This document shows, in pieces, positions 1 to 64,000 of a stretch of DNA of 64,000 bases (positions within the stretch are counted from its first letter, which is position 1; each line of letters begins with the position of its first letter). A model generated the notes under the pieces. That model was given only the letters and a program-made list of their open reading frames with translations. It made no database searches and had not been told where the DNA came from. This DNA comes from Desulfonauticus submarinus (GTDB lineage Bacteria > Desulfobacterota > Desulfovibrionia > Desulfovibrionales > Desulfonatronovibrionaceae). The DNA lies in contig NZ_FNIN01000001.1 in NCBI RefSeq assembly GCF_900104045.1, forward strand, positions 124,001 to 188,000. The letters are read 5' to 3'. Both the position numbers and the translations under genes were made by a program.

Positions 1-852
1 AGGCATTGGTATAATAGTGGCTCCAATAGCAGTAGCGAAATTTACACAAACAGTTAATCCATAGATATGAAAAAACGGCAAAATAGCAAGAAAGGTATTT
101 TTTTCATTTTTCATTTCATGTAGTATATGTATACATTGCTGAATATTTGTACCCATGTTGTAATGGGTTAACATAACCCCTTTGGAAACACCTGTTGTCC
201 CTCCTGTATATTGGAGTAGCGCAATATCATTTAAGGGATTTGGTCTAAATTTAATTGATTTATTATTTTTGTTTAATAGTGTTTTCCAAGGAATTACTTG
301 GGAAGAGAATTTAATTTTAGGAGAAGTTTTTTCTCTTGTTGTTTTAATTTTGTATAAAAGATTTAAAGGAAATTTTAAACAGTCACTTATTTTTGTTATA
401 AATATTTTTTGAATTGGTAAATGAGGTAACATTTTATTGATTTTAGACCAAAGTAAATCAAGAGTAATAAGAAATTTTGCTTGAGAATCATTGAAATGGT
501 GGAGTATTTCCTTTTCCATGTAGAGAGGATTTGTCATTACTATTACTCCACCAGCTTTTAAAGCTCCCCAATAACTTAAAATAGTTTGAGGTAAATTGGG
601 AAGTATAATAGCTATTCGGTCTCCTGGACGAAGACCTTGTTTTTTTAAGTTAGAAGCAATAAAGTCTGTTAGGACTTTTAACTTTTTATATGAAATTTTC
701 CAATTATTGAAGATAATAGCAGTTCTGTGAGGATATTTTTGAGCTGTACGATCTAAAAATTCGTAAAGAGGCAGTTTCTCGTAGTGAAGTTTTGGGCTTA
801 TGCCTGGATCATAGTGTTTTAGCCATGGTCTTTTAATTTCATCAATAAGCAT
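1..852 (-). CDS. Long-chain acyl-CoA ligase (AMP-forming), 5' part, runs off left edge
   Basis: An open frame of 284 codons starts at the ATG whose complement is 850-852 and continues past base 1, so only the N-terminal half is visible. It begins MLIDEIKRPWLKHYDPG and carries the ATP/AMP-binding P-loop of the adenylate-forming superfamily, YTGGTTGVSKG, followed by the LPFFHIYG segment typical of FadD-type ligases. The family activates fatty acids to acyl-CoA with ATP, via an acyl-adenylate, at the cytoplasmic face of the membrane. The C-terminal half, with the hinge and catalytic lysine, is outside the window. Family assignment is secure; chain-length specificity cannot be read from the sequence. 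It is divergent from the downstream degP gene. Confidence 0.88.
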   Translation of the reverse strand, partial: MLIDEIKRPWLKHYDPGISPKLHYEKLPLYEFLDRTAQKYPHRTAIIFNNWKISYKKLKVLTDFIASNLKKQGLRPGDRIAIILPNLPQTILSYWGALKAGGVIVMTNPLYMEKEILHHFNDSQAKFLITLDLLWSKINKMLPHLPIQKIFITKISDCLKFPLNLLYKIKTTREKTSPKIKFSSQVIPWKTLLNKNNKSIKFRPNPLNDIALLQYTGGTTGVSKGVMLTHYNMGTNIQQCIHILHEMKNEKNTFLAILPFFHIYGLTVCVNFATAIGATIIPMP

Positions 853-918
853 TGTTTTTCCTTTTGCTATGAAGATAGAAGTCTTTCAGGTAATCTAAAA
901 AAAAAATTCTCGCAAGTT

Positions 919-947
919 TTGTCTATATTTGAAATGGGGTAGATTAT
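919..947 (+). promoter_or_regulatory. Possible sigma-70-type promoter for degP
   Basis: TTGTCT (919-924), a 17-base spacer and GATTAT (942-947) lie about 100 bases before the degP start, in the gap divergent from the acyl-CoA ligase. Each hexamer matches four of six consensus positions. AT-rich DNA produces such matches by chance, so this is only a candidate. Confidence 0.3.
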
Positions 948-1044
948 AAGACAATGGATTGACTAGTTAAGAGATGGTGATTACTTGGTAAACTTATGGC
1001 AGAGCTCTGCGGTTGAAATTTTTTTCTGCTTAGGGAGGCTAGAA

Positions 1045-2463
1045 ATGAAAAAGCGGGTTTTCTTTTTTAATTTGGTAGTGAGTTTTTTATTTTTGGTTAG
1101 TGTGGCATGGGCTGGATTACCTGATTTTACTGAGTTGGCAGAAAAAGCAGGAAAGGCTGTTGTTAATATTGGAACAGTTAAGGTAATAAAAGGACCTAAT
1201 TTAAGAGGTTTTTTTCATAATTTTCCTAGAGGTGGCACTCCTTTTGATGACTTTTTTGATCAGTTTGAGAAGTTTTTTGGAAGACAATTAGAAAAACCCA
1301 GAAAACAGAGATCTCTTGGTTCTGGATTTATTATTTCTCCTGATGGTTATATTGTAACTAATAATCATGTAGTAGAAGGTGCAGATCAAATTAAAGTTAC
1401 TTTTCATAGTAAAAACGGGGAAAAGACTTATAATGCAAAGATAGTAGGAACAGATCCAGAAACAGATTTAGCCTTGTTAAAAATTAATGCTCATAATTTG
1501 CCTACGTTAGAATTTGGAGATTCAGATAAGTTAAAAGTTGGACAGTGGGTTGTGGCAATAGGAAATCCTTTTGGCTTAGATCATACAGTCACTGCTGGTA
1601 TTGTTAGTGCTAAAGGTAGAGTAATTGGCGAGGGTCCGTATGATAATTTTATTCAAACAGATGCTTCTATTAATCCAGGAAATAGCGGTGGACCTTTGTT
1701 AAATTTAGATGGAAAAGTGATAGGTATTAACACCGCAATTATTGCTTCTGGGCAGGGAATAGGTTTTGCGATTCCTAGTAATTTGGCTAAACGCGTAATT
1801 GAACAGCTAAAAAAGAACAAAAAAGTAAGACGTGGTTGGTTAGGAGTTACTATTCAAGATGTAGATGAAAATACAGCAAAGGCTTTAGGACTAGAGAAAG
1901 CAAAAGGAGCTTTGGTTGCCTCTGTAACTCCTGGAGATCCAGCAGATAAAGCAGGCGTTAAGCCAGGAGATGTGATTATTGCTGTTAATGGAAGACCAGT
2001 GGAAGATTCTTCTGATCTTACGAGAAAAATAGGCAATCTTTTACCTGGGACTAAAATTACTATTTCTGTGTGGAGAAAAGGTAAAATAAAAGAATTAAAA
2101 GTAATATTAGGAGAAAGAGATTTAAGAAAACTTGCTCGAACAAGTTCTAAAGTCCAGGAATTTACGTTTGGAGAACTTGGTATAAGTGTGAGACCAATTA
2201 CTCCAAAAGAAGCTAAGGCTTTAGGTTTAAATAGTGTAAAAGGTCTTTTGATTACTGCTGTGGAAGATAATTCTTTGGCAGATAGAAGTGATATTCGTCC
2301 AGGTGATGTTATTTTGGAAGCTAATGGGCATGAAGTAGATAGTGTTCATGAGCTTGAAAAGATTTATTTAAAAGATGCTAAACCTAAAAAAGTGTTGATG
2401 TTATTGCTTAGACGGAATGGACAAAATTTATTTAGAACAATTTCTTTAGAAGATATAAAATAG
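1045..2463 (+). CDS. degP: Periplasmic serine endoprotease, DegP/HtrA (Do) family
   Basis: 472 residues. The chosen ATG (1045) follows AGGGAGG by about six bases and begins a classical signal peptide (MKKRVFFF...SVAWA); a longer frame from 985 would bury that signal and is rejected. The trypsin-like domain carries the triad His108 (TNNHVVEG), Asp141 (DPETDLALL) and Ser214 (PGNSGGP). Two PDZ domains follow, roughly residues 270-370 and 385-470, each with a PGDVI motif, as in Do proteases. The family degrades or refolds damaged envelope proteins in the periplasm. It stands directly upstream of ispE (8-base gap), so the two are probably co-transcribed. Length and domain order are normal. Confidence 0.95.
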   Translation: MKKRVFFFNLVVSFLFLVSVAWAGLPDFTELAEKAGKAVVNIGTVKVIKGPNLRGFFHNFPRGGTPFDDFFDQFEKFFGRQLEKPRKQRSLGSGFIISPDGYIVTNNHVVEGADQIKVTFHSKNGEKTYNAKIVGTDPETDLALLKINAHNLPTLEFGDSDKLKVGQWVVAIGNPFGLDHTVTAGIVSAKGRVIGEGPYDNFIQTDASINPGNSGGPLLNLDGKVIGINTAIIASGQGIGFAIPSNLAKRVIEQLKKNKKVRRGWLGVTIQDVDENTAKALGLEKAKGALVASVTPGDPADKAGVKPGDVIIAVNGRPVEDSSDLTRKIGNLLPGTKITISVWRKGKIKELKVILGERDLRKLARTSSKVQEFTFGELGISVRPITPKEAKALGLNSVKGLLITAVEDNSLADRSDIRPGDVILEANGHEVDSVHELEKIYLKDAKPKKVLMLLLRRNGQNLFRTISLEDIK

Positions 2464-2471
2464 TGTTTTAA

Positions 2472-3323
2472 ATGGATGAAGTTTTATTAGTTTCTAGATG
2501 TAAGGTTAATTTGTTTTTAAAGATAGGAGAGAGGTTAGCAAATGGTTACCATTTGCTAACCTCTCTGTTTTTTCCTCTACCATATCCAACGGATGAAATA
2601 AAAGTAACGTTAACTTCTGAAGAAAGTTTTTTTTTGACTTCTAATTTTAAATTTTTAGAACAAAATAATATTTTAGAAAAATGTTTTTGGCTTTTTAAAA
2701 AGGAAACAGGATTTCAAGGAGGATGTAAAGTTTATTTAAATAAAAAAGTACCAATTGGAGCTGGACTTGGAGGCGGAAGTGCTAATGCGGCAGTGTTTTT
2801 GAATTTTTTAAATCACCTTTTACCAACTCCTCTAGGTAAAAATTCTTTAATTAGAATAGCTTCTCAGTTGGGTGCAGATGTTCCTTTTTTTTTATTTAAC
2901 AAACCTTCTTGGGTTGAAGGGATTGGAGAAAAGATAGAGCCCTTAGCTATTGATTTAACAGGGCTGAAAGGCTTGTTAATTTGTCCAAAAATTAAAATTT
3001 CTACTAAATGGGCTTATGAATGTTGGGATAAAATCCAAATATCTAAAAAATCTTTCTTGACATTATCCGCTTGGATAAATAAAAAGTCTGTTTCTCAGGG
3101 ACGGATTGTTCTTTTAAATGATTTTGAAAAGATAATATTTCATGCCTACCCTCAAATGAGAGAGTTAAAAGAGGAAATGTTTAAGCTTGGTGCTTGCGGG
3201 GGAGGTTTGAGTGGGTCTGGTTCTGCAATGTTTTTTTTGTTTAGGGAAACAAAAAAGCAAAAACAGGCTCAAGCAGTTCTAGACAAATTAGGTTTATTGT
3301 CGTATAATTATTCTTTTGTCTAA
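2472..3323 (+). CDS. ispE: 4-diphosphocytidyl-2-C-methyl-D-erythritol kinase
   Basis: 283 residues, GHMP kinase family. IspE phosphorylates CDP-methylerythritol at the 2-hydroxyl, using ATP, in the non-mevalonate isoprenoid pathway of the cytoplasm. The ATP-binding motif is PIGAGLGGGSANAAV (about residue 95), the N-terminal CKVNLFLKIG and NGYHLL segments are family hallmarks, and GGGLSGSGSAMFF near residue 240 is the third GHMP motif. Length fits the family. The start at 2472 lies 8 bases after the degP stop, with no strong Shine-Dalgarno. Codons of the conserved GYH region contain a perfect 18-bp hairpin followed by a T-run (separate entry). tRNA-Gln and prs follow on the same strand. Confidence 0.95.
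   Translation: MDEVLLVSRCKVNLFLKIGERLANGYHLLTSLFFPLPYPTDEIKVTLTSEESFFLTSNFKFLEQNNILEKCFWLFKKETGFQGGCKVYLNKKVPIGAGLGGGSANAAVFLNFLNHLLPTPLGKNSLIRIASQLGADVPFFLFNKPSWVEGIGEKIEPLAIDLTGLKGLLICPKIKISTKWAYECWDKIQISKKSFLTLSAWINKKSVSQGRIVLLNDFEKIIFHAYPQMRELKEEMFKLGACGGGLSGSGSAMFFLFRETKKQKQAQAVLDKLGLLSYNYSFV
2528..2573 (+). terminator. Perfect 18-bp hairpin plus T-run inside ispE: possible intragenic terminator/attenuator
   Basis: The left arm AGAGAGGTTAGCAAATGG (2528-2545), a TTA loop and the right arm CCATTTGCTAACCTCTCT (2549-2566) pair without a mismatch. GTTTTTT follows at 2567-2573. Stem plus U-run has the form of a Rho-independent terminator reading along the coding strand, yet it lies about 20 codons into ispE. 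It would form in the mRNA only if ribosomes do not occupy it. Function is inferred from form alone. Confidence 0.5.
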
Positions 3324-3329
3324 CCTTGC

Positions 3330-3404
3330 TGGGGCGTCGCCAAGTGGTAAGGCAACGGGTTTTGGTCCCGTCATGCGAGGGTTCGAATCCTTCCGCCCCA
3401 GCCA
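3330..3404 (+). tRNA. tRNA-Gln (anticodon TTG)
   Basis: The acceptor arm TGGGGCG (3330-3336) pairs with CGCCCCA, and the T arm contains GGTTCGAATCC. The anticodon stem ACGGG/CCCGT encloses TTTTGGT, with anticodon TTG at 3362-3364, reading CAA/CAG. The CCA end is genome-encoded (3402-3404). It sits between ispE and prs on the same strand, probably within their transcript. Confidence 0.97.
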
Positions 3405-3425
3405 TTTTTTTGAGTGTGGTTTCAA

Positions 3426-4379
3426 ATGCCAAGACATGGTGAATTAAAAATTATTACTGGGACAGCAAATCCTGCCTTAGCAGAGGCAATTTGTAATCAT
3501 TTAGGGATGACTTTGTCTCCTACGCTGGTTAGTACGTTTAGTGATGGTGAGATTAGAGTAGAGGTTGGTGATAATGTAAGGGGAGATGATGTTTTTGTTG
3601 TCCAACCTACGTGTGCTCCTGTAAATCATAACTTAATGGAACTTTGTTTGATGTTAGATGCCTTAAAAAGGGCAAGTGTTGGGCGTGTTACTGCTGTAGT
3701 GCCTTATTATGGGTATGCTAGGCAAGATAGAAAAGTTGTTCCTAGGGTTCCTATAAGTGCAAAATTAGTAGCTGATTTTATTACTACTGCAGGGGTTAGT
3801 CGATTGTTAACAGTTGATCTACATGCAGGTCAAATTCAAGGCTTTTTTAATATCCCTGTGGATAATCTTTATGCAGCAGAAGTATTATTGGATTATATGA
3901 AATCTATTGAAGGAGATGTTGTAGTTGTGTCTCCTGATGCAGGTGGAACTGAAAGAGCAAGGGCCTATGCAAAAAGATTGGGGGCTGAACTTGCTATTAT
4001 TGATAAACGAAGAGATACTCCAAATAAAGCTCAGGCAATGAGAGTTATTGGAGAGGTTAAAGATAAAGTTGCTATAGTGCTTGATGATATGATTGATACT
4101 GCTGGTACCATGGTGGAGGCAGGTAGAGTTTTAAAAGAAAATGGGGCAAAAGAAGTGTATGCTTGTGCTACTCATCCTGTTCTTTCTGGTCCAGCAATAG
4201 AAAGACTTAAAAAATCTTGTTTTAAAGAGATTATAGTTACAGATACCATTCCTTTAAAGGAAGAAGCTGAGAAGTGTGGAAAGTTTAAAGTTATATCTGT
4301 TGCCAGTCTTATTGCAAAGGCAATTCACAACATACATACAGAGTCTTCTGTAAGTGTGTTGTTTTCTAGGATTAAGTAA
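3426..4379 (+). CDS. prs: Ribose-phosphate pyrophosphokinase (PRPP synthetase)
   Basis: 317 residues from the ATG at 3426. A GTG at 3414 is in frame but would add only four atypical residues, and family members start close to the [12 protein letters not shown] segment. The enzyme makes PRPP from ribose 5-phosphate and ATP for purine, pyrimidine, histidine and tryptophan synthesis. Seen: the ATP/Mg site [22 protein letters not shown], and the PRPP-binding loop [11 protein letters not shown] near residue 220. Length is normal for class I enzymes. It lies 21 bases after tRNA-Gln and 22 bases before rplY, in a conserved informational-gene cluster. Confidence 0.96.
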
Positions 4380-4401
4380 AGTTATTTGTAAGGAGTCAAA
4401 T

Positions 4402-5007
4402 ATGGCTGAGATGATTAGTCTGCAAGTGGAAAAGAGGGAGACAAAAGGAAAAGAGACAAACAAAAAATTGAGAAAAGAAGGGTATATACCTGCTGTTTAT
4501 TATGACTTTAAAGGCGATAATATTTTGCTTCAAGTTAAAAATGGCCCTTTTTTAAAGGCTTGGCATCAGGCAGGAAGTACGAATGTGGTAGAATTGAATA
4601 TTGTTAATGGTGGAAAAGATGAGAAAAGATCTGCTTTGATATGGGAAGTGGAAAAGCATCCTGTTAAAGATCAAGTTGTCCATATTGATTTTTATGGCCC
4701 TAATCTAAAAGAAGAAGTGGATGTATCTGTTCCTGTTAAAGTAGTTGGAAAAGCCAAGGGAGTAGAAAAGGGAGGTATTTTAGAGATATTTAGAGAAGAA
4801 TTAGAGATTAGATGTTTACCTCTTAATATTCCAGAGTTCATAGAGATAGATGTAAGTGAACTTGATCTTAATCAAAATCTCCATATAGATGAGTTAAGTA
4901 TGCCAGAAGGGGTTAAAGCTGTTTTTGATGAGAATTTTGCAGTAGTGGGAGTAGTAGAACCAGAAAAAGAAGAAGCTGAAGAGGAAGAAGAGGAAGAGGA
5001 AGAATAA
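4402..5007 (+). CDS. rplY: 50S ribosomal protein L25 (Ctc/TL5 type, two-domain)
   Basis: 201 residues. The ATG at 4402 follows AAGGAG (4390-4395); a longer frame opening inside prs is not needed. The N-terminal domain, about residues 1-95, is the 5S-rRNA-binding L25 fold (VEKRETKGKETNKKLRKEG, YIPAVYY). The C-terminal beta domain, about 96-185, is typical of the long TL5/Ctc form. The protein ends in a run of glutamates, an acidic tail often seen in this form. It binds 5S rRNA in the large subunit. It is followed by an intrinsic terminator at about 5036-5066. Confidence 0.94.
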   Translation: MAEMISLQVEKRETKGKETNKKLRKEGYIPAVYYDFKGDNILLQVKNGPFLKAWHQAGSTNVVELNIVNGGKDEKRSALIWEVEKHPVKDQVVHIDFYGPNLKEEVDVSVPVKVVGKAKGVEKGGILEIFREELEIRCLPLNIPEFIEIDVSELDLNQNLHIDELSMPEGVKAVFDENFAVVGVVEPEKEEAEEEEEEEEE

Positions 5008-5035
5008 TTTTTTATAAATATACTTTGTAGTATTT

Positions 5036-5066
5036 AAAAAAGCCCCTTTTAAGGGGCTTTTGTTTT
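5036..5066 (+). terminator. Rho-independent terminator after rplY
   Basis: AAAAGCCCC (5038-5046) pairs with GGGGCTTTT (5053-5061) around a TTTTAA loop, followed by GTTTT. It ends about ten bases before the pth start, so pth either depends on readthrough or has a promoter overlapping this site. Confidence 0.85.
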
Positions 5067-5076
5067 GTAGAAAGAA

Positions 5077-5658
5077 ATGATTAAATTAGTGGTTGGTTTA
5101 GGAAATCCAGGAGCTAGATATAAAGATACGCGGCACAATATTGGCTTTCAAATTGTTGATAGGTGTTTAGAAGAAAAGGGTTTAAATGTAGAAAAAGAAA
5201 ATTTTTCTTTAGGAGAGTTGTTTTTTATTCGGGAGTTAGATAATAAACAAAAGATATTTTTTCTTAAACCTTTTACTTATATGAATGCAAGTGGTATTGC
5301 AGTATCTAAGATTGCTTTTTTTTATAAAATTTTACCTTCAGAAATATTAGTGATTCATGATGAATTGGATTTACCTCTTGGAAGATTGAAATTTAAGGCT
5401 GGGGGAGGAACAGCTGGACATAATGGTATAAAGTCTATTTGTAGGGAATTGGGCAACCGAGACTTTTTGCGTTTAAGGGTAGGAATTGGTCGCCCTCTTT
5501 ATGGGGAAGATATTGCATCTTTTGTCCTTTCTCCTTTTTATAAAGAGCAACAAAAAAAATGGCAAGATGTGATTAAAATAGCTAAAGAAGCTGTTTTTTG
5601 TTGTTTAAAAGAAGGTTTTATTAAAGCTCAAGAAAAATTTAATCGGAAAAATATATAA
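5077..5658 (+). CDS. pth: Peptidyl-tRNA hydrolase
   Basis: 193 residues, normal length. Pth cleaves the ester bond of peptidyl-tRNAs released from stalled ribosomes and so recycles tRNA. The catalytic and substrate residues of the family are visible: Asn10 (GLGNPG), His20 (DTRHNIGF), Asn70 (TYMNASG) and Asp95 (VIHDELDLPLG). GGGTAGHNGIKSI and FLRLRVGIGRP are further signatures. The ATG at 5077 follows GTAGAAAG, a weak ribosome-binding site, immediately after the rplY terminator. carD follows after 126 bases. Confidence 0.96.
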   Translation: MIKLVVGLGNPGARYKDTRHNIGFQIVDRCLEEKGLNVEKENFSLGELFFIRELDNKQKIFFLKPFTYMNASGIAVSKIAFFYKILPSEILVIHDELDLPLGRLKFKAGGGTAGHNGIKSICRELGNRDFLRLRVGIGRPLYGEDIASFVLSPFYKEQQKKWQDVIKIAKEAVFCCLKEGFIKAQEKFNRKNI

Positions 5659-5784
5659 ATCTCCTGCTTTCTTTTTTATTTAAGTCTTCGCAAAAACCAT
5701 AGACTTATTTTTGATTTTAGGCTAACATATATATAACTCAGATAATGGTGAAATAGTCTATCTAGAATAGAGGAGGCCGTGGTT

Positions 5785-6333
5785 GTGTTTAATGTGGGAG
5801 AATTAGTTGTTTATCCTGCTCAAGGTGTAGGAATGGTGGAAAGAATAGAGGAGCAGGAGATTGGTGGAGTAAAAACCCAGCTTTATATTGTAAGAATTCT
5901 TAGTAATAATGTTACTTTAATGGTACCTGTGAGCAATGCTGAAAATGTAGGATTAAGATCAGTATATAGTAAAGAACAAGGAGAGGGAATTTTAGAGTTT
6001 TTAAAAGATCGTTCTGATTTCACTGGTTATACAGGGCAAAATTGGAATCGTCGTTATAGAGAATATTCTGAAAAGTTAAAAAGTAGTGATTTAAAAGATG
6101 TAGCTTATGTTTTAAAAGAGTTATATCTTATTAGTCAGGATAAAGAGTTGTCTTTTGGCGAAAGAAGATTATTAGAACATGCTATGTCTCTTATTTCTAT
6201 GGAACTTTCCTATGCTTTAAACATTCCTCAAAGTGAAGCCAAAAAAAGAGTAGAAGAGTTATTTGCTGATATTTTGGGTAAAAAACAAGAAGAAGATGAA
6301 GAAAATCTTGAACAAAGAGATAATTCAGAGTAA
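5785..6333 (+). CDS. carD: CarD/CdnL-family RNA polymerase-binding transcription factor
   Basis: 182 residues from the GTG at 5785, giving MFNVGELVVYPAQGVG, the usual CdnL start. AGGAGG at 5771-5776 is eight bases upstream of this codon but only two from the in-frame GTG at 5779. The N-terminal Tudor-like RNAP-interaction domain covers residues 1-60 and a helical C-terminal domain the rest. Family members bind the RNA polymerase beta subunit and stabilise open complexes at rRNA and other promoters. The acidic tail (KKQEEDEENLEQRD) lies outside the core. It sits between pth and rho, as I recall for Desulfovibrio. Confidence 0.9.
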   Translation: MFNVGELVVYPAQGVGMVERIEEQEIGGVKTQLYIVRILSNNVTLMVPVSNAENVGLRSVYSKEQGEGILEFLKDRSDFTGYTGQNWNRRYREYSEKLKSSDLKDVAYVLKELYLISQDKELSFGERRLLEHAMSLISMELSYALNIPQSEAKKRVEELFADILGKKQEEDEENLEQRDNSE

Positions 6334-6517
6334 AAAAGATATTGATTTTTTGTTTTTTACTTTCTAAAGGAGATTTGATCTTAAGTTGTAAGTATCCCTT
6401 CATTTCTGACCCAACCGTTTTTTTAAATCTGTGTTGTTCTATTTAAATATTTTTTGTTTGGTTTATATTTAAACTTAATTTAAAGAATATAAAATTTTGT
6501 AAGAGGAGTGAAAGTGT

Positions 6518-7765
6518 ATGAATTTATCTGAGTTGAAAAAGAAATCAATGGCAGAATTAATGGACCTTGCTTCTGAATTTAAAGTAGAAAATCCTAGTGG
6601 CCTAACTAAACAAGAATTAATTTTTTCTATTTTAAAAACCTATGCTGCCCAAAATGGTTCTATTTATGGAGAAGGTGTTTTAGAAATTCTTCCTGATGGT
6701 TTTGGTTTTTTGCGTTCTCCTATGTATAGTTATATGCCTGGACCAGATGATATTTATGTGTCTCCATCTCAAATTAGAAGATTTGGACTTAGAACTGGAG
6801 ATGTAGTTGCTGGACAAATTAGACCTCCAAAAGAGGCTGAGCGTTATTTTGCTTTATTAAGAATTAATGAAGTGTGCTTTGCTCCTCCTGAAGATGTTCG
6901 TAAAATCATTCTTTTTGATAATTTAACCCCTATTTATCCTAATGATAGATTTATTATTGAAAATGGTGCAGAAAATTATTCTTCTCGTATTATAGACCTG
7001 TTAACTCCTATAGGAAAAGGACAAAGAGGGCTTATTGTTGCTCCTCCTAGAACAGGGAAAACAATGCTATTACAAACTATTGCCAATTCTATTAATGCTA
7101 ATCATCCAGAAGTTTATTTAATTGTGTTATTAATTGATGAGCGACCAGAAGAAGTGACTGATATGGCACGTACAGTAAAGGCAGAAGTTATTAGCTCTAC
7201 TTTTGATGAGCCACCTCAGAGACATGTGCAGGTAGCAGAAATGGTTATTGAAAAGGCTAAACGCTTGGTAGAGCGAAAAATGGATGTAGTGATTTTATTA
7301 GACAGTATTACTAGATTGGCTAGAGCCTATAATGCTGTTACTCCTTCTTCTGGACGAGTTCTTTCTGGTGGTTTAGACGCTAATGCTTTACAAAGACCAA
7401 AAAGATTTTTTGGAGCTGCAAGAAATGTAGAAGAAGGTGGAAGTTTGACCATTATTGCAACTGCACTTATTGATACAGGCTCTAGGATGGATGAAGTTAT
7501 TTTTGAAGAGTTTAAAGGTACTGGAAATATGGATTTATATTTAGACAGACATTTAGCTGAAAAACGTATTTTCCCTGCAATTGATATTAATCGTTCTGGT
7601 ACTAGAAAAGAAGAACTTTTATTACCTTCAGATATTTTAAATAGGGTTTGGATTTTAAGAAAGGTATTAGCACCTATGAATCCTTTAGAGAGTATGGAAT
7701 TTTTGCTTGATAAAATGCGTGGAACAAAATCTAATAAAGAATTTTTAGATATGATGAATAAATGA
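6518..7765 (+). CDS. rho: Transcription termination factor Rho
   Basis: 415 residues, close to the canonical length. Rho is the hexameric RNA-dependent ATPase that ends transcription of untranslated RNA. Seen in order: N-terminal helical domain ([18 protein letters not shown]), RNA-binding cold-shock-like fold ([16 protein letters not shown]), P-loop APPRTGKT near residue 175, Walker [17 protein letters not shown], and the R-loop region [11 protein letters not shown]. The ATG follows AAGAGGAG at about 6500. The 184-base leader contains a 9-bp inverted repeat (TTTAAATAT...ATATTTAAA, 6442-6473) of unknown meaning; rho is often autoregulated in its leader. The stop overlaps the next start (ATGA). 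Confidence 0.97.
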
Positions 7766-9141
7766 TCTTCCGCACTGTTCGTTTTATTTTAAGTATTTTT
7801 TTATTTTGCTTTTATCCCTATACTTGCAATGCGTTTGGGGAGTTTAGCTTAAAAAAAGAAGCTGAATTAGGGAAAAAATTTAAAAAAATTATTCGTTCCC
7901 ATCTTCCTTTAATTCAAGATCCTGAAATTAATTCCTATGTTCGTCAAATGGTCTTTAAATTAGCTAAAAGTGCTCCTTACTATCCTTTTAAAATTGAAGT
8001 TGATGTGGTTCAAAACAATGCTATGAATGCATTTGCAACCTTGGCTGGCTATATGGTGGTATATTCAGGTATGGTTGAAAAAGTAGACTCAGATAGTGAA
8101 CTTGCAGGTGTTTTAGCTCATGAATTAGCTCATCTTACTCAACGTCATGTGGCTAAAAACATAGAACGTTCTCAACTAGTAAGCGTAGGAAGTATACTGA
8201 CTTTACTGGCAGGTATCTTAGTAGGAGGTAATACTCAAGCAGGACAGGCTTTGATGATAGGCTCAATTGCAGGAGCTCAAAGTGCTCTTTTAAAATATAC
8301 AAGAGAAAATGAAAGAGAAGCAGATCAAATAGGATTAAATTATTTGGTTAAAGCAGGATATGACCCTTGGGGAATGGTGGAAGTTTTTAAAAAAATAAGG
8401 AAACAACGTTGGTTAAGTGGAGGAACTTTACCTTCCTACTTATCAACTCATCCTGCAGTAGAAGAAAGGATCGGATATTTAGAAGATAGATTAAAACGTT
8501 TACGGGTGAAATCAGAGTTAAAAAAAAGTGTAGAACTTCAGCTTGTCCAGACTTTATTAAGATCCAAATATAATAGTCCTAAGGTGGCTTTACATTATTT
8601 TAAGGGTAATAGCTGTTATGATTTACTAGGCAAAGGGATTGTTTATGCCCGACTTAATGCTTTGGAAAAGGCGAAAAAATATTTTATTCTTTTGAATGAT
8701 ATTCCTGATTGTAAAAAAAATGCTGTATTTTATAGAGAAATTGGTAAGTTTTATTATCAATATGGCGAGTTAAATAAAGCTCTTTTGAATTTACAGAAGT
8801 CGTTTTTATTAAATTCAAAAGATAGTCTTACTCTTTTCTATTATGCAAGGGCTTTGGCAGAAGAAGGATTAATAAAAGAGGCTGAGAAATATTTCCAGGA
8901 ATGCTTAGTAAAAATGTTTTATAATGCCAATGTTCATGAAATAGTAGGGATATTTTATGGTAAACATAATAAGATGTTTAAAGCTCATTTGCACTTAGCT
9001 TATGCTTACCTTTTGCAACATAAGATAAAAAAGTTTAAATTTCACTTAAAGAAAGTTAAATTACTTGCTAAAACTTCTTCTCAAAAGCGAGAATTAGAAA
9101 AACTTCAAAAAGAATATAAAGAATTAACTAATAATTACTAA
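7762..9141 (+). CDS. M48-family metalloprotease with TPR domain (BepA-like), periplasmic
   Basis: 459 residues; the ATG at 7762 overlaps the rho stop by four bases, so translation is coupled. An N-terminal signal segment (about residues 1-24) is followed by an M48 domain with the zinc motif His120-Glu121-x-x-His124 ([11 protein letters not shown]). The third-ligand region is [13 protein letters not shown]. The C-terminal half, from about residue 265, consists of helical tetratricopeptide-like repeats ([17 protein letters not shown]). This is the layout of BepA/YfgC, which degrades or assists stalled outer-membrane protein assembly. The exact substrate here is unknown. The gene converges on the minus-strand ligase gene with an 8-base gap and no clear hairpin. 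Confidence 0.88.
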
Positions 9142-9149
9142 TGATTATC

Positions 9150-10370
9150 TTAGGCCCATTTTCTTTGATCTACTATTTTAGAAGATAGCGATTTTGAATG
9201 TATTTCCACTCCTGTAAGCAGTTTGATTTTTTCTTTAAATAATGAAACTAGATGAGTACTATTAAAATCTGTATTTGTTTCTATTTTCAAAGTTAATTTG
9301 TCTTTCTTATTAGGATTAGTAATAAGTAATTCCCATGATTTTATTTCAGGAAAAGCTTTTATTACTTCTGCTACTTGATGCTCATAAACAAACTGTCCTT
9401 TTACTTTTACAGTATTATCTGTTCTTCCTAAAATACCTACTAGTCGTGGACTTGTTCTACCACATGGGCAAGGACTAAAATCTAATTTAGATAAATCTCC
9501 TGTTCCTAGTCTAATTAGAGGATAGACAGAGGAAAAAGGCGTTACTACAACTTCTCCTATTTCTCCTGGAGGAAGTGGTTTTCCTGTATTTGGTTCACAT
9601 ATTTCTACCCAACAGCGAGTAGAAAGGTGCATTCCATTAGCGTGTTCGCATTCGTAAGCGATACAACCTACATCAGCTGTTCCATATCCTTGGCGCAGAG
9701 TAATATCGAACATATTTTCTACTTCCTTACGCAAAGAATTGGTAAGAATTTCAGCAGCGCTAAAGGCAACTCTTAAGTGAAAGTCATTTTTAAGATTTAA
9801 ACCTTTGCTTAGTGCCTTTTCCCCAATTGTTTTTAGATAAGAAGCCATTCCTACAAAGCCTGTTACTTTTAATTTGGTCATTATTTCTATTTGAATGTCA
9901 GTATTACCAGGTCCTGCAGGGATTATTGCACAACCAATTCTTCTAAGAGGCTGTTCTAACATGAGTCCTGCAGGAGTTAAATGATAGCTAAAGGTCATTT
10001 GAACTATATCTTTTGGTCTAAATCCCATGGCATAAAAAGCTTCAGCCCATCCCCAATAGTCAGGGTCATTTCCTTCTGGATCAAAAAGTGGCCCAGGCGA
10101 ATAATATATATGGGCAAGTTCGCCTATTTCTGTAGCTAAAAGATTTGAAAAGTGTTGTTCCTGAATATCGATAAGTTTTTTTTTAGGTAAAAAGGGAATA
10201 TTTTGAAAATCCTGCTCTGTTTCTATGGAAATATTTAAGTTAGATATTCTATTTTGAAATTCTTTAACTTTATGTTTGGCTAAATTTACTGTTTTTAAGA
10301 GGGTTCGAAATTTTTTTTCTCTTAATTCTTCCCATGGGATGGTTTCAAGGTCATGAAAAGTTTTGTTCAT
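9150..10370 (-). CDS. Phenylacetate-CoA ligase family (PaaK-like) adenylate-forming enzyme
   Basis: 406 residues from the ATG at 10370, preceded by AAGAGG seven bases upstream; a start at 10400 would overlap livF. Family signatures are YYSPGPLFDPEG, RQGYGTADVGCIAYEC, the hinge region VTPFSSVYPLIRLGTGDLS, CGRTSPRLVGILGR and the C-terminal catalytic region TVKVKGQFV. PaaK enzymes activate arylacetates with ATP and CoA. Slightly shorter than typical PaaK (about 430). It is the last gene of an operon with a Liv-type importer, so the ligase may trap or activate an imported aromatic or branched organic acid; in amino-acid fermenters such ligases act on arylacetyl-CoA. The substrate is inference. 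Confidence 0.85.
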   Translation of the reverse strand: MNKTFHDLETIPWEELREKKFRTLLKTVNLAKHKVKEFQNRISNLNISIETEQDFQNIPFLPKKKLIDIQEQHFSNLLATEIGELAHIYYSPGPLFDPEGNDPDYWGWAEAFYAMGFRPKDIVQMTFSYHLTPAGLMLEQPLRRIGCAIIPAGPGNTDIQIEIMTKLKVTGFVGMASYLKTIGEKALSKGLNLKNDFHLRVAFSAAEILTNSLRKEVENMFDITLRQGYGTADVGCIAYECEHANGMHLSTRCWVEICEPNTGKPLPPGEIGEVVVTPFSSVYPLIRLGTGDLSKLDFSPCPCGRTSPRLVGILGRTDNTVKVKGQFVYEHQVAEVIKAFPEIKSWELLITNPNKKDKLTLKIETNTDFNSTHLVSLFKEKIKLLTGVEIHSKSLSSKIVDQRKWA

Positions 10371-10390
10371 TTTTTTGCCTCTTTTTGGTA

Positions 10391-11185
10391 TTATAACCAT
10401 CTTTTTCTTCTACGATAATGTTTTACATTCCGATAGCTTTTTTTCTCTCCTCCATGTCCCATACCTAAATAAAATTCTCTTACATCAGGATTGTTGAGAA
10501 GTTCTTGAGCTTTGCCTTCCATTACAATTCTTCCATTTTCCATTATATAGGCAAAATCTGCAATATTCAAGGCAGCTCTTGCGTTTTGTTCTACTAAAAG
10601 GACAGATACTTGTTGTTCTTGATTGATTTTAGTTATTATTGCGAAGATTTCTTCTACTAAAAGAGGGGCAAGACCAAGGGATGGTTCATCTAATAATAGG
10701 AGTTTAGGGTTAGCCATAAGCGCTCTTCCAATAGCTAACATTTGTTGTTCTCCACCTGAGAGATATCCTGCCCATTGCTTGCGGCGTTCTTTTAATCTAG
10801 GAAAATAAGTATATACTTTTTCAAGATTTTTTTGAAAATTTTTAGGATTGGTATATGATCCACAGCGTAGATTTTCTTCTACAGTAAGTTCCTCAAAAAC
10901 ACGTCTTCCTTCCATGACTTGAAAAATACCTAAGCGAACTATTTTTTCTGGAGAAAAATTTTGTATTTCTTGATTGTGAAATAATATTTTCCCTTCGGTT
11001 ACTTCTCCATTTTCAGTTAAAAGTAACCCAGAAATTGCTTTTAATGTAGTTGTTTTGCCAGCACCATTAGCACCAAGAAGGGCTGTAATTTTGCCCTTCT
11101 TGGCTGTTAAAGATAATCCTTTTAGCACTAAAATGATTTGATCGTAAACAACTTCTACATTAGCAAGTTTTAAAATATTTTCCAT
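10391..11185 (-). CDS. livF: Branched-chain amino acid-type ABC transporter ATPase LivF
   Basis: 264 residues. Walker A GANGAGKTT, signature LSGGEQQ, Walker B LLLLDEPSLGLAP and the H-loop region VLLVEQNARAAL are all present. LivF is one of the two ATPases that power the HAAT family importers on the cytoplasmic face. The C-terminus carries a basic tail rich in Arg and Lys (SYRNVKHYRRRKRW) beyond the usual 235-240 residues. The tail's last codons lie beside the paaK-like start. The gene follows the binding-protein gene by four bases. Confidence 0.92.
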   Translation of the reverse strand: MENILKLANVEVVYDQIILVLKGLSLTAKKGKITALLGANGAGKTTTLKAISGLLLTENGEVTEGKILFHNQEIQNFSPEKIVRLGIFQVMEGRRVFEELTVEENLRCGSYTNPKNFQKNLEKVYTYFPRLKERRKQWAGYLSGGEQQMLAIGRALMANPKLLLLDEPSLGLAPLLVEEIFAIITKINQEQQVSVLLVEQNARAALNIADFAYIMENGRIVMEGKAQELLNNPDVREFYLGMGHGGEKKSYRNVKHYRRRKRWL

Positions 11186-11189
11186 AATC

Positions 11190-12359
11190 TTATTTGCCTA
11201 ACCATTCTTTTTTTCTTTTTAAATTAACTTGTTGAATAAATTTAAATTTTCCTTTTTCAATTTTGTAAATGAATACAGACATATTAGGTCGATGATCATC
11301 TGGAAAATAACTAATAGGAGGAGTTAAACCTAGGGGATTAAAATTTCTTAAATTTTCTAGAGCTTGTTTAATACGGGGACCAGAAATTTTTCCCTCTTTA
11401 GCTGCCATTTCGATTCCTTTGGCCATTACAAGCATAGAGGCAAAGCCTCTAATATAGTGAGTCATTTGAGGTTTATTTTGAGTTATTTGTTTTATTATTT
11501 TCATTCCAGGGACATCTTGACCATATATTGCAGCTGCTTGAAGAGAATACACTCCTTCTGCTGTGTTGCCTGCTAACTTAATTAAATTTTCATCTCCTCC
11601 CCAAATATTTACAAAGAAAACAGGATGAAAATTTAATTTTTTGGCATCTTTTAAAATTACTGCAGTAGAGGGAGTTGTGCCTCCAATCCAAACATAGTCT
11701 GGATTTTTTTTCTTTAAGCTTAAAAGCTGAGTAGTAGCGTCAATAGCCTTTAAACTAACATTTTCTTCTCCTACTATTTCATACCCAAGTTTTTGAGCAT
11801 AATTTTTGGCTGCAGGAATAGGAGCAAGTCCATAAGGATGATCTGGGTAAATAAAGGCTATACGAGGAGCTCTTTTTTGTTTCCAATTATCTTTAAAAAA
11901 TTTTAAAGCAGCTCTTAGTTGAGTTGAGTAGTCAGCTGCAATAAAAAAATTAAAAGGTGCTTTTTTGGGATTGGTTAAGTGGGCTGAATAAGAAGCAGAA
12001 AAAGTAGGTATTTTATCTCTTGCTACAAATCTTGTCAGGGCTTCTGTGTCTTGCGTACCCCATCCTTGAAGGGCTACAATATGTTCTTTTTTAACAAATC
12101 GTTTGTATGCACTAATTGCTTGTTGAGCATTATATGCATAATCTACTTGGATTGCTTTTATTTTGTATCCATTAATTCCGCCTTTACTGTTTAGATATTT
12201 TATACAATCCATAACTCCTTTAGCATAGGATCTGCCAACAGCAGAAGTAGGTCCGCTAAGATCAGATAGAACCCCTATTTTTATTTCTTTTGCCCATGCT
12301 ATAGAGAAAGTTAAATTTATACTTATAAACAACATTAACCAGAATCTTAATTTTTTCAT
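11190..12359 (-). CDS. Periplasmic substrate-binding protein of the Liv-type ABC importer
   Basis: 389 residues. A signal peptide (MKKLRFWLMLFISINLTFSIAWA) precedes KEIKIGVLSDLSGPTS, the standard start of the type I periplasmic binding fold of LivJ/LivK relatives; family landmarks include YNAQQAISAYKRFV and the second-lobe RIAFIYPDHPYG. Such proteins capture amino acids, amides or small acids for the LivHMGF channel. This member is longer than LivK (about 345 mature residues) and resembles the variants often paired with CoA ligases, so the ligand need not be a branched-chain amino acid. Good ribosome-binding site (GGGGAGG) upstream of 12359. Confidence 0.88.
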   Translation of the reverse strand: MKKLRFWLMLFISINLTFSIAWAKEIKIGVLSDLSGPTSAVGRSYAKGVMDCIKYLNSKGGINGYKIKAIQVDYAYNAQQAISAYKRFVKKEHIVALQGWGTQDTEALTRFVARDKIPTFSASYSAHLTNPKKAPFNFFIAADYSTQLRAALKFFKDNWKQKRAPRIAFIYPDHPYGLAPIPAAKNYAQKLGYEIVGEENVSLKAIDATTQLLSLKKKNPDYVWIGGTTPSTAVILKDAKKLNFHPVFFVNIWGGDENLIKLAGNTAEGVYSLQAAAIYGQDVPGMKIIKQITQNKPQMTHYIRGFASMLVMAKGIEMAAKEGKISGPRIKQALENLRNFNPLGLTPPISYFPDDHRPNMSVFIYKIEKGKFKFIQQVNLKRKKEWLGK

Positions 12360-12402
12360 AAAAACCTCCCCAAATTTTTAGTTAATAAAAAGTTAATAAA
12401 AT

Positions 12403-13452
12403 TTAGTGTGCAAAAGGATAAAGTTTAAAATAAGACTTTATAAGGTGCCATCTATGGGCTAAGCCTTCTGGTTCAAATATTAAAAATAAAATTAAAATAA
12501 GACCGAATATTCCTTCTTTTAGACCTAGGACATAGGTACTTATATCAGGAAACATAGAACTTAAATTTTGTGAAATAATAGAAAGTAATTCTGGTAAAAG
12601 CGTGATAAACACTGCTCCCATAATACTTCCTAACACTTTTCCAAGACCGCCAATAATAATCATAGCAAGATAAGATATAGATAATCCTACTCCAAACTGT
12701 TCTGGGGTGATGTACATAGAATAACTTGCCCATAGTCCACCAGCTATGCCTGCAAAAAAAGAGCTTATGCCAAATGCATAGAGTTTATACTGAAATAGAT
12801 TAATCCCTATAACTTCTGCTGAAAGATAAAAGTCTCTAATAGAAACAAAAGCCCTCCCTAATTTCGTACGCATAATATTGGTTATAAAAAGAGTAGTTAT
12901 AGTCACAAAACCGAGAAGAAGATAAAACATTTTTGAGTCATTATCTAAATAAATTCCTAAGATAGTAGGAGAGTCGATGGCAAGTCCATTAGAGCCTCCA
13001 GTTATACTATCCCAGTGAAGGAAGATATATTCTAATATAAGTTGAGCTGCCAAAGTAGATATAGCTAAATATATACCTTTTAAGCGTAATGAGGGTAGTC
13101 CAAAAATCATGCCTATTAAAGCTGTTATAAGACCTCCTAAGAGAAGAGCAAGGAAGAAGTTTAAGCCTAGATTTAAGAAAAAAGCAGTGGCATATGCGCC
13201 TACTCCAATAAAGGCTCCATGTCCTAAAGAAATTTGTCCACAACTACCTGTTAGTAAATTTAGAGATACAGCCCCTATTATAGCTATAAAGATTAAATTA
13301 AAAAGAGATAGAATATAAGAATCACATATATACGGAGCAAATACTAGAAATAAAAAAAATAGAATAAAAGATATTTTTTGGAATCTACTTGGAAATATTT
13401 GATTTTCTTCTGAGTAACTTTCAAAAAAAAGTCCGCATTTATTTGTTTTCAT
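12403..13452 (-). CDS. livM: Liv-type ABC transporter permease LivM
   Basis: 349 residues, many hydrophobic segments. The family signature LTGSCGQISLGHGAFIGVGAYATA lies near residue 70, and a further conserved permease loop follows later (GIAGGLWASY). LivM and LivH together form the membrane channel of the importer. Its ATG overlaps the livH stop by four bases, so the two are translationally coupled. Confidence 0.93.
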   Translation of the reverse strand: MKTNKCGLFFESYSEENQIFPSRFQKISFILFFLFLVFAPYICDSYILSLFNLIFIAIIGAVSLNLLTGSCGQISLGHGAFIGVGAYATAFFLNLGLNFFLALLLGGLITALIGMIFGLPSLRLKGIYLAISTLAAQLILEYIFLHWDSITGGSNGLAIDSPTILGIYLDNDSKMFYLLLGFVTITTLFITNIMRTKLGRAFVSIRDFYLSAEVIGINLFQYKLYAFGISSFFAGIAGGLWASYSMYITPEQFGVGLSISYLAMIIIGGLGKVLGSIMGAVFITLLPELLSIISQNLSSMFPDISTYVLGLKEGIFGLILILFLIFEPEGLAHRWHLIKSYFKLYPFAH

Positions 13453-14336
13453 ATTCTTTCTACCTCATGACTACCAAAAAGTCCGTAGGGTTTTACCATT
13501 AAAATAATTACCAAGATAATAAAGGAAGCTACTTCTTTCACTCCGCCTAAATGTAAAAACTCTTTAGCAAGACCATCACAAATATTTTCTAATACACCTA
13601 TAATAAGTCCGCCTAGAGCAGCTCCTAGTAAACTATCTAAACCACCTAAAATCACTGCTGGAAAAACTTTTAGGCCCAAGGAACCCAATTCAGAATTTAT
13701 TCCATTGATATTACCTAAAATAATTCCTCCTATTGAGGAAACTACACAAGCAATGCACCAAGAAAGGGCAAAGATATTTTTTATTCCTATACCCATAGAC
13801 TGAGCAGCCTGTTGATCAAAGGCTGTAGCCCGCATGGCAATGCCTAGGGTAGAAAACTTAAAGAATAAAGAAAATATAATGAGAAGAAGGATAGAGAGGA
13901 TAAAGGCAGCTATATAAACTGGAGCTATGGGTAAATTAAAAATAAAAATAGGAGTATTAGGCAAAACCTGAGGATAAACTCGAATTTGTGTTCCCCAAAT
14001 AACTTGCACAATAGCCTTTAATACAGATGATAATCCAATTGTTACCATAATAACACTAATTATTGGTTCTCCTATAAGAGGACGTAATACCATCTTTTCT
14101 ATACATAAACCTAATATAATAGAAAATAATAAAGTCATAATAAATGATATCCAAAATGGTAGGCCTATTTGTACAGTAAGGGCAAAACAAATATAAGCAC
14201 CTACCATAACTAATTCTCCTTGAGCAAAATTGACCACTTTTGTAGCTTTATAAATAATAACAAACCCAAGAGCTACTAAAGAATATATACTTCCTATTAC
14301 TAATCCATTTATAAATAGTTGTAGATAATATTCCAT
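13449..14336 (-). CDS. livH: Liv-type ABC transporter permease LivH
   Basis: 295 residues, the normal family length, with about eight hydrophobic segments. The N-terminal signature is NGLVIGSIYSLVALGFVII followed by KATKVVNFAQGELVMVGAY, diagnostic of LivH-type permeases. It starts two bases after the stop of the acyl-CoA ligase gene, so transporter and ligase are made from one message. Confidence 0.94.
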   Translation of the reverse strand: MEYYLQLFINGLVIGSIYSLVALGFVIIYKATKVVNFAQGELVMVGAYICFALTVQIGLPFWISFIMTLLFSIILGLCIEKMVLRPLIGEPIISVIMVTIGLSSVLKAIVQVIWGTQIRVYPQVLPNTPIFIFNLPIAPVYIAAFILSILLLIIFSLFFKFSTLGIAMRATAFDQQAAQSMGIGIKNIFALSWCIACVVSSIGGIILGNINGINSELGSLGLKVFPAVILGGLDSLLGAALGGLIIGVLENICDGLAKEFLHLGGVKEVASFIILVIILMVKPYGLFGSHEVERI

Positions 14337-14338
14337 TT

Positions 14339-16231
14339 TTACTCCAATTTTCTTATTTTTATTTCTCCTTTAAAGAGTTTTTTACTGCCATCTTGATAAA
14401 CTATTTCTGTTTCTAAAATAGTCTTATTTTTATTTTCATACATTGCGTCAATAAGTTTTTTATAACGTTCTGCAACAAATTTACGGCGAATTTTTTTTGT
14501 TCTAGTTAATTCTCCATCATCAGCATCTAATTCTTTAAAAAGTAAGGCAAAAGATTTTATTTGGATATTTTGAGGCAATGTTTTATTGATTGAGGAAATT
14601 TCTTTTTCTATTAATGCATAAATTTCTGGTTTAGATGCTAAGTCTTGATAGGTGGTATAAGTAATTAATTTTTGTTCAGCAAAACGTCCAACAATGTCCA
14701 TATCAATACAAATAATGGCTACGATAAAATCTTTACCTTCTCCTATAACCATTGCTTCTTTAATATAAGGAGAAAATTTTAATTTGTTTTCCAAGAATTG
14801 AGGGGAAAATTTTGTTCCATTTTTAAGATGCATAACATCTTTTAAACGATCTATTACAACTAATTGTCCATTTTCTTTAAAGTATCCTGCATCACCAGAC
14901 TTTAACCAACCACTTTCCAAGGTTTCTTCTGTAGCCTTTTTATTTTTATAATATCCTTTAAACACTGCAGGACTTTTAGAAAGGATTTCTCCTTGTTGAG
15001 AGATTTTGATTTGAGTTTCCGGGATAGGTTCGCCTACGGTATCAAAATCTATTTTTTTATTTCTGTGAATACAAGAGATGCCAGAAATTTCTGTTTGTCC
15101 ATATATTTGCTTTAGGTTTATTCCCAGGGCATGAAAGAATCTGAAAGTATCAGGGCCAAGTGCTGCTCCACCAGTAGACGCAGATCGTATCCTAGAAAAT
15201 CCTAATCTATCTCTTAAGGCTCTAAATAAAAAAAGATTTGCTAAAAAATATTTTAACTTAGTTATTATAGATAGAGGTTGTTGATTTAATATTTTATCTG
15301 CATATTCTACTCCCCATGGATAAAAAAGATTAAATAAAAATCTTTTTAGAGGAGTAGTTTCCATAATTTTGACTTGAACTTTGGCAGCTAAATTTTCCCA
15401 TACCCTAGGCGGAGAAAATATTAAATGAGGACCAATTTCTCTTATATTTTCCTGAACAGTATCTGGTTCTTCAGGGAAGTTGACACAAAAACCAAAGAGT
15501 AAGGCAGAAGCTGTTGCCATCATTTGTTCTCCCATCCAAGCTAATGGCAAAAAGGAAACAAACTCGTCAGAAGGATATTTGGGATCAACCAGCCCTAAAT
15601 TCCAGGCCATTGAAAGAAGATTGACATGAGATAACATCGCCAACTTAGGTTTCCCTGTAGTTCCAGAAGTAGTTGCTATAAGACATATATCTTCTGGATG
15701 GGTATTCTTTGCCCATTTAGGGAATAAATGTGATTCTGATTCACCTAGTTTCTCAACTTTTTTAAAGTCTAGAAGTCCATCTACTTGATAATTATGTAAT
15801 CCTTTGGAATCGTGGTATATTATATATTTTAAGTGTGGCAGGTCGTTGCGGATACTTAAAATTTTATCTACTTGCTCTTGATCTTCTGCTACTACTACTT
15901 TAGCTTGAGTGAGTTCAAAGATATACTTTATTTCAGATGCCTGGGCATCCTGATATAGTCCTAAAGCAATTCCTTTTAAAGATTGAATTGCTATTTCTGC
16001 AAAAAGCCACTCTGGTCTGTTATCTCCAATTAAGATTAAAATATCATCTTGCTTTAGTCCTAGTTTTTTTAACCCAGCGGCAAAAGAGGCTGTGTGTTGG
16101 TAGTAATTATCCCAGGAAAATTTTTGCCAGATACCCAAATATTTTTCTCTTAAGGCAGTTTTATTAGGCCATTTTTGAGCATTTTTAAGTAAAAGTTGGG
16201 GTAAAGTAGTGTAGTAAGGTTTGCTCTCCAT
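14339..16231 (-). CDS. Long-chain acyl-CoA synthetase-like AMP-forming ligase (FAA1/FadD15 type)
   Basis: 630 residues. The AMP-binding motif is TTSGTTGKPKLAMLSH near residue 188; LPLAWMGEQMM, IRSASTGGAALGPDTFRFF and QIYGQTEISGI are further adenylate-forming signatures. The catalytic region SGDAGYFKENGQLVVIDRLKD is intact. This long form is typical of membrane-associated FAA1-like synthetases. It lies inside the Liv importer operon between livG and livH, an arrangement repeatedly seen for this subfamily. That suggests it activates the imported acid, perhaps a branched or aromatic acid rather than a fatty acid (inference). Confidence 0.88.
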   Translation of the reverse strand: MESKPYYTTLPQLLLKNAQKWPNKTALREKYLGIWQKFSWDNYYQHTASFAAGLKKLGLKQDDILILIGDNRPEWLFAEIAIQSLKGIALGLYQDAQASEIKYIFELTQAKVVVAEDQEQVDKILSIRNDLPHLKYIIYHDSKGLHNYQVDGLLDFKKVEKLGESESHLFPKWAKNTHPEDICLIATTSGTTGKPKLAMLSHVNLLSMAWNLGLVDPKYPSDEFVSFLPLAWMGEQMMATASALLFGFCVNFPEEPDTVQENIREIGPHLIFSPPRVWENLAAKVQVKIMETTPLKRFLFNLFYPWGVEYADKILNQQPLSIITKLKYFLANLFLFRALRDRLGFSRIRSASTGGAALGPDTFRFFHALGINLKQIYGQTEISGISCIHRNKKIDFDTVGEPIPETQIKISQQGEILSKSPAVFKGYYKNKKATEETLESGWLKSGDAGYFKENGQLVVIDRLKDVMHLKNGTKFSPQFLENKLKFSPYIKEAMVIGEGKDFIVAIICIDMDIVGRFAEQKLITYTTYQDLASKPEIYALIEKEISSINKTLPQNIQIKSFALLFKELDADDGELTRTKKIRRKFVAERYKKLIDAMYENKNKTILETEIVYQDGSKKLFKGEIKIRKLE

Positions 16232-16235
16232 AAAA

Positions 16236-17030
16236 TTAACGTCCTGTAAACAAACTGTCTTCTTCTCCTAAATAAGCTGCAATAACTTTAGGGTTTTTTT
16301 GAATTTCTTTTGGAGTTCCTGTAGCTAATACTTGTCCAAAATCTAAAACCACAATAGAATCGGAAATATCCATAACCACTCCCATATCATGTTCTACTAG
16401 TAAAATACTAATGCCCCATTCTTCATTTATGTCTAAAATATAGCGTGCCATATCTTCGGTTTCTTCTAAGTTCATTCCAGCCATTGGTTCATCTAATAAT
16501 AGAAGAGTTGGGTTTAGAGCTAATGCCCGACCTAATTCTACTCTTTTTTGTACTCCATATGGCAAAGAGCCTGCTATTTTATGGCGATAAGGCGAAAGAT
16601 TTAAGAAATCTATAATTTTTTCTATATCTCTTCTATGAGTTTCTTCTATTTTTTTTGCCTTTCCAAAATAAAACATGGAGGCTAATAGCCCATAGTTTAA
16701 ATGAGTATGCCTTCCTACCATTAAATTTTCTAATACTGTAAGTCCTTTGAATAAAGCAATATTCTGAAATGTTCTTGCAAGACCTAACTTAGCCCGTTTG
16801 TAAGGAGGTAGCTGCAATATATTTTGACCATTTAAAGTTATTTTTCCTCTGTCTGGTTTGTATCGCCCACTAATGCAATTTAACATGCTGGTTTTACCAG
16901 CTCCATTTGGACCAATAAGAGAGACAATCTGTCCTTTTTTAATTTTAAAACTTACACTAACTAAGGCTGCAATGCCTTTAAAAGTAAGAGTTATTTTATC
17001 TACTGTTAATAAATTTACATTTTTTCCCAT
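16236..17030 (-). CDS. livG: Branched-chain amino acid-type ABC transporter ATPase LivG
   Basis: 264 residues. Walker A GPNGAGKTS, Walker B LLLLDEPMAGMN and the H-loop LLVEHDMGVVM are clear. The signature motif is unusual: the family LSYGxQR appears here as LPYGVQKRVE. The LivG-specific insert around FQNIALFKGLTVLENLMVGRH is present. It pairs with LivF to energise the importer. Its start overlaps the upstream CBS-ACT gene by 16 bases. Confidence 0.92.
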   Translation of the reverse strand: MGKNVNLLTVDKITLTFKGIAALVSVSFKIKKGQIVSLIGPNGAGKTSMLNCISGRYKPDRGKITLNGQNILQLPPYKRAKLGLARTFQNIALFKGLTVLENLMVGRHTHLNYGLLASMFYFGKAKKIEETHRRDIEKIIDFLNLSPYRHKIAGSLPYGVQKRVELGRALALNPTLLLLDEPMAGMNLEETEDMARYILDINEEWGISILLVEHDMGVVMDISDSIVVLDFGQVLATGTPKEIQKNPKVIAAYLGEEDSLFTGR

Positions 17031-17674
17031 TCTTTACCAAAATCCTCTGGGCCAACAACTTTATATTTTCTTTTTAACAATTCTTTTAGAATAGGAGTTG
17101 GATCTTCTGTTTGTACTCTAAAAACAACCATTCTTTTGTTGGCATGAAAAAATGTACCTGTTGAAATAATACTTATATTTAAATCTGCTATTAATTTAGA
17201 AACTTCTGCTATAACTCCTGTTCTATCTTCTACTTCAAATGCAATTCTAGATCCTCCTTGCATGAGTCCCATTTCTTCTACTAAGACTTCTAACATAACA
17301 GAACGATTAATATAACCAATAAGCTTATTTTTGCTGTTTACCACAGCTAAACCAGGTAGATTTTTTTCATACATTAATTGGGCTGCTAGCTCTATTTCTG
17401 TGGATGGATGTACGCTAATTAAGTCAGTTCGAATTAATTTATCAATAGTTAGTTTTGTTAAAAGATAGTTTATTTCATGCCTACTTAAAGAAGTAGCAGG
17501 AGAAGGAAGTGCAGCTCGAACATCTTCTTTCCGAATATATCCTACTAATTTGCTTTTATCCTTTACTAATAACATCCACAGTCGCTTTTCTTCCATGATT
17601 TTATCTGCGTCCAAGATCAAATCATTTGGAGATAGCGTGGGGAAGTTAGTTAGCATTTTTAATCCTACATACAT
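17015..17674 (-). CDS. CBS-pair plus ACT domain protein (AcuB-like), putative ligand sensor
   Basis: 219 residues. Two CBS motifs, about residues 8-70 and 75-135 (the second around TDLISVHPSTEIELAAQL), precede an ACT domain from about 142 (IAFEVEDRTGVIAEVSKL). CBS pairs bind adenine nucleotides and ACT domains usually bind amino acids. It is the first gene of the Liv/ligase operon and has the strongest ribosome-binding site there (AGGAGG, five to six bases before the ATG). A regulatory role sensing energy state and an amino acid for the transporter or ligases is plausible but unproven. AcuB-like proteins have been linked to acetoin/acyl-CoA metabolism by context only. Confidence 0.8.
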   Translation of the reverse strand: MYVGLKMLTNFPTLSPNDLILDADKIMEEKRLWMLLVKDKSKLVGYIRKEDVRAALPSPATSLSRHEINYLLTKLTIDKLIRTDLISVHPSTEIELAAQLMYEKNLPGLAVVNSKNKLIGYINRSVMLEVLVEEMGLMQGGSRIAFEVEDRTGVIAEVSKLIADLNISIISTGTFFHANKRMVVFRVQTEDPTPILKELLKRKYKVVGPEDFGKEWEKM

Positions 17675-18016
17675 AATGTCCTCCTTATAAGAAAAAATTT
17701 TGAGTAAAGCTAAAAAAAACTAGTTAATGGTTAATATTAATCTATAATTGGCAAGATTCAAAGTTTTTTTGGTAAAAAAGCAAATTAGAGGTTTAAAGTT
17801 TGAATTTTGTCTAATGACTTTGTTTTTCTATAACTGTCTTATGTAGTTGTTGAATTAGGGTGAGGTTTATTAGTTAATTAGCGAATTTTTTTGTAATTTT
17901 TTTTATTTTTTCTTGACTTTATTTTTTTTTATTGCACAAAATAATAACCAAAATATAAGAAAAAGTTGTTTGTCTGTAAAATAGTTTAGATAACCTTAAA
18001 AAATGAGGTTAGTGCT
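17675..18016. other. 342-base divergent intergenic region
   Basis: The region separates the minus-strand Liv/ligase operon from the plus-strand histidine kinase operon and is extremely AT-rich with long T-runs. On the plus strand TTGACT (17913-17918) and CAAAAT (17937-17942), 18 bases apart, form a weak promoter candidate for the kinase. On the minus strand the CBS-ACT leader contains the short palindrome TTAATATTAA near 17735. No open frame, RNA gene or convincing operator is visible. Confidence 0.5.
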
Positions 18017-20026
18017 ATGTTGAAAAAAGATATTTTTTCATATCAAAATAAAAAAATTATACCTCGATATTTACCTGGAACTTATAAAAAAAGAAAATTA
18101 AAAACTTTTCCCAAACAGGACATATTGTCTGTTTGTAGTGGATTAATTGAATCTGTATGCGATGGGTTAGTAATAGTTGATTCTAATTTTAAGATTGTTA
18201 AGACAAATAAAAATTTTTTAAAAATAGTGCAAAAGGATCAGGTTGTTGGAAAATATATTTTTGATATTCTTCCTGACAATACTTTTATTTCTATATTAAA
18301 GAAAAAGTTTAATAACGATACATATTTGGGAGAAAATATTTTTTATTTTAATAAAAGGTCATTTAAGCCAACAATTTCTTTATTAGGAGATAATCTTTAT
18401 GTAATTGTATTGCAAGATTTTACTTTCATCAATACATTTCAAAGTGTTAATAAAAAATTAAAGTCAAGAGAAAAGTGGTATAAAGCTGTTGTTAATAATA
18501 TTCAATCTGGATTGGCAATTGTAGATTATGATACAAGAAAAATTTTAGATATTAACCCAGAGCTAGAGAAAATACTTTTAATAAATAAAAATGATATTAT
18601 AGGAAAATCTTGTTATGATTATTTATGTGGAGGAGATAGAAGAATATGTGCAAATATTTTTGAAAATAATAATTTAGAGTATAATATAGTAGTGAAAAAT
18701 AGAGATGGAAAAGATGTTTATCTTTATAAAAAAGTTACAGCATTAGATATAGAAGGTAAAAAATATATTTTAGAATCTATTGTCGATATTACAGAATTAA
18801 AAAAAGTTGAACAAGAGTATAAAAATATTAGCACACGTCTTAAGATATTATTTAATAGTTTGCCTTTTTTGGTTATAGCTATTGATGTAGAGGATAAGAT
18901 AATAGAATGGAATCCTTTGGCAGAAATTTTATTTGGATTTAAAAGAGAACAAGTAGTAGGGAAAAATTTTTCTGAAATTAAAGATAAAGTGAAATGGAAG
19001 GAAACTTTGAGCTTAAGCCCTAATGAGGATTCTTTTAAGTTAGAGTCGCAAATGGAGGTTCGTTATTTACGTTCTGATGGTAAAAGTGGCTTTTTAGATC
19101 TGCGTTTTATTGATTTTAGAGAACTTCCAGGGGATGGAGATGAAAAAATATTACTTATTGTAGGCAATGATATTACAGAATTTAAAGTTATTCAAAGTCA
19201 ACTTTCTCAAGCTCAAAAGTTGGAAGCCATTGGACAGTTGGCTGCGGGTATAGCTCATGAGATTAATACGCCTGCTCAGTATGTTAGTGATAACTTGTAT
19301 TTTCTTTCAGAAACTTTAGAAGATTTAACTAATTTAATAGAAGATTTACGGCAGTGTTTAACTTCTTCAAAAAATATAGAAGAAAGTAAAAGAATATTAA
19401 AAGAAAAATTAGAATCAATGGATATAGATTTTATTTTAGAAGAATTTCCCAAGGCTATAGAACAGAGCTTGGAGGGAATAAAGAGAATATCTAAGATAGT
19501 ACAATCTATGAAACAATTTGCTCATCCTGGCTCTGGAGAAGAAAAAGTATTTACTAATTTAAATAAAGCTATAGAAAATGCCTCTATTATTACTAAAAAT
19601 ACATGGAAGTATGTAGCTGATTTTGAGTTGGATTTAGAAGAAGATTTACCTTTAGTTAAGTGTTATCCATTTGAAATTAATCAAGTGTTGTTAAATATGA
19701 TTGTTAATGCTGCAGATGCTATAAAAGAAAAAGTAGGAGAAAATGCATCAAAAGGAGATAAAGGAAAGATTAAAATCACTACTCGAAAAGTTGGAGATAG
19801 AGTAAGAATTTTAATTGAAGATACAGGATGTGGAATTCCTGAGGATATTTTGCCTAAGATCTTTGAACCTTTTTTTACTACCAAGGAAGTTGGAAAAGGT
19901 ACGGGACAGGGATTGGCTATCTCTTATAATATTATTGTAGAAAAACATAAGGGATTGCTTAGTGTTCAAAGTGAGGTGAATAAAGGGACAGTTTTTAATA
20001 TAGAAATTCCAATTGATGAGGAGTGA
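18017..20026 (+). CDS. Soluble multi-PAS sensor histidine kinase
   Basis: 669 residues with no membrane segment, so cytoplasmic. Three PAS domains are visible at about 30-140, 155-265 and 272-395. The second contains a cysteine-rich stretch ([20 protein letters not shown]), a pattern known from some redox or metal-linked PAS domains. The dimerisation/phosphoacceptor helix carries His414 ([15 protein letters not shown]). The HATPase domain follows with the N-box [17 protein letters not shown] and G-boxes [11 protein letters not shown] and [11 protein letters not shown]. An autophosphorylating sensor, probably for the two response regulators that follow. The ATG at 18017 is preceded by GAGG. 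Confidence 0.88.
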
Positions 20027-20027
20027 T

Positions 20028-21218
20028 ATGGGTAGACCTAGAATTATATTTGTTGATGACGAAGTTAATGTATTAAATGCCTTAAAAAGGAGTTTATTTT
20101 CTTTACGTAAAACGTTGGATATGGTTTTTGAAAATGTTCCAGAAAAGGCTGTGCAAAAGTTAAAAACAGAACATTTTGATATTATTGCTACAGATATGAG
20201 AATGCCAAAAGTAGATGGTAGTGCAATTTTAAGAGTAGCAAGTGAATTGCAACCTCAGGCTCTTAGGATTGTTATTTCTGGTTATTCAGAAGAGGAAACT
20301 ATTTTAAAAACAGTGGGATTGGCACATCAATTTTTGGCTAAGCCTGTATCTCCAGAGGAATTAAAAAAGGTTATAAAAAGAGGTTTTGCTATTAAAGATA
20401 TTGTGGAAAACGAGGATATTAGAAAATTAGTAGGTAAATTAGAAACAATTCCTTCTGTACCAAAGGTTTATAATGAATTAGTAAAAGCATTAAATTCTAA
20501 TAAAGCTACACCTAAAATGCTGGCTCAAATTATTATGCAAGATGTGGGACTAAGTAGTAAAATTTTACAGTTAGTTAATTCTGCATTCTTTGGGCTGTTA
20601 AGAAAAGTTAGAAGCATTGAGGAAGCTGTAGTTTTTCTTGGAATAGATACTATTAGGTCATTAGTTTTAGGTGTAAATTTGTTCAAAACCATGCAAAATG
20701 TAAGTATTAATGGGTTCTCTTTGTCTAAAAGAATAGTGCATTGTTTGAATGTGGCTTCTCTAGCTAGACAGATTGTGTTAAAAGAAAATTTAGAAAATGT
20801 AGAATTGGATGATGTTTTTTTAGCAGGTTTAGTTCATGACTGTGGTTTAGTGATTTTAATAGAGAATTTTCCAGATTTATATAGAAAGGTTCTTAAATTA
20901 TCTGAAGAAAAAAAGCTCCCTCTTTTTAAAAGTGAAAGATATATTTTTGGGGTAAGCCATGCAGAGGTCGGAGGATACTTGTTGGCAATGTGGGGATTAC
21001 CTGAAAACATTGTACGGGCTGTATGTTTTCATCATGAGCCCTTGAAAGATTGTTTTAATTATATTAATTGTACTGTGGTTTTACATATTGCCGATGCTTT
21101 AGTAGAAAAATTAGATGGAGACTTTTCTAGTTCTTTAAATAAAGAAGTGATTCAAAAATTTTCTTTACAAGATAAGATAAAAGAATTTTTAGGTTTATTG
21201 AAAGGAGAAGATGAATGA
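20028..21218 (+). CDS. Response regulator with HDOD output domain
   Basis: 396 residues. The ATG at 20028 follows GAGGAG (20018-20023) and starts one base after the kinase stop; an earlier ATG at 20013 lies inside the kinase gene. The receiver domain (1-120) has the acidic pair Asp10/Asp11, phosphoacceptor Asp56 (ATDMRMP), VISGYS and Lys in LAKPVSP. From about residue 135 there is an HDOD domain (SVPKVYNELVKALNS, VGLSSKILQLVNSAFFG, HDCGLVILIENFPD, FHHEPLKD). HDOD proteins link two-component input to cyclic-nucleotide, chemotaxis or motility output; the target is unknown. The overlap with the next gene is ATGA. Confidence 0.87.
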   Translation: MGRPRIIFVDDEVNVLNALKRSLFSLRKTLDMVFENVPEKAVQKLKTEHFDIIATDMRMPKVDGSAILRVASELQPQALRIVISGYSEEETILKTVGLAHQFLAKPVSPEELKKVIKRGFAIKDIVENEDIRKLVGKLETIPSVPKVYNELVKALNSNKATPKMLAQIIMQDVGLSSKILQLVNSAFFGLLRKVRSIEEAVVFLGIDTIRSLVLGVNLFKTMQNVSINGFSLSKRIVHCLNVASLARQIVLKENLENVELDDVFLAGLVHDCGLVILIENFPDLYRKVLKLSEEKKLPLFKSERYIFGVSHAEVGGYLLAMWGLPENIVRAVCFHHEPLKDCFNYINCTVVLHIADALVEKLDGDFSSSLNKEVIQKFSLQDKIKEFLGLLKGEDE

Positions 21219-22411
21219 TTCTAGAAAAGATTTTGTTTGTAGATGATGATACTAAAATTTTAGATGGATTTAGAAGAACGCTTAGAAAAAAATTTAGGGT
21301 GGAAACTGCTGTAAATGGAATGCAAGCATTAAAAATTCTAAATAAAGATAAAAATCCTTATGCAGTAGTAGTTGCTGATTTAAAAATGCCTCAAATGAAT
21401 GGATTAGAATTTTTAGTAAGAGTAAAGGAACTTTTTCCTTCTATAGTGAGAATGATGCTTACTGGCCATGGTGATTTAGATGATGCTATTCAAGCTATAA
21501 ATAGTGGGGAAGTTTTTCGTTTTTTAGTAAAGCCAGTAAAGCCAAAAGATTTAGAACAAGCTCTTTTAGATGGAGTAAAATATTATAGATTGCAAAAAAC
21601 AGAAAAAGAACTTTTAGAAAAGACTTTAAAAGGAGTAATTGATATTTTAGTAGATATTTTGAATATGACCAATGATGAGGCCTTAGGAAGAGCATCTAGG
21701 ATAAAGAGATATGTGCGAGATGTGGCTATTACTTTAGGAGAGATAGATATTTGGAAATACGAAACAGCAGCTCTTTTATCTCAAATAGGATGTATTATTT
21801 TACCTCCTGAGGTTATAAAAAAAGTGAGAACAGGAGAAAGATTAGAAGGAGAAGAGTACCAACTTTATATGCAGCATCCTTTTATTGCCTCAGATTTATT
21901 AAAAAAAATTCCTAGGATGGAAGAGGTAGCAGAAATTATAGCTTATCAACAAAAAAATTATGATGGAACAGGTTTCCCCCTAGACCCCCTTAGAGGAGAT
22001 AAGATTCCTTTAGGAGCAAGGATTTTAAGATTTGTATTAGATTTTGACTTGCATATTTTAAGAGAAAAGAGCAAGAAAAAAGCCTTAAATAAAATGCTTG
22101 AGCATAAATCTCGTTATGATCCAAAAGTTTTTAAAGCATTTTTAGAAGTAGTCAATTTAGATGACGAATATAAAGTAAGGGTTGTTACAGTAGAGGAAGT
22201 TATTCCATATATGATTTTTATAGAAGATATTTATAGTTTAAATGGAATGCTACTTTTAAAAAAAGGTCATGAAGTTACGCCTGCTTTAGCAGAAAAGTTA
22301 AGATTTTTAGATAAGACCTATGGAATTAAGCAACCCCTAAAGGTTTTAGTCCCTCCGAAGTTTTTAATAGAAAAGAGAACAGGAGCCCTTACAAAAGGTT
22401 CAAGTGGATAA
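21215..22411 (+). CDS. Response regulator with degenerate HD-GYP domain
   Basis: 398 residues. The receiver has Asp10-12, phosphoacceptor Asp55 (VADLKMP), MLTGHGD and LVKPVKP. From about residue 135 the sequence follows the HD-GYP c-di-GMP phosphodiesterase pattern (QHPFIASDLL, YDGTGFPLDPLRGDKIPLGARIL). The metal-binding HD dyad is replaced by Ser189-Gln190 (ALLSQIGCIILPPEV) and the HHE of HHExxDGxGYP by YQQ. The fold is probably kept but phosphodiesterase activity is unlikely; it may bind a ligand or a partner instead. A short C-terminal domain (from about residue 325) follows. The start overlaps the HDOD gene stop by four bases, so it belongs to the same operon. Confidence 0.83.
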   Translation: MILEKILFVDDDTKILDGFRRTLRKKFRVETAVNGMQALKILNKDKNPYAVVVADLKMPQMNGLEFLVRVKELFPSIVRMMLTGHGDLDDAIQAINSGEVFRFLVKPVKPKDLEQALLDGVKYYRLQKTEKELLEKTLKGVIDILVDILNMTNDEALGRASRIKRYVRDVAITLGEIDIWKYETAALLSQIGCIILPPEVIKKVRTGERLEGEEYQLYMQHPFIASDLLKKIPRMEEVAEIIAYQQKNYDGTGFPLDPLRGDKIPLGARILRFVLDFDLHILREKSKKKALNKMLEHKSRYDPKVFKAFLEVVNLDDEYKVRVVTVEEVIPYMIFIEDIYSLNGMLLLKKGHEVTPALAEKLRFLDKTYGIKQPLKVLVPPKFLIEKRTGALTKGSSG

Positions 22412-23621
22412 AATAGTCAACAGAGTAAAATTAAAACAGCGTTCTATTTTAAGTTGGTGTTTATATGATTTTGCTAATTCTTCTTACTCTGCTGTTATTA
22501 TTGCTGTAATTTTTCCTGTTTTTTTTGTTTCCCATATTGTGGGAGGACCTAGGGGCGATTTATTATGGGGTAGAGCCATTTCTCTAAGCATGTTTGTAAG
22601 TGCTATTTTAGCTCCTATTTTAGGAGCTATTGCTGATTTCTGTAAAATCAAAAAATTTTTTTTTATCGGATTTACTCTGTTAGGAAGTTTGATTGTATGT
22701 TGCATGTCTTTTTTACAAGCAGGTGATATTTATTGGGCTTTTTGGTTAATAGTTTCAAGTAATATTTTTTTTGAATCTAGTTTAATCTTTTATAATTCGT
22801 TTTTGCTAGATATATCTTCATATGAAGTGCGAGGTAGAGTCTCTAGTTGGGGATTTGGCTTAGGATATATTGGTTCTATTTTCGCTTTATCTATAGGCTT
22901 ATATTGGATAAAAAGGGATTTAATTTTTTTCACATGGTTAAGTACAGGGCTTTTTTGGCTTATTTTCTCTTTTCCTGCCTTTATTTTTTTACCTAAAGAT
23001 ACAAATAGAGTTCAAATCTATCACGGAATTAAGAAAGGAATTAATTTATTTAAAGAAGCAGTAAAAAGTGTTTTTATTAATAAAAATTTATTGAAATTTT
23101 TATTAGCTTATTTTTTATATATAGATGCAATTAATACTATCATAGTATTTTCTAGTATATTTGCTTCATCAAGTTTAAAAATGTCTCTTACTGAATTAAT
23201 TTTTTTGTATATAGTTGTCCAATTAAGTGCTGCTATAGGTTCATTTCTCTTGTCAAAATATATTGATATTAAAGGTCCAAAAATTATTATAAGTTATTTA
23301 TTAGTTTTTTGGTGTTTAGTTATCATAGGTGTATATTTTGTGAATAATAAAGATCTATTTTTTCTTTTAGCTTGTATAGCTGGTTTTGGATTAGGAAGTA
23401 TTCAATCTAGTTCTAGAGCTATGTTTAGTTATTTTATTCCAAAAGGAGAAGAATGTAAATTTTTTGGTTTTTATGGATTTATTGGCAAGTCATCTGCGAT
23501 TATAGGACCGTTAGTTTTTGGTCTAATATCATATTATACATCAAATCAACGTTTTGCTGTGTTGAGTTTGTTAGTTTTTATTATTTTAGGTCTTTTATTT
23601 ATAAATTTAATAGATGAATGA
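22404..23621 (+). CDS. MFS transporter, UMF1/Atg22-like family
   Basis: 405 residues with about twelve hydrophobic segments, starting at a GTG eight bases inside the previous gene. The N-terminal CLYDFANSSYSAVIIAVIFP matches the YDFANSxxxxxI hallmark of the UMF1 family, which is related to the yeast vacuolar amino-acid effluxer Atg22. GLGSIQSSSRAMFSYFIP is a second family signature in the C-terminal half. Family members are thought to export small solutes; no substrate can be assigned. It ends 127 bases before cheX, with a 7-bp inverted repeat (TTTTAGA...TCTAAAA, 23700-23721) in the gap. Confidence 0.85.
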   Translation: MDKIVNRVKLKQRSILSWCLYDFANSSYSAVIIAVIFPVFFVSHIVGGPRGDLLWGRAISLSMFVSAILAPILGAIADFCKIKKFFFIGFTLLGSLIVCCMSFLQAGDIYWAFWLIVSSNIFFESSLIFYNSFLLDISSYEVRGRVSSWGFGLGYIGSIFALSIGLYWIKRDLIFFTWLSTGLFWLIFSFPAFIFLPKDTNRVQIYHGIKKGINLFKEAVKSVFINKNLLKFLLAYFLYIDAINTIIVFSSIFASSSLKMSLTELIFLYIVVQLSAAIGSFLLSKYIDIKGPKIIISYLLVFWCLVIIGVYFVNNKDLFFLLACIAGFGLGSIQSSSRAMFSYFIPKGEECKFFGFYGFIGKSSAIIGPLVFGLISYYTSNQRFAVLSLLVFIILGLLFINLIDE

Positions 23622-23754
23622 TATAGTCAATTTGTGTTGTTTATTTTTAAAATGGTCTCATGAAAAATAAGTAAATTTAATTGAAATAAAATCTGGATTT
23701 TTTAGATAGGATTGTCTAAAATGCATTTAAAAGATTGAGTTAAGAGGGATGCTC

Positions 23755-24231
23755 ATGGAAGATAAGGTTAAGCAGGTAGTAAAAAAAGTAGTAGATGCTG
23801 TTACAAATGTACTTGGCACTATGGCTATGGTTGAAGTAAAAGTTGGAAAGCCATATTTAAAAAAAGAAAATTCAGCTCATGGAGATATTTCAGGTATTAT
23901 TGGTTTTTCTAGTCCGAATGGTAAAAATAAAGGAAGTATGTCAGTAACTTTTACTGAACAGAGTGCTTTGGGTGTTATAGGGCAAATGTTAGGCGAGGAG
24001 TTTACTGAATTAAATAAAGATGTGATAGACGCAGTTGGTGAGCTTACTAATATGATTTCAGGTCAAGCTCGTAGAGGTATGGATGAAATTGGTATGACTT
24101 TTGAAGCTGGAATTCCTTCTGTAGTGACGGGGAAAAATCATAGTATTAGTCATGTCTCTAATTCCGCTATTTTAGCTATACCATTTGAAAGCCAGTTTGG
24201 ACCAATTATTGTTGAAATTTGTTTTGCTTAG
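23755..24231 (+). CDS. cheX: CheX-type chemotaxis CheY-phosphatase
   Basis: 158 residues from the ATG at 23755, seven bases after AGAGGG; the ATG at 23749 abuts that site and is less likely. The protein carries the CheC/CheX/FliY active-site pattern ExxN (Glu96 and Asn99 in DAVGELTNMISG). The rest matches the CheX fold (GIIGFSSPNG, GSMSVTF, FGPIIVEICF). CheX dephosphorylates CheY-like receivers, so it could reset the two response regulators upstream or flagellar CheY elsewhere (inference). It ends at a strong bidirectional terminator. Confidence 0.88.
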   Translation: MEDKVKQVVKKVVDAVTNVLGTMAMVEVKVGKPYLKKENSAHGDISGIIGFSSPNGKNKGSMSVTFTEQSALGVIGQMLGEEFTELNKDVIDAVGELTNMISGQARRGMDEIGMTFEAGIPSVVTGKNHSISHVSNSAILAIPFESQFGPIIVEICFA

Positions 24232-24245
24232 TTAATTTAAAAAAC

Positions 24246-24278
24246 AAAAAGGCAGTGAAAACCACTGCCTTTTTGTTT
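24246..24278. terminator. Bidirectional Rho-independent terminator between cheX and the metallo-hydrolase gene
   Basis: AAAAAGGCAGTG (24246-24257) pairs with CACTGCCTTTTT (24263-24274) around AAAAC. Runs of A before and T after give a U-tract in either direction. It serves two convergent genes. Confidence 0.9.
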
Positions 24279-24973
24279 TAAGATAATTTTATTATTTCTT
24301 CTACGTTAGCTTCTATTAATTGAGTATTAGGTGCATATTGAGTTAAGTATTTTTTAAATGCATCTGTATTTTGCTCTAAAACAGGAAATGATCCCCAATG
24401 CATTGGAATTACATTTTTACATTTAAGCATTTTACAAGCATAAGCTGCCTGTTTAGGATCCATTGTAAATGTTCCACCAATAGGAAGCAAAGCTAAATCA
24501 ATATTATATAATTCTCCCCAAATGTTCATGCTATTAAAAATTCCTGTATCTCCAGCATGATATATAGTATATCCATTTTCAAGTTGAACTATAAATCCAA
24601 CAGGATTTCCTTTTTCCGAAGAATGAAATGCTTGGGTCATAGTAATTTGAATATCTTTGAATTTTACTGTGCCTCCAATATTAAAGCCAATTCCATTTAA
24701 AATTTGCTCGGTTGGAACACCTTGAGAGGCACAAGCATTGGCTATTTCTACAATAGTTCCCAAGTGGGCTTTAAAGTGCTTACATATTTCTATTGCTTGT
24801 CCTAAGTGGTCTGCATGATCATGGGTTACTAGAACTAAATCTACTTTTTTTAAATCTTTAAATCCTATTTTAGCTGCAGGATTGCCTTCAAACCATGGAT
24901 CAATTAAAATATTAAGATTAGGAGTAATTATTTCAAAATTTGCATGACCATGCCATATTATTTGGTTAGACAT
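24278..24973 (-). CDS. UPF0173-family metallo-beta-lactamase-fold hydrolase
   Basis: 231 residues. The metal motif THDHADHLGQ (HxHxDH form) near residue 50, WHGHANFEI at the N-terminus, the AGDTGIF segment and the final IPMHWGSFP are the hallmarks of the YtkL/UPF0173 group of predicted metal-dependent hydrolases. Substrate unknown. AAGGAGGGA stands just upstream of the ATG at 24973. It follows ubiX by 20 bases on the same strand and is probably co-transcribed with it. Confidence 0.9.
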   Translation of the reverse strand: MSNQIIWHGHANFEIITPNLNILIDPWFEGNPAAKIGFKDLKKVDLVLVTHDHADHLGQAIEICKHFKAHLGTIVEIANACASQGVPTEQILNGIGFNIGGTVKFKDIQITMTQAFHSSEKGNPVGFIVQLENGYTIYHAGDTGIFNSMNIWGELYNIDLALLPIGGTFTMDPKQAAYACKMLKCKNVIPMHWGSFPVLEQNTDAFKKYLTQYAPNTQLIEANVEEIIKLS

Positions 24974-24993
24974 TTTATCCCTCCTTGTTAAAA

Positions 24994-25575
24994 TTAGAAA
25001 TTTTTAAATAATTTTTTATCGCCCCATCTGGGAGAGAGATTATGTTCTATTTGTAAATGGTCAAGCACTTTCGCAACAAGTTGATTAATTAGGTCAGAAA
25101 TAGTTTTAGGTTTAGTATAAAAATTAGGACAAGGAGGTAAAATGGTTGCCCCTGCTTGTTTTAATTGCATCATGTTTTTGAGGTGAATTAAATTAAGTGG
25201 GGTTTCTCTGGGCACAAGGATTAATTTTTTTTCTTCTTTTAAACAAACATCAGCGGCTCTATGAATAAGATTGTTTCCAATACCCATTGCAATATATCCT
25301 AAGGTAGCCATTGAACATGGAATTATTACCATTCCGTTATGTTGCCATGAGCCGCTTGCCATAGGGGCTTCTAATTGATTTTCTGAGTATAAATTGTATT
25401 TAGAAAACTTTTGTTTCCAGTTAGGTATCTCTAAATCAAGAACTTTTTTTCCTGCATTAGAGATTATTATAAATGTACTGATATTTTTATGCTGGTTTAA
25501 GGTTTCTACTAACTTTAAGCCATAAATTACCCCACTTGCGCCTGTAATAGCTATAATTATTTTTTTTTGCTTCAT
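24994..25575 (-). CDS. ubiX: Flavin prenyltransferase UbiX
   Basis: 193 residues, normal length. UbiX joins dimethylallyl phosphate to FMN to make the prenylated flavin cofactor of UbiD-type decarboxylases. Seen: the N-terminal FMN loop ITGASGVIYGLKL, MASGSWQHNGMVIIPCSMATLGYIA, NLIHRAADVCLKE and LVPRETPLNLIHL, all family signatures. No UbiD partner lies in the window. In an anaerobe it may serve menaquinone synthesis or aromatic acid decarboxylation. Confidence 0.93.
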   Translation of the reverse strand: MKQKKIIIAITGASGVIYGLKLVETLNQHKNISTFIIISNAGKKVLDLEIPNWKQKFSKYNLYSENQLEAPMASGSWQHNGMVIIPCSMATLGYIAMGIGNNLIHRAADVCLKEEKKLILVPRETPLNLIHLKNMMQLKQAGATILPPCPNFYTKPKTISDLINQLVAKVLDHLQIEHNLSPRWGDKKLFKNF

Positions 25576-25605
25576 ATTTAAAAAATTTAGGTCAATCTTT
25601 ATTTC

Positions 25606-25635
25606 TTGACAAGAGATTTTATTGAGACATAGAAA
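25606..25635 (+). promoter_or_regulatory. Probable promoter of tRNA-Arg
   Basis: TTGACA (25606-25611) is a perfect -35 hexamer. TAGAAA (25630-25635) follows after 18 bases, about 14 bases before the mature tRNA 5' end. The position is right for a short tRNA transcript starting near 25642. Confidence 0.55.
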
Positions 25636-25648
25636 GAGCTTTCTTAAA

Positions 25649-25725
<77 letters not shown>

Positions 25726-25727
25726 AA

Positions 25728-26978
25728 TTAACTTATTCCTAATCTTTTCATTTTTTTTCGAAGTCCTTCTCTGCTTATTCCTAATCTCTTGGCAGCTTCT
25801 GTTTTATTTCCTTGGGTACTTTCTAAAACCTGTTGAATAAGGATTTTTTCAGCTTCCTTAAGAGTTAAGTTATTATGATGGCTCATAAGTTGAAGTGGGT
25901 TGCTATTTTCTTGAGAGATGGTGATTTTTTCTGATAGATCTTTTACATCAATTGTTTCTGTATCACTCAATACAATAGCTCTTTCAATTTCATTTTTGAG
26001 CTCTCTTACATTACCAGGCCAACTATAATTTAAAAGAGCTTGTTTGGCTTGAGGAGTAAGGTTTTTTACTTTTAATCCTAATTGCTTGCAGGTGTTTTCT
26101 AAAAAAAATTTTATTAAAAGAGGAATATCATCGGGTCTTTCTCTGAGAGGTGGAATGTGAATATGGATTACATTCAATCTATAAAATAAGTCTTCTCTAA
26201 AGGATCCTTTTTTAATCTCTTTTTCTAAATTTTTGTTAGTGGCTGCAATGATTCTTGCTTGGACAGGAATAGGCCTTTTCCCTCCAATAGGAGTGATTTT
26301 TTTTTCTTCCAAAGCTCTTAATAATTTTGCTTGATTAGAAAGACTTAAATCACCTATTTCGTCTAAGAAAATAGTCCCTTTTTTAGCAAGAACTAATTTC
26401 CCTTCTCTTTTATCTACACCAGTTGCTACACCTTTTTCTATTCCAAATAATTCAGCCTCAATTAAATCTTTAGGTAAGGCTGAACAATTAATAGCAATAA
26501 AAGGATGATTTGCTCTTATACTAGAATAGTGGAAGGCATTAGCTATAACTTCTTTTCCTGTTCCTGTTTCTCCTGTAAGCAAGACAGGAAAAGGGGTATT
26601 AGCAGTTTTTTTAATTTTCTCTATAATATTTAAAACAGCTTTAGATTTGCCAATAATGTTTTGAAAAGAAAATTTTTGGTGAAGTTTTTGCTTTAATTCA
26701 GCATTTTCGTCTTTGAGTTGTTGATGAGCTTTTATGAGGTCTTGTTGTGTTTGCCTGAGTTGATCAATAATAGTTTCTAAATGAAATTCTCTTGCTTCTA
26801 CTTTTACCAACATTAAACCAAAAGATTCTGCTAGCCTCGCTATGGGTTTGGGATAATTATTAAAATTAGTCATTTCAAAAAGTTGTTTAGCATATTCATA
26901 GTTTCCATTAGCAATGCTTTCACATATTTCAATAAGATTGTTGTAAAAGTTTTTTTCTTCTAAATGATTTCCTATCAT
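25728..26978 (-). CDS. Sigma-54-dependent transcriptional activator with atypical GAFTGA loop, likely T6SS regulator
   Basis: 416 residues. A helical and coiled N-terminal region (1-105, no recognised sensor domain) precedes the AAA+ domain with Walker A GETGTGKE (137-144) and Walker B GTIFLDEIGD. A Fis-type helix-turn-helix ends the protein (GNKTEAAKRLGISREGLRKK). The sigma-54-contacting GAFTGA loop reads GVATGV (183-188), losing the usual phenylalanine; the sequence around it (EKGVATGVDKREGKL) is otherwise collinear with the family. The gene is divergent from the T6SS operon, whose upstream region holds a good -24/-12 element, so it most likely controls that operon (inference), as VasH does in Vibrio. 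Confidence 0.88.
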   Translation of the reverse strand: MIGNHLEEKNFYNNLIEICESIANGNYEYAKQLFEMTNFNNYPKPIARLAESFGLMLVKVEAREFHLETIIDQLRQTQQDLIKAHQQLKDENAELKQKLHQKFSFQNIIGKSKAVLNIIEKIKKTANTPFPVLLTGETGTGKEVIANAFHYSSIRANHPFIAINCSALPKDLIEAELFGIEKGVATGVDKREGKLVLAKKGTIFLDEIGDLSLSNQAKLLRALEEKKITPIGGKRPIPVQARIIAATNKNLEKEIKKGSFREDLFYRLNVIHIHIPPLRERPDDIPLLIKFFLENTCKQLGLKVKNLTPQAKQALLNYSWPGNVRELKNEIERAIVLSDTETIDVKDLSEKITISQENSNPLQLMSHHNNLTLKEAEKILIQQVLESTQGNKTEAAKRLGISREGLRKKMKRLGIS

Positions 26979-27015
26979 AGCAATTATCCTCTTTTTGTTT
27001 AAGAAGAAATATTAC

Positions 27016-27049
27016 CAACAATGTTGTCTAAAAAGCAAATTTTTTTTGC
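27016..27049. promoter_or_regulatory. Two small palindromes: possible activator-binding sites
   Basis: CAACA-A-TGTTG (27016-27026) and GCAAA-N5-TTTGC (27035-27049) lie 43 to 77 bases upstream of the -24 GG of the T6SS promoter candidate. That distance suits an enhancer for the divergent sigma-54 activator. The arms are short and the DNA is AT-rich, so this is tentative. Confidence 0.3.
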
Positions 27050-27089
27050 ACCTCAAATAGAAACCCCCTTTAATTATTTAAGAAATTTT

Positions 27090-27107
27090 TTGGTCTGTTT
27101 TTTGCTG
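27090..27107 (+). promoter_or_regulatory. Sigma-54 (-24/-12) promoter candidate of the T6SS operon
   Basis: TTGGTCTGTTTTTTGCTG carries the invariant GG (27092-27093) and GC (27104-27105) exactly ten bases apart, as in the consensus TTGGCACG-N4-TTGCA. The predicted start of transcription is near 27117, giving a leader of about 93 bases before tssJ. A divergently encoded sigma-54 activator strengthens the call. Confidence 0.6.
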
Positions 27108-27140
27108 TGTTTTTTTAGCAAGCTATAAAAAAATCTTAAC

Positions 27141-27168
27141 TTGACTTTTATTTATATTTTGCAATAAT
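27141..27168 (+). promoter_or_regulatory. Alternative sigma-70-type promoter before tssJ
   Basis: TTGACT (27141-27146), a 16-base spacer and AATAAT (27163-27168) lie downstream of the -24/-12 element. Five of six positions match in each hexamer, but the spacer is one base short of the optimum. It could give basal expression. Confidence 0.35.
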
Positions 27169-27209
27169 CATCTGTAATAATAGAAAAAAAGGAGTTTTAT
27201 TTTTTTAAA

Positions 27210-27797
27210 ATGAAAATATGTTACTTTAAAAAGGGTCTTTTTTTTATTTTATTAGTTTCATTAGCAATGATAAGCATTTTATTATGTTCTTGTGGAGGAG
27301 AAAAGAAACCTACTATACTGGAACCAAAATGGTCTTATGCTTCTGCTGCTATTAAAATAAGATATAAAGCGACTAAGGATCTTAATTTTTATAATGGTGA
27401 AGCCCATAGCGTGATATTAAAAATTTTTCAGTTAAAAGATTCCTCTCATTTTAAAGATCTGGTTCAAAGTAAAGGTGGTTTGATAAGAGCCTTACAATTT
27501 TCTGGTCAGACACAATTTTTAGGTGATGCTCAAAGCGATGTTGTTTCATATAAACAGTTTATTGTTATGCCAGGAGAGGAGAAAGTAATTTCCTTAGATC
27601 GTTTAGAAGGAACAAAATGGATTGCTATTTTGGCGGGCTATTATAATCTTGATCCAATAAAGTCTGTAAAAATTTTTCAAATTCCAGTGATATATAAGGA
27701 GGAAGGTTTAATTTTTAAAACTAAAACTGTTAGTTTGGGAGAACTGTTTGTTAATCTTATTTTAGGTCCACTTGGGATTCAACAAATAGGAGGATAA
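27210..27797 (+). CDS. tssJ: T6SS outer-membrane lipoprotein TssJ
   Basis: 195 residues. A lipoprotein signal (ILLCSC, lipid-modified Cys28) is followed by a small beta-rich domain matching the TssJ/VasD pattern: PKWSYASAAIKIRYKATKDLN, then FYNGEAHSVILKIFQL, and later FIVMPGEEKVISLDR. TssJ anchors the membrane complex to the outer membrane and contacts TssM. It is the first gene of the T6SS operon. The AGGAG site lies about 15 bases before the ATG, an unusually long spacing. The tssK start follows one base after the stop. Confidence 0.9.
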   Translation: MKICYFKKGLFFILLVSLAMISILLCSCGGEKKPTILEPKWSYASAAIKIRYKATKDLNFYNGEAHSVILKIFQLKDSSHFKDLVQSKGGLIRALQFSGQTQFLGDAQSDVVSYKQFIVMPGEEKVISLDRLEGTKWIAILAGYYNLDPIKSVKIFQIPVIYKEEGLIFKTKTVSLGELFVNLILGPLGIQQIGG

Positions 27798-27798
27798 G

Positions 27799-29196
27799 TT
27801 GCAACCACTGAAACCTATATTATGGCATCAAGGTCTTTTTTTACAACCTCAGCATTTTCAATATTTAGAAAATTATTTTAGCTCACTAACTCATCTTTTA
27901 TTTAAATACAGAGAAAACGAGTTTTGGGGTGTTGTAAGATTACAGATTAATGAAACCTCTTTAAATGAGTTTATTTTTGATATTTTAAATGGCGAGTTTG
28001 TATTTAGAGGAGGAGAATGGATAGCATTTCCTGGAAATGCTCACTTGAAAAGACGGTCATTTGAAGAAGAATGGACAGATCCAGATAAACCCTTTTATGT
28101 TTTTTTAGGACTAAAAAAAATTGCTCGAGATGAAAAAAATGTTTTTCTATGGGAAGAAGGTACAGAAGTTTCTTCAGACCTTAGTGTGAGGTTTATAGCT
28201 AAGGAAAATCCAGAAGAAGTCCAAGATCAACTTGATCCTAGTGCACCTGTTGGTCACCTAAAAAAGATGGAATATTTTTTAAAGATTTTGTGGGAGACTG
28301 AAGTCCAAGGAATAGCTGACTATGATATAATACCACTAGCCAAGCTTATAAGGGAAGGAAATAATATTAAATTAGCAGAAGATTATGTACCTCCATGTTT
28401 AACAATAGCGTCTTCTCAAGTATTGCTAGGTTTATTTAAAACAGTTAGGGATCAACTCACTTCTCGCTGTAAACAATTAGAAGAATTTAAAAATCCTGGA
28501 GAAGTTGAAAAGATAGATATAGATAGTCAATATTTGACTTATCTTCTAGCTTTAAGATCTTTAAATAGATATGTACCCGTTATTTATTCTTTATTTGAAC
28601 AGTCTAAAACTACATCTCCAAGAGATGCTTATACTCTTTTATCTCAAATTATAGGAGAGCTAAGTACATTTTCTCAGAGAATTAATGCTTTAACAGAAAC
28701 TGAAAAAGGAATTAGACTTCTTCCTAATTATAATCATGAAGATCCTTTTCCTTGTTTTAATGAAGCTAATAGATTAATATGGGAATTATTAAATGAAATT
28801 GTTATTGGTCCAGAACATATTATTAAACTAAATAAAGAAGATTTATATTGGATAGCAGAATTACCAGCAGATAGTTTAGACCTTAGAAATGATTTTTATT
28901 TAGCATTGCATACTAGTTTAGATAAGAATTCTGTTTTGGAGTCAGTAAGTCAATTAGTAAAATTGTGTTCTTCTCAGGAAGTATTAACTCTTGTGTCAAG
29001 AGCCTTACCAGGAATTCCTTTGAATTATATAGAAGTGCCACCACCTGGCCTACCTAAAAAAATGAATAGTCATTATTTTAGAATAGCTAGAGAAAATAAA
29101 TTATGGGAATATGTAGAAAGAGATAGAGATATTGCTTTGGTTTGGGAAGGATGTCCAGAAGATTTAAAAGTGGAAGTTGTTGTTTTAAAAAAGTAA
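27799..29196 (+). CDS. tssK: T6SS baseplate protein TssK
   Basis: 465 residues, normal for TssK, which trimerises and docks the baseplate wedge to the membrane complex. The N-terminal PILWHQGLFLQPQHFQYLE is the family signature, and ALPGIPLNYIEVPPPGLPKK near the C-terminus is also diagnostic. The start is TTG at 27799, five bases after AGGAGG (27788-27793); no ATG or GTG fits as well, and residue 1 then matches the family start. Confidence 0.94.
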   Translation: MQPLKPILWHQGLFLQPQHFQYLENYFSSLTHLLFKYRENEFWGVVRLQINETSLNEFIFDILNGEFVFRGGEWIAFPGNAHLKRRSFEEEWTDPDKPFYVFLGLKKIARDEKNVFLWEEGTEVSSDLSVRFIAKENPEEVQDQLDPSAPVGHLKKMEYFLKILWETEVQGIADYDIIPLAKLIREGNNIKLAEDYVPPCLTIASSQVLLGLFKTVRDQLTSRCKQLEEFKNPGEVEKIDIDSQYLTYLLALRSLNRYVPVIYSLFEQSKTTSPRDAYTLLSQIIGELSTFSQRINALTETEKGIRLLPNYNHEDPFPCFNEANRLIWELLNEIVIGPEHIIKLNKEDLYWIAELPADSLDLRNDFYLALHTSLDKNSVLESVSQLVKLCSSQEVLTLVSRALPGIPLNYIEVPPPGLPKKMNSHYFRIARENKLWEYVERDRDIALVWEGCPEDLKVEVVVLKK

Positions 29197-29220
29197 ATAG
29201 AGTAGGAAGGAGAAGTTTGA

Positions 29221-29886
29221 ATGAGCTCTAACTACAGATTAGTAGATTGTTTTATGGAAATATTTTCTTATACTTTATATTTTCTGGAACAAATACAACA
29301 AGGAGAAAATATTGAATTTGAGAAAGTAAGAGAAGATTATAACTTATTACTTAAGGATTCAGCTAAAATGGCAGCTAAAGCTGGATTTTCAAATGTAAAA
29401 TGGAAAAAAGGAATTTTTCCAGTAGCTGCTTTTGTAGATGAAAAAATTTTGTGTTCTAAGTGGCAAAATAAAACTAAATGGATAAATTTTCAACTTCAGA
29501 GAAAACTTTTTAATACTACAAATGCAGGAGAAGAGTTTTTTCGTACTCTGGAACAGTTATCTTCAAAGGATAAAGATGTGAGAGAAGTCTATTCTTATTG
29601 TTTAGCTTTGGGATTTAATGGAAAATATTATAGCGAAGAAGATAAAGAAAAATTACAAGAGATTAAAGCAGATAATTTACTTCAGTATTTTAATGAAGAT
29701 GAAGATATGGGACTTCCAGATTTACTATGTCCAGAAGCTTATCCATTAGAAATTCAGAAACGGTTAAAACCTTCTTATTTTTCTAGAAAATCATGGGTTC
29801 TTTTTGTTATTCCGTTAATTTTATTAATTAGTGTGTTCGTAATGAGTAAGTGGCATTTAGAACTGACATTTAAAACCTTGTTTTAA
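29221..29886 (+). CDS. tssL: T6SS inner-membrane protein TssL (DotU family, short form)
   Basis: 221 residues. The cytoplasmic helical domain carries the DotU pattern (YNLLLKDSAKMAAKAGF, FPVAAFVDEKILCSKW). A single C-terminal transmembrane helix follows (SWVLFVIPLILLISVFVMS). The peptidoglycan-binding OmpA extension of long TssL proteins is absent, so cell-wall anchoring must come from another protein. TssL, TssM and TssJ form the envelope channel. The start has GGAAGGAG just upstream. Confidence 0.93.
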   Translation: MSSNYRLVDCFMEIFSYTLYFLEQIQQGENIEFEKVREDYNLLLKDSAKMAAKAGFSNVKWKKGIFPVAAFVDEKILCSKWQNKTKWINFQLQRKLFNTTNAGEEFFRTLEQLSSKDKDVREVYSYCLALGFNGKYYSEEDKEKLQEIKADNLLQYFNEDEDMGLPDLLCPEAYPLEIQKRLKPSYFSRKSWVLFVIPLILLISVFVMSKWHLELTFKTLF

Positions 29887-29897
29887 AGGATGGAGTT

Positions 29898-32800
29898 GTG
29901 AAAACAATCTGGAAGATATTAGGGTTTATTGTAGTTGTTGCTTGTCTTCTAGGTATATTAGTCATTGGTTGGCTAGAGGAATGGTCATGGTGGCTTATAG
30001 GAGCAGTATGTTTTGTTTTTATTGGAGGAATTGTCGCAGTTATTTTTATAAAGCGTTATATTGCAAGACGTAAAGAACGTTTATTTGTAAAACGAGTTAT
30101 TGAACAAGATTCTAAAATAATAGAAGAGTCTCCAGAACATTCTAGAGTTGATCTTGAAGAGATGCAAGCAAAGTGGAAAGAAGCGATATCGCTTCTTTCT
30201 AAATCTCATTTAAAAAAATATGGAAATCCTCTTTATGTATTGCCTTGGTTTTTGTTTTTAGGTGAATCTGGTTCAGGAAAGAGTACAGCCTTAAAAAATT
30301 CGAGGTTAGCCTCTCCCTTAACAGATATACCTAAAGTGTCTGGTATTGCAGGGACAAGAAATTTTGATTGGTGGTTTTTTGAAAAAGCAATCATTTTAGA
30401 TACAGCAGGAAGATACTCTATTCCTATTGATGAAATACAAGATAAAGAAGAATGGGAAAACTTTTTAACATTAATTGCTAAGTATAGAAAAAAAGAACCT
30501 TTAAATGGCATAGTTGTCTCTATTTCTTGTGAAGATTTATTAAAAGATGATAATGCAAAACTTACAGATAAAGGTCAGTTTCTAAGAAAAAGAATAGACC
30601 AAGTAATGAGAGTTACGGGATATAAAATTCCTATTTACCTTTTAGTCACAAAAGTAGATAAAATCCATGGATTTATAGAGTTTGTGTCTGCTCTAGGGGA
30701 CAAATACTATAATCAGTGCCTTGGTTATATGGTAAAAGAGGATAAACTTGATTGGCGAGGGGTTTTAAAAGAATCCTTAACTTATATTGGGGATAAATTA
30801 AGAAAGTTTCGATTTCTTATTGTTCAACAAAGTCGGGGTGTGAACCCTGCGTTATTGCTTTTTCCAAAAGAGTTAGAACGTCTTTCTCCAGGATTAGAAG
30901 CTTTTTGTGAAGGATTGCTTTCTCCTAATCCTTATCAAGAAGAACCCTTTTTTAGAGGGATTTACTTTAGCAGTGCTAAACAGGAAGGAGAAATTTTATC
31001 AGATTTTTTAACTAACTTTTCCCTAACTAAATTTGCAGTTATTAAGAATTTTATTAAGGAGAGAGGACTCTTTTTAAGAGATTTTTTTGCTTCTATTTTA
31101 CCCTCTGATAGATATCTTTTCATGCCTTTAAGGGAATATCAAACGTGGAAGAAAAGAACATTTACTATTGCTTTTGTGGCCTGGATTCTCCTTGTTAGTG
31201 GGACAATAGGATTAATTTTGGGTGCATATAACCATAATTTAAGTATTTTAACAAAAATAAAAGATATTTCTAAGATTTCTTTTAAAGAAGATATCAATTC
31301 AAATCTTATTTTACTTTCAAAGTATGGAGAATTAATTCAAGATCTTGAAAGTGAAAATAATGATTATCCTCTTCCAATGATGGGGTTTTCTTATAGTCAT
31401 AATGCAATAGATAAGCTTAAAAACATATATGTTGAAGTATTTAAAGATAAAATTTTAGAACCTATAGATAATAATATTGTAATTTCTCTTCGTACCCTTT
31501 TAATTTCTGATAAAGAAAATAATTCTTTGAGGATCATAGATTTTATTTTAAATCAAGTTGTGCTTTTAGAATATTTTATAAAAAAAGATGATAAAAATAC
31601 AAATAATATGTTGTCCAATTTAAGTTATGATTTACCTTTAGTGTATAATAGAGTTAAAGAAGAGATTTCTCCGTATTTTTCTAAAGGATATAATTTATAT
31701 TTAGGATTTTCTTCTAAAAAATACTTGGGGTCTAGACTTGAATTTAGGCTTAATCTCTTAAAAGAGATTTTATCTTCTGTTGGAAGAGATTTGCATTGGG
31801 TTATTTATCATCCTGATTTAAATCAATATAATATTAGTTTATCAAGATTGTGGGAGTATACTAATAATTTTGAAAATGATTCCTTTGTTCCTGGAGCTTT
31901 TACAGTAAAAGGAAAGAAATATATAGACAATTTTATATCTTTTCTAAAAACAGCTCTAAATAAAAAAGGAGTTTTAACTCCTGAGGTAGAGAGATCTTTT
32001 TTTAAATGGTATAAAGAGCAGTTTTTTGAGGAGTGGAGAAAGTTTTTACAGAATTTTTCAGATGGTGAAATGGCTTTAGAAAATTGGTCTTCTCGTCATG
32101 AAATGGCGATGAAAATGTGTTCAGAAGATAATCCTTATTATGGTGTAATAGAATTATTTGTTAAACAAGTGCAAGGAGTGTTTGGCAAAGATAAAAAGAC
32201 ACTTCAAAAGGATATTCCAACTTGGGTAAAGCCTATTTTAATTTTATATTCTGCTTGGCAAGAAGCTCAAAGTTTAGATCAAAAAAAGAGCCAATCTTTA
32301 CCTTTAAAAGAAAAATTAAAACGCAAAATTTTGGGAGATTTTTTTAAGTTTAAAAAGACAGCTTTATCTTTAACTAATGATAAAGAGTTAAAACGTTATC
32401 AAGATATTTTAAAAATAGCTAAGTTATGGCTGAAATATAAACAAGATATGCAAAAATTAGTTCACATAACTACAGATAGTGCTACTGCTTTTCAACTTAC
32501 TTCTGAATTCTTTCCTTATGGGACAAATCCTACTGCTAGTAAATCTGTTTTTTATATTGTAAACAATGATATATTTTCTTTAAAGGTTTTGTTAAAAAAA
32601 TATGGTGATAATTCGATTGCTAATTATTTATTGGCTGCTCCTTTTAAGTATGTTGTAGATTATGCTATTATGGAAACAGCCTGTGTTTTACAACAGAAAT
32701 GGGAAGAAGAAGTATTAGGTAAGATAGAAGGATTAAATCATATAGAGAAGATAAAATTGCTTTTTAATGGAGAAAATTCATTAGTTGATAAATTTTTACA

Positions 32801-33377
32801 AAACACAGCAAAGCCTTTTGTAGGCTTGGATCGTTTTGGATATTATCCGCGTAAGGCTTTGGGAAAGAAATTGCCTTTTACTAAGAGTTTTTTTGGATTT
32901 GTAAATCAGGGTAAAAATTTGTTTTTTACTTCTAAAAAAACATTTGAAGTTTATTTTAGAACATTGCCTGTTGGTGCCAATAAAGATGCCAAAATACAAC
33001 CTTATGGGTGCAAACTTAGTTTGCAATGTGCAGAAAAAATTTATGAATTAGAAAATTTCAACTTCCCTTCTTCAGAAACATTTAAGTGGTCTTCTGACCA
33101 ATGTGGAGACGTAACCCTTTGGATTTATTTACCTGGCTTGAAATTGAAAAAAGTTTTTTCTGGCCCTTTGGGTTTGGCCAAGTTTTTGCTGAGGTTTAGA
33201 GATGGAAGTAGTACTTTTTATCCTAAAGAATTTGGGTCTGATAAAGAATTTTTGCAGTCACAGAAAATTAAGTGGATAAAGGTTGGATATGAGATTCAAG
33301 GGGCTGAACCAATCATTAAAATGCTTCAGGATATTCCAGATGAAATTCCTACAGAAATTCTTACCTGCTGGCATTGA
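29898..33377 (+). CDS. tssM: T6SS inner-membrane protein TssM (IcmF family)
   Basis: 1,159 residues starting at a GTG preceded by AAGGATGGAG. Two N-terminal membrane helices occupy residues 5-55. A cytoplasmic NTPase-like domain has an intact Walker A GESGSGKS (122-129) and the segment ILDTAGRYS. A third membrane helix lies near residues 415-440 (FTIAFVAWILLVSG), and the long periplasmic region runs to the C-terminus. The C-terminal part (FWGPLGLAKFLLRF-like pattern, here FSGPLGLAKFLLRF) binds TssJ in the family. It forms the spine of the trans-envelope complex. Confidence 0.95.
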   Translation: MKTIWKILGFIVVVACLLGILVIGWLEEWSWWLIGAVCFVFIGGIVAVIFIKRYIARRKERLFVKRVIEQDSKIIEESPEHSRVDLEEMQAKWKEAISLLSKSHLKKYGNPLYVLPWFLFLGESGSGKSTALKNSRLASPLTDIPKVSGIAGTRNFDWWFFEKAIILDTAGRYSIPIDEIQDKEEWENFLTLIAKYRKKEPLNGIVVSISCEDLLKDDNAKLTDKGQFLRKRIDQVMRVTGYKIPIYLLVTKVDKIHGFIEFVSALGDKYYNQCLGYMVKEDKLDWRGVLKESLTYIGDKLRKFRFLIVQQSRGVNPALLLFPKELERLSPGLEAFCEGLLSPNPYQEEPFFRGIYFSSAKQEGEILSDFLTNFSLTKFAVIKNFIKERGLFLRDFFASILPSDRYLFMPLREYQTWKKRTFTIAFVAWILLVSGTIGLILGAYNHNLSILTKIKDISKISFKEDINSNLILLSKYGELIQDLESENNDYPLPMMGFSYSHNAIDKLKNIYVEVFKDKILEPIDNNIVISLRTLLISDKENNSLRIIDFILNQVVLLEYFIKKDDKNTNNMLSNLSYDLPLVYNRVKEEISPYFSKGYNLYLGFSSKKYLGSRLEFRLNLLKEILSSVGRDLHWVIYHPDLNQYNISLSRLWEYTNNFENDSFVPGAFTVKGKKYIDNFISFLKTALNKKGVLTPEVERSFFKWYKEQFFEEWRKFLQNFSDGEMALENWSSRHEMAMKMCSEDNPYYGVIELFVKQVQGVFGKDKKTLQKDIPTWVKPILILYSAWQEAQSLDQKKSQSLPLKEKLKRKILGDFFKFKKTALSLTNDKELKRYQDILKIAKLWLKYKQDMQKLVHITTDSATAFQLTSEFFPYGTNPTASKSVFYIVNNDIFSLKVLLKKYGDNSIANYLLAAPFKYVVDYAIMETACVLQQKWEEEVLGKIEGLNHIEKIKLLFNGENSLVDKFLQNTAKPFVGLDRFGYYPRKALGKKLPFTKSFFGFVNQGKNLFFTSKKTFEVYFRTLPVGANKDAKIQPYGCKLSLQCAEKIYELENFNFPSSETFKWSSDQCGDVTLWIYLPGLKLKKVFSGPLGLAKFLLRFRDGSSTFYPKEFGSDKEFLQSQKIKWIKVGYEIQGAEPIIKMLQDIPDEIPTEILTCWH

Positions 33378-34068
33378 TAAAGAGATATGGACAACTTGGT
33401 ATTTTGGGCTTTGGGGCAAGCTGCCAGTATTTCCTGATTTTGTAGATGTAAAGCCTAAATATGAAAATTTAAGCTTTTTAGATCTTTTTAAAAACGGCTG
33501 GTTTAAAAGAGAATCTTTTAAAAAGGGTTGTGTTTGTAGCTTAAAGAATAATAAGATGGAAATAGCTTTATTTAAGATGTCTCAAGATAGTTTAGGAAGA
33601 AGTTGTCCTTTAGTGGTGTATGGAATTGGTAGGAGTATAAATGGGCTCTCAGGGTGGCGATGGATGTCTTTTTTGCCTGAGATATTATGTTTTTTAAATG
33701 AAAACTTAAATAAAAATTTTAATTCATATAAAGAATTAATGCAAGAAGTAGAGCAAGAAAGAAGGTATGTTATAGAAAAATATGATATGAAAAATAATAA
33801 AAAAGAATTATCCACCTTTATTTTAAAAATAAAAGATGATATAGAAAAATATAGATCATACTTATTGAAACATAAAAGTATCTATTTAAAGATAGATGAT
33901 AATATGTTAATAGATAAAAAGAAGTTATACTTATTTTGGAAGGCTTTTGATATGTATTTTAATATGTTTCCTCAAAATTGTGTATTGCATTTTTATAATG
34001 ATAAAGTAGTTCTTGGAATGTTATTTCGTGATTTTAAAATGCAAGACTTTGAAGGATATGTTGAATAA
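33340..34068 (+). CDS. tagF: T6SS-associated protein TagF
   Basis: 242 residues from the ATG at 33340, which has AGGA nine bases upstream and overlaps the end of tssM by 38 bases; an earlier in-frame start at 33283 would lengthen the overlap without adding family sequence. The TagF (BMA_A0400) signature is YFGLWGKLPVFPDFVDV followed by a conserved WMSFLPEILCFLNE region. In Pseudomonas TagF represses T6SS assembly by sequestering Fha. No Fha, PpkA or PppA gene is present in this locus, so TagF may act through another partner here. Confidence 0.8.
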   Translation: MKFLQKFLPAGIDKEIWTTWYFGLWGKLPVFPDFVDVKPKYENLSFLDLFKNGWFKRESFKKGCVCSLKNNKMEIALFKMSQDSLGRSCPLVVYGIGRSINGLSGWRWMSFLPEILCFLNENLNKNFNSYKELMQEVEQERRYVIEKYDMKNNKKELSTFILKIKDDIEKYRSYLLKHKSIYLKIDDNMLIDKKKLYLFWKAFDMYFNMFPQNCVLHFYNDKVVLGMLFRDFKMQDFEGYVE

Positions 34069-34089
34069 CCATATATTCAAGGGGATAGT

Positions 34090-35649
34090 ATGGAATTAGA
34101 AGGTTTAGGAAAAACTCCTATTAGTGAAGAGAGTCCTGCTGGCCAAGAGATTTCTTATGAGCCTGAGTTTGAAGCTTTACAGTCTGAGATTGATAAAATG
34201 TCTGTTGTATCTGCTGCAGGAGAAGTTGATTGGAAAAAAGTGGTTGAATTAAGCTCCACTTTACTTGCTCAAAAGGGAAAGCATATTTTAGTGTGTGTAT
34301 ATTTAACTAGAGGATTAATGGAGATTCAGGGATTTAAAGGATTATGTTTAGGTACTCAAATTTTAAAAGATTTAATAGAAAATTTTTGGGATACTCTTTA
34401 TCCGCCAAAAAAGAGAAAACGAGGTCGTATTAATGCTTTAAAATGGTGGGCTGATAAAACAGAATCATTTTTGCGTTCTTTAACTGATGGTCCGGATTTA
34501 GATAAAGAAGAAATAAGTAAATTGAAGGCTAATATAAAAGAGTTGGATTCTATTTTAGAAGAAAAATTAGGTGAAGATGCTCCTATTTTGCGTTCTATTC
34601 TTCAGGCTATTGATAGACTTCCAATAAAGGAAGAAGTTAAAGAGCAGGCTCCTAGCGAAGAAGTTGTTCAAAAAGAAATAAACCAGACTCAAGATGCTAA
34701 CTTTTCTAGTGGGTCGGTAAGTCATTTAGAAGGGATTAGTGTTGGTGAGTTAGAGTCTGAAAAGGATGTTAACAGATTTTTAGCTCAATGTACCTCTGCT
34801 TTAGGACAAGTAGTTCATTTTTATTTAAATCAGGATTTAGCAAAGCCTTTGCTTTATCAGGTTAATCGTTTTTGTGCTTGGGTAGATATAGATGCTCTTC
34901 CTATGGTCCAGGATGGAAATAAAACAATGATTCCACCTCCTGATGAGACGATTCGTTCTAGTATTCAAGGCCTTATTGCTAGTAAGGAATACGAAGATGC
35001 TATAAGAGCGTGTGAGTCTAGGGTAAGAGAATTCGTTTTTTGGTTAGATCTATCTTATTGGACAGCTCAGTGTTTGCAAGAACTTGGAGGTAAATATAGT
35101 AAGGCGTATGATGCTGTTAGCTATACTACTTTTGCTTATGCTCAACGATTATCTGGTATTGAAGCTTTAACATTCTCAGATGGAACTCCCTTTCTTAGTC
35201 CTGAGGCAAAAGCTTGGTTGAGAGAGGTAGGCAATGAAAATTCAGATATAAGTGGAACGACACAAGCAAGAGATTCTTTTTTTACAGAATTGGAGCAAAA
35301 GGCCAAAGAATTTTTAAGTAAAAAACAGGTAATTAAGGCCATTGGTGTTTGGCAAGAAGGTATAGAAAAAGGAAAAGGAATTCGGCAGAAGTTTTTATGT
35401 AGAATGGCTTTAACTAGGCTTTTATTTTCTGTGGGTAAAAAAAATCTTGCTATTCCACAAGTGTTGTTATTGTTAAAGGATGTCAAGAATTATGCGTTAG
35501 AGGATTGGGAGCCAGATATAGTGACTCAGGCTTTTAGCTTAATGCTTGAGGTATTAGATGGAGTAAAGGGGCAAGAGGAAATAAGGCAAGAAATAAAAGA
35601 TAGATTAGTTTGCCTTAATCCTATTTTGGCTTTTAAGACTTTAAAATAG
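34090..35649 (+). CDS. tssA: T6SS cap/assembly protein TssA
   Basis: 519 residues. The N-terminal ImpA_N domain is recognised by SPAGQEISYEPEFEALQSEIDK and the WDTLYPPKKRKRGRINALKWW stretch. The C-terminal half has the VasJ-like helical repeats (FFTELEQKAKEFLSKKQVIKA) of long TssA proteins. TssA recruits baseplate and sheath and coordinates tail-tube and sheath polymerisation. It lies between tagF and the sheath genes, with a GGGGAT-type weak ribosome-binding site before 34090. Confidence 0.92.
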   Translation: MELEGLGKTPISEESPAGQEISYEPEFEALQSEIDKMSVVSAAGEVDWKKVVELSSTLLAQKGKHILVCVYLTRGLMEIQGFKGLCLGTQILKDLIENFWDTLYPPKKRKRGRINALKWWADKTESFLRSLTDGPDLDKEEISKLKANIKELDSILEEKLGEDAPILRSILQAIDRLPIKEEVKEQAPSEEVVQKEINQTQDANFSSGSVSHLEGISVGELESEKDVNRFLAQCTSALGQVVHFYLNQDLAKPLLYQVNRFCAWVDIDALPMVQDGNKTMIPPPDETIRSSIQGLIASKEYEDAIRACESRVREFVFWLDLSYWTAQCLQELGGKYSKAYDAVSYTTFAYAQRLSGIEALTFSDGTPFLSPEAKAWLREVGNENSDISGTTQARDSFFTELEQKAKEFLSKKQVIKAIGVWQEGIEKGKGIRQKFLCRMALTRLLFSVGKKNLAIPQVLLLLKDVKNYALEDWEPDIVTQAFSLMLEVLDGVKGQEEIRQEIKDRLVCLNPILAFKTLK

Positions 35650-35672
35650 TAAATTAAATAAAGGAGGGAAAA

Positions 35673-36158
35673 ATGGAAGGTTCTATAGCTCCTAAAGAAC
35701 GAGTTAATATTACTTATAAACCCGCGACAGGAGATGCTCAAGAAGAGGTAGAACTCCCTTTAAAGTTATTGATAATGGGGGATTTTACTTTACAAGAAGA
35801 TGAGAGAATGGTGGAGGATAGAGAACCTATTAGCATTGATAAGAATAATTTTAATGATGTGCTAAAAGCGCATAATTTAGAATTACAATTCACTGTTCCT
35901 AATAAGTTAAGCGATAATGAAGAAGATGAGGAACTTTCAGTTAACTTAAAGTTTGAACATATTAGAGATTTTGATCCAGATAATGTTGTTAAGCAAGTTC
36001 CTGAATTAGCAAGGTTAATGGAATTGAGAGAGGCTTTAGTGGCTTTAAAAGGTCCTTTGGGTAATATTCCTGAGTTTAGGAAAAAGTTACAGAAACTTAT
36101 TGAAGATCCAGGTACTAGAGAAAAGATTTTAAAAGAATTGAATTTGGATAAGGAATAA
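35673..36158 (+). CDS. tssB: T6SS contractile sheath small subunit TssB (VipA)
   Basis: 161 residues, standard length. The N-terminal half contains ERVNITYKP and ELPLKLLIMGDFT, the central part NFNDVLKAHNLELQFTVPNK, and the end the ELARLMELREALVALKGPLG block; all are hallmarks of the ImpB/VipA family. With TssC it forms the cogwheel sheath whose contraction drives injection. A strong AAGGAGGG precedes the ATG and tssC follows after 14 bases. Confidence 0.96.
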   Translation: MEGSIAPKERVNITYKPATGDAQEEVELPLKLLIMGDFTLQEDERMVEDREPISIDKNNFNDVLKAHNLELQFTVPNKLSDNEEDEELSVNLKFEHIRDFDPDNVVKQVPELARLMELREALVALKGPLGNIPEFRKKLQKLIEDPGTREKILKELNLDKE

Positions 36159-36172
36159 AAGGAGGGTTAATT

Positions 36173-37657
36173 ATGAGTGCGGAAGAAAAACAGCAGCAAC
36201 AACAAGCCCCTGCTCAAGAAGGTGAAAGTTCTCTTTTAGATGAAATTATTGAGGCTACCCGGGTTAAGCCTTCTGATGAGACTTATTCTATCACTAAAAG
36301 GGGAGTGAAGGCCTTTATAGATGAATTGTTAAAACCTTCAAGAGAAGGTGTAAAAGTTAGTAAGTCTCTTGTAGATGAAATGATTGCTCAATTGGACTCA
36401 AAGCTTTCTGCTCAGGTAAATGAGATTTTACACCATAAAGATTTTCAAACGTTAGAATCTGCATGGAGATCTTTAAAATATTTAGTTGATAATACAGATT
36501 TTAGAGAAAATATTAAGATAAATATGGTAAATATTAGTAAACAGGATCTGTTAGATGATTTTGAAGATGCTCCAGAAGTAACTCAGTCTGGATTATATAA
36601 GATTGTCTATTCTGCAGAATATGGGCAATTTGGTGGGCAACCTTATGGAGCAATGATTGGTAACTATGATTTTGGTCCAGGTCCTCAAGATATTAAATTA
36701 CTTCAAAATGTTGCAAGTGTAGCTGCTATGGCCCATGCTCCTTTTATTGCAGCAGCTTCTCCTGAATTTTTTGGCATAGATTCTTTTACAGAACTACCAA
36801 ATCTAAAAGATCTAGAAGCTATTTTTGAAGGTCCTCAATATGCGAAATGGCGTTCTTTTAGGGAATCTGAAGATGCTCGCTATGTGGGGCTTACTTTACC
36901 TAAGTTTCTTTTACGTCTTCCTTATGGCCCTGATACTGTTCCCGCAAAGACCTTTAATTTTAAAGAAGATGTTTCTTCTGGAGATGATGCTTTCTTATGG
37001 GGAAATACAGCTTTTGCTTTTGCTGCCAGGCTTACTGATAGTTTTGCTAAGTATAGATGGTGTGCGAACATTATTGGTCCTCAAGGAGGAGGAGCGGTTG
37101 AAAATCTACCAGTTTATAATTTTGAATCCATGGGTACTTTACAAACAAAGATACCTACACAGGTATTAATTTCAGAAAGAAAGGAATATGAATTAGCAGA
37201 ACAAGGGTTTATTGCTTTAACTATGAGAAAAGGTTCTGATAATGCAGCTTTCTTTTCTGCAAATTCCTGTCAAAAGCCTAAAAGTTTTGGTAATACTAAA
37301 GAAGGTAAAGAAGCAGAATTAAATTATAAGTTAAGTACTCAACTCCCATATATGTTTGTAGTAAATCGTCTAGCTCATTATATTAAGGTTATTCAGAGAG
37401 AACATATTGGTACCTGGAAACAACGCGGAGATCTCGAAGACGAACTTAATAAATGGATTAGACAGTATGTTGCAGATCAGGAAAATCCTGCTCCTGGTGT
37501 AAGGTCTAGACGTCCTCTTAGAAGAGCTGAGATTAAAGTAAGTGATGTAGCTGGTGATCCAGGATGGTATAGTGTAACAATGAAGATTATGCCTCATTTT
37601 AAATATATGGGAGCAAACTTTACTTTATCTTTGGTTGGTAAATTGGATAAAGAATAG
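36173..37657 (+). CDS. tssC: T6SS contractile sheath large subunit TssC (VipB)
   Basis: 494 residues, normal length. Family signatures are LESAWRSLKYLVDNTDFRE, SAEYGQFGGQPYGAMIGNY, FAARLTDSFAKYRWCANIIGPQGGGAV (in parts), and the C-terminal VADQENPAPGVRSRRPLR. It pairs with TssB to build the sheath. A glutamine run follows the start (EEKQQQQQAPAQ). An AAAGGAGGG site precedes the ATG; hcp follows 23 bases later. Confidence 0.97.
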   Translation: MSAEEKQQQQQAPAQEGESSLLDEIIEATRVKPSDETYSITKRGVKAFIDELLKPSREGVKVSKSLVDEMIAQLDSKLSAQVNEILHHKDFQTLESAWRSLKYLVDNTDFRENIKINMVNISKQDLLDDFEDAPEVTQSGLYKIVYSAEYGQFGGQPYGAMIGNYDFGPGPQDIKLLQNVASVAAMAHAPFIAAASPEFFGIDSFTELPNLKDLEAIFEGPQYAKWRSFRESEDARYVGLTLPKFLLRLPYGPDTVPAKTFNFKEDVSSGDDAFLWGNTAFAFAARLTDSFAKYRWCANIIGPQGGGAVENLPVYNFESMGTLQTKIPTQVLISERKEYELAEQGFIALTMRKGSDNAAFFSANSCQKPKSFGNTKEGKEAELNYKLSTQLPYMFVVNRLAHYIKVIQREHIGTWKQRGDLEDELNKWIRQYVADQENPAPGVRSRRPLRRAEIKVSDVAGDPGWYSVTMKIMPHFKYMGANFTLSLVGKLDKE

Positions 37658-37680
37658 TAATTAAAACAAAGGAGGTTAAA

Positions 37681-38172
37681 ATGGCGTTAACAGGTTATTT
37701 AAAGGTTGTTGGTAAAAACCAAGGAGAAATCCAAGGCGATTGTAAACAAAGTGGAAGAGAGAATTTGATAGTGGTTTATGAAGTAGATCACAGTGTTGAA
37801 GTTCCTCGTGATCCACATACGGGAATGCCTACAGGGCAACGTATTCATTTGCCTTTAAAAATTACTAAACATTTAGATCAAGCTAGTCCTAAATTGAATC
37901 AAGCTTGTACTTCAGGAGAACAACTTTCTGAGGTTACTTTGCAGTTTTATAGGATAAACGAAAAGGGGCAAGAAGAACATTATTACACCATTAAATTGGA
38001 AAATGCTATTATTGTTAAAACTAGATGTTATAAGCCTTTGACATTTTTAGAAGAAAATAAACCATACAAAGATATGGAAGAGATATTCTTTTCTTATGAA
38101 AAGATTATTTGGACTTATGAGCCTGATGGTGTGGAAGCTGAGGATAGTTGGTTAGCTCCTAAATCTGCATAA
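37681..38172 (+). CDS. hcp: T6SS tail-tube protein Hcp (TssD)
   Basis: 163 residues. The Hcp1 fold is shown by the N-terminal TGYLKVVGKNQGEIQGDC, HSVEVPRDPHTGMPTGQR, HLPLKITKHLDQASP and the final FFSYEKIIWTYEPDGVEAEDSW. Hexameric rings stack into the inner tube and can carry effectors in the lumen. AAAGGAGG stands before the ATG. A strong terminator follows directly, which would favour high Hcp and sheath levels relative to the downstream baseplate genes. Confidence 0.97.
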   Translation: MALTGYLKVVGKNQGEIQGDCKQSGRENLIVVYEVDHSVEVPRDPHTGMPTGQRIHLPLKITKHLDQASPKLNQACTSGEQLSEVTLQFYRINEKGQEEHYYTIKLENAIIVKTRCYKPLTFLEENKPYKDMEEIFFSYEKIIWTYEPDGVEAEDSWLAPKSA

Positions 38173-38178
38173 GCACGG

Positions 38179-38210
38179 TAAAGGGACACCTTAAGGTGTC
38201 CCTTTATTTT
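38179..38210 (+). terminator. Intra-operon terminator between hcp and tssE
   Basis: TAAAGGGACACC (38179-38190) and GGTGTCCCTTTA (38195-38206) form a perfect 12-bp stem with a TTAA loop, followed by TTTT. tssE starts 14 bases later with no clear promoter between, so the hairpin probably acts as a partial terminator and also protects the upstream mRNA 3' end. Confidence 0.85.
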
Positions 38211-38223
38211 AGGTAAGATATTT

Positions 38224-38643
38224 ATGAATGGATTAAGATTGTTGGAAAGAATTGCTTTAATGGAAGAAAATCCTGATCAAAGAGTTTTTTTTGATAGAGA
38301 ACAGGTTATTAATTCTATTATTATGAATTTGACCAATATTTTAAATACAAAAATAGGTAGTGCTCAAACAGTTCCAGATTTGGGAACACCTGATTTTACT
38401 AATTTTTTAGGAAGGCCTAAAAGTGAAAATTTTGAGGAACTAAAGCGTGTTATTCAACATGTCATTGAGAAATATGAGCCTAGACTTCAAGATATTAAGT
38501 TAGAAGAAATAGAAGATGAGAATGATCCTTTTTCTTTAAGTTTTAGAGTAGAAGGAAAAGTGTCTACAGAGAGAGGAGAAATGGAAATATATTTTGTTTC
38601 AAGAGTGCGTCCAGAAGGAAGAGTTGAGGTGGGAGAAAAATAA
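38224..38643 (+). CDS. tssE: T6SS baseplate wedge protein TssE (gp25-like)
   Basis: 139 residues. LLERI near the start, VINSIIMNLTNILNTKIGSAQTVPDLGTPDF, and the core strand pattern VIQHVIEKYEPRLQDIKLEEIE are those of the phage T4 gp25/GPW family. It forms the baseplate wedge core with TssF and TssG and nucleates the sheath. Starts 14 bases after the post-hcp terminator; its stop and the tssF start share one base (TAATG). Confidence 0.93.
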   Translation: MNGLRLLERIALMEENPDQRVFFDREQVINSIIMNLTNILNTKIGSAQTVPDLGTPDFTNFLGRPKSENFEELKRVIQHVIEKYEPRLQDIKLEEIEDENDPFSLSFRVEGKVSTERGEMEIYFVSRVRPEGRVEVGEK

Positions 38644-40361
38644 TGCTGGTAAAGGATTATTATCAACAGCAATTGGATAGATTACGAAGATTAGCTCAAG
38701 AATTTGCAAAATCTCATCCAGCTCTTGCTCCTATGTTGTCTGGTCAATCTAGAGATCCAGATGTGGAAAGATTATTAGAAGGAATGGCCTATTTGACAGG
38801 CATGCTTACTGCTAGATTAGATGATAGTTTCCCTGAGATTGTTCATACTCTTATTCAGCTTTGCTCTCCTCAATATTTAAGACCAATCCCTTCCAGTACG
38901 ATTATTCAATTTGTCCCTGATAGAAGTATTAAAGATTGTTTGACGATTAAAGCAGGTACGGAAATTAATTCTATTCCTGTAGAAAAAGAACGTTGTATTT
39001 ATAGAACTTGTATAGATGTATTGGTATATCCGATTTTTATTTCAGAAGTAGAACATAAGGAAAATATTGGTCAAGATCCTGTTATTAGAATTTCATTTCA
39101 GGGAAGAGATTCTTATCCAGAAAATCTTCCGCCTTATATTCGACTTTTTTTAAGGGGCAGTTTTGTTCATACCTCAAATTTATTCTATATTCTTACCACT
39201 AAAGTAAAAAAGATAGTTTTTAAAGATGAGAATAAAGAGCTATCTTTATCTCCCAAAGAGATAAAAGCACCTTTTTTTAGTTTAGAAAAAGCCCTTTTCC
39301 CTTATCCGAAAAATTCTTTTCCTGCATTTCGTTTATTTCAGGAGTATTTTGTTTTACCAGAAAAATTTTTATTTTTAGATATTTATGGATGGGATAAATG
39401 GAGAGAAAGTGGAGGAAATCCAAATTTTGAAATAGAGTTTTTATTAGACAAAAAGACAGAATGTGGGCGAATAGAAGAAAAAAATTTTTCTTTATTTTGT
39501 ACTCCAGCGGTCAACTTATTCAAACATGAAGCTGTTCCTATAGAGTTAGATCATCGTTCTTTTGAATATAAAATTATTCCAGGAGGACAAAAAGGAAGTA
39601 CATATTCTATCTTTAGTATAGATAGAGTTATGGGTATTGTGCAGGGAAGTGTAGAAAAAAAAGAGTACTTGCCTCTGGAAATAATTGGAACAGATAAAGT
39701 AAGTGGGACATATTACCAAAATATCAGGTTGTCTCCTACTTCAGGTAAGCCAGAATTATATGTTAGTGTGGGGTATAGTGGAAAAGAAGATTTGCAGAGA
39801 GAAATTTTAGTTATAGATTTAACATGTACTCATGGGGAAAGAGTAAACTCTTTACAAATAGGTGATATATGTGAAGAAACAGACTCTTCTCCTACTTTAT
39901 GTTCTTTTGAGAATATTATTACTCCTACTCCGAACTATTATCCTGTGATAGATAAGGATAACTTATGGAGATTTATGTCCCATTACAACATCAATATTTT
40001 TTCCTTAAAAAATGCAAGCAAATTAAGGGAAATATTAAGTCTATATTTGGATTTTCAAATAAAAGATACGCAAAGATTTTTTGCTAATAAAAGGAGAATA
40101 GATGGGATTCTAGATCTAAAGATTAAGCAAGGAGCAAGATTGCATAAGGGAAATATGTTGATGGGACATGATATAAATATAGTTTTATCTTCAGAAAATT
40201 TTAGTAGCTATGGAGATATGTATATTTTTATAAAAATTTTAGATTATTTTTTCTCTTATTATGCAGCAATTAATTCTTATATTAGGCTTGTTGTAAAAGA
40301 TTCAAAAACAGGAGAAATTTTAGAGTGTCCAGCCAGATTTGGGGAACAGCTATTAATTTAA
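38643..40361 (+). CDS. tssF: T6SS baseplate wedge protein TssF
   Basis: 572 residues, normal family length. It opens with DYYQQQLDRLRRLAQEFAKSHP and GMAYLTGMLTARLDDSFPEI, followed by LIQLCSPQYLRPIPSSTIIQF, all diagnostic of ImpG/VasA. TssF joins TssE and TssG in the wedge bound to TssK and VgrG. Overlaps tssE by one base and tssG by 37 bases, indicating tight translational coupling. Confidence 0.95.
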   Translation: MLVKDYYQQQLDRLRRLAQEFAKSHPALAPMLSGQSRDPDVERLLEGMAYLTGMLTARLDDSFPEIVHTLIQLCSPQYLRPIPSSTIIQFVPDRSIKDCLTIKAGTEINSIPVEKERCIYRTCIDVLVYPIFISEVEHKENIGQDPVIRISFQGRDSYPENLPPYIRLFLRGSFVHTSNLFYILTTKVKKIVFKDENKELSLSPKEIKAPFFSLEKALFPYPKNSFPAFRLFQEYFVLPEKFLFLDIYGWDKWRESGGNPNFEIEFLLDKKTECGRIEEKNFSLFCTPAVNLFKHEAVPIELDHRSFEYKIIPGGQKGSTYSIFSIDRVMGIVQGSVEKKEYLPLEIIGTDKVSGTYYQNIRLSPTSGKPELYVSVGYSGKEDLQREILVIDLTCTHGERVNSLQIGDICEETDSSPTLCSFENIITPTPNYYPVIDKDNLWRFMSHYNINIFSLKNASKLREILSLYLDFQIKDTQRFFANKRRIDGILDLKIKQGARLHKGNMLMGHDINIVLSSENFSSYGDMYIFIKILDYFFSYYAAINSYIRLVVKDSKTGEILECPARFGEQLLI

Positions 40362-41308
40362 AACAAGAACTTGAACAACATTCTTCTAGTTTTAATTTTG
40401 TCCAAGCAATACGTTTGTTAAGAGTATTGTTAGATAAAAATAAATCTTTGGATAGAATATTAGAAGAGGATGTATTTGTAGAACCATTGCTTTCTTTAGC
40501 TTTTCCAGGGAGTGATATTTATAAGATAGAAAAAAGAGATGATAAATACCATGTGTTAGCTACTTTTTTGGGATTATATGGTCCATCATCTCCCTTACCC
40601 GTTTATTATACAGAAGAAATTATTAATGAAAGATTAGAAGAAAAAAGTGTTAAAAAAGATTTTTTGGATATATTTAATCATCCTTTTTATGAATTATTTA
40701 TTAAAATTTGGTTAAAATATAGAATATGGTTGAAGATAATTGATGAAAAAGATGAAGAAAGTTTGAATTTTATATATGCTTTTTTAGGATTAGATTATCT
40801 TGAAATTGAGTCTAAAGAAAAGAGAAACTTTTTAAGATATGCTGCTCTTTTTTGCCAAAGACCAAGATCTGCTATAGGCATTAAAGCAATTGTTTCTGAT
40901 TTTTTGAATGAAGATAAGGTAGAAATACGACAATGTGTTGAGGTACAGGTTGAAATTCCTGTGCAACAACGAGTGGCTTTAGGTAAAGAGAATACCGTAT
41001 TAGGAGAAGATTTATTTTTAGGGAAGAAGGTTTCTAGCAGAAACTTAGCAGTAGAAATTAAGGCTGGTCCTTTAAAAAAGGATGCTTTTAAAAAGATTGT
41101 TCCAGTAAACAATAATTTTAAAAGATTACAACATTATTTAAGATTATATATGGAACTTCCTTTACAGTGCAATTTTATTCCTGTTTTAAAATCTTCTGAT
41201 GCTTCTCCACTATCTCTGGGTAAAGAATGGTGTTTTTTAGGGGTTAATAGCTGGATATATACAAAAGATAAGTACAAAGATAATTTAGTAGGTTTATGGA
41301 AGATTTAA
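40325..41308 (+). CDS. tssG: T6SS baseplate wedge protein TssG
   Basis: 327 residues from a GTG at 40325 that has AGGAG about nine bases upstream, inside tssF. The ImpH/VasB signatures FNFVQAIRLLRVLLDK, ATFLGLYGPSSPLPVYYTEEI and FFNHPFYELFIKIWLKYR-like (here IFNHPFYELFIKIWLKYR) are present. It is a wedge subunit that dimer-bridges TssF. A 44-base gap separates it from clpV. Confidence 0.93.
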   Translation: MSSQIWGTAINLKQELEQHSSSFNFVQAIRLLRVLLDKNKSLDRILEEDVFVEPLLSLAFPGSDIYKIEKRDDKYHVLATFLGLYGPSSPLPVYYTEEIINERLEEKSVKKDFLDIFNHPFYELFIKIWLKYRIWLKIIDEKDEESLNFIYAFLGLDYLEIESKEKRNFLRYAALFCQRPRSAIGIKAIVSDFLNEDKVEIRQCVEVQVEIPVQQRVALGKENTVLGEDLFLGKKVSSRNLAVEIKAGPLKKDAFKKIVPVNNNFKRLQHYLRLYMELPLQCNFIPVLKSSDASPLSLGKEWCFLGVNSWIYTKDKYKDNLVGLWKI

Positions 41309-41352
41309 ATAATCAACTATAATTAAATTTAAGATCGTAAAGGAGTTTTAAT

Positions 41353-43947
41353 ATGCAACATGATTTAAGAAAAATAGTAAATAAATTTAACTCCACGGCT
41401 GCAGAAGTTTTACAAAATGCTGCTGGTTTGTGTGTATCCAGAACCAATTATGAGATTGCAGTAGAGCATTATTTGCTTAAAGCAATAGAAAATATTGGTG
41501 GGGATGTGCAGCTTATATTACATCATTTTGGAGTGGATACTGGAGAAATTCAAGCAAGAATTCTTGATGCTTTAGAAGATTTTAAAGCAGGTAATACAGG
41601 AAAACCAATATTTTCACCTTTGTTAGTTGACCTATTTGAAAGTTCTTGGCTTGTAACATCTATTGATTTGGGACTGAATAGGATCAGTACAGGAAGCATA
41701 TTTTTAACTTTTTTAAAAAAACCAACATATTTTGGGGCTGGTAGTTATATTGATGTATTGGTGGAAAAAATTGATATAAGAGAACTAGAGGAAAATTTTT
41801 GGAATATTTTAAAGAACTCTAATGAATATCAAGAAGTAGCTCGAGAACAAGCAGGTGGAGCTCCTGTAGCTGAAGGAGGTTTTGTAGAAAAATATTGCCA
41901 AGATTTTACTGCTAAAGCAAAGGAAGGAAAAATTGATCCTGTTTTTGGAAGAGAAGATGAAATAAATCAAATTATAGATGTGTTAGCTAGAAGAAGAAAA
42001 AATAATCCTATTTTAGTTGGAGAACCAGGAGTGGGTAAAACTGCGGTTATTGAAGGTTTGGCCCTTAGGATTGTGGAAGGTGATGTACCTGAAATGTTAA
42101 GAAATGTACGTTTGCTTGGCTTGGATATGGGTTCTTTAGAGGCAGGGGCAAGTGTTAAAGGGGAGTTTGAAAAAAGGTTAAAAGGTGTTTTAGATGAGAT
42201 AAAAGCATCAGAACAATCTACTATTTTGTTTATAGATGAAGCACATACGTTAATTGGAGCTGGAGGAAGCGCGGGCAGTTCAGATGCTGCTAATTTATTA
42301 AAACCTGCTTTGGCTAGAGGAGAAATAAAGGCTTGTGCAGCTACAACTTGGAGTGAATATAAAAAATATTTTGAAAAAGATCCTGCTCTTGCAAGAAGGT
42401 TTCAATTAATAAAGCTTGATGAACCAGATGTAAAAACGGCAATTATGATTTTAAGAGGATTAAAATCTTTTTATGAAGAAACACATAAAGTTACAGTATT
42501 AGATGATGCTATTGTAGCAGCTGCAGAATATGCTGATAGATATATTACAGGAAGATTTTTACCAGATAAAGCAATTGATGTATTAGATACAGCATGTGCT
42601 AGAGTTAAAATTAATCTTTCTTCTAAGCCTGCTAAATTAAATGCATTGGAAAAAGAATTGCAATCTCTTCAAAGAAAACAAAAAGGGATAGAAAGGGATA
42701 AATTGCATGGTAGGGTTATAGATGAGGAAGATTATGATAATACTTTGAAATCAATAGAAGTTATTCAAAAAGATATAGAGGAACTTAGAAATAAATGGTT
42801 GCAAGAAAAAGAAATAGTGGAAAAATTATTGGATTTACGTTCCAAATTACAAGAAGTTGAAGATAAAGAAAGTATTCAAAAAGAAATAAAAGAATTAGAA
42901 GAGAATTTGCAGGAACTACATCAAGGCGATCCTCTTATTCGTTATGAAGTGGATGTGGATGTGGTAGGGCAGGTAATTTCAGATTGGACAGGCGTTCCGT
43001 TAGGAAAAATAAAGCGCGATGAAACTGAGAATATTTTAAAGTTAGAAGAAAAATTAAGAGAAAGAATAAAAGGTCAAGATCATGCACTCACAATGATTAC
43101 CAAAGTTATCAAGGCTGCTAAATCTGGGGTTAAGCCGCCGACTCAGCCAATGGGGGTATTTTTGTTAGTAGGCCCAAGTGGAGTGGGCAAAACAGAGACA
43201 GGTCTTGCATTAGCTGATCTACTTTTTGGAGGAGAGCAACATGTTGTTACTATAAATATGAGTGAATTTCAGGAAAAACATACAGTAAGTCGTTTGATCG
43301 GTTCACCTCCTGGTTATGTTGGTTATGGAGAAGGAGGCATGCTTACAGAAGCGGTGCGTCAACGTCCTTATACCGTAGTCTTGCTAGATGAAGTGGAAAA
43401 AGCTCATCCTTCTGTGATGAATCTATTTTATCAAGTATTTGATAAAGGTGTATTAACCGATGGTGAGGGCAAGGAGATTAGTTTTAAAGATACAGTTATT
43501 CTACTTACTAGTAATTTAGGAACAGATATTATTCAGGAAATGACAAAAGAAGAAGAAAAACCGCCAGCAGATGCTGTAATGCAGGCAATTAGACCATTGC
43601 TTTCAAAGCATTTTCAACCTGCTTTATTAGCTAGAATGACAGTTATTCCATATTTTAGTCTGGATAAGACAACCCTTAGAGAGATTGTAATTTTAAAATT
43701 AAATAAAATGTCTGATACGGTTTATAATAATAACCGTATAAAAATAAATTATACTCCTGAAGTTGTTGATAAGATAACAGAACGATGTTCAGAAGTAGAG
43801 ACAGGTGCACGGAATATTGATTATATATTACAAGGCAATATTATGCCTAAGATTGCAGATAAAATACTAGAAATGATGGCAGGCGAAAAAGAAATAAATA
43901 AATTACAGTTAATAGTTAAAGAAGATGGCTTTGAAGTAATAGAATAA
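41353..43947 (+). CDS. clpV: T6SS sheath-disassembly ATPase ClpV (TssH)
   Basis: 864 residues. The Clp N-domain (1-160) precedes two AAA+ modules with Walker A motifs GEPGVGKT (about 223) and GPSGVGKT (about 607), separated by a ClpB/ClpV middle coiled coil (about 410-530). The second module has GSPPGYVGYGEGG. Hexameric ClpV recycles contracted TssBC sheath. AAAGGAG precedes the ATG. Distinguished from ClpB by the T6SS context and the divergent N-domain. Confidence 0.95.
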   Translation: MQHDLRKIVNKFNSTAAEVLQNAAGLCVSRTNYEIAVEHYLLKAIENIGGDVQLILHHFGVDTGEIQARILDALEDFKAGNTGKPIFSPLLVDLFESSWLVTSIDLGLNRISTGSIFLTFLKKPTYFGAGSYIDVLVEKIDIRELEENFWNILKNSNEYQEVAREQAGGAPVAEGGFVEKYCQDFTAKAKEGKIDPVFGREDEINQIIDVLARRRKNNPILVGEPGVGKTAVIEGLALRIVEGDVPEMLRNVRLLGLDMGSLEAGASVKGEFEKRLKGVLDEIKASEQSTILFIDEAHTLIGAGGSAGSSDAANLLKPALARGEIKACAATTWSEYKKYFEKDPALARRFQLIKLDEPDVKTAIMILRGLKSFYEETHKVTVLDDAIVAAAEYADRYITGRFLPDKAIDVLDTACARVKINLSSKPAKLNALEKELQSLQRKQKGIERDKLHGRVIDEEDYDNTLKSIEVIQKDIEELRNKWLQEKEIVEKLLDLRSKLQEVEDKESIQKEIKELEENLQELHQGDPLIRYEVDVDVVGQVISDWTGVPLGKIKRDETENILKLEEKLRERIKGQDHALTMITKVIKAAKSGVKPPTQPMGVFLLVGPSGVGKTETGLALADLLFGGEQHVVTINMSEFQEKHTVSRLIGSPPGYVGYGEGGMLTEAVRQRPYTVVLLDEVEKAHPSVMNLFYQVFDKGVLTDGEGKEISFKDTVILLTSNLGTDIIQEMTKEEEKPPADAVMQAIRPLLSKHFQPALLARMTVIPYFSLDKTTLREIVILKLNKMSDTVYNNNRIKINYTPEVVDKITERCSEVETGARNIDYILQGNIMPKIADKILEMMAGEKEINKLQLIVKEDGFEVIE

Positions 43948-43979
43948 ATAATTAAACTTTTAGCTTAATGGAGTATAAA

Positions 43980-46319
43980 ATGCAAAAAGAAAGACGATTT
44001 GCATTTATATCTTTTGATTTTCCTGCTGATACGTTTCAAGTAGTACGTTTTAATGGAGAAGAAGGTTTATCTAATTTATATAGGTTTGAAATAGATTTGA
44101 TTTCTAAAGAAAAAGATTTGGATTTAGGAGATATATTACAAAGTCCTGCTCAATTTAAAATTTTTCGAGAAGATGGAGTTGCTTTATATAATGGGATTTT
44201 AGAGGAATTTGATCAATTACATTACTATGAAGAATATACATTTTATAGAGCAGTTTTAGTTCCCAAATTGTGGTGGTTATCTCAAACCTATCATAATCAA
44301 GTGTTTTTAAACAAAAGTATTTCTGAAATTTTAAAAGATATTTTACAAGATGGAGGATTATTAGAAACGGATTTTGAATTTCGCATTCAAGAAGAATATA
44401 AACCACTGGAATATGTGTGTCAGTACAATGAAACGCATTTAAATTTTTTTCAACGTTGGTTAGCACGAGAAGGTATGTATTATTTTTTTGAACAAGGTGA
44501 ACATAGTGAGAAATTAATTATTACAGACACAAGAATGGGGCATAATGTGTTTTCTGAAGGAGAAAATTTAACTTATGTTCAGTTTTCTGGGCTTGATGAT
44601 ATTCATAGAGAAGAAATTGTTTATGGATTTTATTGTAGACAAAGGAGAATGCCAAAAAATTTACGTTTGAGGAATTATGATTATGAAAAATCTTTAATTA
44701 TTTTAGAGGGAGAGAGTGAAGTTAGTGAAGATGGCTTAGGTACAATTTATCAGTATGGAGAATATTTTAAAGATAATACAGAAGGAAAACGGTTAGCAAA
44801 GATTAAGGCAGAGTCTTTAAAGTGTAAAGAGAAAATTTTTAAGGGGCAAAGTACAGTACCATATATAAGACCTGGTTATTTTTTTAATTTAAAGAATCAT
44901 TATAGAAGAGATTTTAATAAACGCTATTTAGTAATTAACACTTATCATGAAGGATCTCAAGCAGCTTATTTAATAAGTGGACTTTCTGTTGATTTAAAAG
45001 GTATTGAAAAAGAAAATTATTATAGAAATGAGTTTGAAGCGATAGAGTCAACTTTGCAGTTTAGAACAGAAGAATATAAAGAAAAACCAAAATTTTATGG
45101 TTTTTTAAATGCTAAAATAGATGCAAAAGGAAGTGGAGAATATGCTGAAATTGATGACCAAGGAAGATATAAAGTTATTTTACCTTTTGATATTTCAGGA
45201 TCTGATCCAGGCAAAGGGTCTGCTCCTCTTCGCATGATGCAACCTTATTCAGGTCCTAAAGAAGGAATGCATTTTCCTTTGCGTAAAGGAACTGAAGTGC
45301 TTTTAGCTTTTATTGATGGAGATCCAGATAGACCTGTTATAGCTGGAACTGTGCCTAATCCAGATACACCTTCTCCTGTTACAGCAGAGAATCAAACTAT
45401 GTGCAAGATTAATACTCATGGTGGTAATAAAATTCACATAGAAAATGAAGAAGGTAAGCAAAAAATATTATTTCATACTCCTACCCAAGGCTCATTTATT
45501 CGTTTGGGCGCTGGAGGCAAGGATCCTGGTCTTATACCCAATTCTGACAATATATCTATACCAAATATAGAAAAGGTTATAAAAGAGCAACTAAAAGCTA
45601 ATGGTAGTGAAATTCTTGATACTGCAGGAGATGAAATTTCTGGTTTAATAGACAAGGTAAAAAAACTTTGGGATGATTCAGGTAAACCTGGTGGTGTTAG
45701 GTTGTTTTCTCTTGGTCCTATTTCATTAACTGCGGCAAGGAAGGATGAAACTTTTCTTGGTAGTAGTGCTAGTACAATTTTAGGAATGAGATCAGAGCTT
45801 ACTATAGGTTCTCATTCATTAACTACTATTATTAGTTCAACTACTAACCGTCTTGGTGGACATGAAACTTTTAAATCTTGGAGAATAGCATTTATACCTT
45901 TTTATAATAATTTTGCAGGTATCGTTAAGAAAATTACTGGTATAAATTTTAAAGTTGCCTCTGAAGAAACCAAGGTGGTTGAAGCAGAAGAAGCTAATAT
46001 TGCTGCTGTAAAAAATGAATTATCAGAGAATCAAGCGACAATAGCTGCAGAAGTTATGAAACTAAAAGGAGAGCTTACAGAATTGAGAGGAGAAGTTACA
46101 AAGTTGGAAGGTGAAAATACTGCTTTGCAAGGAGAAGTGACCGAGTTATCTGGAGAGGTTACAAAATTGGCAGGGGAAACTACTGAACTTAAAGGAGAAG
46201 TGACTGAAATTAAGGGAGAGCAAACTAAAATAATGGGAGAACTTACTAAAATTGCAGGAGAGGAAACTTCTCTTGCAGGAGAAAGTACTGAAATGGCTGG
46301 AGAGAAGATAGTATTTTAA
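43980..46319 (+). CDS. vgrG: T6SS spike VgrG (TssI), copy 1, with C-terminal heptad-repeat tail
   Basis: 779 residues from the ATG at 43980, six bases after GGAG and matching the start of the third VgrG; the in-frame ATG at 43968 overlaps that site. The gp27-like domain (1 to about 370) and gp5 OB-fold (about 375-460: GRYKVILPFDISG, MMQPYSGPKEGMHFPLRKGTEVL, DGDPDRPVIAG) are typical. A beta-rich stalk (about 470-505) and a divergent part up to about 660 follow. The last 84 residues are twelve tandem heptads of form xGExTxL. VgrG trimers tip the Hcp tube. The N-terminal part is nearly the same as in the VgrG at 60935, while the C-terminal parts differ completely. The tail suggests a trimeric coiled-coil docking extension. 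Confidence 0.94.
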   Translation: MQKERRFAFISFDFPADTFQVVRFNGEEGLSNLYRFEIDLISKEKDLDLGDILQSPAQFKIFREDGVALYNGILEEFDQLHYYEEYTFYRAVLVPKLWWLSQTYHNQVFLNKSISEILKDILQDGGLLETDFEFRIQEEYKPLEYVCQYNETHLNFFQRWLAREGMYYFFEQGEHSEKLIITDTRMGHNVFSEGENLTYVQFSGLDDIHREEIVYGFYCRQRRMPKNLRLRNYDYEKSLIILEGESEVSEDGLGTIYQYGEYFKDNTEGKRLAKIKAESLKCKEKIFKGQSTVPYIRPGYFFNLKNHYRRDFNKRYLVINTYHEGSQAAYLISGLSVDLKGIEKENYYRNEFEAIESTLQFRTEEYKEKPKFYGFLNAKIDAKGSGEYAEIDDQGRYKVILPFDISGSDPGKGSAPLRMMQPYSGPKEGMHFPLRKGTEVLLAFIDGDPDRPVIAGTVPNPDTPSPVTAENQTMCKINTHGGNKIHIENEEGKQKILFHTPTQGSFIRLGAGGKDPGLIPNSDNISIPNIEKVIKEQLKANGSEILDTAGDEISGLIDKVKKLWDDSGKPGGVRLFSLGPISLTAARKDETFLGSSASTILGMRSELTIGSHSLTTIISSTTNRLGGHETFKSWRIAFIPFYNNFAGIVKKITGINFKVASEETKVVEAEEANIAAVKNELSENQATIAAEVMKLKGELTELRGEVTKLEGENTALQGEVTELSGEVTKLAGETTELKGEVTEIKGEQTKIMGELTKIAGEETSLAGESTEMAGEKIVF
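46065..46316 (+). repeat. Twelve tandem 21-bp units encoding heptads xGExTxL at the VgrG1 C-terminus
   Basis: The units read KGELTEL, RGEVTKL, EGENTAL, QGEVTEL, SGEVTKL, AGETTEL, KGEVTEI, KGEQTKI, MGELTKI, AGEETSL, AGESTEM, AGEKIVF and run without interruption to the stop codon. The third and last positions are three and four residues apart in an a/d-type pattern. Gly-Glu is invariant, and the DNA units have diverged at third positions. Confidence 0.95.
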
Positions 46320-46355
46320 ACTAACTGATATAATTATTAATTCTTTTAAATTATC

Positions 46356-47411
46356 ATGGATAAAAAAGAGATACTTCAAGCAATAGAAAAAAATCAAACC
46401 ATTGAGAATGTGGATATTTCAGGGATTGATCTTAGTGGAACTGATCTTACGGGAGGTAGGTTTGAGAATGTTTGCTTTAAAGGTGCTAATTTAAGGGGAG
46501 TAAAGATACGTAAAACAGGGTTTAGAAATTGTGATTTTCAAGGAGCTATTTTAGATGAAGTAGATTTTACTCAGGTTGATCTGAGAAAAATGAATTTTCA
46601 AAATGCTAGCCTAAAGCAAATAAAATTCCATATGACTTTGTTGCAAGATACAGATATGAGAGGGGCCAATTGCTCTGGAAGTATTTTTAGTTGGCTGCCT
46701 ATGCAAAGAGTAAAGTTGGATAGGGCAAATCTCTCAAATATTAAATTTGAAAAGGTGATAATGGGAAAAGCAAGTCTTAAAGGAGCAGACTTTTCAGGTT
46801 CTAGACTAACAAAAGTAACATTTAATGGAGCTAATCTTAAGGGTGCTATTTTTAAAGGCGTTAGTTTTTTAAAAATTTTATTTCGTGAATGTGATTTGGA
46901 AAATCAAGATTTTAGAAATATTAATTTCCAGCAAGTAAACGCTGATAGTTCAAATCTTCAAGGTGCAATTTTTTCTGGCGCTAATATTACCATGAGTAAC
47001 TTTCAAAATGCTAATCTTAAAAAAGCAATTTTTGATAAAGCAGTAGGTGAACATGTTATGTTTATGTCCGCAGATCTTAGAAAGGCTCAAATGCAGTCCA
47101 GTTGTATTCCTAAGTCTTATTTTGGACAGGCAAAACTATCAGAAGCTGATTTTAGTAAAGCGGATCTTACTAATTGTGTATTTGAAGGAGCTGATTGTAA
47201 GTTGACTGTGTTTAAGGAAGCACGTTGTCAATATGCAGATTTTTCATACGCAGATTTAAGAGGAGCAGATTTTACAAAAGCTAATCTTGTTTTGGCCAGA
47301 ATGCATTTGACTGTTGAAGAAAATACTAAGTGGGAGGGTGCTTTAAAAACTCCTATCAGAGGGGTAGATAAAGAACAGGCAGAAGCAGAAAAATGGGAAC
47401 CAAATATTTAA
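46356..47411 (+). CDS. Free pentapeptide-repeat protein 1 (T6SS spike cassette)
   Basis: 351 residues, almost entirely A(D/N)Lxx-type pentapeptide repeats (for example GANLRGVKIRKTGF, GADFSGSRLTKVTF, GANLKGAIFKGVSF), predicting a right-handed quadrilateral beta-helix. A short helical N-cap (MDKKEILQAIEKNQTIEN) and a C-cap (DKEQAEAEKWE) frame it. The caps match the second free PPR protein at 57383, and the N-cap also matches the junctions of the two DUF2169-PPR fusions. No Shine-Dalgarno is visible before the ATG. Function unknown; the position between VgrG and DUF2169 genes suggests a spike-associated or cargo protein. Qnr/MfpA-like gyrase binding is possible but unsupported. Confidence 0.85.
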   Translation: MDKKEILQAIEKNQTIENVDISGIDLSGTDLTGGRFENVCFKGANLRGVKIRKTGFRNCDFQGAILDEVDFTQVDLRKMNFQNASLKQIKFHMTLLQDTDMRGANCSGSIFSWLPMQRVKLDRANLSNIKFEKVIMGKASLKGADFSGSRLTKVTFNGANLKGAIFKGVSFLKILFRECDLENQDFRNINFQQVNADSSNLQGAIFSGANITMSNFQNANLKKAIFDKAVGEHVMFMSADLRKAQMQSSCIPKSYFGQAKLSEADFSKADLTNCVFEGADCKLTVFKEARCQYADFSYADLRGADFTKANLVLARMHLTVEENTKWEGALKTPIRGVDKEQAEAEKWEPNI

Positions 47412-47438
47412 ATAAAAAAAATAAAAAGTGATTGTAAG

Positions 47439-50400
47439 ATGAAAATATTGAAAGATAAAAAACAATCTCTTTTATTCAGTCCATTAGGTATAAAAGGTAC
47501 CATGTATATGGTATGTACTGTTTTGCTTTTTTTTGATTTAGACGATCCAGATACTCTTTGTACAGAGCAAGAATTATGGCAAACTATACCACCTTTGCTA
47601 GGGAAGGGAAATGTTTTGGACATGAGCATGCCTAAACCACGAGGTGAATTTATTGTAATAGGCAAGTGTTTTACTCCTAGAGGAATTCCTGAACCCGCAT
47701 CTCAAGTGTCTGTACGTGTTGGTAATATAAAAAAAACTCTTTTTGTTTTTGGAAATAGATATTGGAAAAAGAGTTTAGGTGGTAAAGTCATTACTGATCC
47801 AGAGCCTTTTAAAGAAATGCCAATTACTTGGCAAAATGCTTTTGGGGGCAAAAAATATAAAAAAAATCCTCTTGGAAAGGGGATTGATCCTGTTGTTTTG
47901 CCTAATGGTAAAGAGGTTATACCTCTTCCCAATATTGAAGATCCAAAACATCTTATTGGTTCTCCTCTAGACAGGCCCGCCCCTATGAGTTTTGGGCCAA
48001 TAGATCTTATGTGGCCTCAGCGTTTTAAAAAACAAGGCACATATGATGAAAAATGGCTTAAAGAAAGATGGCCTTATTTTCCTGATGATATGAATTATGA
48101 GTTTTTTAATTGTGCCTCTGAAGATCAGTTTTTCCCAAAGTTTTTCAAAGGAGATGAATCCATTGAAATTGTTAATATGAATCCTGATATCCCGGTTTTA
48201 AAATCTCGACTTCCAGGGATAAGGGCTAGGTGTTTTGTTACAAAAAAGAAAAAGATTGACGCTCCTCCAGAGGAGGATAGTTTTGTTGAAGTTGAGATGC
48301 ATAGAGATACAGTATGGTTATTTCCTGAAATACGAAGAGGTATTCTTATTTTTCGAGGAACAACAGAAATTCAAGATGATGAATATGGCGATATAAGATG
48401 GATTTTTCTCAAAAATGAACAATTATCAGAGGAACCAAAACCGATTGAATATTATTTAGAAGAGCAAAAAAAACGGCTTGAACGGGGCGTTCCTATAGAT
48501 ACGGCTCCTTTTGAAGCAGCAAACCAAAAAATTGCTAAGGCTATAAAACGATTTAAATTTCTTCCTAAAGAAATTGAAGAAAAAAAATTAAAAATGATGG
48601 GTAAAAGACCCAAGATGCGCTATTCAGTGGACGAAATAGCAGAAAAGTCAATAAGTGATATAGAACAAAAAAGGGTTCTTTTGGATACGTTGGAAGCTAA
48701 AGCCAAGGAAATGCATGCCAAATGGGGGCATTTAGTAAAAATCCCTCTTGAGAAATTTGGGCAAATTAGAAATCATCTGGATACAATGAAAAAAAAGGTG
48801 CTTAAAACTGCTTCTCGAGTAAAAGAGATGCAGAAAGAGGCAAGTAAACAAAATGAAAAGGCAGCGAAAAATATAGCTCAATCAATTAGAGATAATGTAC
48901 CTGAAGATTTGCTTAAACAAACAGGAGTGGATCCAGATAATTTGATTCCTGAAGAAAAAAGAGAACCATGGCCAGGAAGAGGTTTTCCTCTTGTGATTCA
49001 ATGGCGTAAAAATCTTGAACGAAATAGAGAAGTTCAGGATAAGTTGAGAAAAATTGGATTTGAAAAAAGAACTCTTAAAAGGGCTTGGCTAGGTATAAAT
49101 AATGATCAAAAAATAGAAGATCCTGAGTGTTGGGGACTTGAATCAAAAGATGAAGAAAAAATAACAATACCCTCTGGTCTTGTTATTCCTCATTTTAGAG
49201 AAGCAACTCTTGTGCGTTTTTGGGTAAGACCTGATGAATATAATGATCCAAGCAATGATTTCCTTATGCCTGGATCAGATAGAGAGCCTTTATTTTTATC
49301 TGCTATTGATGATGAAGCTCCTATTATTAGAGTAGCTGATGAATTAGAAGCATGGCTTGTGGAACAAGAAGTAGGAGATGCTTGTTCAGTGGTAGTTCTA
49401 AGAGAGCCAGATGAAGAGCTTCCTGATGAAGTTAAGGAAGATATGGAAAAAGCACTTTGTTTTTTGGTGGTAGTTCCCAAAGATTTTCCTGAGGATAAAT
49501 GGGATAAGTGGAAAAAAGTGTATCCAGATGCTATTAGATTATATTTACCAAAAGGAGAAAATATTTTTGATTTAGTAAAAGAGAATATTGATATTAGAAA
49601 ATGGATTATGGATGCTTTGCCTTTGGAATTTGCAAAGGCACATTACTTAGAGCCTCTTTTGCTTGAGTCTGAAAAACCACCATCTCTTTCAGAAGGTTTT
49701 AAACTTCCGATGTTAAATGTTAAAGACATAGTTAATAATTTAATGAAAGAAATAAAAGCTTCTTATGAGCCAAAAATTAAGGAATTGGAACTAAGCAAAA
49801 TAGAAACAGAAAAAAAGATTAAAGATTCAGTTGTGGAGCAATTAGGAAAAGGTGCAGATAAGCTCGTTTCAAAAACAACAAAGCCTCCCAGTTTTGTTCA
49901 ATCTAGCAAAAATATCGCTAAAAGTATTAATAAACAAAAAAATGAACTAAGTTCCAAAGGATGTCTAACTCCTGAGATTGAGAAAAAAATGGATTCTGCC
50001 ACTCAAAAGGTTCTGCAGATGGGAGAAGAAGCAGAGGAAAAATATAAACAAGCAAAAACAAAAGCTGAAGCAGCTAAAGAAAAGTTAAACAAGCTTAAAG
50101 CTGGAGAAGTACCAGAGGAACTTAAGAAAAAATTTGAAAAGGCTGGAATTGATCCTAAACAATTAAAAAAGCTTACCAGAGAAGAAGTTATTGAAAAATA
50201 TCAAAAAAATCGCTCTCTTAAAGGAGCTATTCTTTCAGATCTTGATCTTTCAGGTCTTGATTTTGAAGGAATAGATCTCACAAATGCTCAATGTCGAAAA
50301 ACAAAATTTTGTAATTGTAATTTAAAAGGAGCTATATTTAATCAAACTCTTGCTAACGAGGCAGATTTTAGCGGAGCATTGCTGACAGAAGCAAATATGA

Positions 50401-51182
50401 AAAAAAGTGTATTTATAAAGGCAAAATTTAAAGAAACTATACTAAGAAATGCAAATATTTCGCAGGGGATATTTACAGAAGCAGATTTGGAAAAGACAGA
50501 TTTTACTAATTCTGTTTTAAAAATGAGCGTGTTTCAAAAAGCAAATATGAAAAAAATTCAATTTTCAGATGTATATGCATACATGTGTGTATTTACAGGT
50601 GCTGATCTAAGTGAAGTGGATTGTAAAAAGAGTAGACTTGAAAAGTGTCTTTTTAAGAAAACTTTGTTAAATAGAACAGATTTTTCCAAAGCATCATTTA
50701 ATTCCACTTTATTTTACGAAGCCTTAGGAGAGCAAGTAAAGTTTATTGGTGCTGATTTAAGTAAGGCAAGAATGGGTAAGAATGCTCAATTTTCTGGAGC
50801 AGATTTTAGAAATATTAAAATGCATCAAGGATGTTTTAGAGATTCAAATCTTTCAGACGCTTTGTTTCAGGGAAGTGAAATAGAAATGAGCATTTTTGAA
50901 GGCTGTGATCTTACAAAAACAGATTTTTATAGGGTAAAAGCTAAAAAAACCAGATTTATTAAATCTAATTTAGAAAGTGCTGATATGCGCGGTATAAATC
51001 TTTTTTTAGGTTCTCTTAGAAAAACAAGAATTGTAAATACTGATCTTAGGGGAGCTAATCTTTATGGAGTTGATTTTTATAAATCGATAATGGGAGATAC
51101 AAAGCTAGATGACTCAAATATTAAAAAGACTCTTATTGAAAAAAATTCTGAAATTTTGAAAAGTTGTTGTAAAAGTAGTTAA
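47439..51182 (+). CDS. DUF2169 - degenerate primase/Toprim-like - pentapeptide-repeat fusion protein 1
   Basis: 1,247 residues. (1) DUF2169, about 1-320 (SMPKPRGEFIVIGKCFTPRG, PITWQNAFGGKKYKKNPLGKG); this family occurs beside T6SS spike genes and is thought to act as an adaptor. (2) Helical linker, 330-500. (3) About 510-725: collinear with the core and Toprim domain of CHC2-type mobile-element primases (RKIGFEKRTLKRAWLG, PECWGL, SGLVIPHF, FLMPGS, ELEAWLVEQEVGDACSVVVL, IDIRKWIMDALP). The family catalytic Glu is Ala, and DxD is absent. (4) Coiled coil, 750-905. (5) Pentapeptide repeats, about 915-1,235. It may mount a PPR needle on VgrG. Weak ribosome-binding site. The primase resemblance rests on remembered family patterns, not an alignment. 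Confidence 0.75.
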   Translation: MKILKDKKQSLLFSPLGIKGTMYMVCTVLLFFDLDDPDTLCTEQELWQTIPPLLGKGNVLDMSMPKPRGEFIVIGKCFTPRGIPEPASQVSVRVGNIKKTLFVFGNRYWKKSLGGKVITDPEPFKEMPITWQNAFGGKKYKKNPLGKGIDPVVLPNGKEVIPLPNIEDPKHLIGSPLDRPAPMSFGPIDLMWPQRFKKQGTYDEKWLKERWPYFPDDMNYEFFNCASEDQFFPKFFKGDESIEIVNMNPDIPVLKSRLPGIRARCFVTKKKKIDAPPEEDSFVEVEMHRDTVWLFPEIRRGILIFRGTTEIQDDEYGDIRWIFLKNEQLSEEPKPIEYYLEEQKKRLERGVPIDTAPFEAANQKIAKAIKRFKFLPKEIEEKKLKMMGKRPKMRYSVDEIAEKSISDIEQKRVLLDTLEAKAKEMHAKWGHLVKIPLEKFGQIRNHLDTMKKKVLKTASRVKEMQKEASKQNEKAAKNIAQSIRDNVPEDLLKQTGVDPDNLIPEEKREPWPGRGFPLVIQWRKNLERNREVQDKLRKIGFEKRTLKRAWLGINNDQKIEDPECWGLESKDEEKITIPSGLVIPHFREATLVRFWVRPDEYNDPSNDFLMPGSDREPLFLSAIDDEAPIIRVADELEAWLVEQEVGDACSVVVLREPDEELPDEVKEDMEKALCFLVVVPKDFPEDKWDKWKKVYPDAIRLYLPKGENIFDLVKENIDIRKWIMDALPLEFAKAHYLEPLLLESEKPPSLSEGFKLPMLNVKDIVNNLMKEIKASYEPKIKELELSKIETEKKIKDSVVEQLGKGADKLVSKTTKPPSFVQSSKNIAKSINKQKNELSSKGCLTPEIEKKMDSATQKVLQMGEEAEEKYKQAKTKAEAAKEKLNKLKAGEVPEELKKKFEKAGIDPKQLKKLTREEVIEKYQKNRSLKGAILSDLDLSGLDFEGIDLTNAQCRKTKFCNCNLKGAIFNQTLANEADFSGALLTEANMKKSVFIKAKFKETILRNANISQGIFTEADLEKTDFTNSVLKMSVFQKANMKKIQFSDVYAYMCVFTGADLSEVDCKKSRLEKCLFKKTLLNRTDFSKASFNSTLFYEALGEQVKFIGADLSKARMGKNAQFSGADFRNIKMHQGCFRDSNLSDALFQGSEIEMSIFEGCDLTKTDFYRVKAKKTRFIKSNLESADMRGINLFLGSLRKTRIVNTDLRGANLYGVDFYKSIMGDTKLDDSNIKKTLIEKNSEILKSCCKSS

Positions 51183-51242
51183 TATGAGCTTAAAAAGTTT
51201 ATTTAAATATAAAAAGATAGGGCTCAATAAGGAGGTACTTAA

Positions 51243-53606
51243 GTGGCATATTTAAAGGATAAAAAATATTCTTTTATCTCCAGGGCTCTGGAAAAAGATA
51301 CTTTTGGTGTGGTGGAGTTTAAAGGTGAAGAAGGGTTAAGTAAGATTTACCGGTTTGAGATAACTTTGATTACAGATAGGTTAGATATTGATTTAAGTAG
51401 TGTTGTGCAGCATAGAGGAAAATTTATTATTCATAGAGATGGTGGAGATGATGTTAGTTTTAATGGTATTATATCCAATTTTGAGCAACTGCAAAAGATT
51501 AATGAATATGTGTTTTATAGAGCCATTTTAGTCCCTAAATTATGGTATTTAACTCTTACTCATCACAATCAAGTGTTTCTTAATAAAAATGTGCAAGAGA
51601 TTTTGAAATTGGTATTAGAGGATGCTGGGCTTACAGAAGTAGACTATGAATTTCGCTTACAAGAAGAGTATAAACCTTTGGAGTATGTTTGTCAGTATGG
51701 AGAAAGCCATTTTGATTTTATCAGTAGATGGTGTGAACGAGAAGGTATATATTATTTTTTTGAACAAGGAGATGAAAAAGAAAAGGTAATATTTACAGAT
51801 ACTTTTATATCACATACTGAAAATCCCAAAGGGAAGAGAGTAATATATTCACCTCCATCAGGACTTGGAGCAGGACATAGAAATGAAATAGTGCAAGGGT
51901 TTATATGTAGATATAATACATTGCCTAAAAAAGTTTTATTAAGAGATTATAATTATAGAAAGCCTTCGTTAGAAGTTGTAGGAAGTGCAGAAATAGATCC
52001 AAAAGGTATAGGAGACGTATATTATTATGGAGATCACTTTAGAACTCCACAAGAAGGAAATCGTCTTGCTCAGATAAGAGCAGAAGAGCTTTTGTGCAGA
52101 AGAGAGGAATTTATAGGAGATAGTACGGTTCCTTATTTACAACCTGGTTATATTTTTGAGCTAGAAAATCATTATCGTAAAAATTTTAATCAGCGTTATC
52201 TTACCATTGAACTAAGCCATGAAGGTAGCCAAACAGGTTATTTGGTAAGTGGGATTCAAGATGATCTCTCAGATCGTGAAAAACAGGTATTTTATAGGAA
52301 TAATTTTACAGCAATTCCTGCAAATGTACAATTTCGTCCTAAGAGAATGACAAAAAATCCCAAAATAGTTGGCACGTTAAATGCCAGAATAGATGCATCT
52401 GGGAGTGGCAAATATGCAGAGCTAGATGAAGAAGGTAGATATAAAGTGATATTGCCTTTTGATATATCGGGCAGAAAAGATGGTAAGGCCTCAGCATGGA
52501 TAAGGATGTTGCAACCTTATGCAGGAAATAACCATGGCATGCATTTTCCTTTACATAAGGGCACAGAGGTTCTTTTAACCTTTATAGATGGCAATCCAGA
52601 TCGCCCAGTAATCGCAGGAGCTGTGCCCAATCCTGAGACCCCTTCTCTTGTAACAGCAGAGAATCAAACTACTTGTCAAATTACCACTGGCGGGGGCAAT
52701 ACAATTCATATGGAGGATCAAGAAGGAAAACAAAGGATATTATTTCACAGCCCTACTGCTAATACTTCTATTAGGCTTGGAGCTTCTGGAAATCCATTTA
52801 AGGATTTGGAAAATAATGTTATAAAACAATATAAAGCAGTTGAAGGGGTTTTAAAAAATAGTGGTGGAGATGGAGATGATGACAAGGATAAAGATTATGA
52901 AGATGTCTGGGGTAAAGTGCTGGCAGAAAGAGATGGACTTAAAATAGATACTGGCGCAAGTTTAGAGATGAGGGTCGGCGGAGTAAAAGCAGAAGTAGTA
53001 GGAGGATCAGATACATCAATAGTTATTGGAAATTCTAATGATGTATTGTTAGGTGGAAAGGTAGATATTCATGTTCCTGAAAAATGGATTTATGAAAAAA
53101 GTAAGGTAGAGAGTACGGTTAAAGAAGTGAAGTTAAAAATAAAAAAAGTTACACAAATTCAAAATAATATAAATATGATACAAAACAAAATAAATATTAT
53201 TCAGGAAAAAAAAGAAATAAATGAAAAATCTATTAGCAATATTGGTACTGAAACAAAAATAGCTAAGGCCAAAGAAGAAATTGTTAAAGAAATGTATAGT
53301 ATGTTTGATGTTCTTTCTAAAAAAATAAAGGAAGAAATAAAACGTGTAGAAACTAGATTTAAGCAAGTAAAACAAGAAATTAATGAAATAGAAACAGAAA
53401 TTTCTGATACAAAGAAAAAAATATCAAAAGTTGAAAAAAATATATTTAAGTTTAGTGATCAAATTATAGACGGAGGTAAAAAGATTTCAGAAATAGGCAC
53501 TTATATTCAAAAAACAGAAAAGATAGATATAAATAAAGCTGGAAATATGATAGCACAAGCAGGTCAAATAATAGCAAAGGCTAGTAGCTCTATATTTTTA
53601 AATTAA
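51243..53606 (+). CDS. vgrG: T6SS spike VgrG (TssI), copy 2, with C-terminal coiled coil
   Basis: 787 residues from a GTG at 51243, six bases after AAGGAGGT. The gp27-like and OB-fold domains are clear (GRYKVILPFDISG, DGNPDRPVIAGAVPNPE). A beta stalk (TGASLEMRVGGVKAEVVGG, IVIGNSNDVLLGGKVDIHV) comes next, then about 155 residues of Lys/Glu/Ile-rich coiled coil (IQNNINMIQNKINIIQEKK, KEEIKRVETRFKQVKQEINE). The N-terminal sequence is clearly a different lineage from VgrG 1 and 3. It sits between the two giant DUF2169-PPR genes and is probably the partner of one of them. Confidence 0.94.
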   Translation: MAYLKDKKYSFISRALEKDTFGVVEFKGEEGLSKIYRFEITLITDRLDIDLSSVVQHRGKFIIHRDGGDDVSFNGIISNFEQLQKINEYVFYRAILVPKLWYLTLTHHNQVFLNKNVQEILKLVLEDAGLTEVDYEFRLQEEYKPLEYVCQYGESHFDFISRWCEREGIYYFFEQGDEKEKVIFTDTFISHTENPKGKRVIYSPPSGLGAGHRNEIVQGFICRYNTLPKKVLLRDYNYRKPSLEVVGSAEIDPKGIGDVYYYGDHFRTPQEGNRLAQIRAEELLCRREEFIGDSTVPYLQPGYIFELENHYRKNFNQRYLTIELSHEGSQTGYLVSGIQDDLSDREKQVFYRNNFTAIPANVQFRPKRMTKNPKIVGTLNARIDASGSGKYAELDEEGRYKVILPFDISGRKDGKASAWIRMLQPYAGNNHGMHFPLHKGTEVLLTFIDGNPDRPVIAGAVPNPETPSLVTAENQTTCQITTGGGNTIHMEDQEGKQRILFHSPTANTSIRLGASGNPFKDLENNVIKQYKAVEGVLKNSGGDGDDDKDKDYEDVWGKVLAERDGLKIDTGASLEMRVGGVKAEVVGGSDTSIVIGNSNDVLLGGKVDIHVPEKWIYEKSKVESTVKEVKLKIKKVTQIQNNINMIQNKINIIQEKKEINEKSISNIGTETKIAKAKEEIVKEMYSMFDVLSKKIKEEIKRVETRFKQVKQEINEIETEISDTKKKISKVEKNIFKFSDQIIDGGKKISEIGTYIQKTEKIDINKAGNMIAQAGQIIAKASSSIFLN

Positions 53607-53670
53607 CTCCTATAGGATTATGTATAAAGCGAGTAGATACTGTTTATACTATAATAAAGGGTGATTGGTT

Positions 53671-56600
53671 GTGAGAGTTATAAAAGATATTCATCATGGT
53701 TTACTTTTAAATCGATTTGAAATTGAGAATAAGTGTTATTTGGTTATAAGTATTCTTATCTTTTTTGACTTTGATAAGCCAAATTATCCTTTAAGTGAAC
53801 AAGAAATGTGGAAATTTGTTCAATCTTATTTGGGGAAAGAAGCTATTCTTGACTCTGGAATGCCCAAGATAAAAGGAGAAATAATCGTTTATGGTAGTTG
53901 TTTTCCTCCAGAAGGGACTGCTAAGGTATCAACAGTTGGCTTTGGTATAAAAGGAATTAGAAAAAAGTTGGCTGTATTTGGAGATCGTTTTTGGGAGAGA
54001 AAGGGTGGTATTAGTATTATTAGTGAGCCTAAGCCCTTTAAAGAAATGCCTATTACTTGGGACAGGGCTTTTGGTGGAAAAGAGTATAAAATGAATCCAT
54101 TAGGAAAGGGTATAGATCCTGTTATTCTTCCTAATGGTAGAGAGATAGTTCCTTTACCTAATTTAGAAGACCCTGATCATTTAATAGGATCGCCAGCAGA
54201 TAGACCAAATCCTATTTGCTTTGCCCCCATTGATATGATGTGGCCTCAGCGTTTTAAAAAGCAAGGGACTTATGATAAAAAATGGCTTAGAGAAAGATGG
54301 CCCTTTTATCCTGAGGACATGGACTGGAGTTTTTTTAATTGTGCATCGGAGGATCAACAAAGGGATGGTTTTTTTAGAGGGGGAGAGGAGTTTTTTATTG
54401 AGAACATGCATCCTGAGAGGCCCAAAATAGTCTCCCAAATTCCTGCTCTTAGACAGAAATGTTTTGTTAATAAACTTAAAGACTTAGATAATCCAGAAGG
54501 AGAGACTTTATTTCAAGAAGTAGAAACCAAAATAGATACCCTTATTTTATTTCCTCATGCGTTAAAAGGTATTGCTCTTTGGAGAGGCACTGTAGAAGTG
54601 TTAGATGATGAGGCGCTTGATGTGCTTCATATATTTGTTGCTACAGAGAATTTATTGGATAATGCTAAGGATATAGATTATTATTATAAAATTTTTCAAA
54701 AAAAGCGAAAAGGAGAAATAGATGATCTTCCTGAGGTTCAGGAAGCAGAAGTCATGCTTAAAAAAGCTGAAAAGGAATTGGAAATAGCCAAAAAAGAGCT
54801 AAAAGAACTGCCTAAAAAAATAAATGATTCAATTTTAAGAGGGCTTGGAGAAAGGCCAAAGCAATCTTTTACTCCTAATGAAATAATAAAATCAGCTTTA
54901 GAAAACATAGAAAACTCAGAGCAATTTTTTGGAAAGACAGAGTTGGACTTGCAAGGACTTAGAGAGGAATTTGGGCATATAGTTAAGATTGAATCAATAA
55001 ATATGAAAAATACTATGCAAGAAAATATAGGAAAAATTAAAGAAACGGTAAAAACTTTTGGACAAGAACTTAATGCTATAAATAAAAATGTGCAAGCCTC
55101 AAAAGAGGAAATTAAGTCAAAATTTGAAGCTGGTTTAAAAGGAGGAATAAAAGATAAGATAGTTGAAATAAAGGATTTTTTAGATTTTCTTGATAAAAAA
55201 GAAGATCCGTGGCTTTTATCAGGAATGGAGTTTTTACAAGAATGTCGTCTTCAGCTTCTTAAAGATAAAGAAAAGATGGAGATTCTGACTAAAATAGGTT
55301 TTTCTGACTATACTGTAAAGTGGGCATGGTTGGGTTTTAATCAAAAAGACCGACAATATAAGGGTAGTTTATGGGGGCTTGACCAAGAGGAGATTTTTAT
55401 ACCTAAAGGTTTGGTCATACCTTATTTTGAAAAGGACACTCTTAAAAAACTTGTTATAAGGCCAGATATAATACCAGATAATTCAAAAGATGTTTTAGTC
55501 CCTGGTTCTAAAGAAAAAAATTATCTGCTTTCAACTGCAGTAGTAGAAGGCATTGTAGTTGTGGTAAAGGAAGAATTTGAAGCATTGCTTTTACATCAGG
55601 AAATTTGGGATATAGCTTTGGTGGTTGTTATTAGTAATCCTAAAGAAGAGGTGGATAAAAATACTGAGTCTTTGCTTCAACAGGCGTCTTGTATTTTGAT
55701 CCCTGAATATTCAGTAGACTATATTCAGGCATGTAAAGAAAAATTTTCACAATTAGATTCTATTGTAATGCCAGACAAAATTAATAATATTATTTTAATG
55801 AAATCTAAAAATATAGACCTTCGGAAATGGTTTTTGAGCGTGATAAGACCAGATATAAAGAAAGAACTTATTGATTTAGCCAAAGCAGAGAATATTAATC
55901 TTGAAGAAGAATTTTTATTTAGCTTTGATTTAGTATCTAAAAGAGTTAACAATGTTATAAAAAAAGATACAAATACAGAAAAAATTGAAGAATTAAAAAA
56001 TTTAAAAAATGAAATAATTGCTAATATAAAAGATAAACTTAGAAAAATTGGCGTGTCTGATAAAACTTTAGAAGATATTACTAAAGACTCAGAAGAAAGT
56101 AAAAAATCCTCAGAAGAGTTTATTTTTTCTGCTAGAGAAAAATTAAGTCATATTATCAAAAAAACTAAAATGAAATTAGAATCTTCAGGTTTTTTAACAG
56201 AAAATTCTAAAAAAATTCTAGAAGAAATAGAAAATACTCATTTAAATGCATTACAAAATGCACAGGTAAAACTACAAGACGCAAAGCAAAAAATTCAAAA
56301 TACTGAAGAGTTATTTTCTAAAACAGATTATAAACCTAATTGGGCTAAGGAATTGATAGCAGATAATATAAAGTTAAAAGAATATTATGAAAAACTCACT
56401 AGAGAAAAAGTCATTGAACTTTATAATAAAGGTGAAAGCTTTGCAGGAAAAGACATTTCTGGTGTAGATTTATCTAGACTTCATTTAGATGGTGCAGATT
56501 TTAGTTCATCTTTGCTTGAAGGTACAATTTTTAAAGAATCATCTCTTAATAATGCAAATTTTAGTAAAGCAATCGCTAGTAATACAGATTTTTCAAATGC

Positions 56601-57390
56601 ATCTTTGGAAAATGCCAATTTGGAAAAAGGTATTTTTGATAATGCAAAATTTATAAATGCTAATCTTAGAGGAGCTAATCTTAGAGAGGTGTTTGCAGAA
56701 AAAGCAGATTTTGAAGGAGCAGATATTTCTAAGGCAGATCTTCAAGGAATATCTTTTATTGAGGCAAAATTAAAAGGGATTAAGGGAAAAGAGATTAAAG
56801 CTGATGGTGGAGTATTTTTGCAAGTTGAGGCCTCAAAAGGAATATTTACTGGTGCTGATTTTAAAAAAGCTTTATTTTCTAAGGCATCATTAGAAGAAAG
56901 TGATTTTTCTGAAAGTAAAGTTTGCTCTACTATATTTACAGAGGTAAAGGCAAATAAGACAAAGTTTATTAAAGCAGACCTTTATAATAGTAGAATTATT
57001 AATAAATCTGATTTTTCAGAATCAGATTTTGTGGGAGCAAAGGCAAATAGATCTTGTTGGATGAAGTCAAAGTTATCTGATTCTGATTTTAAAGGTAGTT
57101 TGCTTGATCAAACATTGGTTCAGGAGTGTGATGTTTCTAGAAGTTCTTTGAGAGGTGTATGCGCTAAGAAAGCTCGTTTTGAAAGGTCTGATTTTTCAAA
57201 ATCAGATATGGAGGGAATAAATCTCTTTCAAGGTTCGCTTCGGAAAGCAAGACTTAATAATACAAATTTAAAAAAGGCAAACCTTTATGGAGTAGAATTT
57301 TATAAAACAAAGGTAAAAAATATAAATTTAGAAAATACAAACCTTAAAAAAACAAAACTTGAAGGAAGAGAGCAGACTATCCATGACTAG
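53671..57390 (+). CDS. DUF2169 - degenerate primase/Toprim-like - pentapeptide-repeat fusion protein 2
   Basis: 1,239 residues from the GTG at 53671, nine bases after AAGGG; the TTG at 53665 is too close to that site. Architecture and spacing are the same as in the protein at 47439. DUF2169 covers about 1-320 (SGMPKIKGEIIVYGSCFPPEG, PITWDRAFGGKEYKMNPLGKG). The primase/Toprim-like region spans about 510-720 (LTKIGFSDYTVKWAWLGF, SLWGLDQEEIFIPKGLVIPYF, VLVPGS, EEFEALLLHQEIWD, NIDLRKWF). The catalytic Glu position is Lys and DxD is lost. A coiled coil (750-895) and a pentapeptide beta-helix (about 915-1,235, GADFSSSLLEGTIF, NANLRGANL) complete it. The linker regions have diverged more than the end domains. 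The next gene starts inside its last codons. Confidence 0.75.
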   Translation: MRVIKDIHHGLLLNRFEIENKCYLVISILIFFDFDKPNYPLSEQEMWKFVQSYLGKEAILDSGMPKIKGEIIVYGSCFPPEGTAKVSTVGFGIKGIRKKLAVFGDRFWERKGGISIISEPKPFKEMPITWDRAFGGKEYKMNPLGKGIDPVILPNGREIVPLPNLEDPDHLIGSPADRPNPICFAPIDMMWPQRFKKQGTYDKKWLRERWPFYPEDMDWSFFNCASEDQQRDGFFRGGEEFFIENMHPERPKIVSQIPALRQKCFVNKLKDLDNPEGETLFQEVETKIDTLILFPHALKGIALWRGTVEVLDDEALDVLHIFVATENLLDNAKDIDYYYKIFQKKRKGEIDDLPEVQEAEVMLKKAEKELEIAKKELKELPKKINDSILRGLGERPKQSFTPNEIIKSALENIENSEQFFGKTELDLQGLREEFGHIVKIESINMKNTMQENIGKIKETVKTFGQELNAINKNVQASKEEIKSKFEAGLKGGIKDKIVEIKDFLDFLDKKEDPWLLSGMEFLQECRLQLLKDKEKMEILTKIGFSDYTVKWAWLGFNQKDRQYKGSLWGLDQEEIFIPKGLVIPYFEKDTLKKLVIRPDIIPDNSKDVLVPGSKEKNYLLSTAVVEGIVVVVKEEFEALLLHQEIWDIALVVVISNPKEEVDKNTESLLQQASCILIPEYSVDYIQACKEKFSQLDSIVMPDKINNIILMKSKNIDLRKWFLSVIRPDIKKELIDLAKAENINLEEEFLFSFDLVSKRVNNVIKKDTNTEKIEELKNLKNEIIANIKDKLRKIGVSDKTLEDITKDSEESKKSSEEFIFSAREKLSHIIKKTKMKLESSGFLTENSKKILEEIENTHLNALQNAQVKLQDAKQKIQNTEELFSKTDYKPNWAKELIADNIKLKEYYEKLTREKVIELYNKGESFAGKDISGVDLSRLHLDGADFSSSLLEGTIFKESSLNNANFSKAIASNTDFSNASLENANLEKGIFDNAKFINANLRGANLREVFAEKADFEGADISKADLQGISFIEAKLKGIKGKEIKADGGVFLQVEASKGIFTGADFKKALFSKASLEESDFSESKVCSTIFTEVKANKTKFIKADLYNSRIINKSDFSESDFVGAKANRSCWMKSKLSDSDFKGSLLDQTLVQECDVSRSSLRGVCAKKARFERSDFSKSDMEGINLFQGSLRKARLNNTNLKKANLYGVEFYKTKVKNINLENTNLKKTKLEGREQTIHD

Positions 57391-58450
57391 AGAAGAACTT
57401 CTTGAAGCTATAAAAAGAGATGAGACTATAGAAAATCAAGATTTACGAGGTATGGATTTACGAGGTCTTGATTTTACTGGGGTTAGATTTGAGAATGTGG
57501 ATTTTAGTGGTGCTGATTTAAGAGATTGTAAGATCAAGAAGACTGGTTTTAATGGATGTAAATTTCAGGATACTATAATGGAAGGAGCTGATCTTACTGA
57601 AGTGATTTGGATAGAGATAGATTTAAGTGGAGTTAAGTTGAATAATGCAGTACTTAGTGAAGCTGTATTGATTGAGGTAAAACTTAAAGGAGCTGAATTA
57701 AGATTTGGAAATTTGAAGAATATAATTATAAATGATTCAGATTTGGAAGGGATAGATTTAGAAAATAGTAATCTTTCCAGAGCAGTATTAACTAGGGTTA
57801 ATTTAAAGGGTGCTAATTTAAGTGGAACTGATCTTTCTCACACTATTTTTACTCAGGTTGATTTTCAAAATACTGTACTTAGAGGGGCTAAAATATTTAA
57901 AACTTTTATGCGAGATTCTTTTTTGCAAGGACAAGACTTTAGTGGATGTAAGTTTATAATGGCTCAAGTAGGTGGTTCTGATTTAAAAGGTTGTAACTTT
58001 AAAAAGGCTGATATTTCTCAATCGAATTTTTTAAATGCTAATTTGGAAGAGGTAAACTTTGAAAATACCACAGCTAGGCGAACTGTGTTTATGGGAGCAA
58101 AGTTAGAGCGAGCAATATTTAGAAAGGCTGATCTTTTTCAGGCATGTTTTGATGAAGGAGTAGTTACTCTAGTTGATTTTTCTGATGCTAATTTAGAGCA
58201 ATCAAGATTTGTTTGTGCTAAATGTGTTTCTACTTCTTTTAAAGGTGCTAATTGTTCCTATGTGGATTTTTCATATGCTAATTTAAAGTCTGCAGATTTA
58301 TCGTTTGCCAATCTTTATTGGGCTAAGATGCATAAAACAGAAGTGGATGGAGTGGTTTGGGATAAATCCATAGGACGTTCATCTATAAGGTGGACAGATA
58401 AGGATTTGGCAGAAGCAGAAAATTGGAAATCAAGTTTAAATATAGATTAA
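57383..58450 (+). CDS. Free pentapeptide-repeat protein 2 (T6SS spike cassette)
   Basis: 355 residues. The ATG at 57383 overlaps the previous stop by eight bases and gives MTREELLEAIKRDETIEN, aligned with the start of the first free PPR protein; a frame opening at 57359 is not needed. Nearly all of the chain is pentapeptide repeats (GADLRDCKI, GANLSGTDLSHTIF, DANLEQSRFVCA). A C-cap (WTDKDLAEAENWK) closes it. Translational overlap with the DUF2169-PPR gene implies related function, perhaps stacking on or competing with the fused PPR domain. Function unknown. Confidence 0.85.
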   Translation: MTREELLEAIKRDETIENQDLRGMDLRGLDFTGVRFENVDFSGADLRDCKIKKTGFNGCKFQDTIMEGADLTEVIWIEIDLSGVKLNNAVLSEAVLIEVKLKGAELRFGNLKNIIINDSDLEGIDLENSNLSRAVLTRVNLKGANLSGTDLSHTIFTQVDFQNTVLRGAKIFKTFMRDSFLQGQDFSGCKFIMAQVGGSDLKGCNFKKADISQSNFLNANLEEVNFENTTARRTVFMGAKLERAIFRKADLFQACFDEGVVTLVDFSDANLEQSRFVCAKCVSTSFKGANCSYVDFSYANLKSADLSFANLYWAKMHKTEVDGVVWDKSIGRSSIRWTDKDLAEAENWKSSLNID

Positions 58451-58490
58451 ATTCACTCCTAAAACAAACAAGCAATAAAAGGAGTTATTT

Positions 58491-59153
58491 ATGGAGAGTA
58501 TAGCAAAAATAATGGATAACACAGAATCAATATCAATGATGGAAGCAGGTAAGATAATAGAAGTAAAAGGAGAAATTTTTTCTGTAATTACTTCTTTTGG
58601 ATATTTTAAGGCTAAAAAAGCTGAAACTTGTCTTATTACTCCAATGAAAGGAGATAAGGTTTTATTGTATGCTGATGGCACAGAACCTGCTTATATTTTG
58701 GCTATACTTGAACGCAGTAAAGAATCGTTTTCTCCAAGAGAAGTTGCTTTTGAAGGTTCTGTTGAAATAGTTTCTAAAAAAGGGAATCTTAATATACGGT
58801 CTATGGAAAATATTAAAATTTTATCTTCAAATGAAGTTTTAATTAGTTCTGAAGATTTTAATCTCAGTGCTCGAAGAGGAAATTTTTTACTGAACCACTT
58901 TAAGTTTTTAGGTAATATATTTGAGGCAAAAGTGCAAAAAATAAAGGCAATGGCAGATAGCGTGGATTCAATATTTAAGAGAATGGTTCAAAGATTGAAA
59001 TCTTCTTATCGTTATATAACAGGGCATGAAGAGGTACAGGCAAAATCTATGAGAACTTTAGTTGATGAAGCAATGATAGTTCAAACAAAAAATACAATTC
59101 ATAGAGCTAAAGAGAATATTAAGATAGATGCCTCTCAGATTCACATGGGTTAA
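58491..59153 (+). CDS. DUF3540 protein 1 (T6SS spike-associated)
   Basis: 220 residues. The DUF3540 family lies next to DUF2169, DUF4150 and VgrG genes in T6SS loci. About residues 15-75 look like a small OB-type barrel (GKIIEVKGEIFSVITSFG, CLITPMKGDKVLLYADG). Then repetitive short strands follow (GSVEIVSKKGNLNIRSMENIKILS), resembling the OB-fold plus beta-helix stalk of VgrG but without the gp27 part. The end (MIVQTKNTIHRAKENIKIDASQIHMG) is again strand-rich. Likely a structural adaptor between VgrG and the PAAR-like protein encoded 16 bases downstream (inference). AAAAGGAG precedes the ATG. Confidence 0.78.
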   Translation: MESIAKIMDNTESISMMEAGKIIEVKGEIFSVITSFGYFKAKKAETCLITPMKGDKVLLYADGTEPAYILAILERSKESFSPREVAFEGSVEIVSKKGNLNIRSMENIKILSSNEVLISSEDFNLSARRGNFLLNHFKFLGNIFEAKVQKIKAMADSVDSIFKRMVQRLKSSYRYITGHEEVQAKSMRTLVDEAMIVQTKNTIHRAKENIKIDASQIHMG

Positions 59154-59169
59154 AAAAGGAGGTTTGTAG

Positions 59170-59577
59170 ATGTTTCTTTTGTCCACAGAGGGTGGGAAAA
59201 ATGTTGGCACTCCAGATGTATGCAACACTCCTGCTGCTGCAGGTGCACCTGTTCCAACTCCTTATGTAAATATTTCAGATTGTGCTACAAGCAATCCTTC
59301 CACAGTTGCTCAAAGTGTTTTTGCTTCAGGAATGCCTTCTGTAAATTTAAGCACAGAGATACCTCTTAGTAATGGTGATGAAGCAGGTACTCAAATGGGA
59401 GTGGTTTCAGGTGAAATTATGGGTCTTACTCGTTTTCAATCAGGAAGCACAAAAGTATTTATTGAGGGTTCTCCAGCTCAAAGATTAACGAGTTCTACTG
59501 GGCAAAACGGTAGTAATATGAATTGCTTAGGGACTACAGTTGCTCCAGGTCAGACTATTGTGATGATACTTAGTTAA
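59170..59577 (+). CDS. DUF4150 PAAR-like spike-tip protein 1
   Basis: 135 residues. PDVCNTPAAAGAPVPTPYVNI at the start, GDEAGTQMGVVSGEIMG in the middle and SPAQRLTSSTGQNG near the end are the DUF4150 pattern, a PAAR-like family that sharpens the VgrG tip. No C-terminal effector extension is present, unlike many DUF4150 effectors. Paired with the DUF3540 gene upstream; the pair is repeated at 59668-60788. Confidence 0.88.
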   Translation: MFLLSTEGGKNVGTPDVCNTPAAAGAPVPTPYVNISDCATSNPSTVAQSVFASGMPSVNLSTEIPLSNGDEAGTQMGVVSGEIMGLTRFQSGSTKVFIEGSPAQRLTSSTGQNGSNMNCLGTTVAPGQTIVMILS

Positions 59578-59667
59578 CTTTTACTTTGATAATCAACAAG
59601 ATGACTTTTTGCCCTCATTTAAGGAGTTTTTAGGTATTTATTTGCAAACCTATTTTTAGGAGGAGTA

Positions 59668-60324
59668 ATGGATAATCTGGCAAGAAATTTAGATATCTCT
59701 TATGTGGCTATGGAATATGGAAAGGTCGTTTCTCTTAAAGAAGAGGCTTATCTAGTTAGGACTGATTTTGGAGAAGTAGTGTCAGAAAAGGCAGTAAGTT
59801 GCTTGGTTCAGCCTCAGGAGGGAGATGTGGTTTTACTTACTGTAGGTAGTAAAGGTGAATCCTTTATTTTGTCTGTTTTAAAGAGAAAAAATGAAAAAAA
59901 ACAAAAAACAGAAATTGCTTTTAAAGGTAATGTGAGTTTTAATATAAAAGATGGAGAATTTTCTTTAGCTGCTGATAAAAACATTTCTTTAGCTACAAAT
60001 GAGAATATGATGTTGGCTTCAGATAAAATTTCAGTTCATGCCAATAAAGGAGAGGCATCTATAGAAAAGTTTTCCTTTATTGGAAATTTTTTTCATACCC
60101 AAGTGAAGCGATTTAAAATGGTAGCTATTTCTGTAGAGAATATATGTCGCAGATTTACCCAAAGAGTAAAAGATTCTTTTCGTTTTGTAGAAGATTTAGA
60201 TGAAGTCCAAACCGGCTCAGCTAGATACCTTGTGAAAGATACACTTACCATGCAATCTAAAGATGCAGTTCACATGGCAGAGGAGATTGTTACCATAAAT
60301 GCAGAACAGATTCATTTAGGATAA
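59668..60324 (+). CDS. DUF3540 protein 2 (T6SS spike-associated)
   Basis: 218 residues, paralogous to the protein at 58491 over its whole length (YGKVVSLKEEAYLVRTDFGEV, SCLVQPQEGDVVLLTVGS, FKGNVSFNIKDGEFSLAADKN, and the ending INAEQIHLG against IDASQIHMG). The OB-like barrel and beta-strand repeats are conserved, the middle helix region (HTQVKRFKMVAISVENICRRF) less so. AGGAGGAG precedes the ATG. Duplication as a unit with DUF4150 is evident. Confidence 0.78.
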   Translation: MDNLARNLDISYVAMEYGKVVSLKEEAYLVRTDFGEVVSEKAVSCLVQPQEGDVVLLTVGSKGESFILSVLKRKNEKKQKTEIAFKGNVSFNIKDGEFSLAADKNISLATNENMMLASDKISVHANKGEASIEKFSFIGNFFHTQVKRFKMVAISVENICRRFTQRVKDSFRFVEDLDEVQTGSARYLVKDTLTMQSKDAVHMAEEIVTINAEQIHLG

Positions 60325-60383
60325 TTGAAGAAATTACACAAAGTGTTTCCAAAGGATAAACCCGAAAAAAAGGAGAAAATATT

Positions 60384-60788
60384 ATGTTTATGCTTAGTAT
60401 GGGAGCAGGAATGGATCTGGGGTTTCCAGATGTTTGCCTGACTCCTTCAGTTAATGGCACTGTAAGCATACCATATCCAGATATGGCTATGACTGCTACA
60501 AGTACTCCAGCAGCTTATAATGTGTTGGTAGATTGTATGCCTGTAGTCAATCAACTATCTATGGGACTTATGAGTAATGGAGATGAGGGTGGTGTAATGG
60601 GCGGTGTTTCTTCTCATCTTATTGATGGACAAGCTACTTATAAAGTTGGTTGTTTTACTATTTTAGTAGATGGAATGCCAGCACAAAGGCTTACTAGTGT
60701 TACAGGACAAAATTCTTTGGGTATGTCTCCTAATGCTCCAGGTTTATGTCTTCTTCCTAGCCAAGTAACAGTGTTGACGTTGGGTTAA
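60384..60788 (+). CDS. DUF4150 PAAR-like spike-tip protein 2
   Basis: 134 residues, paralogous to the protein at 59170 (FPDVCLTPSVNGTVSIPYPD, SNGDEGGVMGGVSSHLIDG, GMPAQRLTSVTGQNS). It probably caps a different VgrG or chooses between cargos. No effector domain attached. AAAGGAG lies just before the ATG. A 146-base gap without clear signals follows before the third VgrG. Confidence 0.88.
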   Translation: MFMLSMGAGMDLGFPDVCLTPSVNGTVSIPYPDMAMTATSTPAAYNVLVDCMPVVNQLSMGLMSNGDEGGVMGGVSSHLIDGQATYKVGCFTILVDGMPAQRLTSVTGQNSLGMSPNAPGLCLLPSQVTVLTLG

Positions 60789-60934
60789 TTTTTTAATCAT
60801 AAATTTGAAAGATAAGGTGATTTTATTGGTGGTAAAAGTGGCTTCAATTCGGTTTGATTTAAGATAGTGTTTTTATTTTTAAAATATCAAGTAGAATTGA
60901 AAGGGATAATATATTTTGACCAAAGGAGAATAAA

Positions 60935-63736
60935 ATGCAAAATGAAAGACGTTTTGCATTTGTATCACTTGATTTTCCTGCAGATACTTTTCAAGTTGTA
61001 AGATTTAATGGAGAACAAGGTTTATCTAAGTGGTATAAATTCGAAATAGAACTAATTTCAAGGGAAAAAAATTTAAATTTAGAGAACATATTACAAAGCC
61101 TAGTTCAATTTAAGATTTTTAGAAAAGATAGTGTTGTTTTATATAATGGTATCTTAGAAGAATTTGATCAACTTCATTTTTATGGAGAATATACTTTTTA
61201 TAGGGCAGTTCTTGTGCCAAGGCTTTGGTGGTTGTCTCAAATTTATCATAATCAAGTTTTTTTAAATAAAAATGTTCCCGAGATTTTAAAAAAGATTTTA
61301 AAAGATGGCGGATTACTAGACATAGATTTTGAATTTAGGGTGCAAGAAGATTATGAATCACTGGAATATGTGTGTCAGTATAATGAAACACATCTTAATT
61401 TTTTCCAACGTTGGTTAGCAAGAGAGGGTATGTATTATTTTTTTGAGCAAGGGGAAAGTAGTGAAAAATTAATTATTACAGATACTATGATGGGGCATAA
61501 TGTTTTTTCAGAAGGAAGTGAGTTAACTTATGCTCAACCTTCTGGGCTTGACAATATTCATAGAGAAGAAGTGGTTCATGGGTTTTATTGTAAACAAAAA
61601 AGAATGCCCCAAAAATTACGTTTAAGAAATTATGATTATGAAAAACCTTCAAGTGTTTTAGAAGGAGAATATGAAATTACTGAAAATGGATGGGGTACGA
61701 TTTATCAATATGGAGAACATTTTAAGAATACAAGCGAGGGTAAGCGTTTAGCAAAAATTAAGGCTGAAGCGTTAAAATGTAGGGAGAAAATTTTTAAAGG
61801 TCAAAGCACAGTACCATATATAAGGCCAGGATATTTTTTTGATTTAAAAAATCATTATAGAGAAGATTTTAATAAGCGCTATTTAGTAATAAATACTTAT
61901 CATGAAGGATCACAAGCAGCTTATTTAATAAATGGGCTATCTATTGATTTAAGAGGAGTTGAAAAAGAGAATTATTATAGAAATGAATTTGAAGCTATAG
62001 ATGCTGGATTACAGTTTAGGTCAGAGGAATATAAAGAAAAACCAAAATTTTATGGTTTTTTAAATGCTAAAATAGATGCAGAGGGAAGTGGAGAATATGC
62101 TGAAATTGATGACCAAGGAAGATATAAAGTTGTTTTACCATTTGATATTTCAGGAGCAGAGGAAGGGAAAAGATCTGCTCCTTTAAGAATGATGCAGCCA
62201 TATGCTGGCCAAAGAGAAGGAATGTATTTTCCTTTAAGAAAAGGTACAGAAGTCTTATTGGCTTTTATTGATGGAGATCCAGATAGACCTGTAATAGCAG
62301 GCGCTGTACCTAATATAGAGACTCCTAGTATAGTTAATAAGGAAAATAATATACTTGGTGGAGTAAAAACTGCAGGAGGAAATCAGTTAAGTTTTTGTGA
62401 CAGAGATGGCCATAAATGTGTTTCTATTTCAACTCCTTCTCCTTCAATAAAAAAGGATGAGGTTGTTAAAGAGAAGGCAGCTATATTATGTCGTTCTGAT
62501 TTTTTTGGTGAAGAAATTTTAACTAAATCATGGGATTTAACTAGTTTAACAGGAAATAGTCAGTTTGATATTACTTTTCAAAGAGGAGCGGTAGGTTCTT
62601 TTATAGATTTAGTGTGTTTTCCCTTGTTACAGGTTAGTCTAGGTATGCTTGTAAACGAAAAAATAAATGCTATTTTAAAAGGACAGCGTTTAAATGGAGC
62701 TGATAACATAGAAGATGCAAAATCTTTGACTTCGGATATTTTAATGCGAACTATTGTTCCTTTTTATCTTACAGTATTTTCTTATTTAGCAAAAGATACT
62801 TTAAAAAAATCTAAATTAAGAGTTAAATTGCCATATGGAGTTTCAGAACGCATAACATTTTCTTTTAAAGAAGCTCTTGTTGCAAAGTTAATTAGAAGTA
62901 GTAAATTGGCAATATTTAATATAGATAATGAAAAAAGAATGTTAACTGCTCCTGTTTTTCCAACTGCATATGGGATTACATTGTTGTCTTCTTGTCCTCG
63001 TCATGCAGAAGGATTAATGGGAAAAGTTAAAAATTTTGTTAAAGATAGTACAAGACCAACAAACATTAATACAGTTAAATTAGAAGAAAGTACGCCAAAT
63101 ATTTTATTATGTGCTAAAAAAGGAGTCATAGATGTATTGGCAGATGATGGGATTAATATGTGGACGCCTGAAAATATTTCAATGAATGCGCAAAATATTT
63201 TTACTTATACAACTAAAAATATAACAAATACAGCTCATGGGGATATTATTTTAAACAGAGTGGATAAAGTTGATAAATATAAAGAGTCTTATTTGACTCT
63301 TTTAGAAAAAGAAATTTCTTTGACTCAAAAAAATGGAGTGAAGGGAGTACAAAATGCTATAGATATGTATTTTTCTGAGAATAAGAAAGGTCGTATGGAA
63401 ATTTTTTCTCGAGGAGAAATAAATATATCTACAAATTATTCTACAGAACCTGATTTAAAAGTGGACTTTATTAAACTTGGAAAAGGAAATCTTGGTATAG
63501 AAGTAAATAAATCTATAACAAACAAGGCAGAAGATACCATAAAGTTAGTAGCTAAAAAGAATATTGAGCTAAAATGTGGAGATTCTTCTTTAATTTTAAA
63601 AAAAGATGGTTCAATAGTATTAAAATGTAAGAAGTTCACTGTTCGTTCTTCAAATAGTATCGCAATGAGAGCTAAAGGTACACTTAAAATAAGAGGTAAA
63701 AATACAACTATTAAAAGTAATACAAAAATATCATGA
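60935..63736 (+). CDS. vgrG: T6SS spike VgrG (TssI), copy 3, with long unique C-terminal extension
   Basis: 933 residues, the longest VgrG here. Residues 1 to about 460 are very close to VgrG 1, including nearly identical DNA around the OB-fold. A region of about 230 residues (from about 500) is unlike the other two VgrGs and partly hydrophobic (GAVGSFIDLVCFPLLQVSLG, RTIVPFYLTVFSYLA). Strand-rich repeats (DGINMWTPENISMNAQNIF, SITNKAEDTIKLVAKKNIEL) continue the stalk to the end. The insert could be an effector, a docking platform or a membrane-active part; none is recognised. AAAGGAG precedes the ATG. The stop overlaps the next start (ATGA). Confidence 0.92.
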   Translation: MQNERRFAFVSLDFPADTFQVVRFNGEQGLSKWYKFEIELISREKNLNLENILQSLVQFKIFRKDSVVLYNGILEEFDQLHFYGEYTFYRAVLVPRLWWLSQIYHNQVFLNKNVPEILKKILKDGGLLDIDFEFRVQEDYESLEYVCQYNETHLNFFQRWLAREGMYYFFEQGESSEKLIITDTMMGHNVFSEGSELTYAQPSGLDNIHREEVVHGFYCKQKRMPQKLRLRNYDYEKPSSVLEGEYEITENGWGTIYQYGEHFKNTSEGKRLAKIKAEALKCREKIFKGQSTVPYIRPGYFFDLKNHYREDFNKRYLVINTYHEGSQAAYLINGLSIDLRGVEKENYYRNEFEAIDAGLQFRSEEYKEKPKFYGFLNAKIDAEGSGEYAEIDDQGRYKVVLPFDISGAEEGKRSAPLRMMQPYAGQREGMYFPLRKGTEVLLAFIDGDPDRPVIAGAVPNIETPSIVNKENNILGGVKTAGGNQLSFCDRDGHKCVSISTPSPSIKKDEVVKEKAAILCRSDFFGEEILTKSWDLTSLTGNSQFDITFQRGAVGSFIDLVCFPLLQVSLGMLVNEKINAILKGQRLNGADNIEDAKSLTSDILMRTIVPFYLTVFSYLAKDTLKKSKLRVKLPYGVSERITFSFKEALVAKLIRSSKLAIFNIDNEKRMLTAPVFPTAYGITLLSSCPRHAEGLMGKVKNFVKDSTRPTNINTVKLEESTPNILLCAKKGVIDVLADDGINMWTPENISMNAQNIFTYTTKNITNTAHGDIILNRVDKVDKYKESYLTLLEKEISLTQKNGVKGVQNAIDMYFSENKKGRMEIFSRGEINISTNYSTEPDLKVDFIKLGKGNLGIEVNKSITNKAEDTIKLVAKKNIELKCGDSSLILKKDGSIVLKCKKFTVRSSNSIAMRAKGTLKIRGKNTTIKSNTKIS

Positions 63737-64000
63737 TAAATAAAAATATAGATAATACATTTTTTTTACTTGAAAGGACTTTAAGTAGGGGAAAGGATAA
63801 TTGGTGGGTAGGAACTTTTTTAGCTGGTTATCATATTGATGAGGATAAATTTATTTTAGGAGAAGAGATATGGAGTTTGGTGGCTGACTTTTGTCAAAAA
63901 GCACCTTTAGACAATGGAATGCCTAAGTTAAAAGGAGAATATTTATGTTATGGAAGGTTCTCTTCTTTTTTAAAAGATAAAGAAAAAGTTTATATAAAGG
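63733..64000 (+). CDS. DUF2169 protein 3, 5' end, runs off right edge
   Basis: 89 visible codons from the ATG overlapping the VgrG 3 stop. The segment LDNGMPKLKGEYLCYGRF aligns with SGMPKIKGEIIVYGSCF and SMPKPRGEFIVIGKCF of the two large DUF2169 proteins, near the same distance from the start. It therefore opens a third VgrG-DUF2169 module. Whether it also carries the Toprim-like and PPR parts cannot be seen. Confidence 0.85.
   Translation, partial: MINKNIDNTFFLLERTLSRGKDNWWVGTFLAGYHIDEDKFILGEEIWSLVADFCQKAPLDNGMPKLKGEYLCYGRFSSFLKDKEKVYIK

Follow-up and report, generated by a model that had tools for sequence, protein, structure and literature searches.

A stem-loop within the ispE coding sequence of Desulfonauticus submarinus and its possible role as the 3′ boundary of the upstream htrA message

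RESULTS

The htrA-ispE junction and the hairpin within ispE

The window analyzed here is a stretch of 64,000 nucleotides of the Desulfonauticus submarinus genome, and all positions are counted from its first letter. Near its start lies ispE, the product of which is a kinase of the isoprenoid pathway, directly behind a gene for an htrA/degP-type protease and ahead of tRNA-Gln and prs, all on the forward strand. The features of the locus are as follows.

985..2463, + strand: htrA/degP-type protease gene directly upstream of ispE (start mechanical; TIGR02037 above cut-off)
2472..3323, + strand: ispE, which contains the hairpin (TIGR00154 above cut-off)
2528..2545, + strand: 5′ half of the 18-bp RNA stem (inverted repeat, RNA folding)
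2546..2548, + strand: UUA loop (RNA folding)
2549..2566, + strand: 3′ arm of the stem (inverted repeat, RNA folding)
2567..2573, + strand: G plus a run of six U, made up of two Phe codons and the tail of the Leu codon before them
3280..3308, + strand: sigma-70-like promoter sequence TAGACA-17-TATAAT, 11/12, in the 3′ end of ispE (consensus match only)
3330..3404, + strand: tRNA-Gln(UUG)
3414..4379, + strand: prs, ribose-phosphate diphosphokinase (start mechanical; translation may in fact begin with the ATG at 3426)

The original prediction described a perfect 18-bp hairpin inside ispE with a TTA loop and a trailing GTTTTTT, and we found all of these as described. Positions 2528-2566 form an 18-bp stem with 0 mismatches that closes on a UUA loop and is followed by GUUUUUU, and the same site read as DNA is an inverted repeat of 19+1+19 nt. 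The stem-loop occupies nt 57-95 of ispE and, together with the U-run, spans codons 19-34, ERLANGYHLLTSLF among them; the hairpin codons encode the motif R-L-x-N-G-Y-H-x-L. The spacer between stem and U-run is a single nucleotide, giving the stem-plus-U-run form of an intrinsic terminator.

The motif occurs only once in the 2.1-Mb genome, even with up to 3 mismatches allowed, and is therefore not a mobile repeat; this single copy and the absence of any insertion in the IspE region relative to homologues together rule out a mobile palindromic repeat or insertion. No known RNA family accounts for the hairpin either, since a search of Rfam 15 over 2528-2573 gave no match above the gathering score, the only hit being ylbH on the minus strand (22.7 versus 50 bits). 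Among the papers listed for ispE with terminators or hairpins and for htrA-ispE in Desulfovibrio, none concerned such an element, which is not proof of its absence.

The promoter-like sequence at 3280-3308 probably serves tRNA-Gln and prs, judging from its match to the consensus; of the other genomes of the genus that were compared, G001 shows by eye a similar TTGAAA-17-TATAAT, and G002 no more than a weak −10. The hairpin had been proposed to attenuate ispE, tRNA-Gln and prs or to act as an mRNA processing site. The hairpin may act in attenuation or processing, but control of tRNA-Gln and prs as the main role is made unlikely by the promoter-like sequence before tRNA-Gln, and the pointers of the comparative data to the htrA junction and the hairpins without a U-run in relatives, both described below, also count against it.

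The hairpin is very unlikely to be a by-product of the coding sequence

The RNA MFE of positions 2500-2600 was −31.9 kcal/mol; 200 dinucleotide-shuffled versions gave −17.6 ± 3.1, which corresponds to a z of −4.6. Because the coding sequence is constrained, we also used a stricter null, in which synonymous codons were resampled to encode the same protein with the codon usage of the window's genes. None of 20,000 such recodings folded as stably as the ispE hairpin of the window, and when the same null was applied to all three genomes of the genus, the real stability was reached by 0, 2, and 16 of 20,000, with the hairpin stretch having the lowest z of ispE in every one of them. Among 658 coding stretches from the 48 open reading frames (ORFs) of the window, ispE ranked first (z −6.8; next, −4.6), and in a stem-then-U-run scan no other terminator-like hairpin of the window was as strong (−28.8 kcal/mol), the second being intergenic (−18.8). 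The earlier judgment that a chance palindrome was very unlikely thus holds under the synonymous-codon null.

These results bear on the explanation that the hairpin is due to chance or to coding, R-L-x-N-G-Y-H-x-L being a motif that predisposes to self-complementary codons. Such a predisposition is visible in 5000 recodings of L001, which gave stems of up to 17 bp and at least 13 pairs in 208 cases. However, recodings that fold as well as the real sequences are so few, the stretch is the strongest of the 658, and pairing is kept with changed letters within the genus (see below), that we consider this explanation highly improbable.

Five other ORFs of the window (36173-37657, 7762-9141, 10394-11185 on the minus strand, 57359-58450, and 40325-41308) have an early-coding stretch with z ≤ −3 and, with ispE, are the only ones among the 48 to do so, the start codons being mechanical. 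All five abut or overlap the preceding ORF (the computed gap of 40325 is an artefact of the rule), and their low-z stretches may represent additional stem-loops of this kind, placed within the second gene of a pair. A separate site at 24241-24279 is a perfect 17-bp intergenic inverted repeat with U-runs on both strands, resembling a bidirectional terminator.

Pairing, rather than sequence, is kept within the genus

The comparison within the genus covered three genomes, namely, the window genome, G001, and G002, in the last two of which IspE is 59% and 57% identical to the window protein. At the same ispE codons, G001 has 15 pairs (−23.3 kcal/mol) followed by GUUUUUA (GTTTTTA in DNA, where the window has GTTTTTT), and G002 has a long stem interrupted by a single A-C mismatch (−22.6 kcal/mol), again followed by a U-run. 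The original prediction had named pairing in close relatives as a check, which did not refute it: the pairing is kept in all three genomes and the letters are changed. Nine of the 18 pairs are invariant, 4 vary on one side, and 2 vary on both; in the remaining 3, the only departures are unpaired cells. Overall, 94% of cells are paired in the true register versus 39-52% with the register slid. Both double changes combine an amino acid change on the left (Asn/Ser and Ala/Glu) with a synonymous third-position change on the right.

Silent-site identity was 7/12, 9/12, and 5/10 in the hairpin, compared with 85/147, 84/143, and 78/133 outside it, so that the raised conservation of silent sites in the stem reported for E. 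coli was not seen in ispE of this genus. Since silent sites vary here as they do elsewhere in ispE, it is the pairing and not the sequence that is kept. The covariation score of only three sequences was reached by 53 of 500 shuffles and is hence weak. When only the differing codons were redrawn, between 1 and 38 of 4000 sequences matched the real stability in the six directions, and for some of these directions the bare pair count was ordinary, being matched by 1176 and 10463 of 20,000. Taken as comparative evidence, these results indicate that the stem-loop is under selection for RNA pairing.

A purely mutational origin can be envisaged, in which template switching perfects a quasi-palindrome or in which the palindrome matters as DNA, as a cruciform or protein site, and the perfect window copy is what template switching would produce. 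This origin is nevertheless hard to credit, and we assign it a very small probability: the departures in the stem core of the relatives are five wobble cells versus one mismatch, that is, 5 of 6 are G-U, which pair in RNA only (the number is too small for significance), and the hairpin is common to genomes whose IspE proteins are just 57-59% identical.

A terminator-like hairpin also follows rplY, at apparently the same place in all three genomes (window, 5039-5060; L034, 4156-4176 on the minus strand; L035, 7034-7059).

Hairpin strength and the distance to the upstream gene

For the wider comparison, 247 genomes were searched and 243 gave a match; beyond an earlier set, 55 were analyzed (15 + 40 loci), hand-picked for spread over genera plus family f3. 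Scoring was applied to 114 loci, in 5 of which the motif was absent (L079, L106, L116, L125, and L129), leaving 109, of which 81 had an identified htrA upstream and 28 did not; omission of L072, L005, and L029, which have no upstream ORF, left 106. L073, L075, and L076, as second pieces or duplicates, were unscored, and G034 was left out, the motif not being found there. In G023, ispE is split over contigs C89 (L072) and C73 (L076) with the hairpin region in both, the assembly break adjoining the stem. The ispE gene on C35 of G057 (L074/L075), a 43%-complete genome, has a frameshift or stops that are probably a sequence error.

Most of the first 56 genomes scored had no unusual structure at these ispE codons. 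A strong stem was present at the same place in the four genomes compared from g10, a low-GC genus of family f2, with other letters, another register, and no U-run; the covariation score of these four sequences was reached by 21 of 500 shuffles and is hence weak. Several loci of family f3 were also extreme at the hairpin codons. From these cases came the idea that a hairpin arises where ispE directly adjoins the gene before it. The GYH codons of ispE also form strong stems in GC-rich L070 and L060 (g15) and in the g14/g11 loci of f3, with no U-run after the stem in the loci inspected.

Distances were taken between the stop codon of the upstream ORF and the KVN codon of ispE, which lies some 30 nt past the start of ispE. 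Across the 81 loci with htrA upstream, the Spearman correlation of distance with z was 0.55, compared with −0.04 for the next 99 nt of ispE, and across the 106 loci of the order it was 0.50, compared with −0.10, and thus no trend, for an adjacent control stretch of ispE, values to be read with the reservation that the gap idea derived from part of the loci later tested and that the species are related. Among the 106, z was below −2 at 16 of 23 loci with a distance of up to 50 nt, at 8 of 26 with 51-85 nt, and at 2 of 57 beyond. The 25 loci with an upstream ORF other than htrA, picked mechanically, gave 0.48 (p 0.015). The 31 htrA loci added after the idea arose gave 0.28 (p 0.13), and short versus long distance among these later loci gave p 0.016. 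At the level of 30 genus means, the rank correlation was marginal (rho 0.36, p 0.05), a value reached by 344 of 5000 within-family shuffles; the association was clearer only with cuts chosen afterwards, 45 of 10,000 shuffles reaching it with a cut at 70 nt. Some loci with short gaps have no unusual structure, for example, L069 (z −0.64) and L118 (z −0.51). The link between the ispE hairpin and a short upstream gap across the order, as it appears in these comparisons, is suggestive, not settled.

The same association also fits an effect on translation, in which the stem slows early ispE ribosomes and so cuts IspE output or tunes coupling to the htrA stop. The htrA stop and the ispE ATG are separated by just 8 nt in the window and by 0 and 4 nt in the other two genomes of the genus, and no clear Shine-Dalgarno sequence was seen by eye in these junctions, which together make reinitiation at ispE plausible. 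The stem, however, begins 56 nt past the initial A of the ATG, clear of the initiation footprint, and elongating ribosomes usually unwind such stems, so that we regard an effect on translation as improbable.

Hairpins between htrA and ispE

The end of htrA could be identified in 41 genomes. In 13 of them, the gap between htrA and ispE holds a terminator-like hairpin with an energy of at most −12 kcal/mol, and in the other 28, no gap hairpin ahead of a U-run reaches this threshold. The gap hairpin started within 25 nt of the htrA stop and before ispE in 10 of the 41, 9 of which lacked an ispE hairpin (z > −0.6); G060 has both. A stem after htrA, whether placed in the gap or within the gene that follows, is common but far from universal. 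The ispE hairpin need not be a relic of an htrA terminator, given the 28 genomes without a gap hairpin.

The gap hairpins lend weight to the explanation that the ispE hairpin is itself an intrinsic terminator or attenuator, where polymerase arriving from htrA would halt at 2567-2573 if no ribosome on ispE were keeping the stem open; ispE expression would then track translation efficiency. Suppression of intrinsic terminators by closely following ribosomes has a precedent (PMC5021804). In all three genomes of the genus, a long stem is directly followed by a U-run, with d'Aubenton-Carafa scores of 3.3, −7.1, and 12.4. On the other hand, terminator stems are usually shorter than the ispE stem, the inspected hairpins that relatives beyond the genus have at these codons carry no U-run, and a terminator here would restrict an enzyme that is needed constantly. 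Nor does the U-run need selection, since it is, we infer, largely the product of Phe-Phe codons in an AT-rich genome. We therefore rate termination as the main function as rather unlikely.

DISCUSSION

The hairpin in ispE is real and selected, it resembles a known kind of structure but with an unusual U-run, and a wider rule is possible. The reading we favor, to which we give about an even chance, is that it is an mRNA stem-loop by which the 3′ end of the message of upstream htrA is set or protected, possibly with leaky termination in addition. The comparative data would place its site of action at the htrA junction, to which they point. We assume that htrA and ispE are co-transcribed on one message, of which the stem would form the 3′ boundary of the htrA part. 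Exonucleases moving 3′ to 5′, having degraded the ispE part, would halt at the stem, with the result that htrA mRNA would outlast and outnumber ispE mRNA. In this genus, the U-run may add leaky termination when ribosomes lag behind RNA polymerase. The stem would be written into ispE codons because ispE starts 8 nt after htrA, leaving no room between them. We rank protection above termination because the g10 stems lack a U-run and because Phe codons yield U-runs in AT-rich DNA.

A more general form of this reading is tentative, and we hold it with less confidence: whenever ispE abuts any upstream gene, the GYH-motif codons may be rewritten into a stem-loop that serves as the upstream 3′ end. 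The IspE enzyme would be kept in the process, and the rewriting would have had separate origins in g1, g10, g15, g11, and g14, which belong to three families, giving stems of different sequences and registers.

One DNA stretch here carries two codes, an almost ideal RNA stem being written over conserved residues of an isoprenoid kinase. Should the gap association be true, it offers a sequence-only predictor of the cutting or protection of operon messages in bacteria without RNA data, and the hairpins in the gap and those in the gene form a natural series on protection, termination, and translation restraint.

Comparison with known systems

Three kinds of system are comparable. ORF-internal 3′ ends are known (PMC7815308), and closely following ribosomes suppress intrinsic terminators (PMC5021804). 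Like the translation-gated intragenic terminators of the latter report, the ispE hairpin combines a stem and a U-run within an ORF and would be suppressible by a close ribosome; unlike them, its termination is only predicted, and the hairpins outside the genus have no U-run. The SRPS loops, of the “stabilizer and terminator” class, are likewise operon-internal, are thought to set stoichiometry, and in some cases both stabilize and partly terminate, but they are intergenic, whereas the ispE hairpin lies within coding sequence.

The third kind is the differential-decay structures of E. coli (PMC5927463). In that study, 17 of 26 structures presumed to protect the upstream gene sit inside the downstream coding sequence; the protective structures lie on average 107 ± 56 nt into the downstream gene, have no U-run, and are believed to guard the gene upstream against 3′-5′ exonucleases. 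The ispE hairpin is similarly a stable stem-loop early in the downstream gene (nt 57-95), at an operon-like same-strand junction with an 8-nt gap, and is kept in relatives (3/3 in the genus). It differs from the E. coli set in that a U-run follows it, a feature from which the g10 stems are free as the E. coli structures are, in that silent sites are not more conserved here but pairing is, and in belonging to another bacterial group. Because of the U-run, the likeness that we propose is one of function and not of strict membership: the ispE hairpin would work like the E. coli structures that protect the gene upstream.

Follow-up and report, generated by a model that had tools for sequence, protein, structure and literature searches.

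A degenerate DnaG-type primase core captured by class III TvpAB chaperones of T6SS loci in Desulfobacterota, a probable docking module

A gene of Desulfonauticus submarinus that lies behind a T6SS cluster encodes a 1247-aa protein with a degenerate DnaG-type primase core in its middle, the order of its parts being DUF2169, helices, the apparently dead primase core, helices and pentapeptide repeats (PPR). We put the probability at about 0.7 that this core was captured once by a class III TvpAB, is dead and works as a rigid docking head that contacts another protein of the spike or baseplate. A paralogue lies 2.5 kb downstream of the first copy (53665-57390, with its primase core at 55204-55842) and the inserts of the two copies are 36% identical. 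The features of the window, by which we mean the whole 64,000-nucleotide stretch of DNA analysed, are as follows.

27210..43947, + strand: T6SS core genes TssJ, TssL (DotU), TssM (IcmF), TssA (VasJ), TssB, TssC, Hcp, TssE (gp25), TssF and a ClpV-type AAA ATPase (Pfam)
43968..46319, + strand: VgrG (Pfam Phage_GPD)
46356..47411, + strand: TvpB-type pentapeptide-repeat protein (Pfam)
47439..51182, + strand: TvpAB-type chaperone with primase-core insert, 1247 aa (ORF list; Pfam DUF2169 E 1e-89, pentapeptide E 2e-42)
47496..48356, + strand: its DUF2169 domain, residues 20-306 (Pfam PF09937)
48426..48953, + strand: its N-terminal helical module, residues ~330-505 (alignment with insert-less homologues; AlphaFold secondary structure)
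48966..49625, + strand: its degenerate DnaG-type primase core, residues ~510-729 (BLAST, two-way profiles, AlphaFold, Foldseek)
49335..49349, + strand: former Toprim Glu and ELDA Asp, now A633 and E637 (column counts)
49476..49484, + strand: former DxD, now P680-K681-D682 (column counts)
49641..50153, + strand: its C-terminal helical module, residues ~735-905, with helices of 42 and 43 residues (insert-less alignment; AlphaFold secondary structure)
50172..51128, + strand: its pentapeptide-repeat domain, residues ~912-1230 (Pfam)
51243..53606, + strand: second VgrG (Pfam)
53665..57390, + strand: second TvpAB of the same architecture, 1241 aa (tblastn E 1e-33; alignment; Pfam)
57359..58450, + strand: second TvpB-type pentapeptide-repeat protein (Pfam)
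58491..59153, + strand: TvpC (DUF3540; Pfam E 1e-53)
59170..59577, + strand: PAAR-like spike tip (Tox-PAAR-like, PF13665; Pfam E 2e-31)
59668..60324, + strand: second TvpC (DUF3540; Pfam)
60384..60788, + strand: second PAAR-like spike tip (Pfam)
60935..63736, + strand: third VgrG, 933 aa (Pfam)

The gene order after the T6SS cluster is VgrG, PPR, DUF2169/PPR, VgrG, DUF2169/PPR, PPR, DUF3540, PAAR-like, DUF3540, PAAR-like and VgrG. A class III Tvp system comprises TvpAB (DUF2169 and PPR), TvpB (PPR), TvpC (DUF3540) and a DUF4150/PAAR-like tip (PMC13373197). The proteins encoded here join a DUF2169 N-terminus to pentapeptide repeats and have VgrG, TvpB, TvpC and PAAR-like genes nearby, and judged by their domains the genes behind the T6SS cluster are components of such a spike-assembly system, namely TvpAB, TvpB, TvpC and the DUF4150/PAAR-like tip. 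The same neighbours (VgrG, PPR, DUF3540 and PAAR-like) adjoin the fused genes in nearly all loci on long-enough contigs, often with the fused gene directly 3' of ClpV. DUF2169 is a chaperone of PIPY/DUF4150 tips (PMC11883445), and the need for TvpAB in VgrG-PAAR spike assembly has been demonstrated in Serratia only (PMC13373197). In the Serratia model DUF2169 sits on the PAAR protein, the TvpAB helices lie round the middle of the beta-prism of TvpC and then VgrG, and the clamp is closed by the PPRs (PMC13373197). Within the window, the first VgrG (43968-46319) ends in a heptad-like repeat (GEVTEL/GEVTKL..., residues ~670-760) that matches coiled-coil families, a match absent from the other two VgrGs (51243-53606 and 60935-63736). 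A third, short DUF2169 protein begins at 63721, after the third VgrG; its DUF2169 domain is shortened and followed by pentapeptide-like repeats, and it carries no primase core.

The insert comprises the N-terminal and Toprim lobes of a DnaG-type primase without the zinc finger. Residues 508-729 (222 aa), queried by BLAST against 61 related genomes, retrieved two kinds of genes, DUF2169/PPR proteins of ~1250-1330 aa and stand-alone proteins of ~500 aa, the latter with E values of 2.2e-19, 1.5e-18 and 1e-16 and spanning query residues 2-221 of 222. The stand-alone proteins have a zinc-ribbon/CHC2 finger; three of the five scanned carried Toprim_2 above the Pfam cut-off, both of the two scanned matched a PHROG primase, and the profile of these free primases aligned with Aquifex DnaG (2au3, E 1.8e-18) at the zinc finger, RG motif, R-KY, VE..D and D.D. 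A profile built from fused inserts only recovered ~90 free primases in the order (best E 2.5e-33). Conversely, one built from 44 free primases only recovered all 51 fused inserts, most of them aligned over nearly the whole core (window E 2.2e-32 at model positions 7-238 of ~240; paralogue 1.5e-28; weakest 1.9e-8), and nothing unrelated stood among the matches listed, the remainder being more primases or more fused-gene copies. Profile E values reach 1e-43, and the two-way matches are collinear over a core of ~225 residues that includes the primase-specific N-terminal lobe. An N-terminal zinc finger is absent from the insert, as the match to the profile sets in at model position ~7 and the region before it is helical, with no zinc-finger family match.

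Searched alone, the insert had no significant match in Pfam, NCBIfam or PHROGs and no significant primase match among PDB sequence profiles, so its primase likeness is hidden from standard annotation. The sole PDB sequence match was Nesprin-1 (E 0.012 over 52 positions), which we took as chance. By contrast, the AlphaFold model of the core, built on 19 sequences, was confident (pLDDT 91.7, pTM 0.87), and in Foldseek its best 20 PDB matches were all bacterial DnaG cores or the T7 gp4 primase (best E 8e-7, prob 1.00; TM ~0.6 and 8-15% identity to DnaG); in the viral library it matched DnaG-like phage primases. That a Rossmann-like domain should merely resemble Toprim by convergence or chance, as the silent family libraries and PDB sequence profiles might suggest, is extremely improbable and was rejected in view of the collinear BLAST matches (E to 2e-19), the two-way profiles and the 20 of 20 structural matches to primases. 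The homology to CHC2/Toprim primases proposed in a preliminary description is thereby borne out by BLAST, profiles and fold.

Around the core, alignment with insert-less TvpABs (Escherichia albertii, Caballeronia and Variovorax, Serratia being compared through its published model) places two added helical modules in the fused proteins. The N-terminal one, with predicted helices of 31, 33 and 48 residues, is missing in insert-less TvpAB. These latter proteins, including several from Desulfovibrionales, have a short linker instead, and since the insert profile does not match them either, the idea that they hold a primase remnant was rejected. Many related DUF2169 proteins lack the insert, the third copy in the same genome among them, so Tvp function does not generally depend on it. 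A model of 636 residues covering the helices and core was moderate (pLDDT 75.9, pTM 0.58), and the placement of the core with respect to VgrG given below therefore follows the Serratia model from the literature. Primases were once more the only PDB matches of the 636-residue model, which thus carries no information on relatives of the helices. A short motif, LxxxGhDPDxh, is found in both flanking helical modules, in as many as three copies (e.g. at residues 489, 806 and 906 of one fused protein).

The fused core appears to be enzymatically dead and would synthesize no primer, because the catalytic residues essentially invariant in the free primases are lost in it. We counted six such residues, the Toprim Glu, the ELDA Asp, both Asp of DxD and the Lys-Asp pair. 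All six are kept in 28 of 29 free primases, whereas 34 of 52 fused copies have lost every one of them and the rest retain at most three. The Toprim Glu and the ELDA Asp are each present in 29/29 free primases, and so is the first D of DxD, a position occupied by P in 42/52 fused copies. At the catalytic positions the window core reads A633, E637, P680-K-D682 and E707-N708. The preliminary description had placed the motifs in the correct order. Its view of a dead fold, given with the Ala at the catalytic Glu and VVPKD at the DxD motif, is strongly supported by these losses, in which Glu is replaced by A633, the Asp of ELDA by E637 and DxD by P680-K-D682.

The trees show what is, by all appearances, a single origin, with one fusion into a class III TvpAB in an ancestor within Desulfobacterota. 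One branch (support 100/99) parts the 50 fused from the 44 free cores in their joint tree; a tree of DUF2169 only, with the insert left out, needs two label changes, of which well-supported branches force one. Together the two trees require no more than one capture, perhaps with one loss. The search for further DUF2169-PPR proteins with the insert yielded ~50 fused homologues. By our own count, fused copies occur in about 49 of 348 genomes of the window's class, and the insert is or was present in 17 of 32 DUF2169 genes across 150 genomes of the order; a phylum-wide sample added a few further copies. Named fused loci belong to Desulfonauticus, Desulfovibrio, Desulfocapsa, Syntrophus, Desulfobacteraceae and unclassified Deltaproteobacteria. 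None of 72,556 plasmids yielded the fused insert, though 138 of them carry DUF2169, and relatives were not found in viral contigs (single-protein query) or phages (free-primase query), so these searches identified no mobile-element source. Two genomes have DUF2169 ORFs (731 aa and 781 aa) that stop at or just after the primase core, with the pentapeptide repeats as separate downstream ORFs. Some fused genes are apparently broken, a Syntrophus copy lying over two frames and that of another genome containing several in-frame stops.

The core is evidently under purifying selection and not decaying. Among a set of related fused genes the median pairwise dN/dS was 0.107 for the core, 0.053 for DUF2169, 0.082 for the PPR and 0.08-0.13 for the helices, values that are approximate as dS is high. 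The scaffold residues W511, G540, G552, WGL 565-567, P578, G580, P584, GS 612-613, A638, W691, R720 and LP are kept. The single origin, the wide retention and the dN/dS of ~0.11 together speak for recruitment rather than decay, as had been suggested earlier.

In the reading that we favour, a DnaG-type core was inserted once between the DUF2169 domain and the pentapeptide repeats of a class III TvpAB. DUF2169 would grip the PAAR-like tip while the long helices extend along the beta-prism of TvpC and then VgrG, as in the Serratia TvpAB model. The rigid, acidic and non-catalytic core would then lie at the far end of the lengthened helices, where it may touch a further spike or baseplate protein, and such docking would help to retain the spike or pass it on ahead of firing.

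NTPs and alarmones are known ligands of DnaG-type cores. The fused core could therefore have kept ligand binding, with a nucleotide, alarmone or nucleic acid in a remodelled pocket sensing the state of the cell to license spike loading, and its intact modelled fold and purifying selection agree with this. We nevertheless regard it as rather unlikely, as the metal-binding Glu and Asp are lost in most fused copies together with K606 and Y607 before the GS motif (present in 25/29 and 28/29 free primases) and the free-family arginines R539, R562 and R598. The domain is also acidic, with a net charge per 100 aa of -3.7 against +0.7 for the free primases in the two clades compared, and of -14 in total for the window core. 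The acidic charge and the lost basic residues make nucleic-acid binding in particular unlikely, and it was rejected as the main role on the charge difference. Among the roles proposed earlier it thus falls away, and a scaffold or partner-binding module stays as the inferred one.

The core might also be a passive spacer, a globular cap that gives the helical arm solubility or length without any specific contact and for which any stable domain would be adequate. There are TvpABs that lack the insert, and the core varies less than the helical modules around it (mean identity among fused proteins of 30% and 25% for the flanking helices, 39% for the core and 42% for the PPR), as a spacer would allow. 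We hold this to be unlikely, because the core has gained conserved stretches specific to the fused proteins, PWHDRGFP..V...R (510-523) and EQExGDxC (642-649), in which W511, H512, F516, P517, R523 and E642-D647 persist across 25-60% identity; the low dN/dS argues the same way, and no copy examined has another domain in its place.

It is quite improbable, in our estimate, that the dead core links spike assembly to DNA replication or invading DNA so that loading follows the replication state; this could act through a retained ancestral contact (e.g. with the replicative helicase or a single-strand-binding protein) or through a remodelled nucleotide pocket. T6SS spike-associated proteins frequently carry fused enzymes, and a primase-like enzyme that is still active and either works within the T6SS or is exported by it, for instance as an effector, would fit that pattern, but this is very improbable and was rejected on the residue counts, the catalytic residues being gone in essentially all copies of a domain that is internal, without a zinc finger and part of a protein described as a chaperone.

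On the docking reading, a contractile injection machine would have taken over a replication enzyme as a structural or docking part. This is a rare step from enzyme to scaffold, and the repurposed domain has been retained across sulfate-reducing and related bacteria. The role of the middle of TvpAB is little understood, and this region may encode specificity or hand-over. Tests can draw on ~50 fused homologues, on an extant sister family of catalytic primases to compare them with, and on a chaperone system that is already defined.

The TvpAB chaperones with a domesticated primase core form a new subclass, unmarked in current domain databases. None of the 5.39 million papers searched, a set short of the bulk of the subscription literature and of all bioRxiv preprints, mentions DUF2169 together with primase; the terms primase and Toprim are absent from the two main studies on DUF2169, and the earlier remark that no such fusion was known agrees with this search. 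The fused proteins resemble the class III TvpAB of Serratia marcescens (PMC13373197) and the DUF2169-PRP synteny type C (PMC11883445) in combining DUF2169, helices and pentapeptide repeats and in having VgrG, TvpB, DUF3540 (TvpC) and PAAR-like neighbours. They differ from these proteins of ~850-1000 aa in their length of ~1240-1400 aa and in two extra helical modules with a dead primase core between them. The closest sequence relatives of the insert are the stand-alone zinc-ribbon/Toprim primases of Desulfobacterota, collinear over the whole core, which unlike the insert have a CHC2/zinc-ribbon finger, intact catalytic residues and genes of their own. The bacterial DnaG core (1eqn, 3b39, 2au3) has the same two-lobe fold (Foldseek prob 1.00) at 8-15% identity and TM ~0.6, but the insert lacks its catalytic residues. 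A precedent for a non-functional Toprim primase domain retained within a larger protein is metazoan Twinkle (PMC7231222); there the domain is still part of DNA replication, whereas the fused core has moved to a secretion machine.

What the first reader, a model, noticed from the sequence alone, without database searches (positions are those of the whole stretch)
55195..55850. Second primase/Toprim-like insert with independently altered active site
The paralogous fusion has the same collinear landmarks at the same residue numbers (about 510-720): LTKIGFSDYTVKWAWLGF, SLWGLDQEEIFIPKGLVIPYF, VLVPGS, EEFEALLLHQEIWD, IDLRKWF. Preceding residues (EFLQECRLQLLKDKEK) also echo the helix before the primase core. 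The catalytic Glu is Lys here (Ala in the other copy) and DxD is absent. Two paralogs keep the fold landmarks while losing catalysis in different ways. That argues for selection on structure, not residual decay.
Basis: partly seen in the sequence, partly recalled or inferred. Interest (0 to 1): 0.75.

Follow-up and report, generated by a model that had tools for sequence, protein, structure and literature searches.

The report
Dead primase domain in T6SS chaperone
A protein that helps bacteria assemble the tip of their type VI secretion "harpoon" carries, in its middle, a whole DNA-copying (primase) domain that was captured once, lost its catalytic residues and has been kept as a folded, non-catalytic part across several bacterial phyla.

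Summary
Window 55195-55850 encodes aa 511-728 of a 1241-aa T6SS protein (53665-57390). It is a real but degenerate DnaG-type primase domain (Toprim_N plus Toprim). The profile match to CHC2 zinc-finger primases has E 1.5e-35. AlphaFold gives pLDDT 87, and Foldseek's best PDB hits are all DnaG or Twinkle. The host protein is DUF2169 - coiled coil - pseudo-primase - coiled coil - pentapeptide repeats, beside VgrG, PPR, DUF3540 and PAAR-like genes: the TvpAB protein of a class III Tvp spike-assembly cluster (PMC13373197). I found 22 such fusions in Desulfobacterota, Acidobacteriota and other MAGs. They form one clade against 32 primases (100/100), so the domain was captured once. All 22 lack key Toprim aspartates, whereas the W/G/P framework is kept. 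dN/dS of the domain is 0.22-0.32 in close ortholog pairs. No library model or paper found describes the domain. Its role is inferred: a protein-binding scaffold in the VgrG-PAAR cap.

The parts
53665..57390 (+). TvpAB-type T6SS accessory protein P0002 (1241 aa): DUF2169 - coiled coil - pseudo-primase - coiled coil - pentapeptide repeats
53737..54585 (+). DUF2169 domain (aa 25-307), the PAAR-chaperone module in characterised relatives
   Evidence: Pfam PF09937, E 9.6e-82; function from PMC11883445 and PMC13373197
55201..55845 (+). Pseudo-primase domain (Toprim_N-like plus Toprim-like, aa 513-727)
   Evidence: hhalign against CHC2 primases E 1.5e-35; AlphaFold pLDDT 87.3, pTM 0.84; Foldseek 2au3 E 3.9e-6, 4edg 1.3e-5, 7t8b 4.6e-5
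55567..55569 (+). Codon of Lys635 at the position of the invariant Toprim glutamate
   Evidence: E in 32/32 primases, in 1/22 fusions
55579..55581 (+). Codon of Glu639 at the position of the second invariant Toprim acid (Asp in primases)
   Evidence: D in 32/32 primases, 0/22 fusions
55708..55710 (+). Codon of Tyr682 at the first Asp of DxD
   Evidence: D in 32/32 primases, 0/22 fusions, mostly Pro in fusions
47439..51182 (+). Paralogous TvpAB-type protein P0001 (1247 aa), same architecture
48966..49622 (+). Pseudo-primase domain of P0001 (aa ~510-728; Glu site is Ala633)
51243..53606 (+). VgrG preceding P0002
   Evidence: Pfam Phage_GPD E 2e-78
57359..58450 (+). Stand-alone pentapeptide-repeat protein (TvpB-like)
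   Evidence: position as in PMC13373197
46356..47411 (+). Stand-alone pentapeptide-repeat protein (TvpB-like) before P0001
58491..59153 (+). DUF3540 protein (TvpC-like)
   Evidence: PF12059 E 1.4e-53
59170..59577 (+). PAAR-like protein
   Evidence: PF13665 E 2e-31
59668..60324 (+). Second DUF3540 protein (TvpC-like)
   Evidence: PF12059 E 2.7e-55
60384..60788 (+). Second PAAR-like protein
   Evidence: PF13665 E 9.7e-34

Best explanation
The insert is a DnaG-type primase domain, captured once from a mobile CHC2 zinc-finger primase and placed in the middle of the helical linker of a T6SS TvpAB protein. It lost catalysis in the common ancestor of the fusions and was kept as a folded, non-catalytic module. 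In its host protein the DUF2169 part chaperones the PAAR-like tip, and the linker and pentapeptide repeats wrap the TvpC or VgrG beta-prism. The pseudo-primase most likely serves there as a protein-binding or scaffold module of the spike-loading cap, either extending its contacts along the long VgrG prism or docking cargo. Shown here: homology, predicted fold, single origin, loss of active site, purifying selection and gene context. Inferred from characterised relatives: the role of the host protein. Inferred only: the scaffold or docking role of the insert.
For: Homology and fold. Donor-type relatives carry CHC2/Zn_Ribbon_Prim and often Toprim_2, and occur on viral contigs. One clade of 22 fusions, 100/100. 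Catalytic columns lost, framework kept; fusion-specific replacements such as Ser to Asp beside the Glu site and DxD Asp to Pro. dN/dS 0.22-0.32. The insert diverges less than both coiled-coil linkers and about as much as the pentapeptide repeats (ratio to DUF2169: 1.47 against 1.77, 1.90 and 1.36). Mean net charge is -4.1 per 100 aa against +0.6 in primases (p 1.5e-8), which argues against nucleic-acid binding. The VgrG-TvpAB-TvpB-DUF3540-PAAR gene set recurs across phyla, with small variations. Role of TvpAB: PMC13373197 and PMC11883445.
Against: No experiment touches the insert. Other TvpAB proteins, some in the same genomes, have no such domain, so it is not a general requirement of the cap. 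The placement of the domain relative to DUF2169 is undetermined (pTM 0.45). The DUF2169 tree needs at least three gains or losses of the insert, so later losses or domain exchange must be assumed.
Confidence: 0.66

Rival explanations
1. The domain still binds nucleotides or nucleic acid without catalysis (a Twinkle-like case) and gives the T6SS cap a regulatory or cargo-binding function.
For: Twinkle is a precedent for a retained dead primase domain (PMC9723800) and is among the nearest folds. The conserved Arg of the RIRIRR strand is kept in 17/22 fusions.
Against: Net charge has become strongly negative. The Tyr before PGS is replaced by Asp/Glu in 17/22 and the KD motif is lost. The rest of the locus is a protein-secretion machine.
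Confidence: 0.12
2. The domain is a passive leftover: a spacer with no specific role that is only kept from misfolding.
For: P0002's insert is on the longest branch (1.85) and has lost family-conserved residues, such as a Trp that is Cys here and the Gly of the GD motif that is Trp here. dN/dS is higher than in DUF2169. Short TvpAB proteins lack it.
Against: Kept across phyla with conserved residues unique to fusions, less divergent than the flanking linkers, dN/dS well below 1, and open frames in the full-length copies (the one exception, G057, has a locus broken throughout).
Confidence: 0.17
3. The domain is an active primase or nuclease-like effector part delivered with the spike.
For: The fold is that of a Toprim enzyme, and one fusion (G002) keeps the Glu.
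Against: The first DxD Asp and the second Toprim Asp are absent in all 22, and there is no CHC2 zinc finger. Secretion of TvpAB was never detected in Serratia (PMC13373197).
Confidence: 0.02
4. The resemblance is chance or low-complexity similarity between coiled-coil-rich proteins.
For: No Pfam model matches the insert.
Against: hhalign 1.5e-35 over 228 columns, independent fold match, and genome-scale searches that returned primases and fusions.
Confidence: 0.01

Closest known systems
TvpAB of class III Tvp complexes (Serratia marcescens Db10 SMDB11_2247; EMBO J 2026, PMC13373197)
   Same: DUF2169 at the N-terminus, helices in the middle, pentapeptide repeats at the C-terminus; beside VgrG, TvpB, DUF3540 TvpC and a DUF4150/PAAR-like protein.
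   Different: The window proteins carry an additional ~215-aa pseudo-primase domain inside the helical middle. The paper's main text does not contain the words Toprim or primase.
CHC2 zinc-finger mobile primases (Zn_Ribbon_Prim plus Toprim_2; PHROG 849/47)
   Same: Same domain from the helix before the core (W...), WGL, P.GLVIP, R, PGS, ELDA, EQE.GD to the final DIRxW; collinear over 228 columns.
   Different: The fusions lack the zinc finger, the DxD, the second Toprim acid and the KD motif, and are strongly acidic.
Vertebrate Twinkle N-terminal domain
   Same: A Toprim-family primase domain with mutated active site and no detected primase activity, retained in a larger protein (PMC9723800).
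   Different: Twinkle stays in DNA replication, attached to a helicase; here the domain sits in a secretion-system chaperone.
DUF2169 chaperones VP1398, Tap2/Atu3641, PA0097 (PMC11883445, PMC13373197)
   Same: Same N-terminal domain.
   Different: Mostly single-domain proteins without pseudo-primase or pentapeptide repeats.

Membership tests
Toprim/DnaG-type primase | Primase core fold (Toprim_N plus Toprim) | tested here: met
   AlphaFold pLDDT 87, Foldseek 2au3/4edg/5guj TM 0.57-0.65
Toprim/DnaG-type primase | Catalytic glutamate | tested here: not met
   Lys635 here, Ala633 in paralog; E in 1/22 fusions, 32/32 primases
Toprim/DnaG-type primase | DxD motif and second Toprim Asp | tested here: not met
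   first DxD Asp 0/22, second Toprim Asp 0/22; second DxD column 18% D in a gappy stretch of the alignment
Toprim/DnaG-type primase | N-terminal CHC2 / primase zinc ribbon | tested here: not met
   no zinc-ribbon match in P0001/P0002; present in the primase relatives
Toprim/DnaG-type primase | Primer synthesis | not testable with these tools
   needs biochemistry
TvpAB (Tvp class III) | N-terminal DUF2169 | tested here: met
   PF09937 E 9.6e-82
TvpAB (Tvp class III) | C-terminal pentapeptide repeats | tested here: met
   PF00805 E 6.3e-39
TvpAB (Tvp class III) | Neighbouring VgrG, TvpB, DUF3540 (TvpC), PAAR-like genes | tested here: met
TvpAB (Tvp class III) | Forms pre-complex with TvpB-TvpC-PAAR and then VgrG | not testable with these tools
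   shown for S. marcescens only (PMC13373197)
Twinkle-like dead primase | Fused to a hexameric helicase | tested here: not met
   no helicase domain in the protein

The most novel reading that the evidence does not exclude
An undescribed domain family: a DnaG-type primase domain that was turned into a non-catalytic docking platform in T6SS spike chaperones of class III, defining a subclass of Tvp complexes in which the pseudo-primase recognises a specific VgrG prism or cargo.
Probability: 0.5. Interest if true: 0.75.

Novelty: new variant of a known kind. Interest (0 to 1): 0.6.

Why it matters
It shows a replication enzyme domain recruited, once, into a secretion-machine chaperone and kept after losing its active site, across several phyla. 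It gives a natural experiment on what Toprim folds can do without catalysis. It also defines an unrecognised subclass of Tvp spike-assembly proteins with a testable extra contact surface. The domain is invisible to Pfam and NCBIfam, so present annotation shows only DUF2169 and pentapeptide repeats.

Tried and rejected
Pfam and NCBIfam scans of the insert and PHROGs found nothing relevant. The profile of the fusions found no primase in PDB by sequence, whereas the profile of the primases did. dN/dS of the window pair is near saturation and was set aside in favour of close orthologs. No match to the insert in plasmids, none to the primase domain in phage records, and no fusion in viral contigs. 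Downstream genes of fusion clusters show no obvious shared effector that would hint at cargo, judged from ORF lists only. The longer context model has pTM 0.45, so domain placement was not interpreted. Papers joining T6SS or DUF2169 with primase or Toprim: none relevant found.

Full report
What is at the coordinates. Window 55195-55850 lies inside one open reading frame, 53665-57390 (+), of 1241 aa. Its paralog, 47439-51182, has 1247 aa and is 38% identical over the full length. Pfam recognises DUF2169 at the N-terminus and pentapeptide repeats at the C-terminus of both, and nothing convincing in the 600 aa between. The Toprim glutamate position is Lys635 here and Ala633 in the paralog (the P0001 residue numbers printed are three too high, one search gives the right frame).

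It is a primase domain. Searching the 218 aa in 60 related genomes gave mainly two kinds of hit: proteins of ~1250-1320 aa and proteins of ~380-510 aa. The long ones repeat the whole architecture. The short ones are CHC2 or Zn_Ribbon_Prim primases, several with a Toprim_2 match. An alignment of ten inserts against seven primase domains gives hhalign probability 99.9, E 1.5e-35, 228 collinear columns from the helix before the core to the final DIRxW. AlphaFold models the insert of P0002 with mean pLDDT 87.3 and pTM 0.84. The best PDB matches are Aquifex DnaG (2au3, E 3.9e-6), S. aureus DnaG (4edg, 4e2k), human Twinkle (7t8b) and B. subtilis DnaG (5guj), with TM-scores 0.57-0.65 normalised by the query. 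In the viral library the named matches are mostly phage primases. In a longer context model (aa 3-909) the domain is still an ordered alpha/beta island between long helices, but the relative placement of domains is not determined (pTM 0.45).

Where it sits. The genes from 27210 to 63736 are a T6SS locus: TssJ, K, L, M, A, B, C, Hcp, F, G, ClpV, then VgrG, PPR, P0001, VgrG, P0002, PPR, DUF3540, PAAR-like, DUF3540, PAAR-like, VgrG. This is the gene set of class III Tvp complexes described in Serratia marcescens: TvpAB (DUF2169 plus PPR), TvpB (PPR), TvpC (DUF3540) and a DUF4150/PAAR-like protein (PMC13373197). There the DUF2169 part shields the hydrophobic PAAR surface, TvpAB helices surround the TvpC prism, and the cap is then passed to VgrG. 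DUF2169 as chaperone of a PAAR-like domain is also shown in Vibrio (PMC11883445).

How common it is. Where enough flanking DNA is held, the neighbours are VgrG, TvpB-like, DUF3540 and PAAR-like genes, with small variations such as a different gene order in G001 and no detected DUF3540 next to the L077 copy. In the 395-genome sample 24 genomes have DUF2169 and five of them carry the insert. Other TvpAB-like proteins of 737-973 aa, some in the same genomes, have no detectable insert. The parts of the long linker before and after the insert each match the short linker weakly (E 2.9e-5 and 4.4e-6; both are coiled coil, so this is suggestive only), while the insert does not (E 0.1), as expected if the domain was placed into an existing helical linker.

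One capture, one loss. A tree of 54 domains separates 22 fusions from 32 primases on one branch with support 100/100. Columns conserved in primases split cleanly. The catalytic Glu is kept in 1/22 fusions, the second Toprim Asp in 0/22, the first DxD Asp in 0/22, the second DxD column in 18% (gappy), Lys and Asp of the KD motif in 9% each, and Tyr before PGS in 0/22. Trp516, Gly545, Trp570, Gly582, Gly614 and Ala640 (P0002 numbering) are kept in 22/22. Replacements are shared among fusions: the DxD Asp is Pro in 17/22, the Tyr is Asp/Glu in 17/22, the residue after the Glu is Asp in 19/22. This fits loss in the common ancestor followed by drift of the Glu site (A7, P5, G3, T2, H, E, K and others). 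The DUF2169 tree puts P0001 with same-genus proteins and P0002 with proteins of other families; G033, in another family, has a member near each. So the paralogs are old and probably did not lose catalysis separately. The DUF2169 tree needs at least three gains or losses of the insert; together with the single insert clade this means loss or domain exchange after one capture.

Selection. In eight ortholog pairs the domain's dN/dS is 0.22-0.32 with upper 95% bounds of 0.33 to 0.55; DUF2169 in the same pairs has 0.05-0.18, and linkers and repeats mostly lie between or alongside. For the window pair synonymous sites are near saturation, so 0.69 (0.43-1.05) is not interpretable. By mean distance the insert diverges less than both coiled-coil linkers and about as much as the repeats. 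P0002 is the extreme case: end branch 1.85 in the insert tree against 0.53 in the DUF2169 tree, with some family-conserved residues gone. Its insert may be under weaker or different constraint than the rest of the family.

What it does. The change from neutral to acidic (-4.1 against +0.6 net charges per 100 aa), the loss of catalytic and neighbouring conserved residues, and a context of protein-secretion genes point to a protein-binding role in the spike-loading cap. Nothing here identifies the partner. The clusters end at a stand-alone PAAR-like gene and show no obvious shared effector downstream.

Novelty. Dead primase domains are known (vertebrate Twinkle, PMC9723800), and TvpAB is known. 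Their combination was not found in the papers searched, and no library used here has a model for it. I file it as a new variant of a known kind.

Noticed in passing
L066:1733-3667 (G000:C1:187733-189667), at and past the window's right end: A third DUF2169-pentapeptide protein of 645 aa with a shortened, divergent DUF2169 part and no pseudo-primase, in the same T6SS neighbourhood.
   Followed up: partly
L020:4996-6015 (G002): A 340-aa protein matching both pentapeptide repeats and DUF3540, next to a 112-aa pentapeptide fragment: an apparent TvpB-TvpC fusion.
   Followed up: no
L026 (G057:C16): The whole T6SS locus of this genome is broken into short frames, including its DUF2169-insert gene; more likely assembly errors than decay, not resolved. 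Its insert seems to keep the Glu (VVWVEDEIEG).
   Followed up: no
window 58491-60788: Two DUF3540/PAAR-like pairs stand side by side. PAAR-like proteins of most fusion clusters resemble the second one; those beside the P0002-like copies (G033a, L075) resemble both about equally, which suggests each TvpAB paralog may have its own pair.
   Followed up: partly
L027, L029-L034, L082, L157-L162: A family of CHC2 zinc-finger primases is widespread in Desulfobacterota and present on IMG/VR contigs; the likely donor pool of the captured domain.
   Followed up: partly
window 55870-56380 (second coiled coil of P0002): G+C drops to 0.23 (third positions 0.11) against 0.29-0.36 in the rest of the gene.
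   Followed up: no
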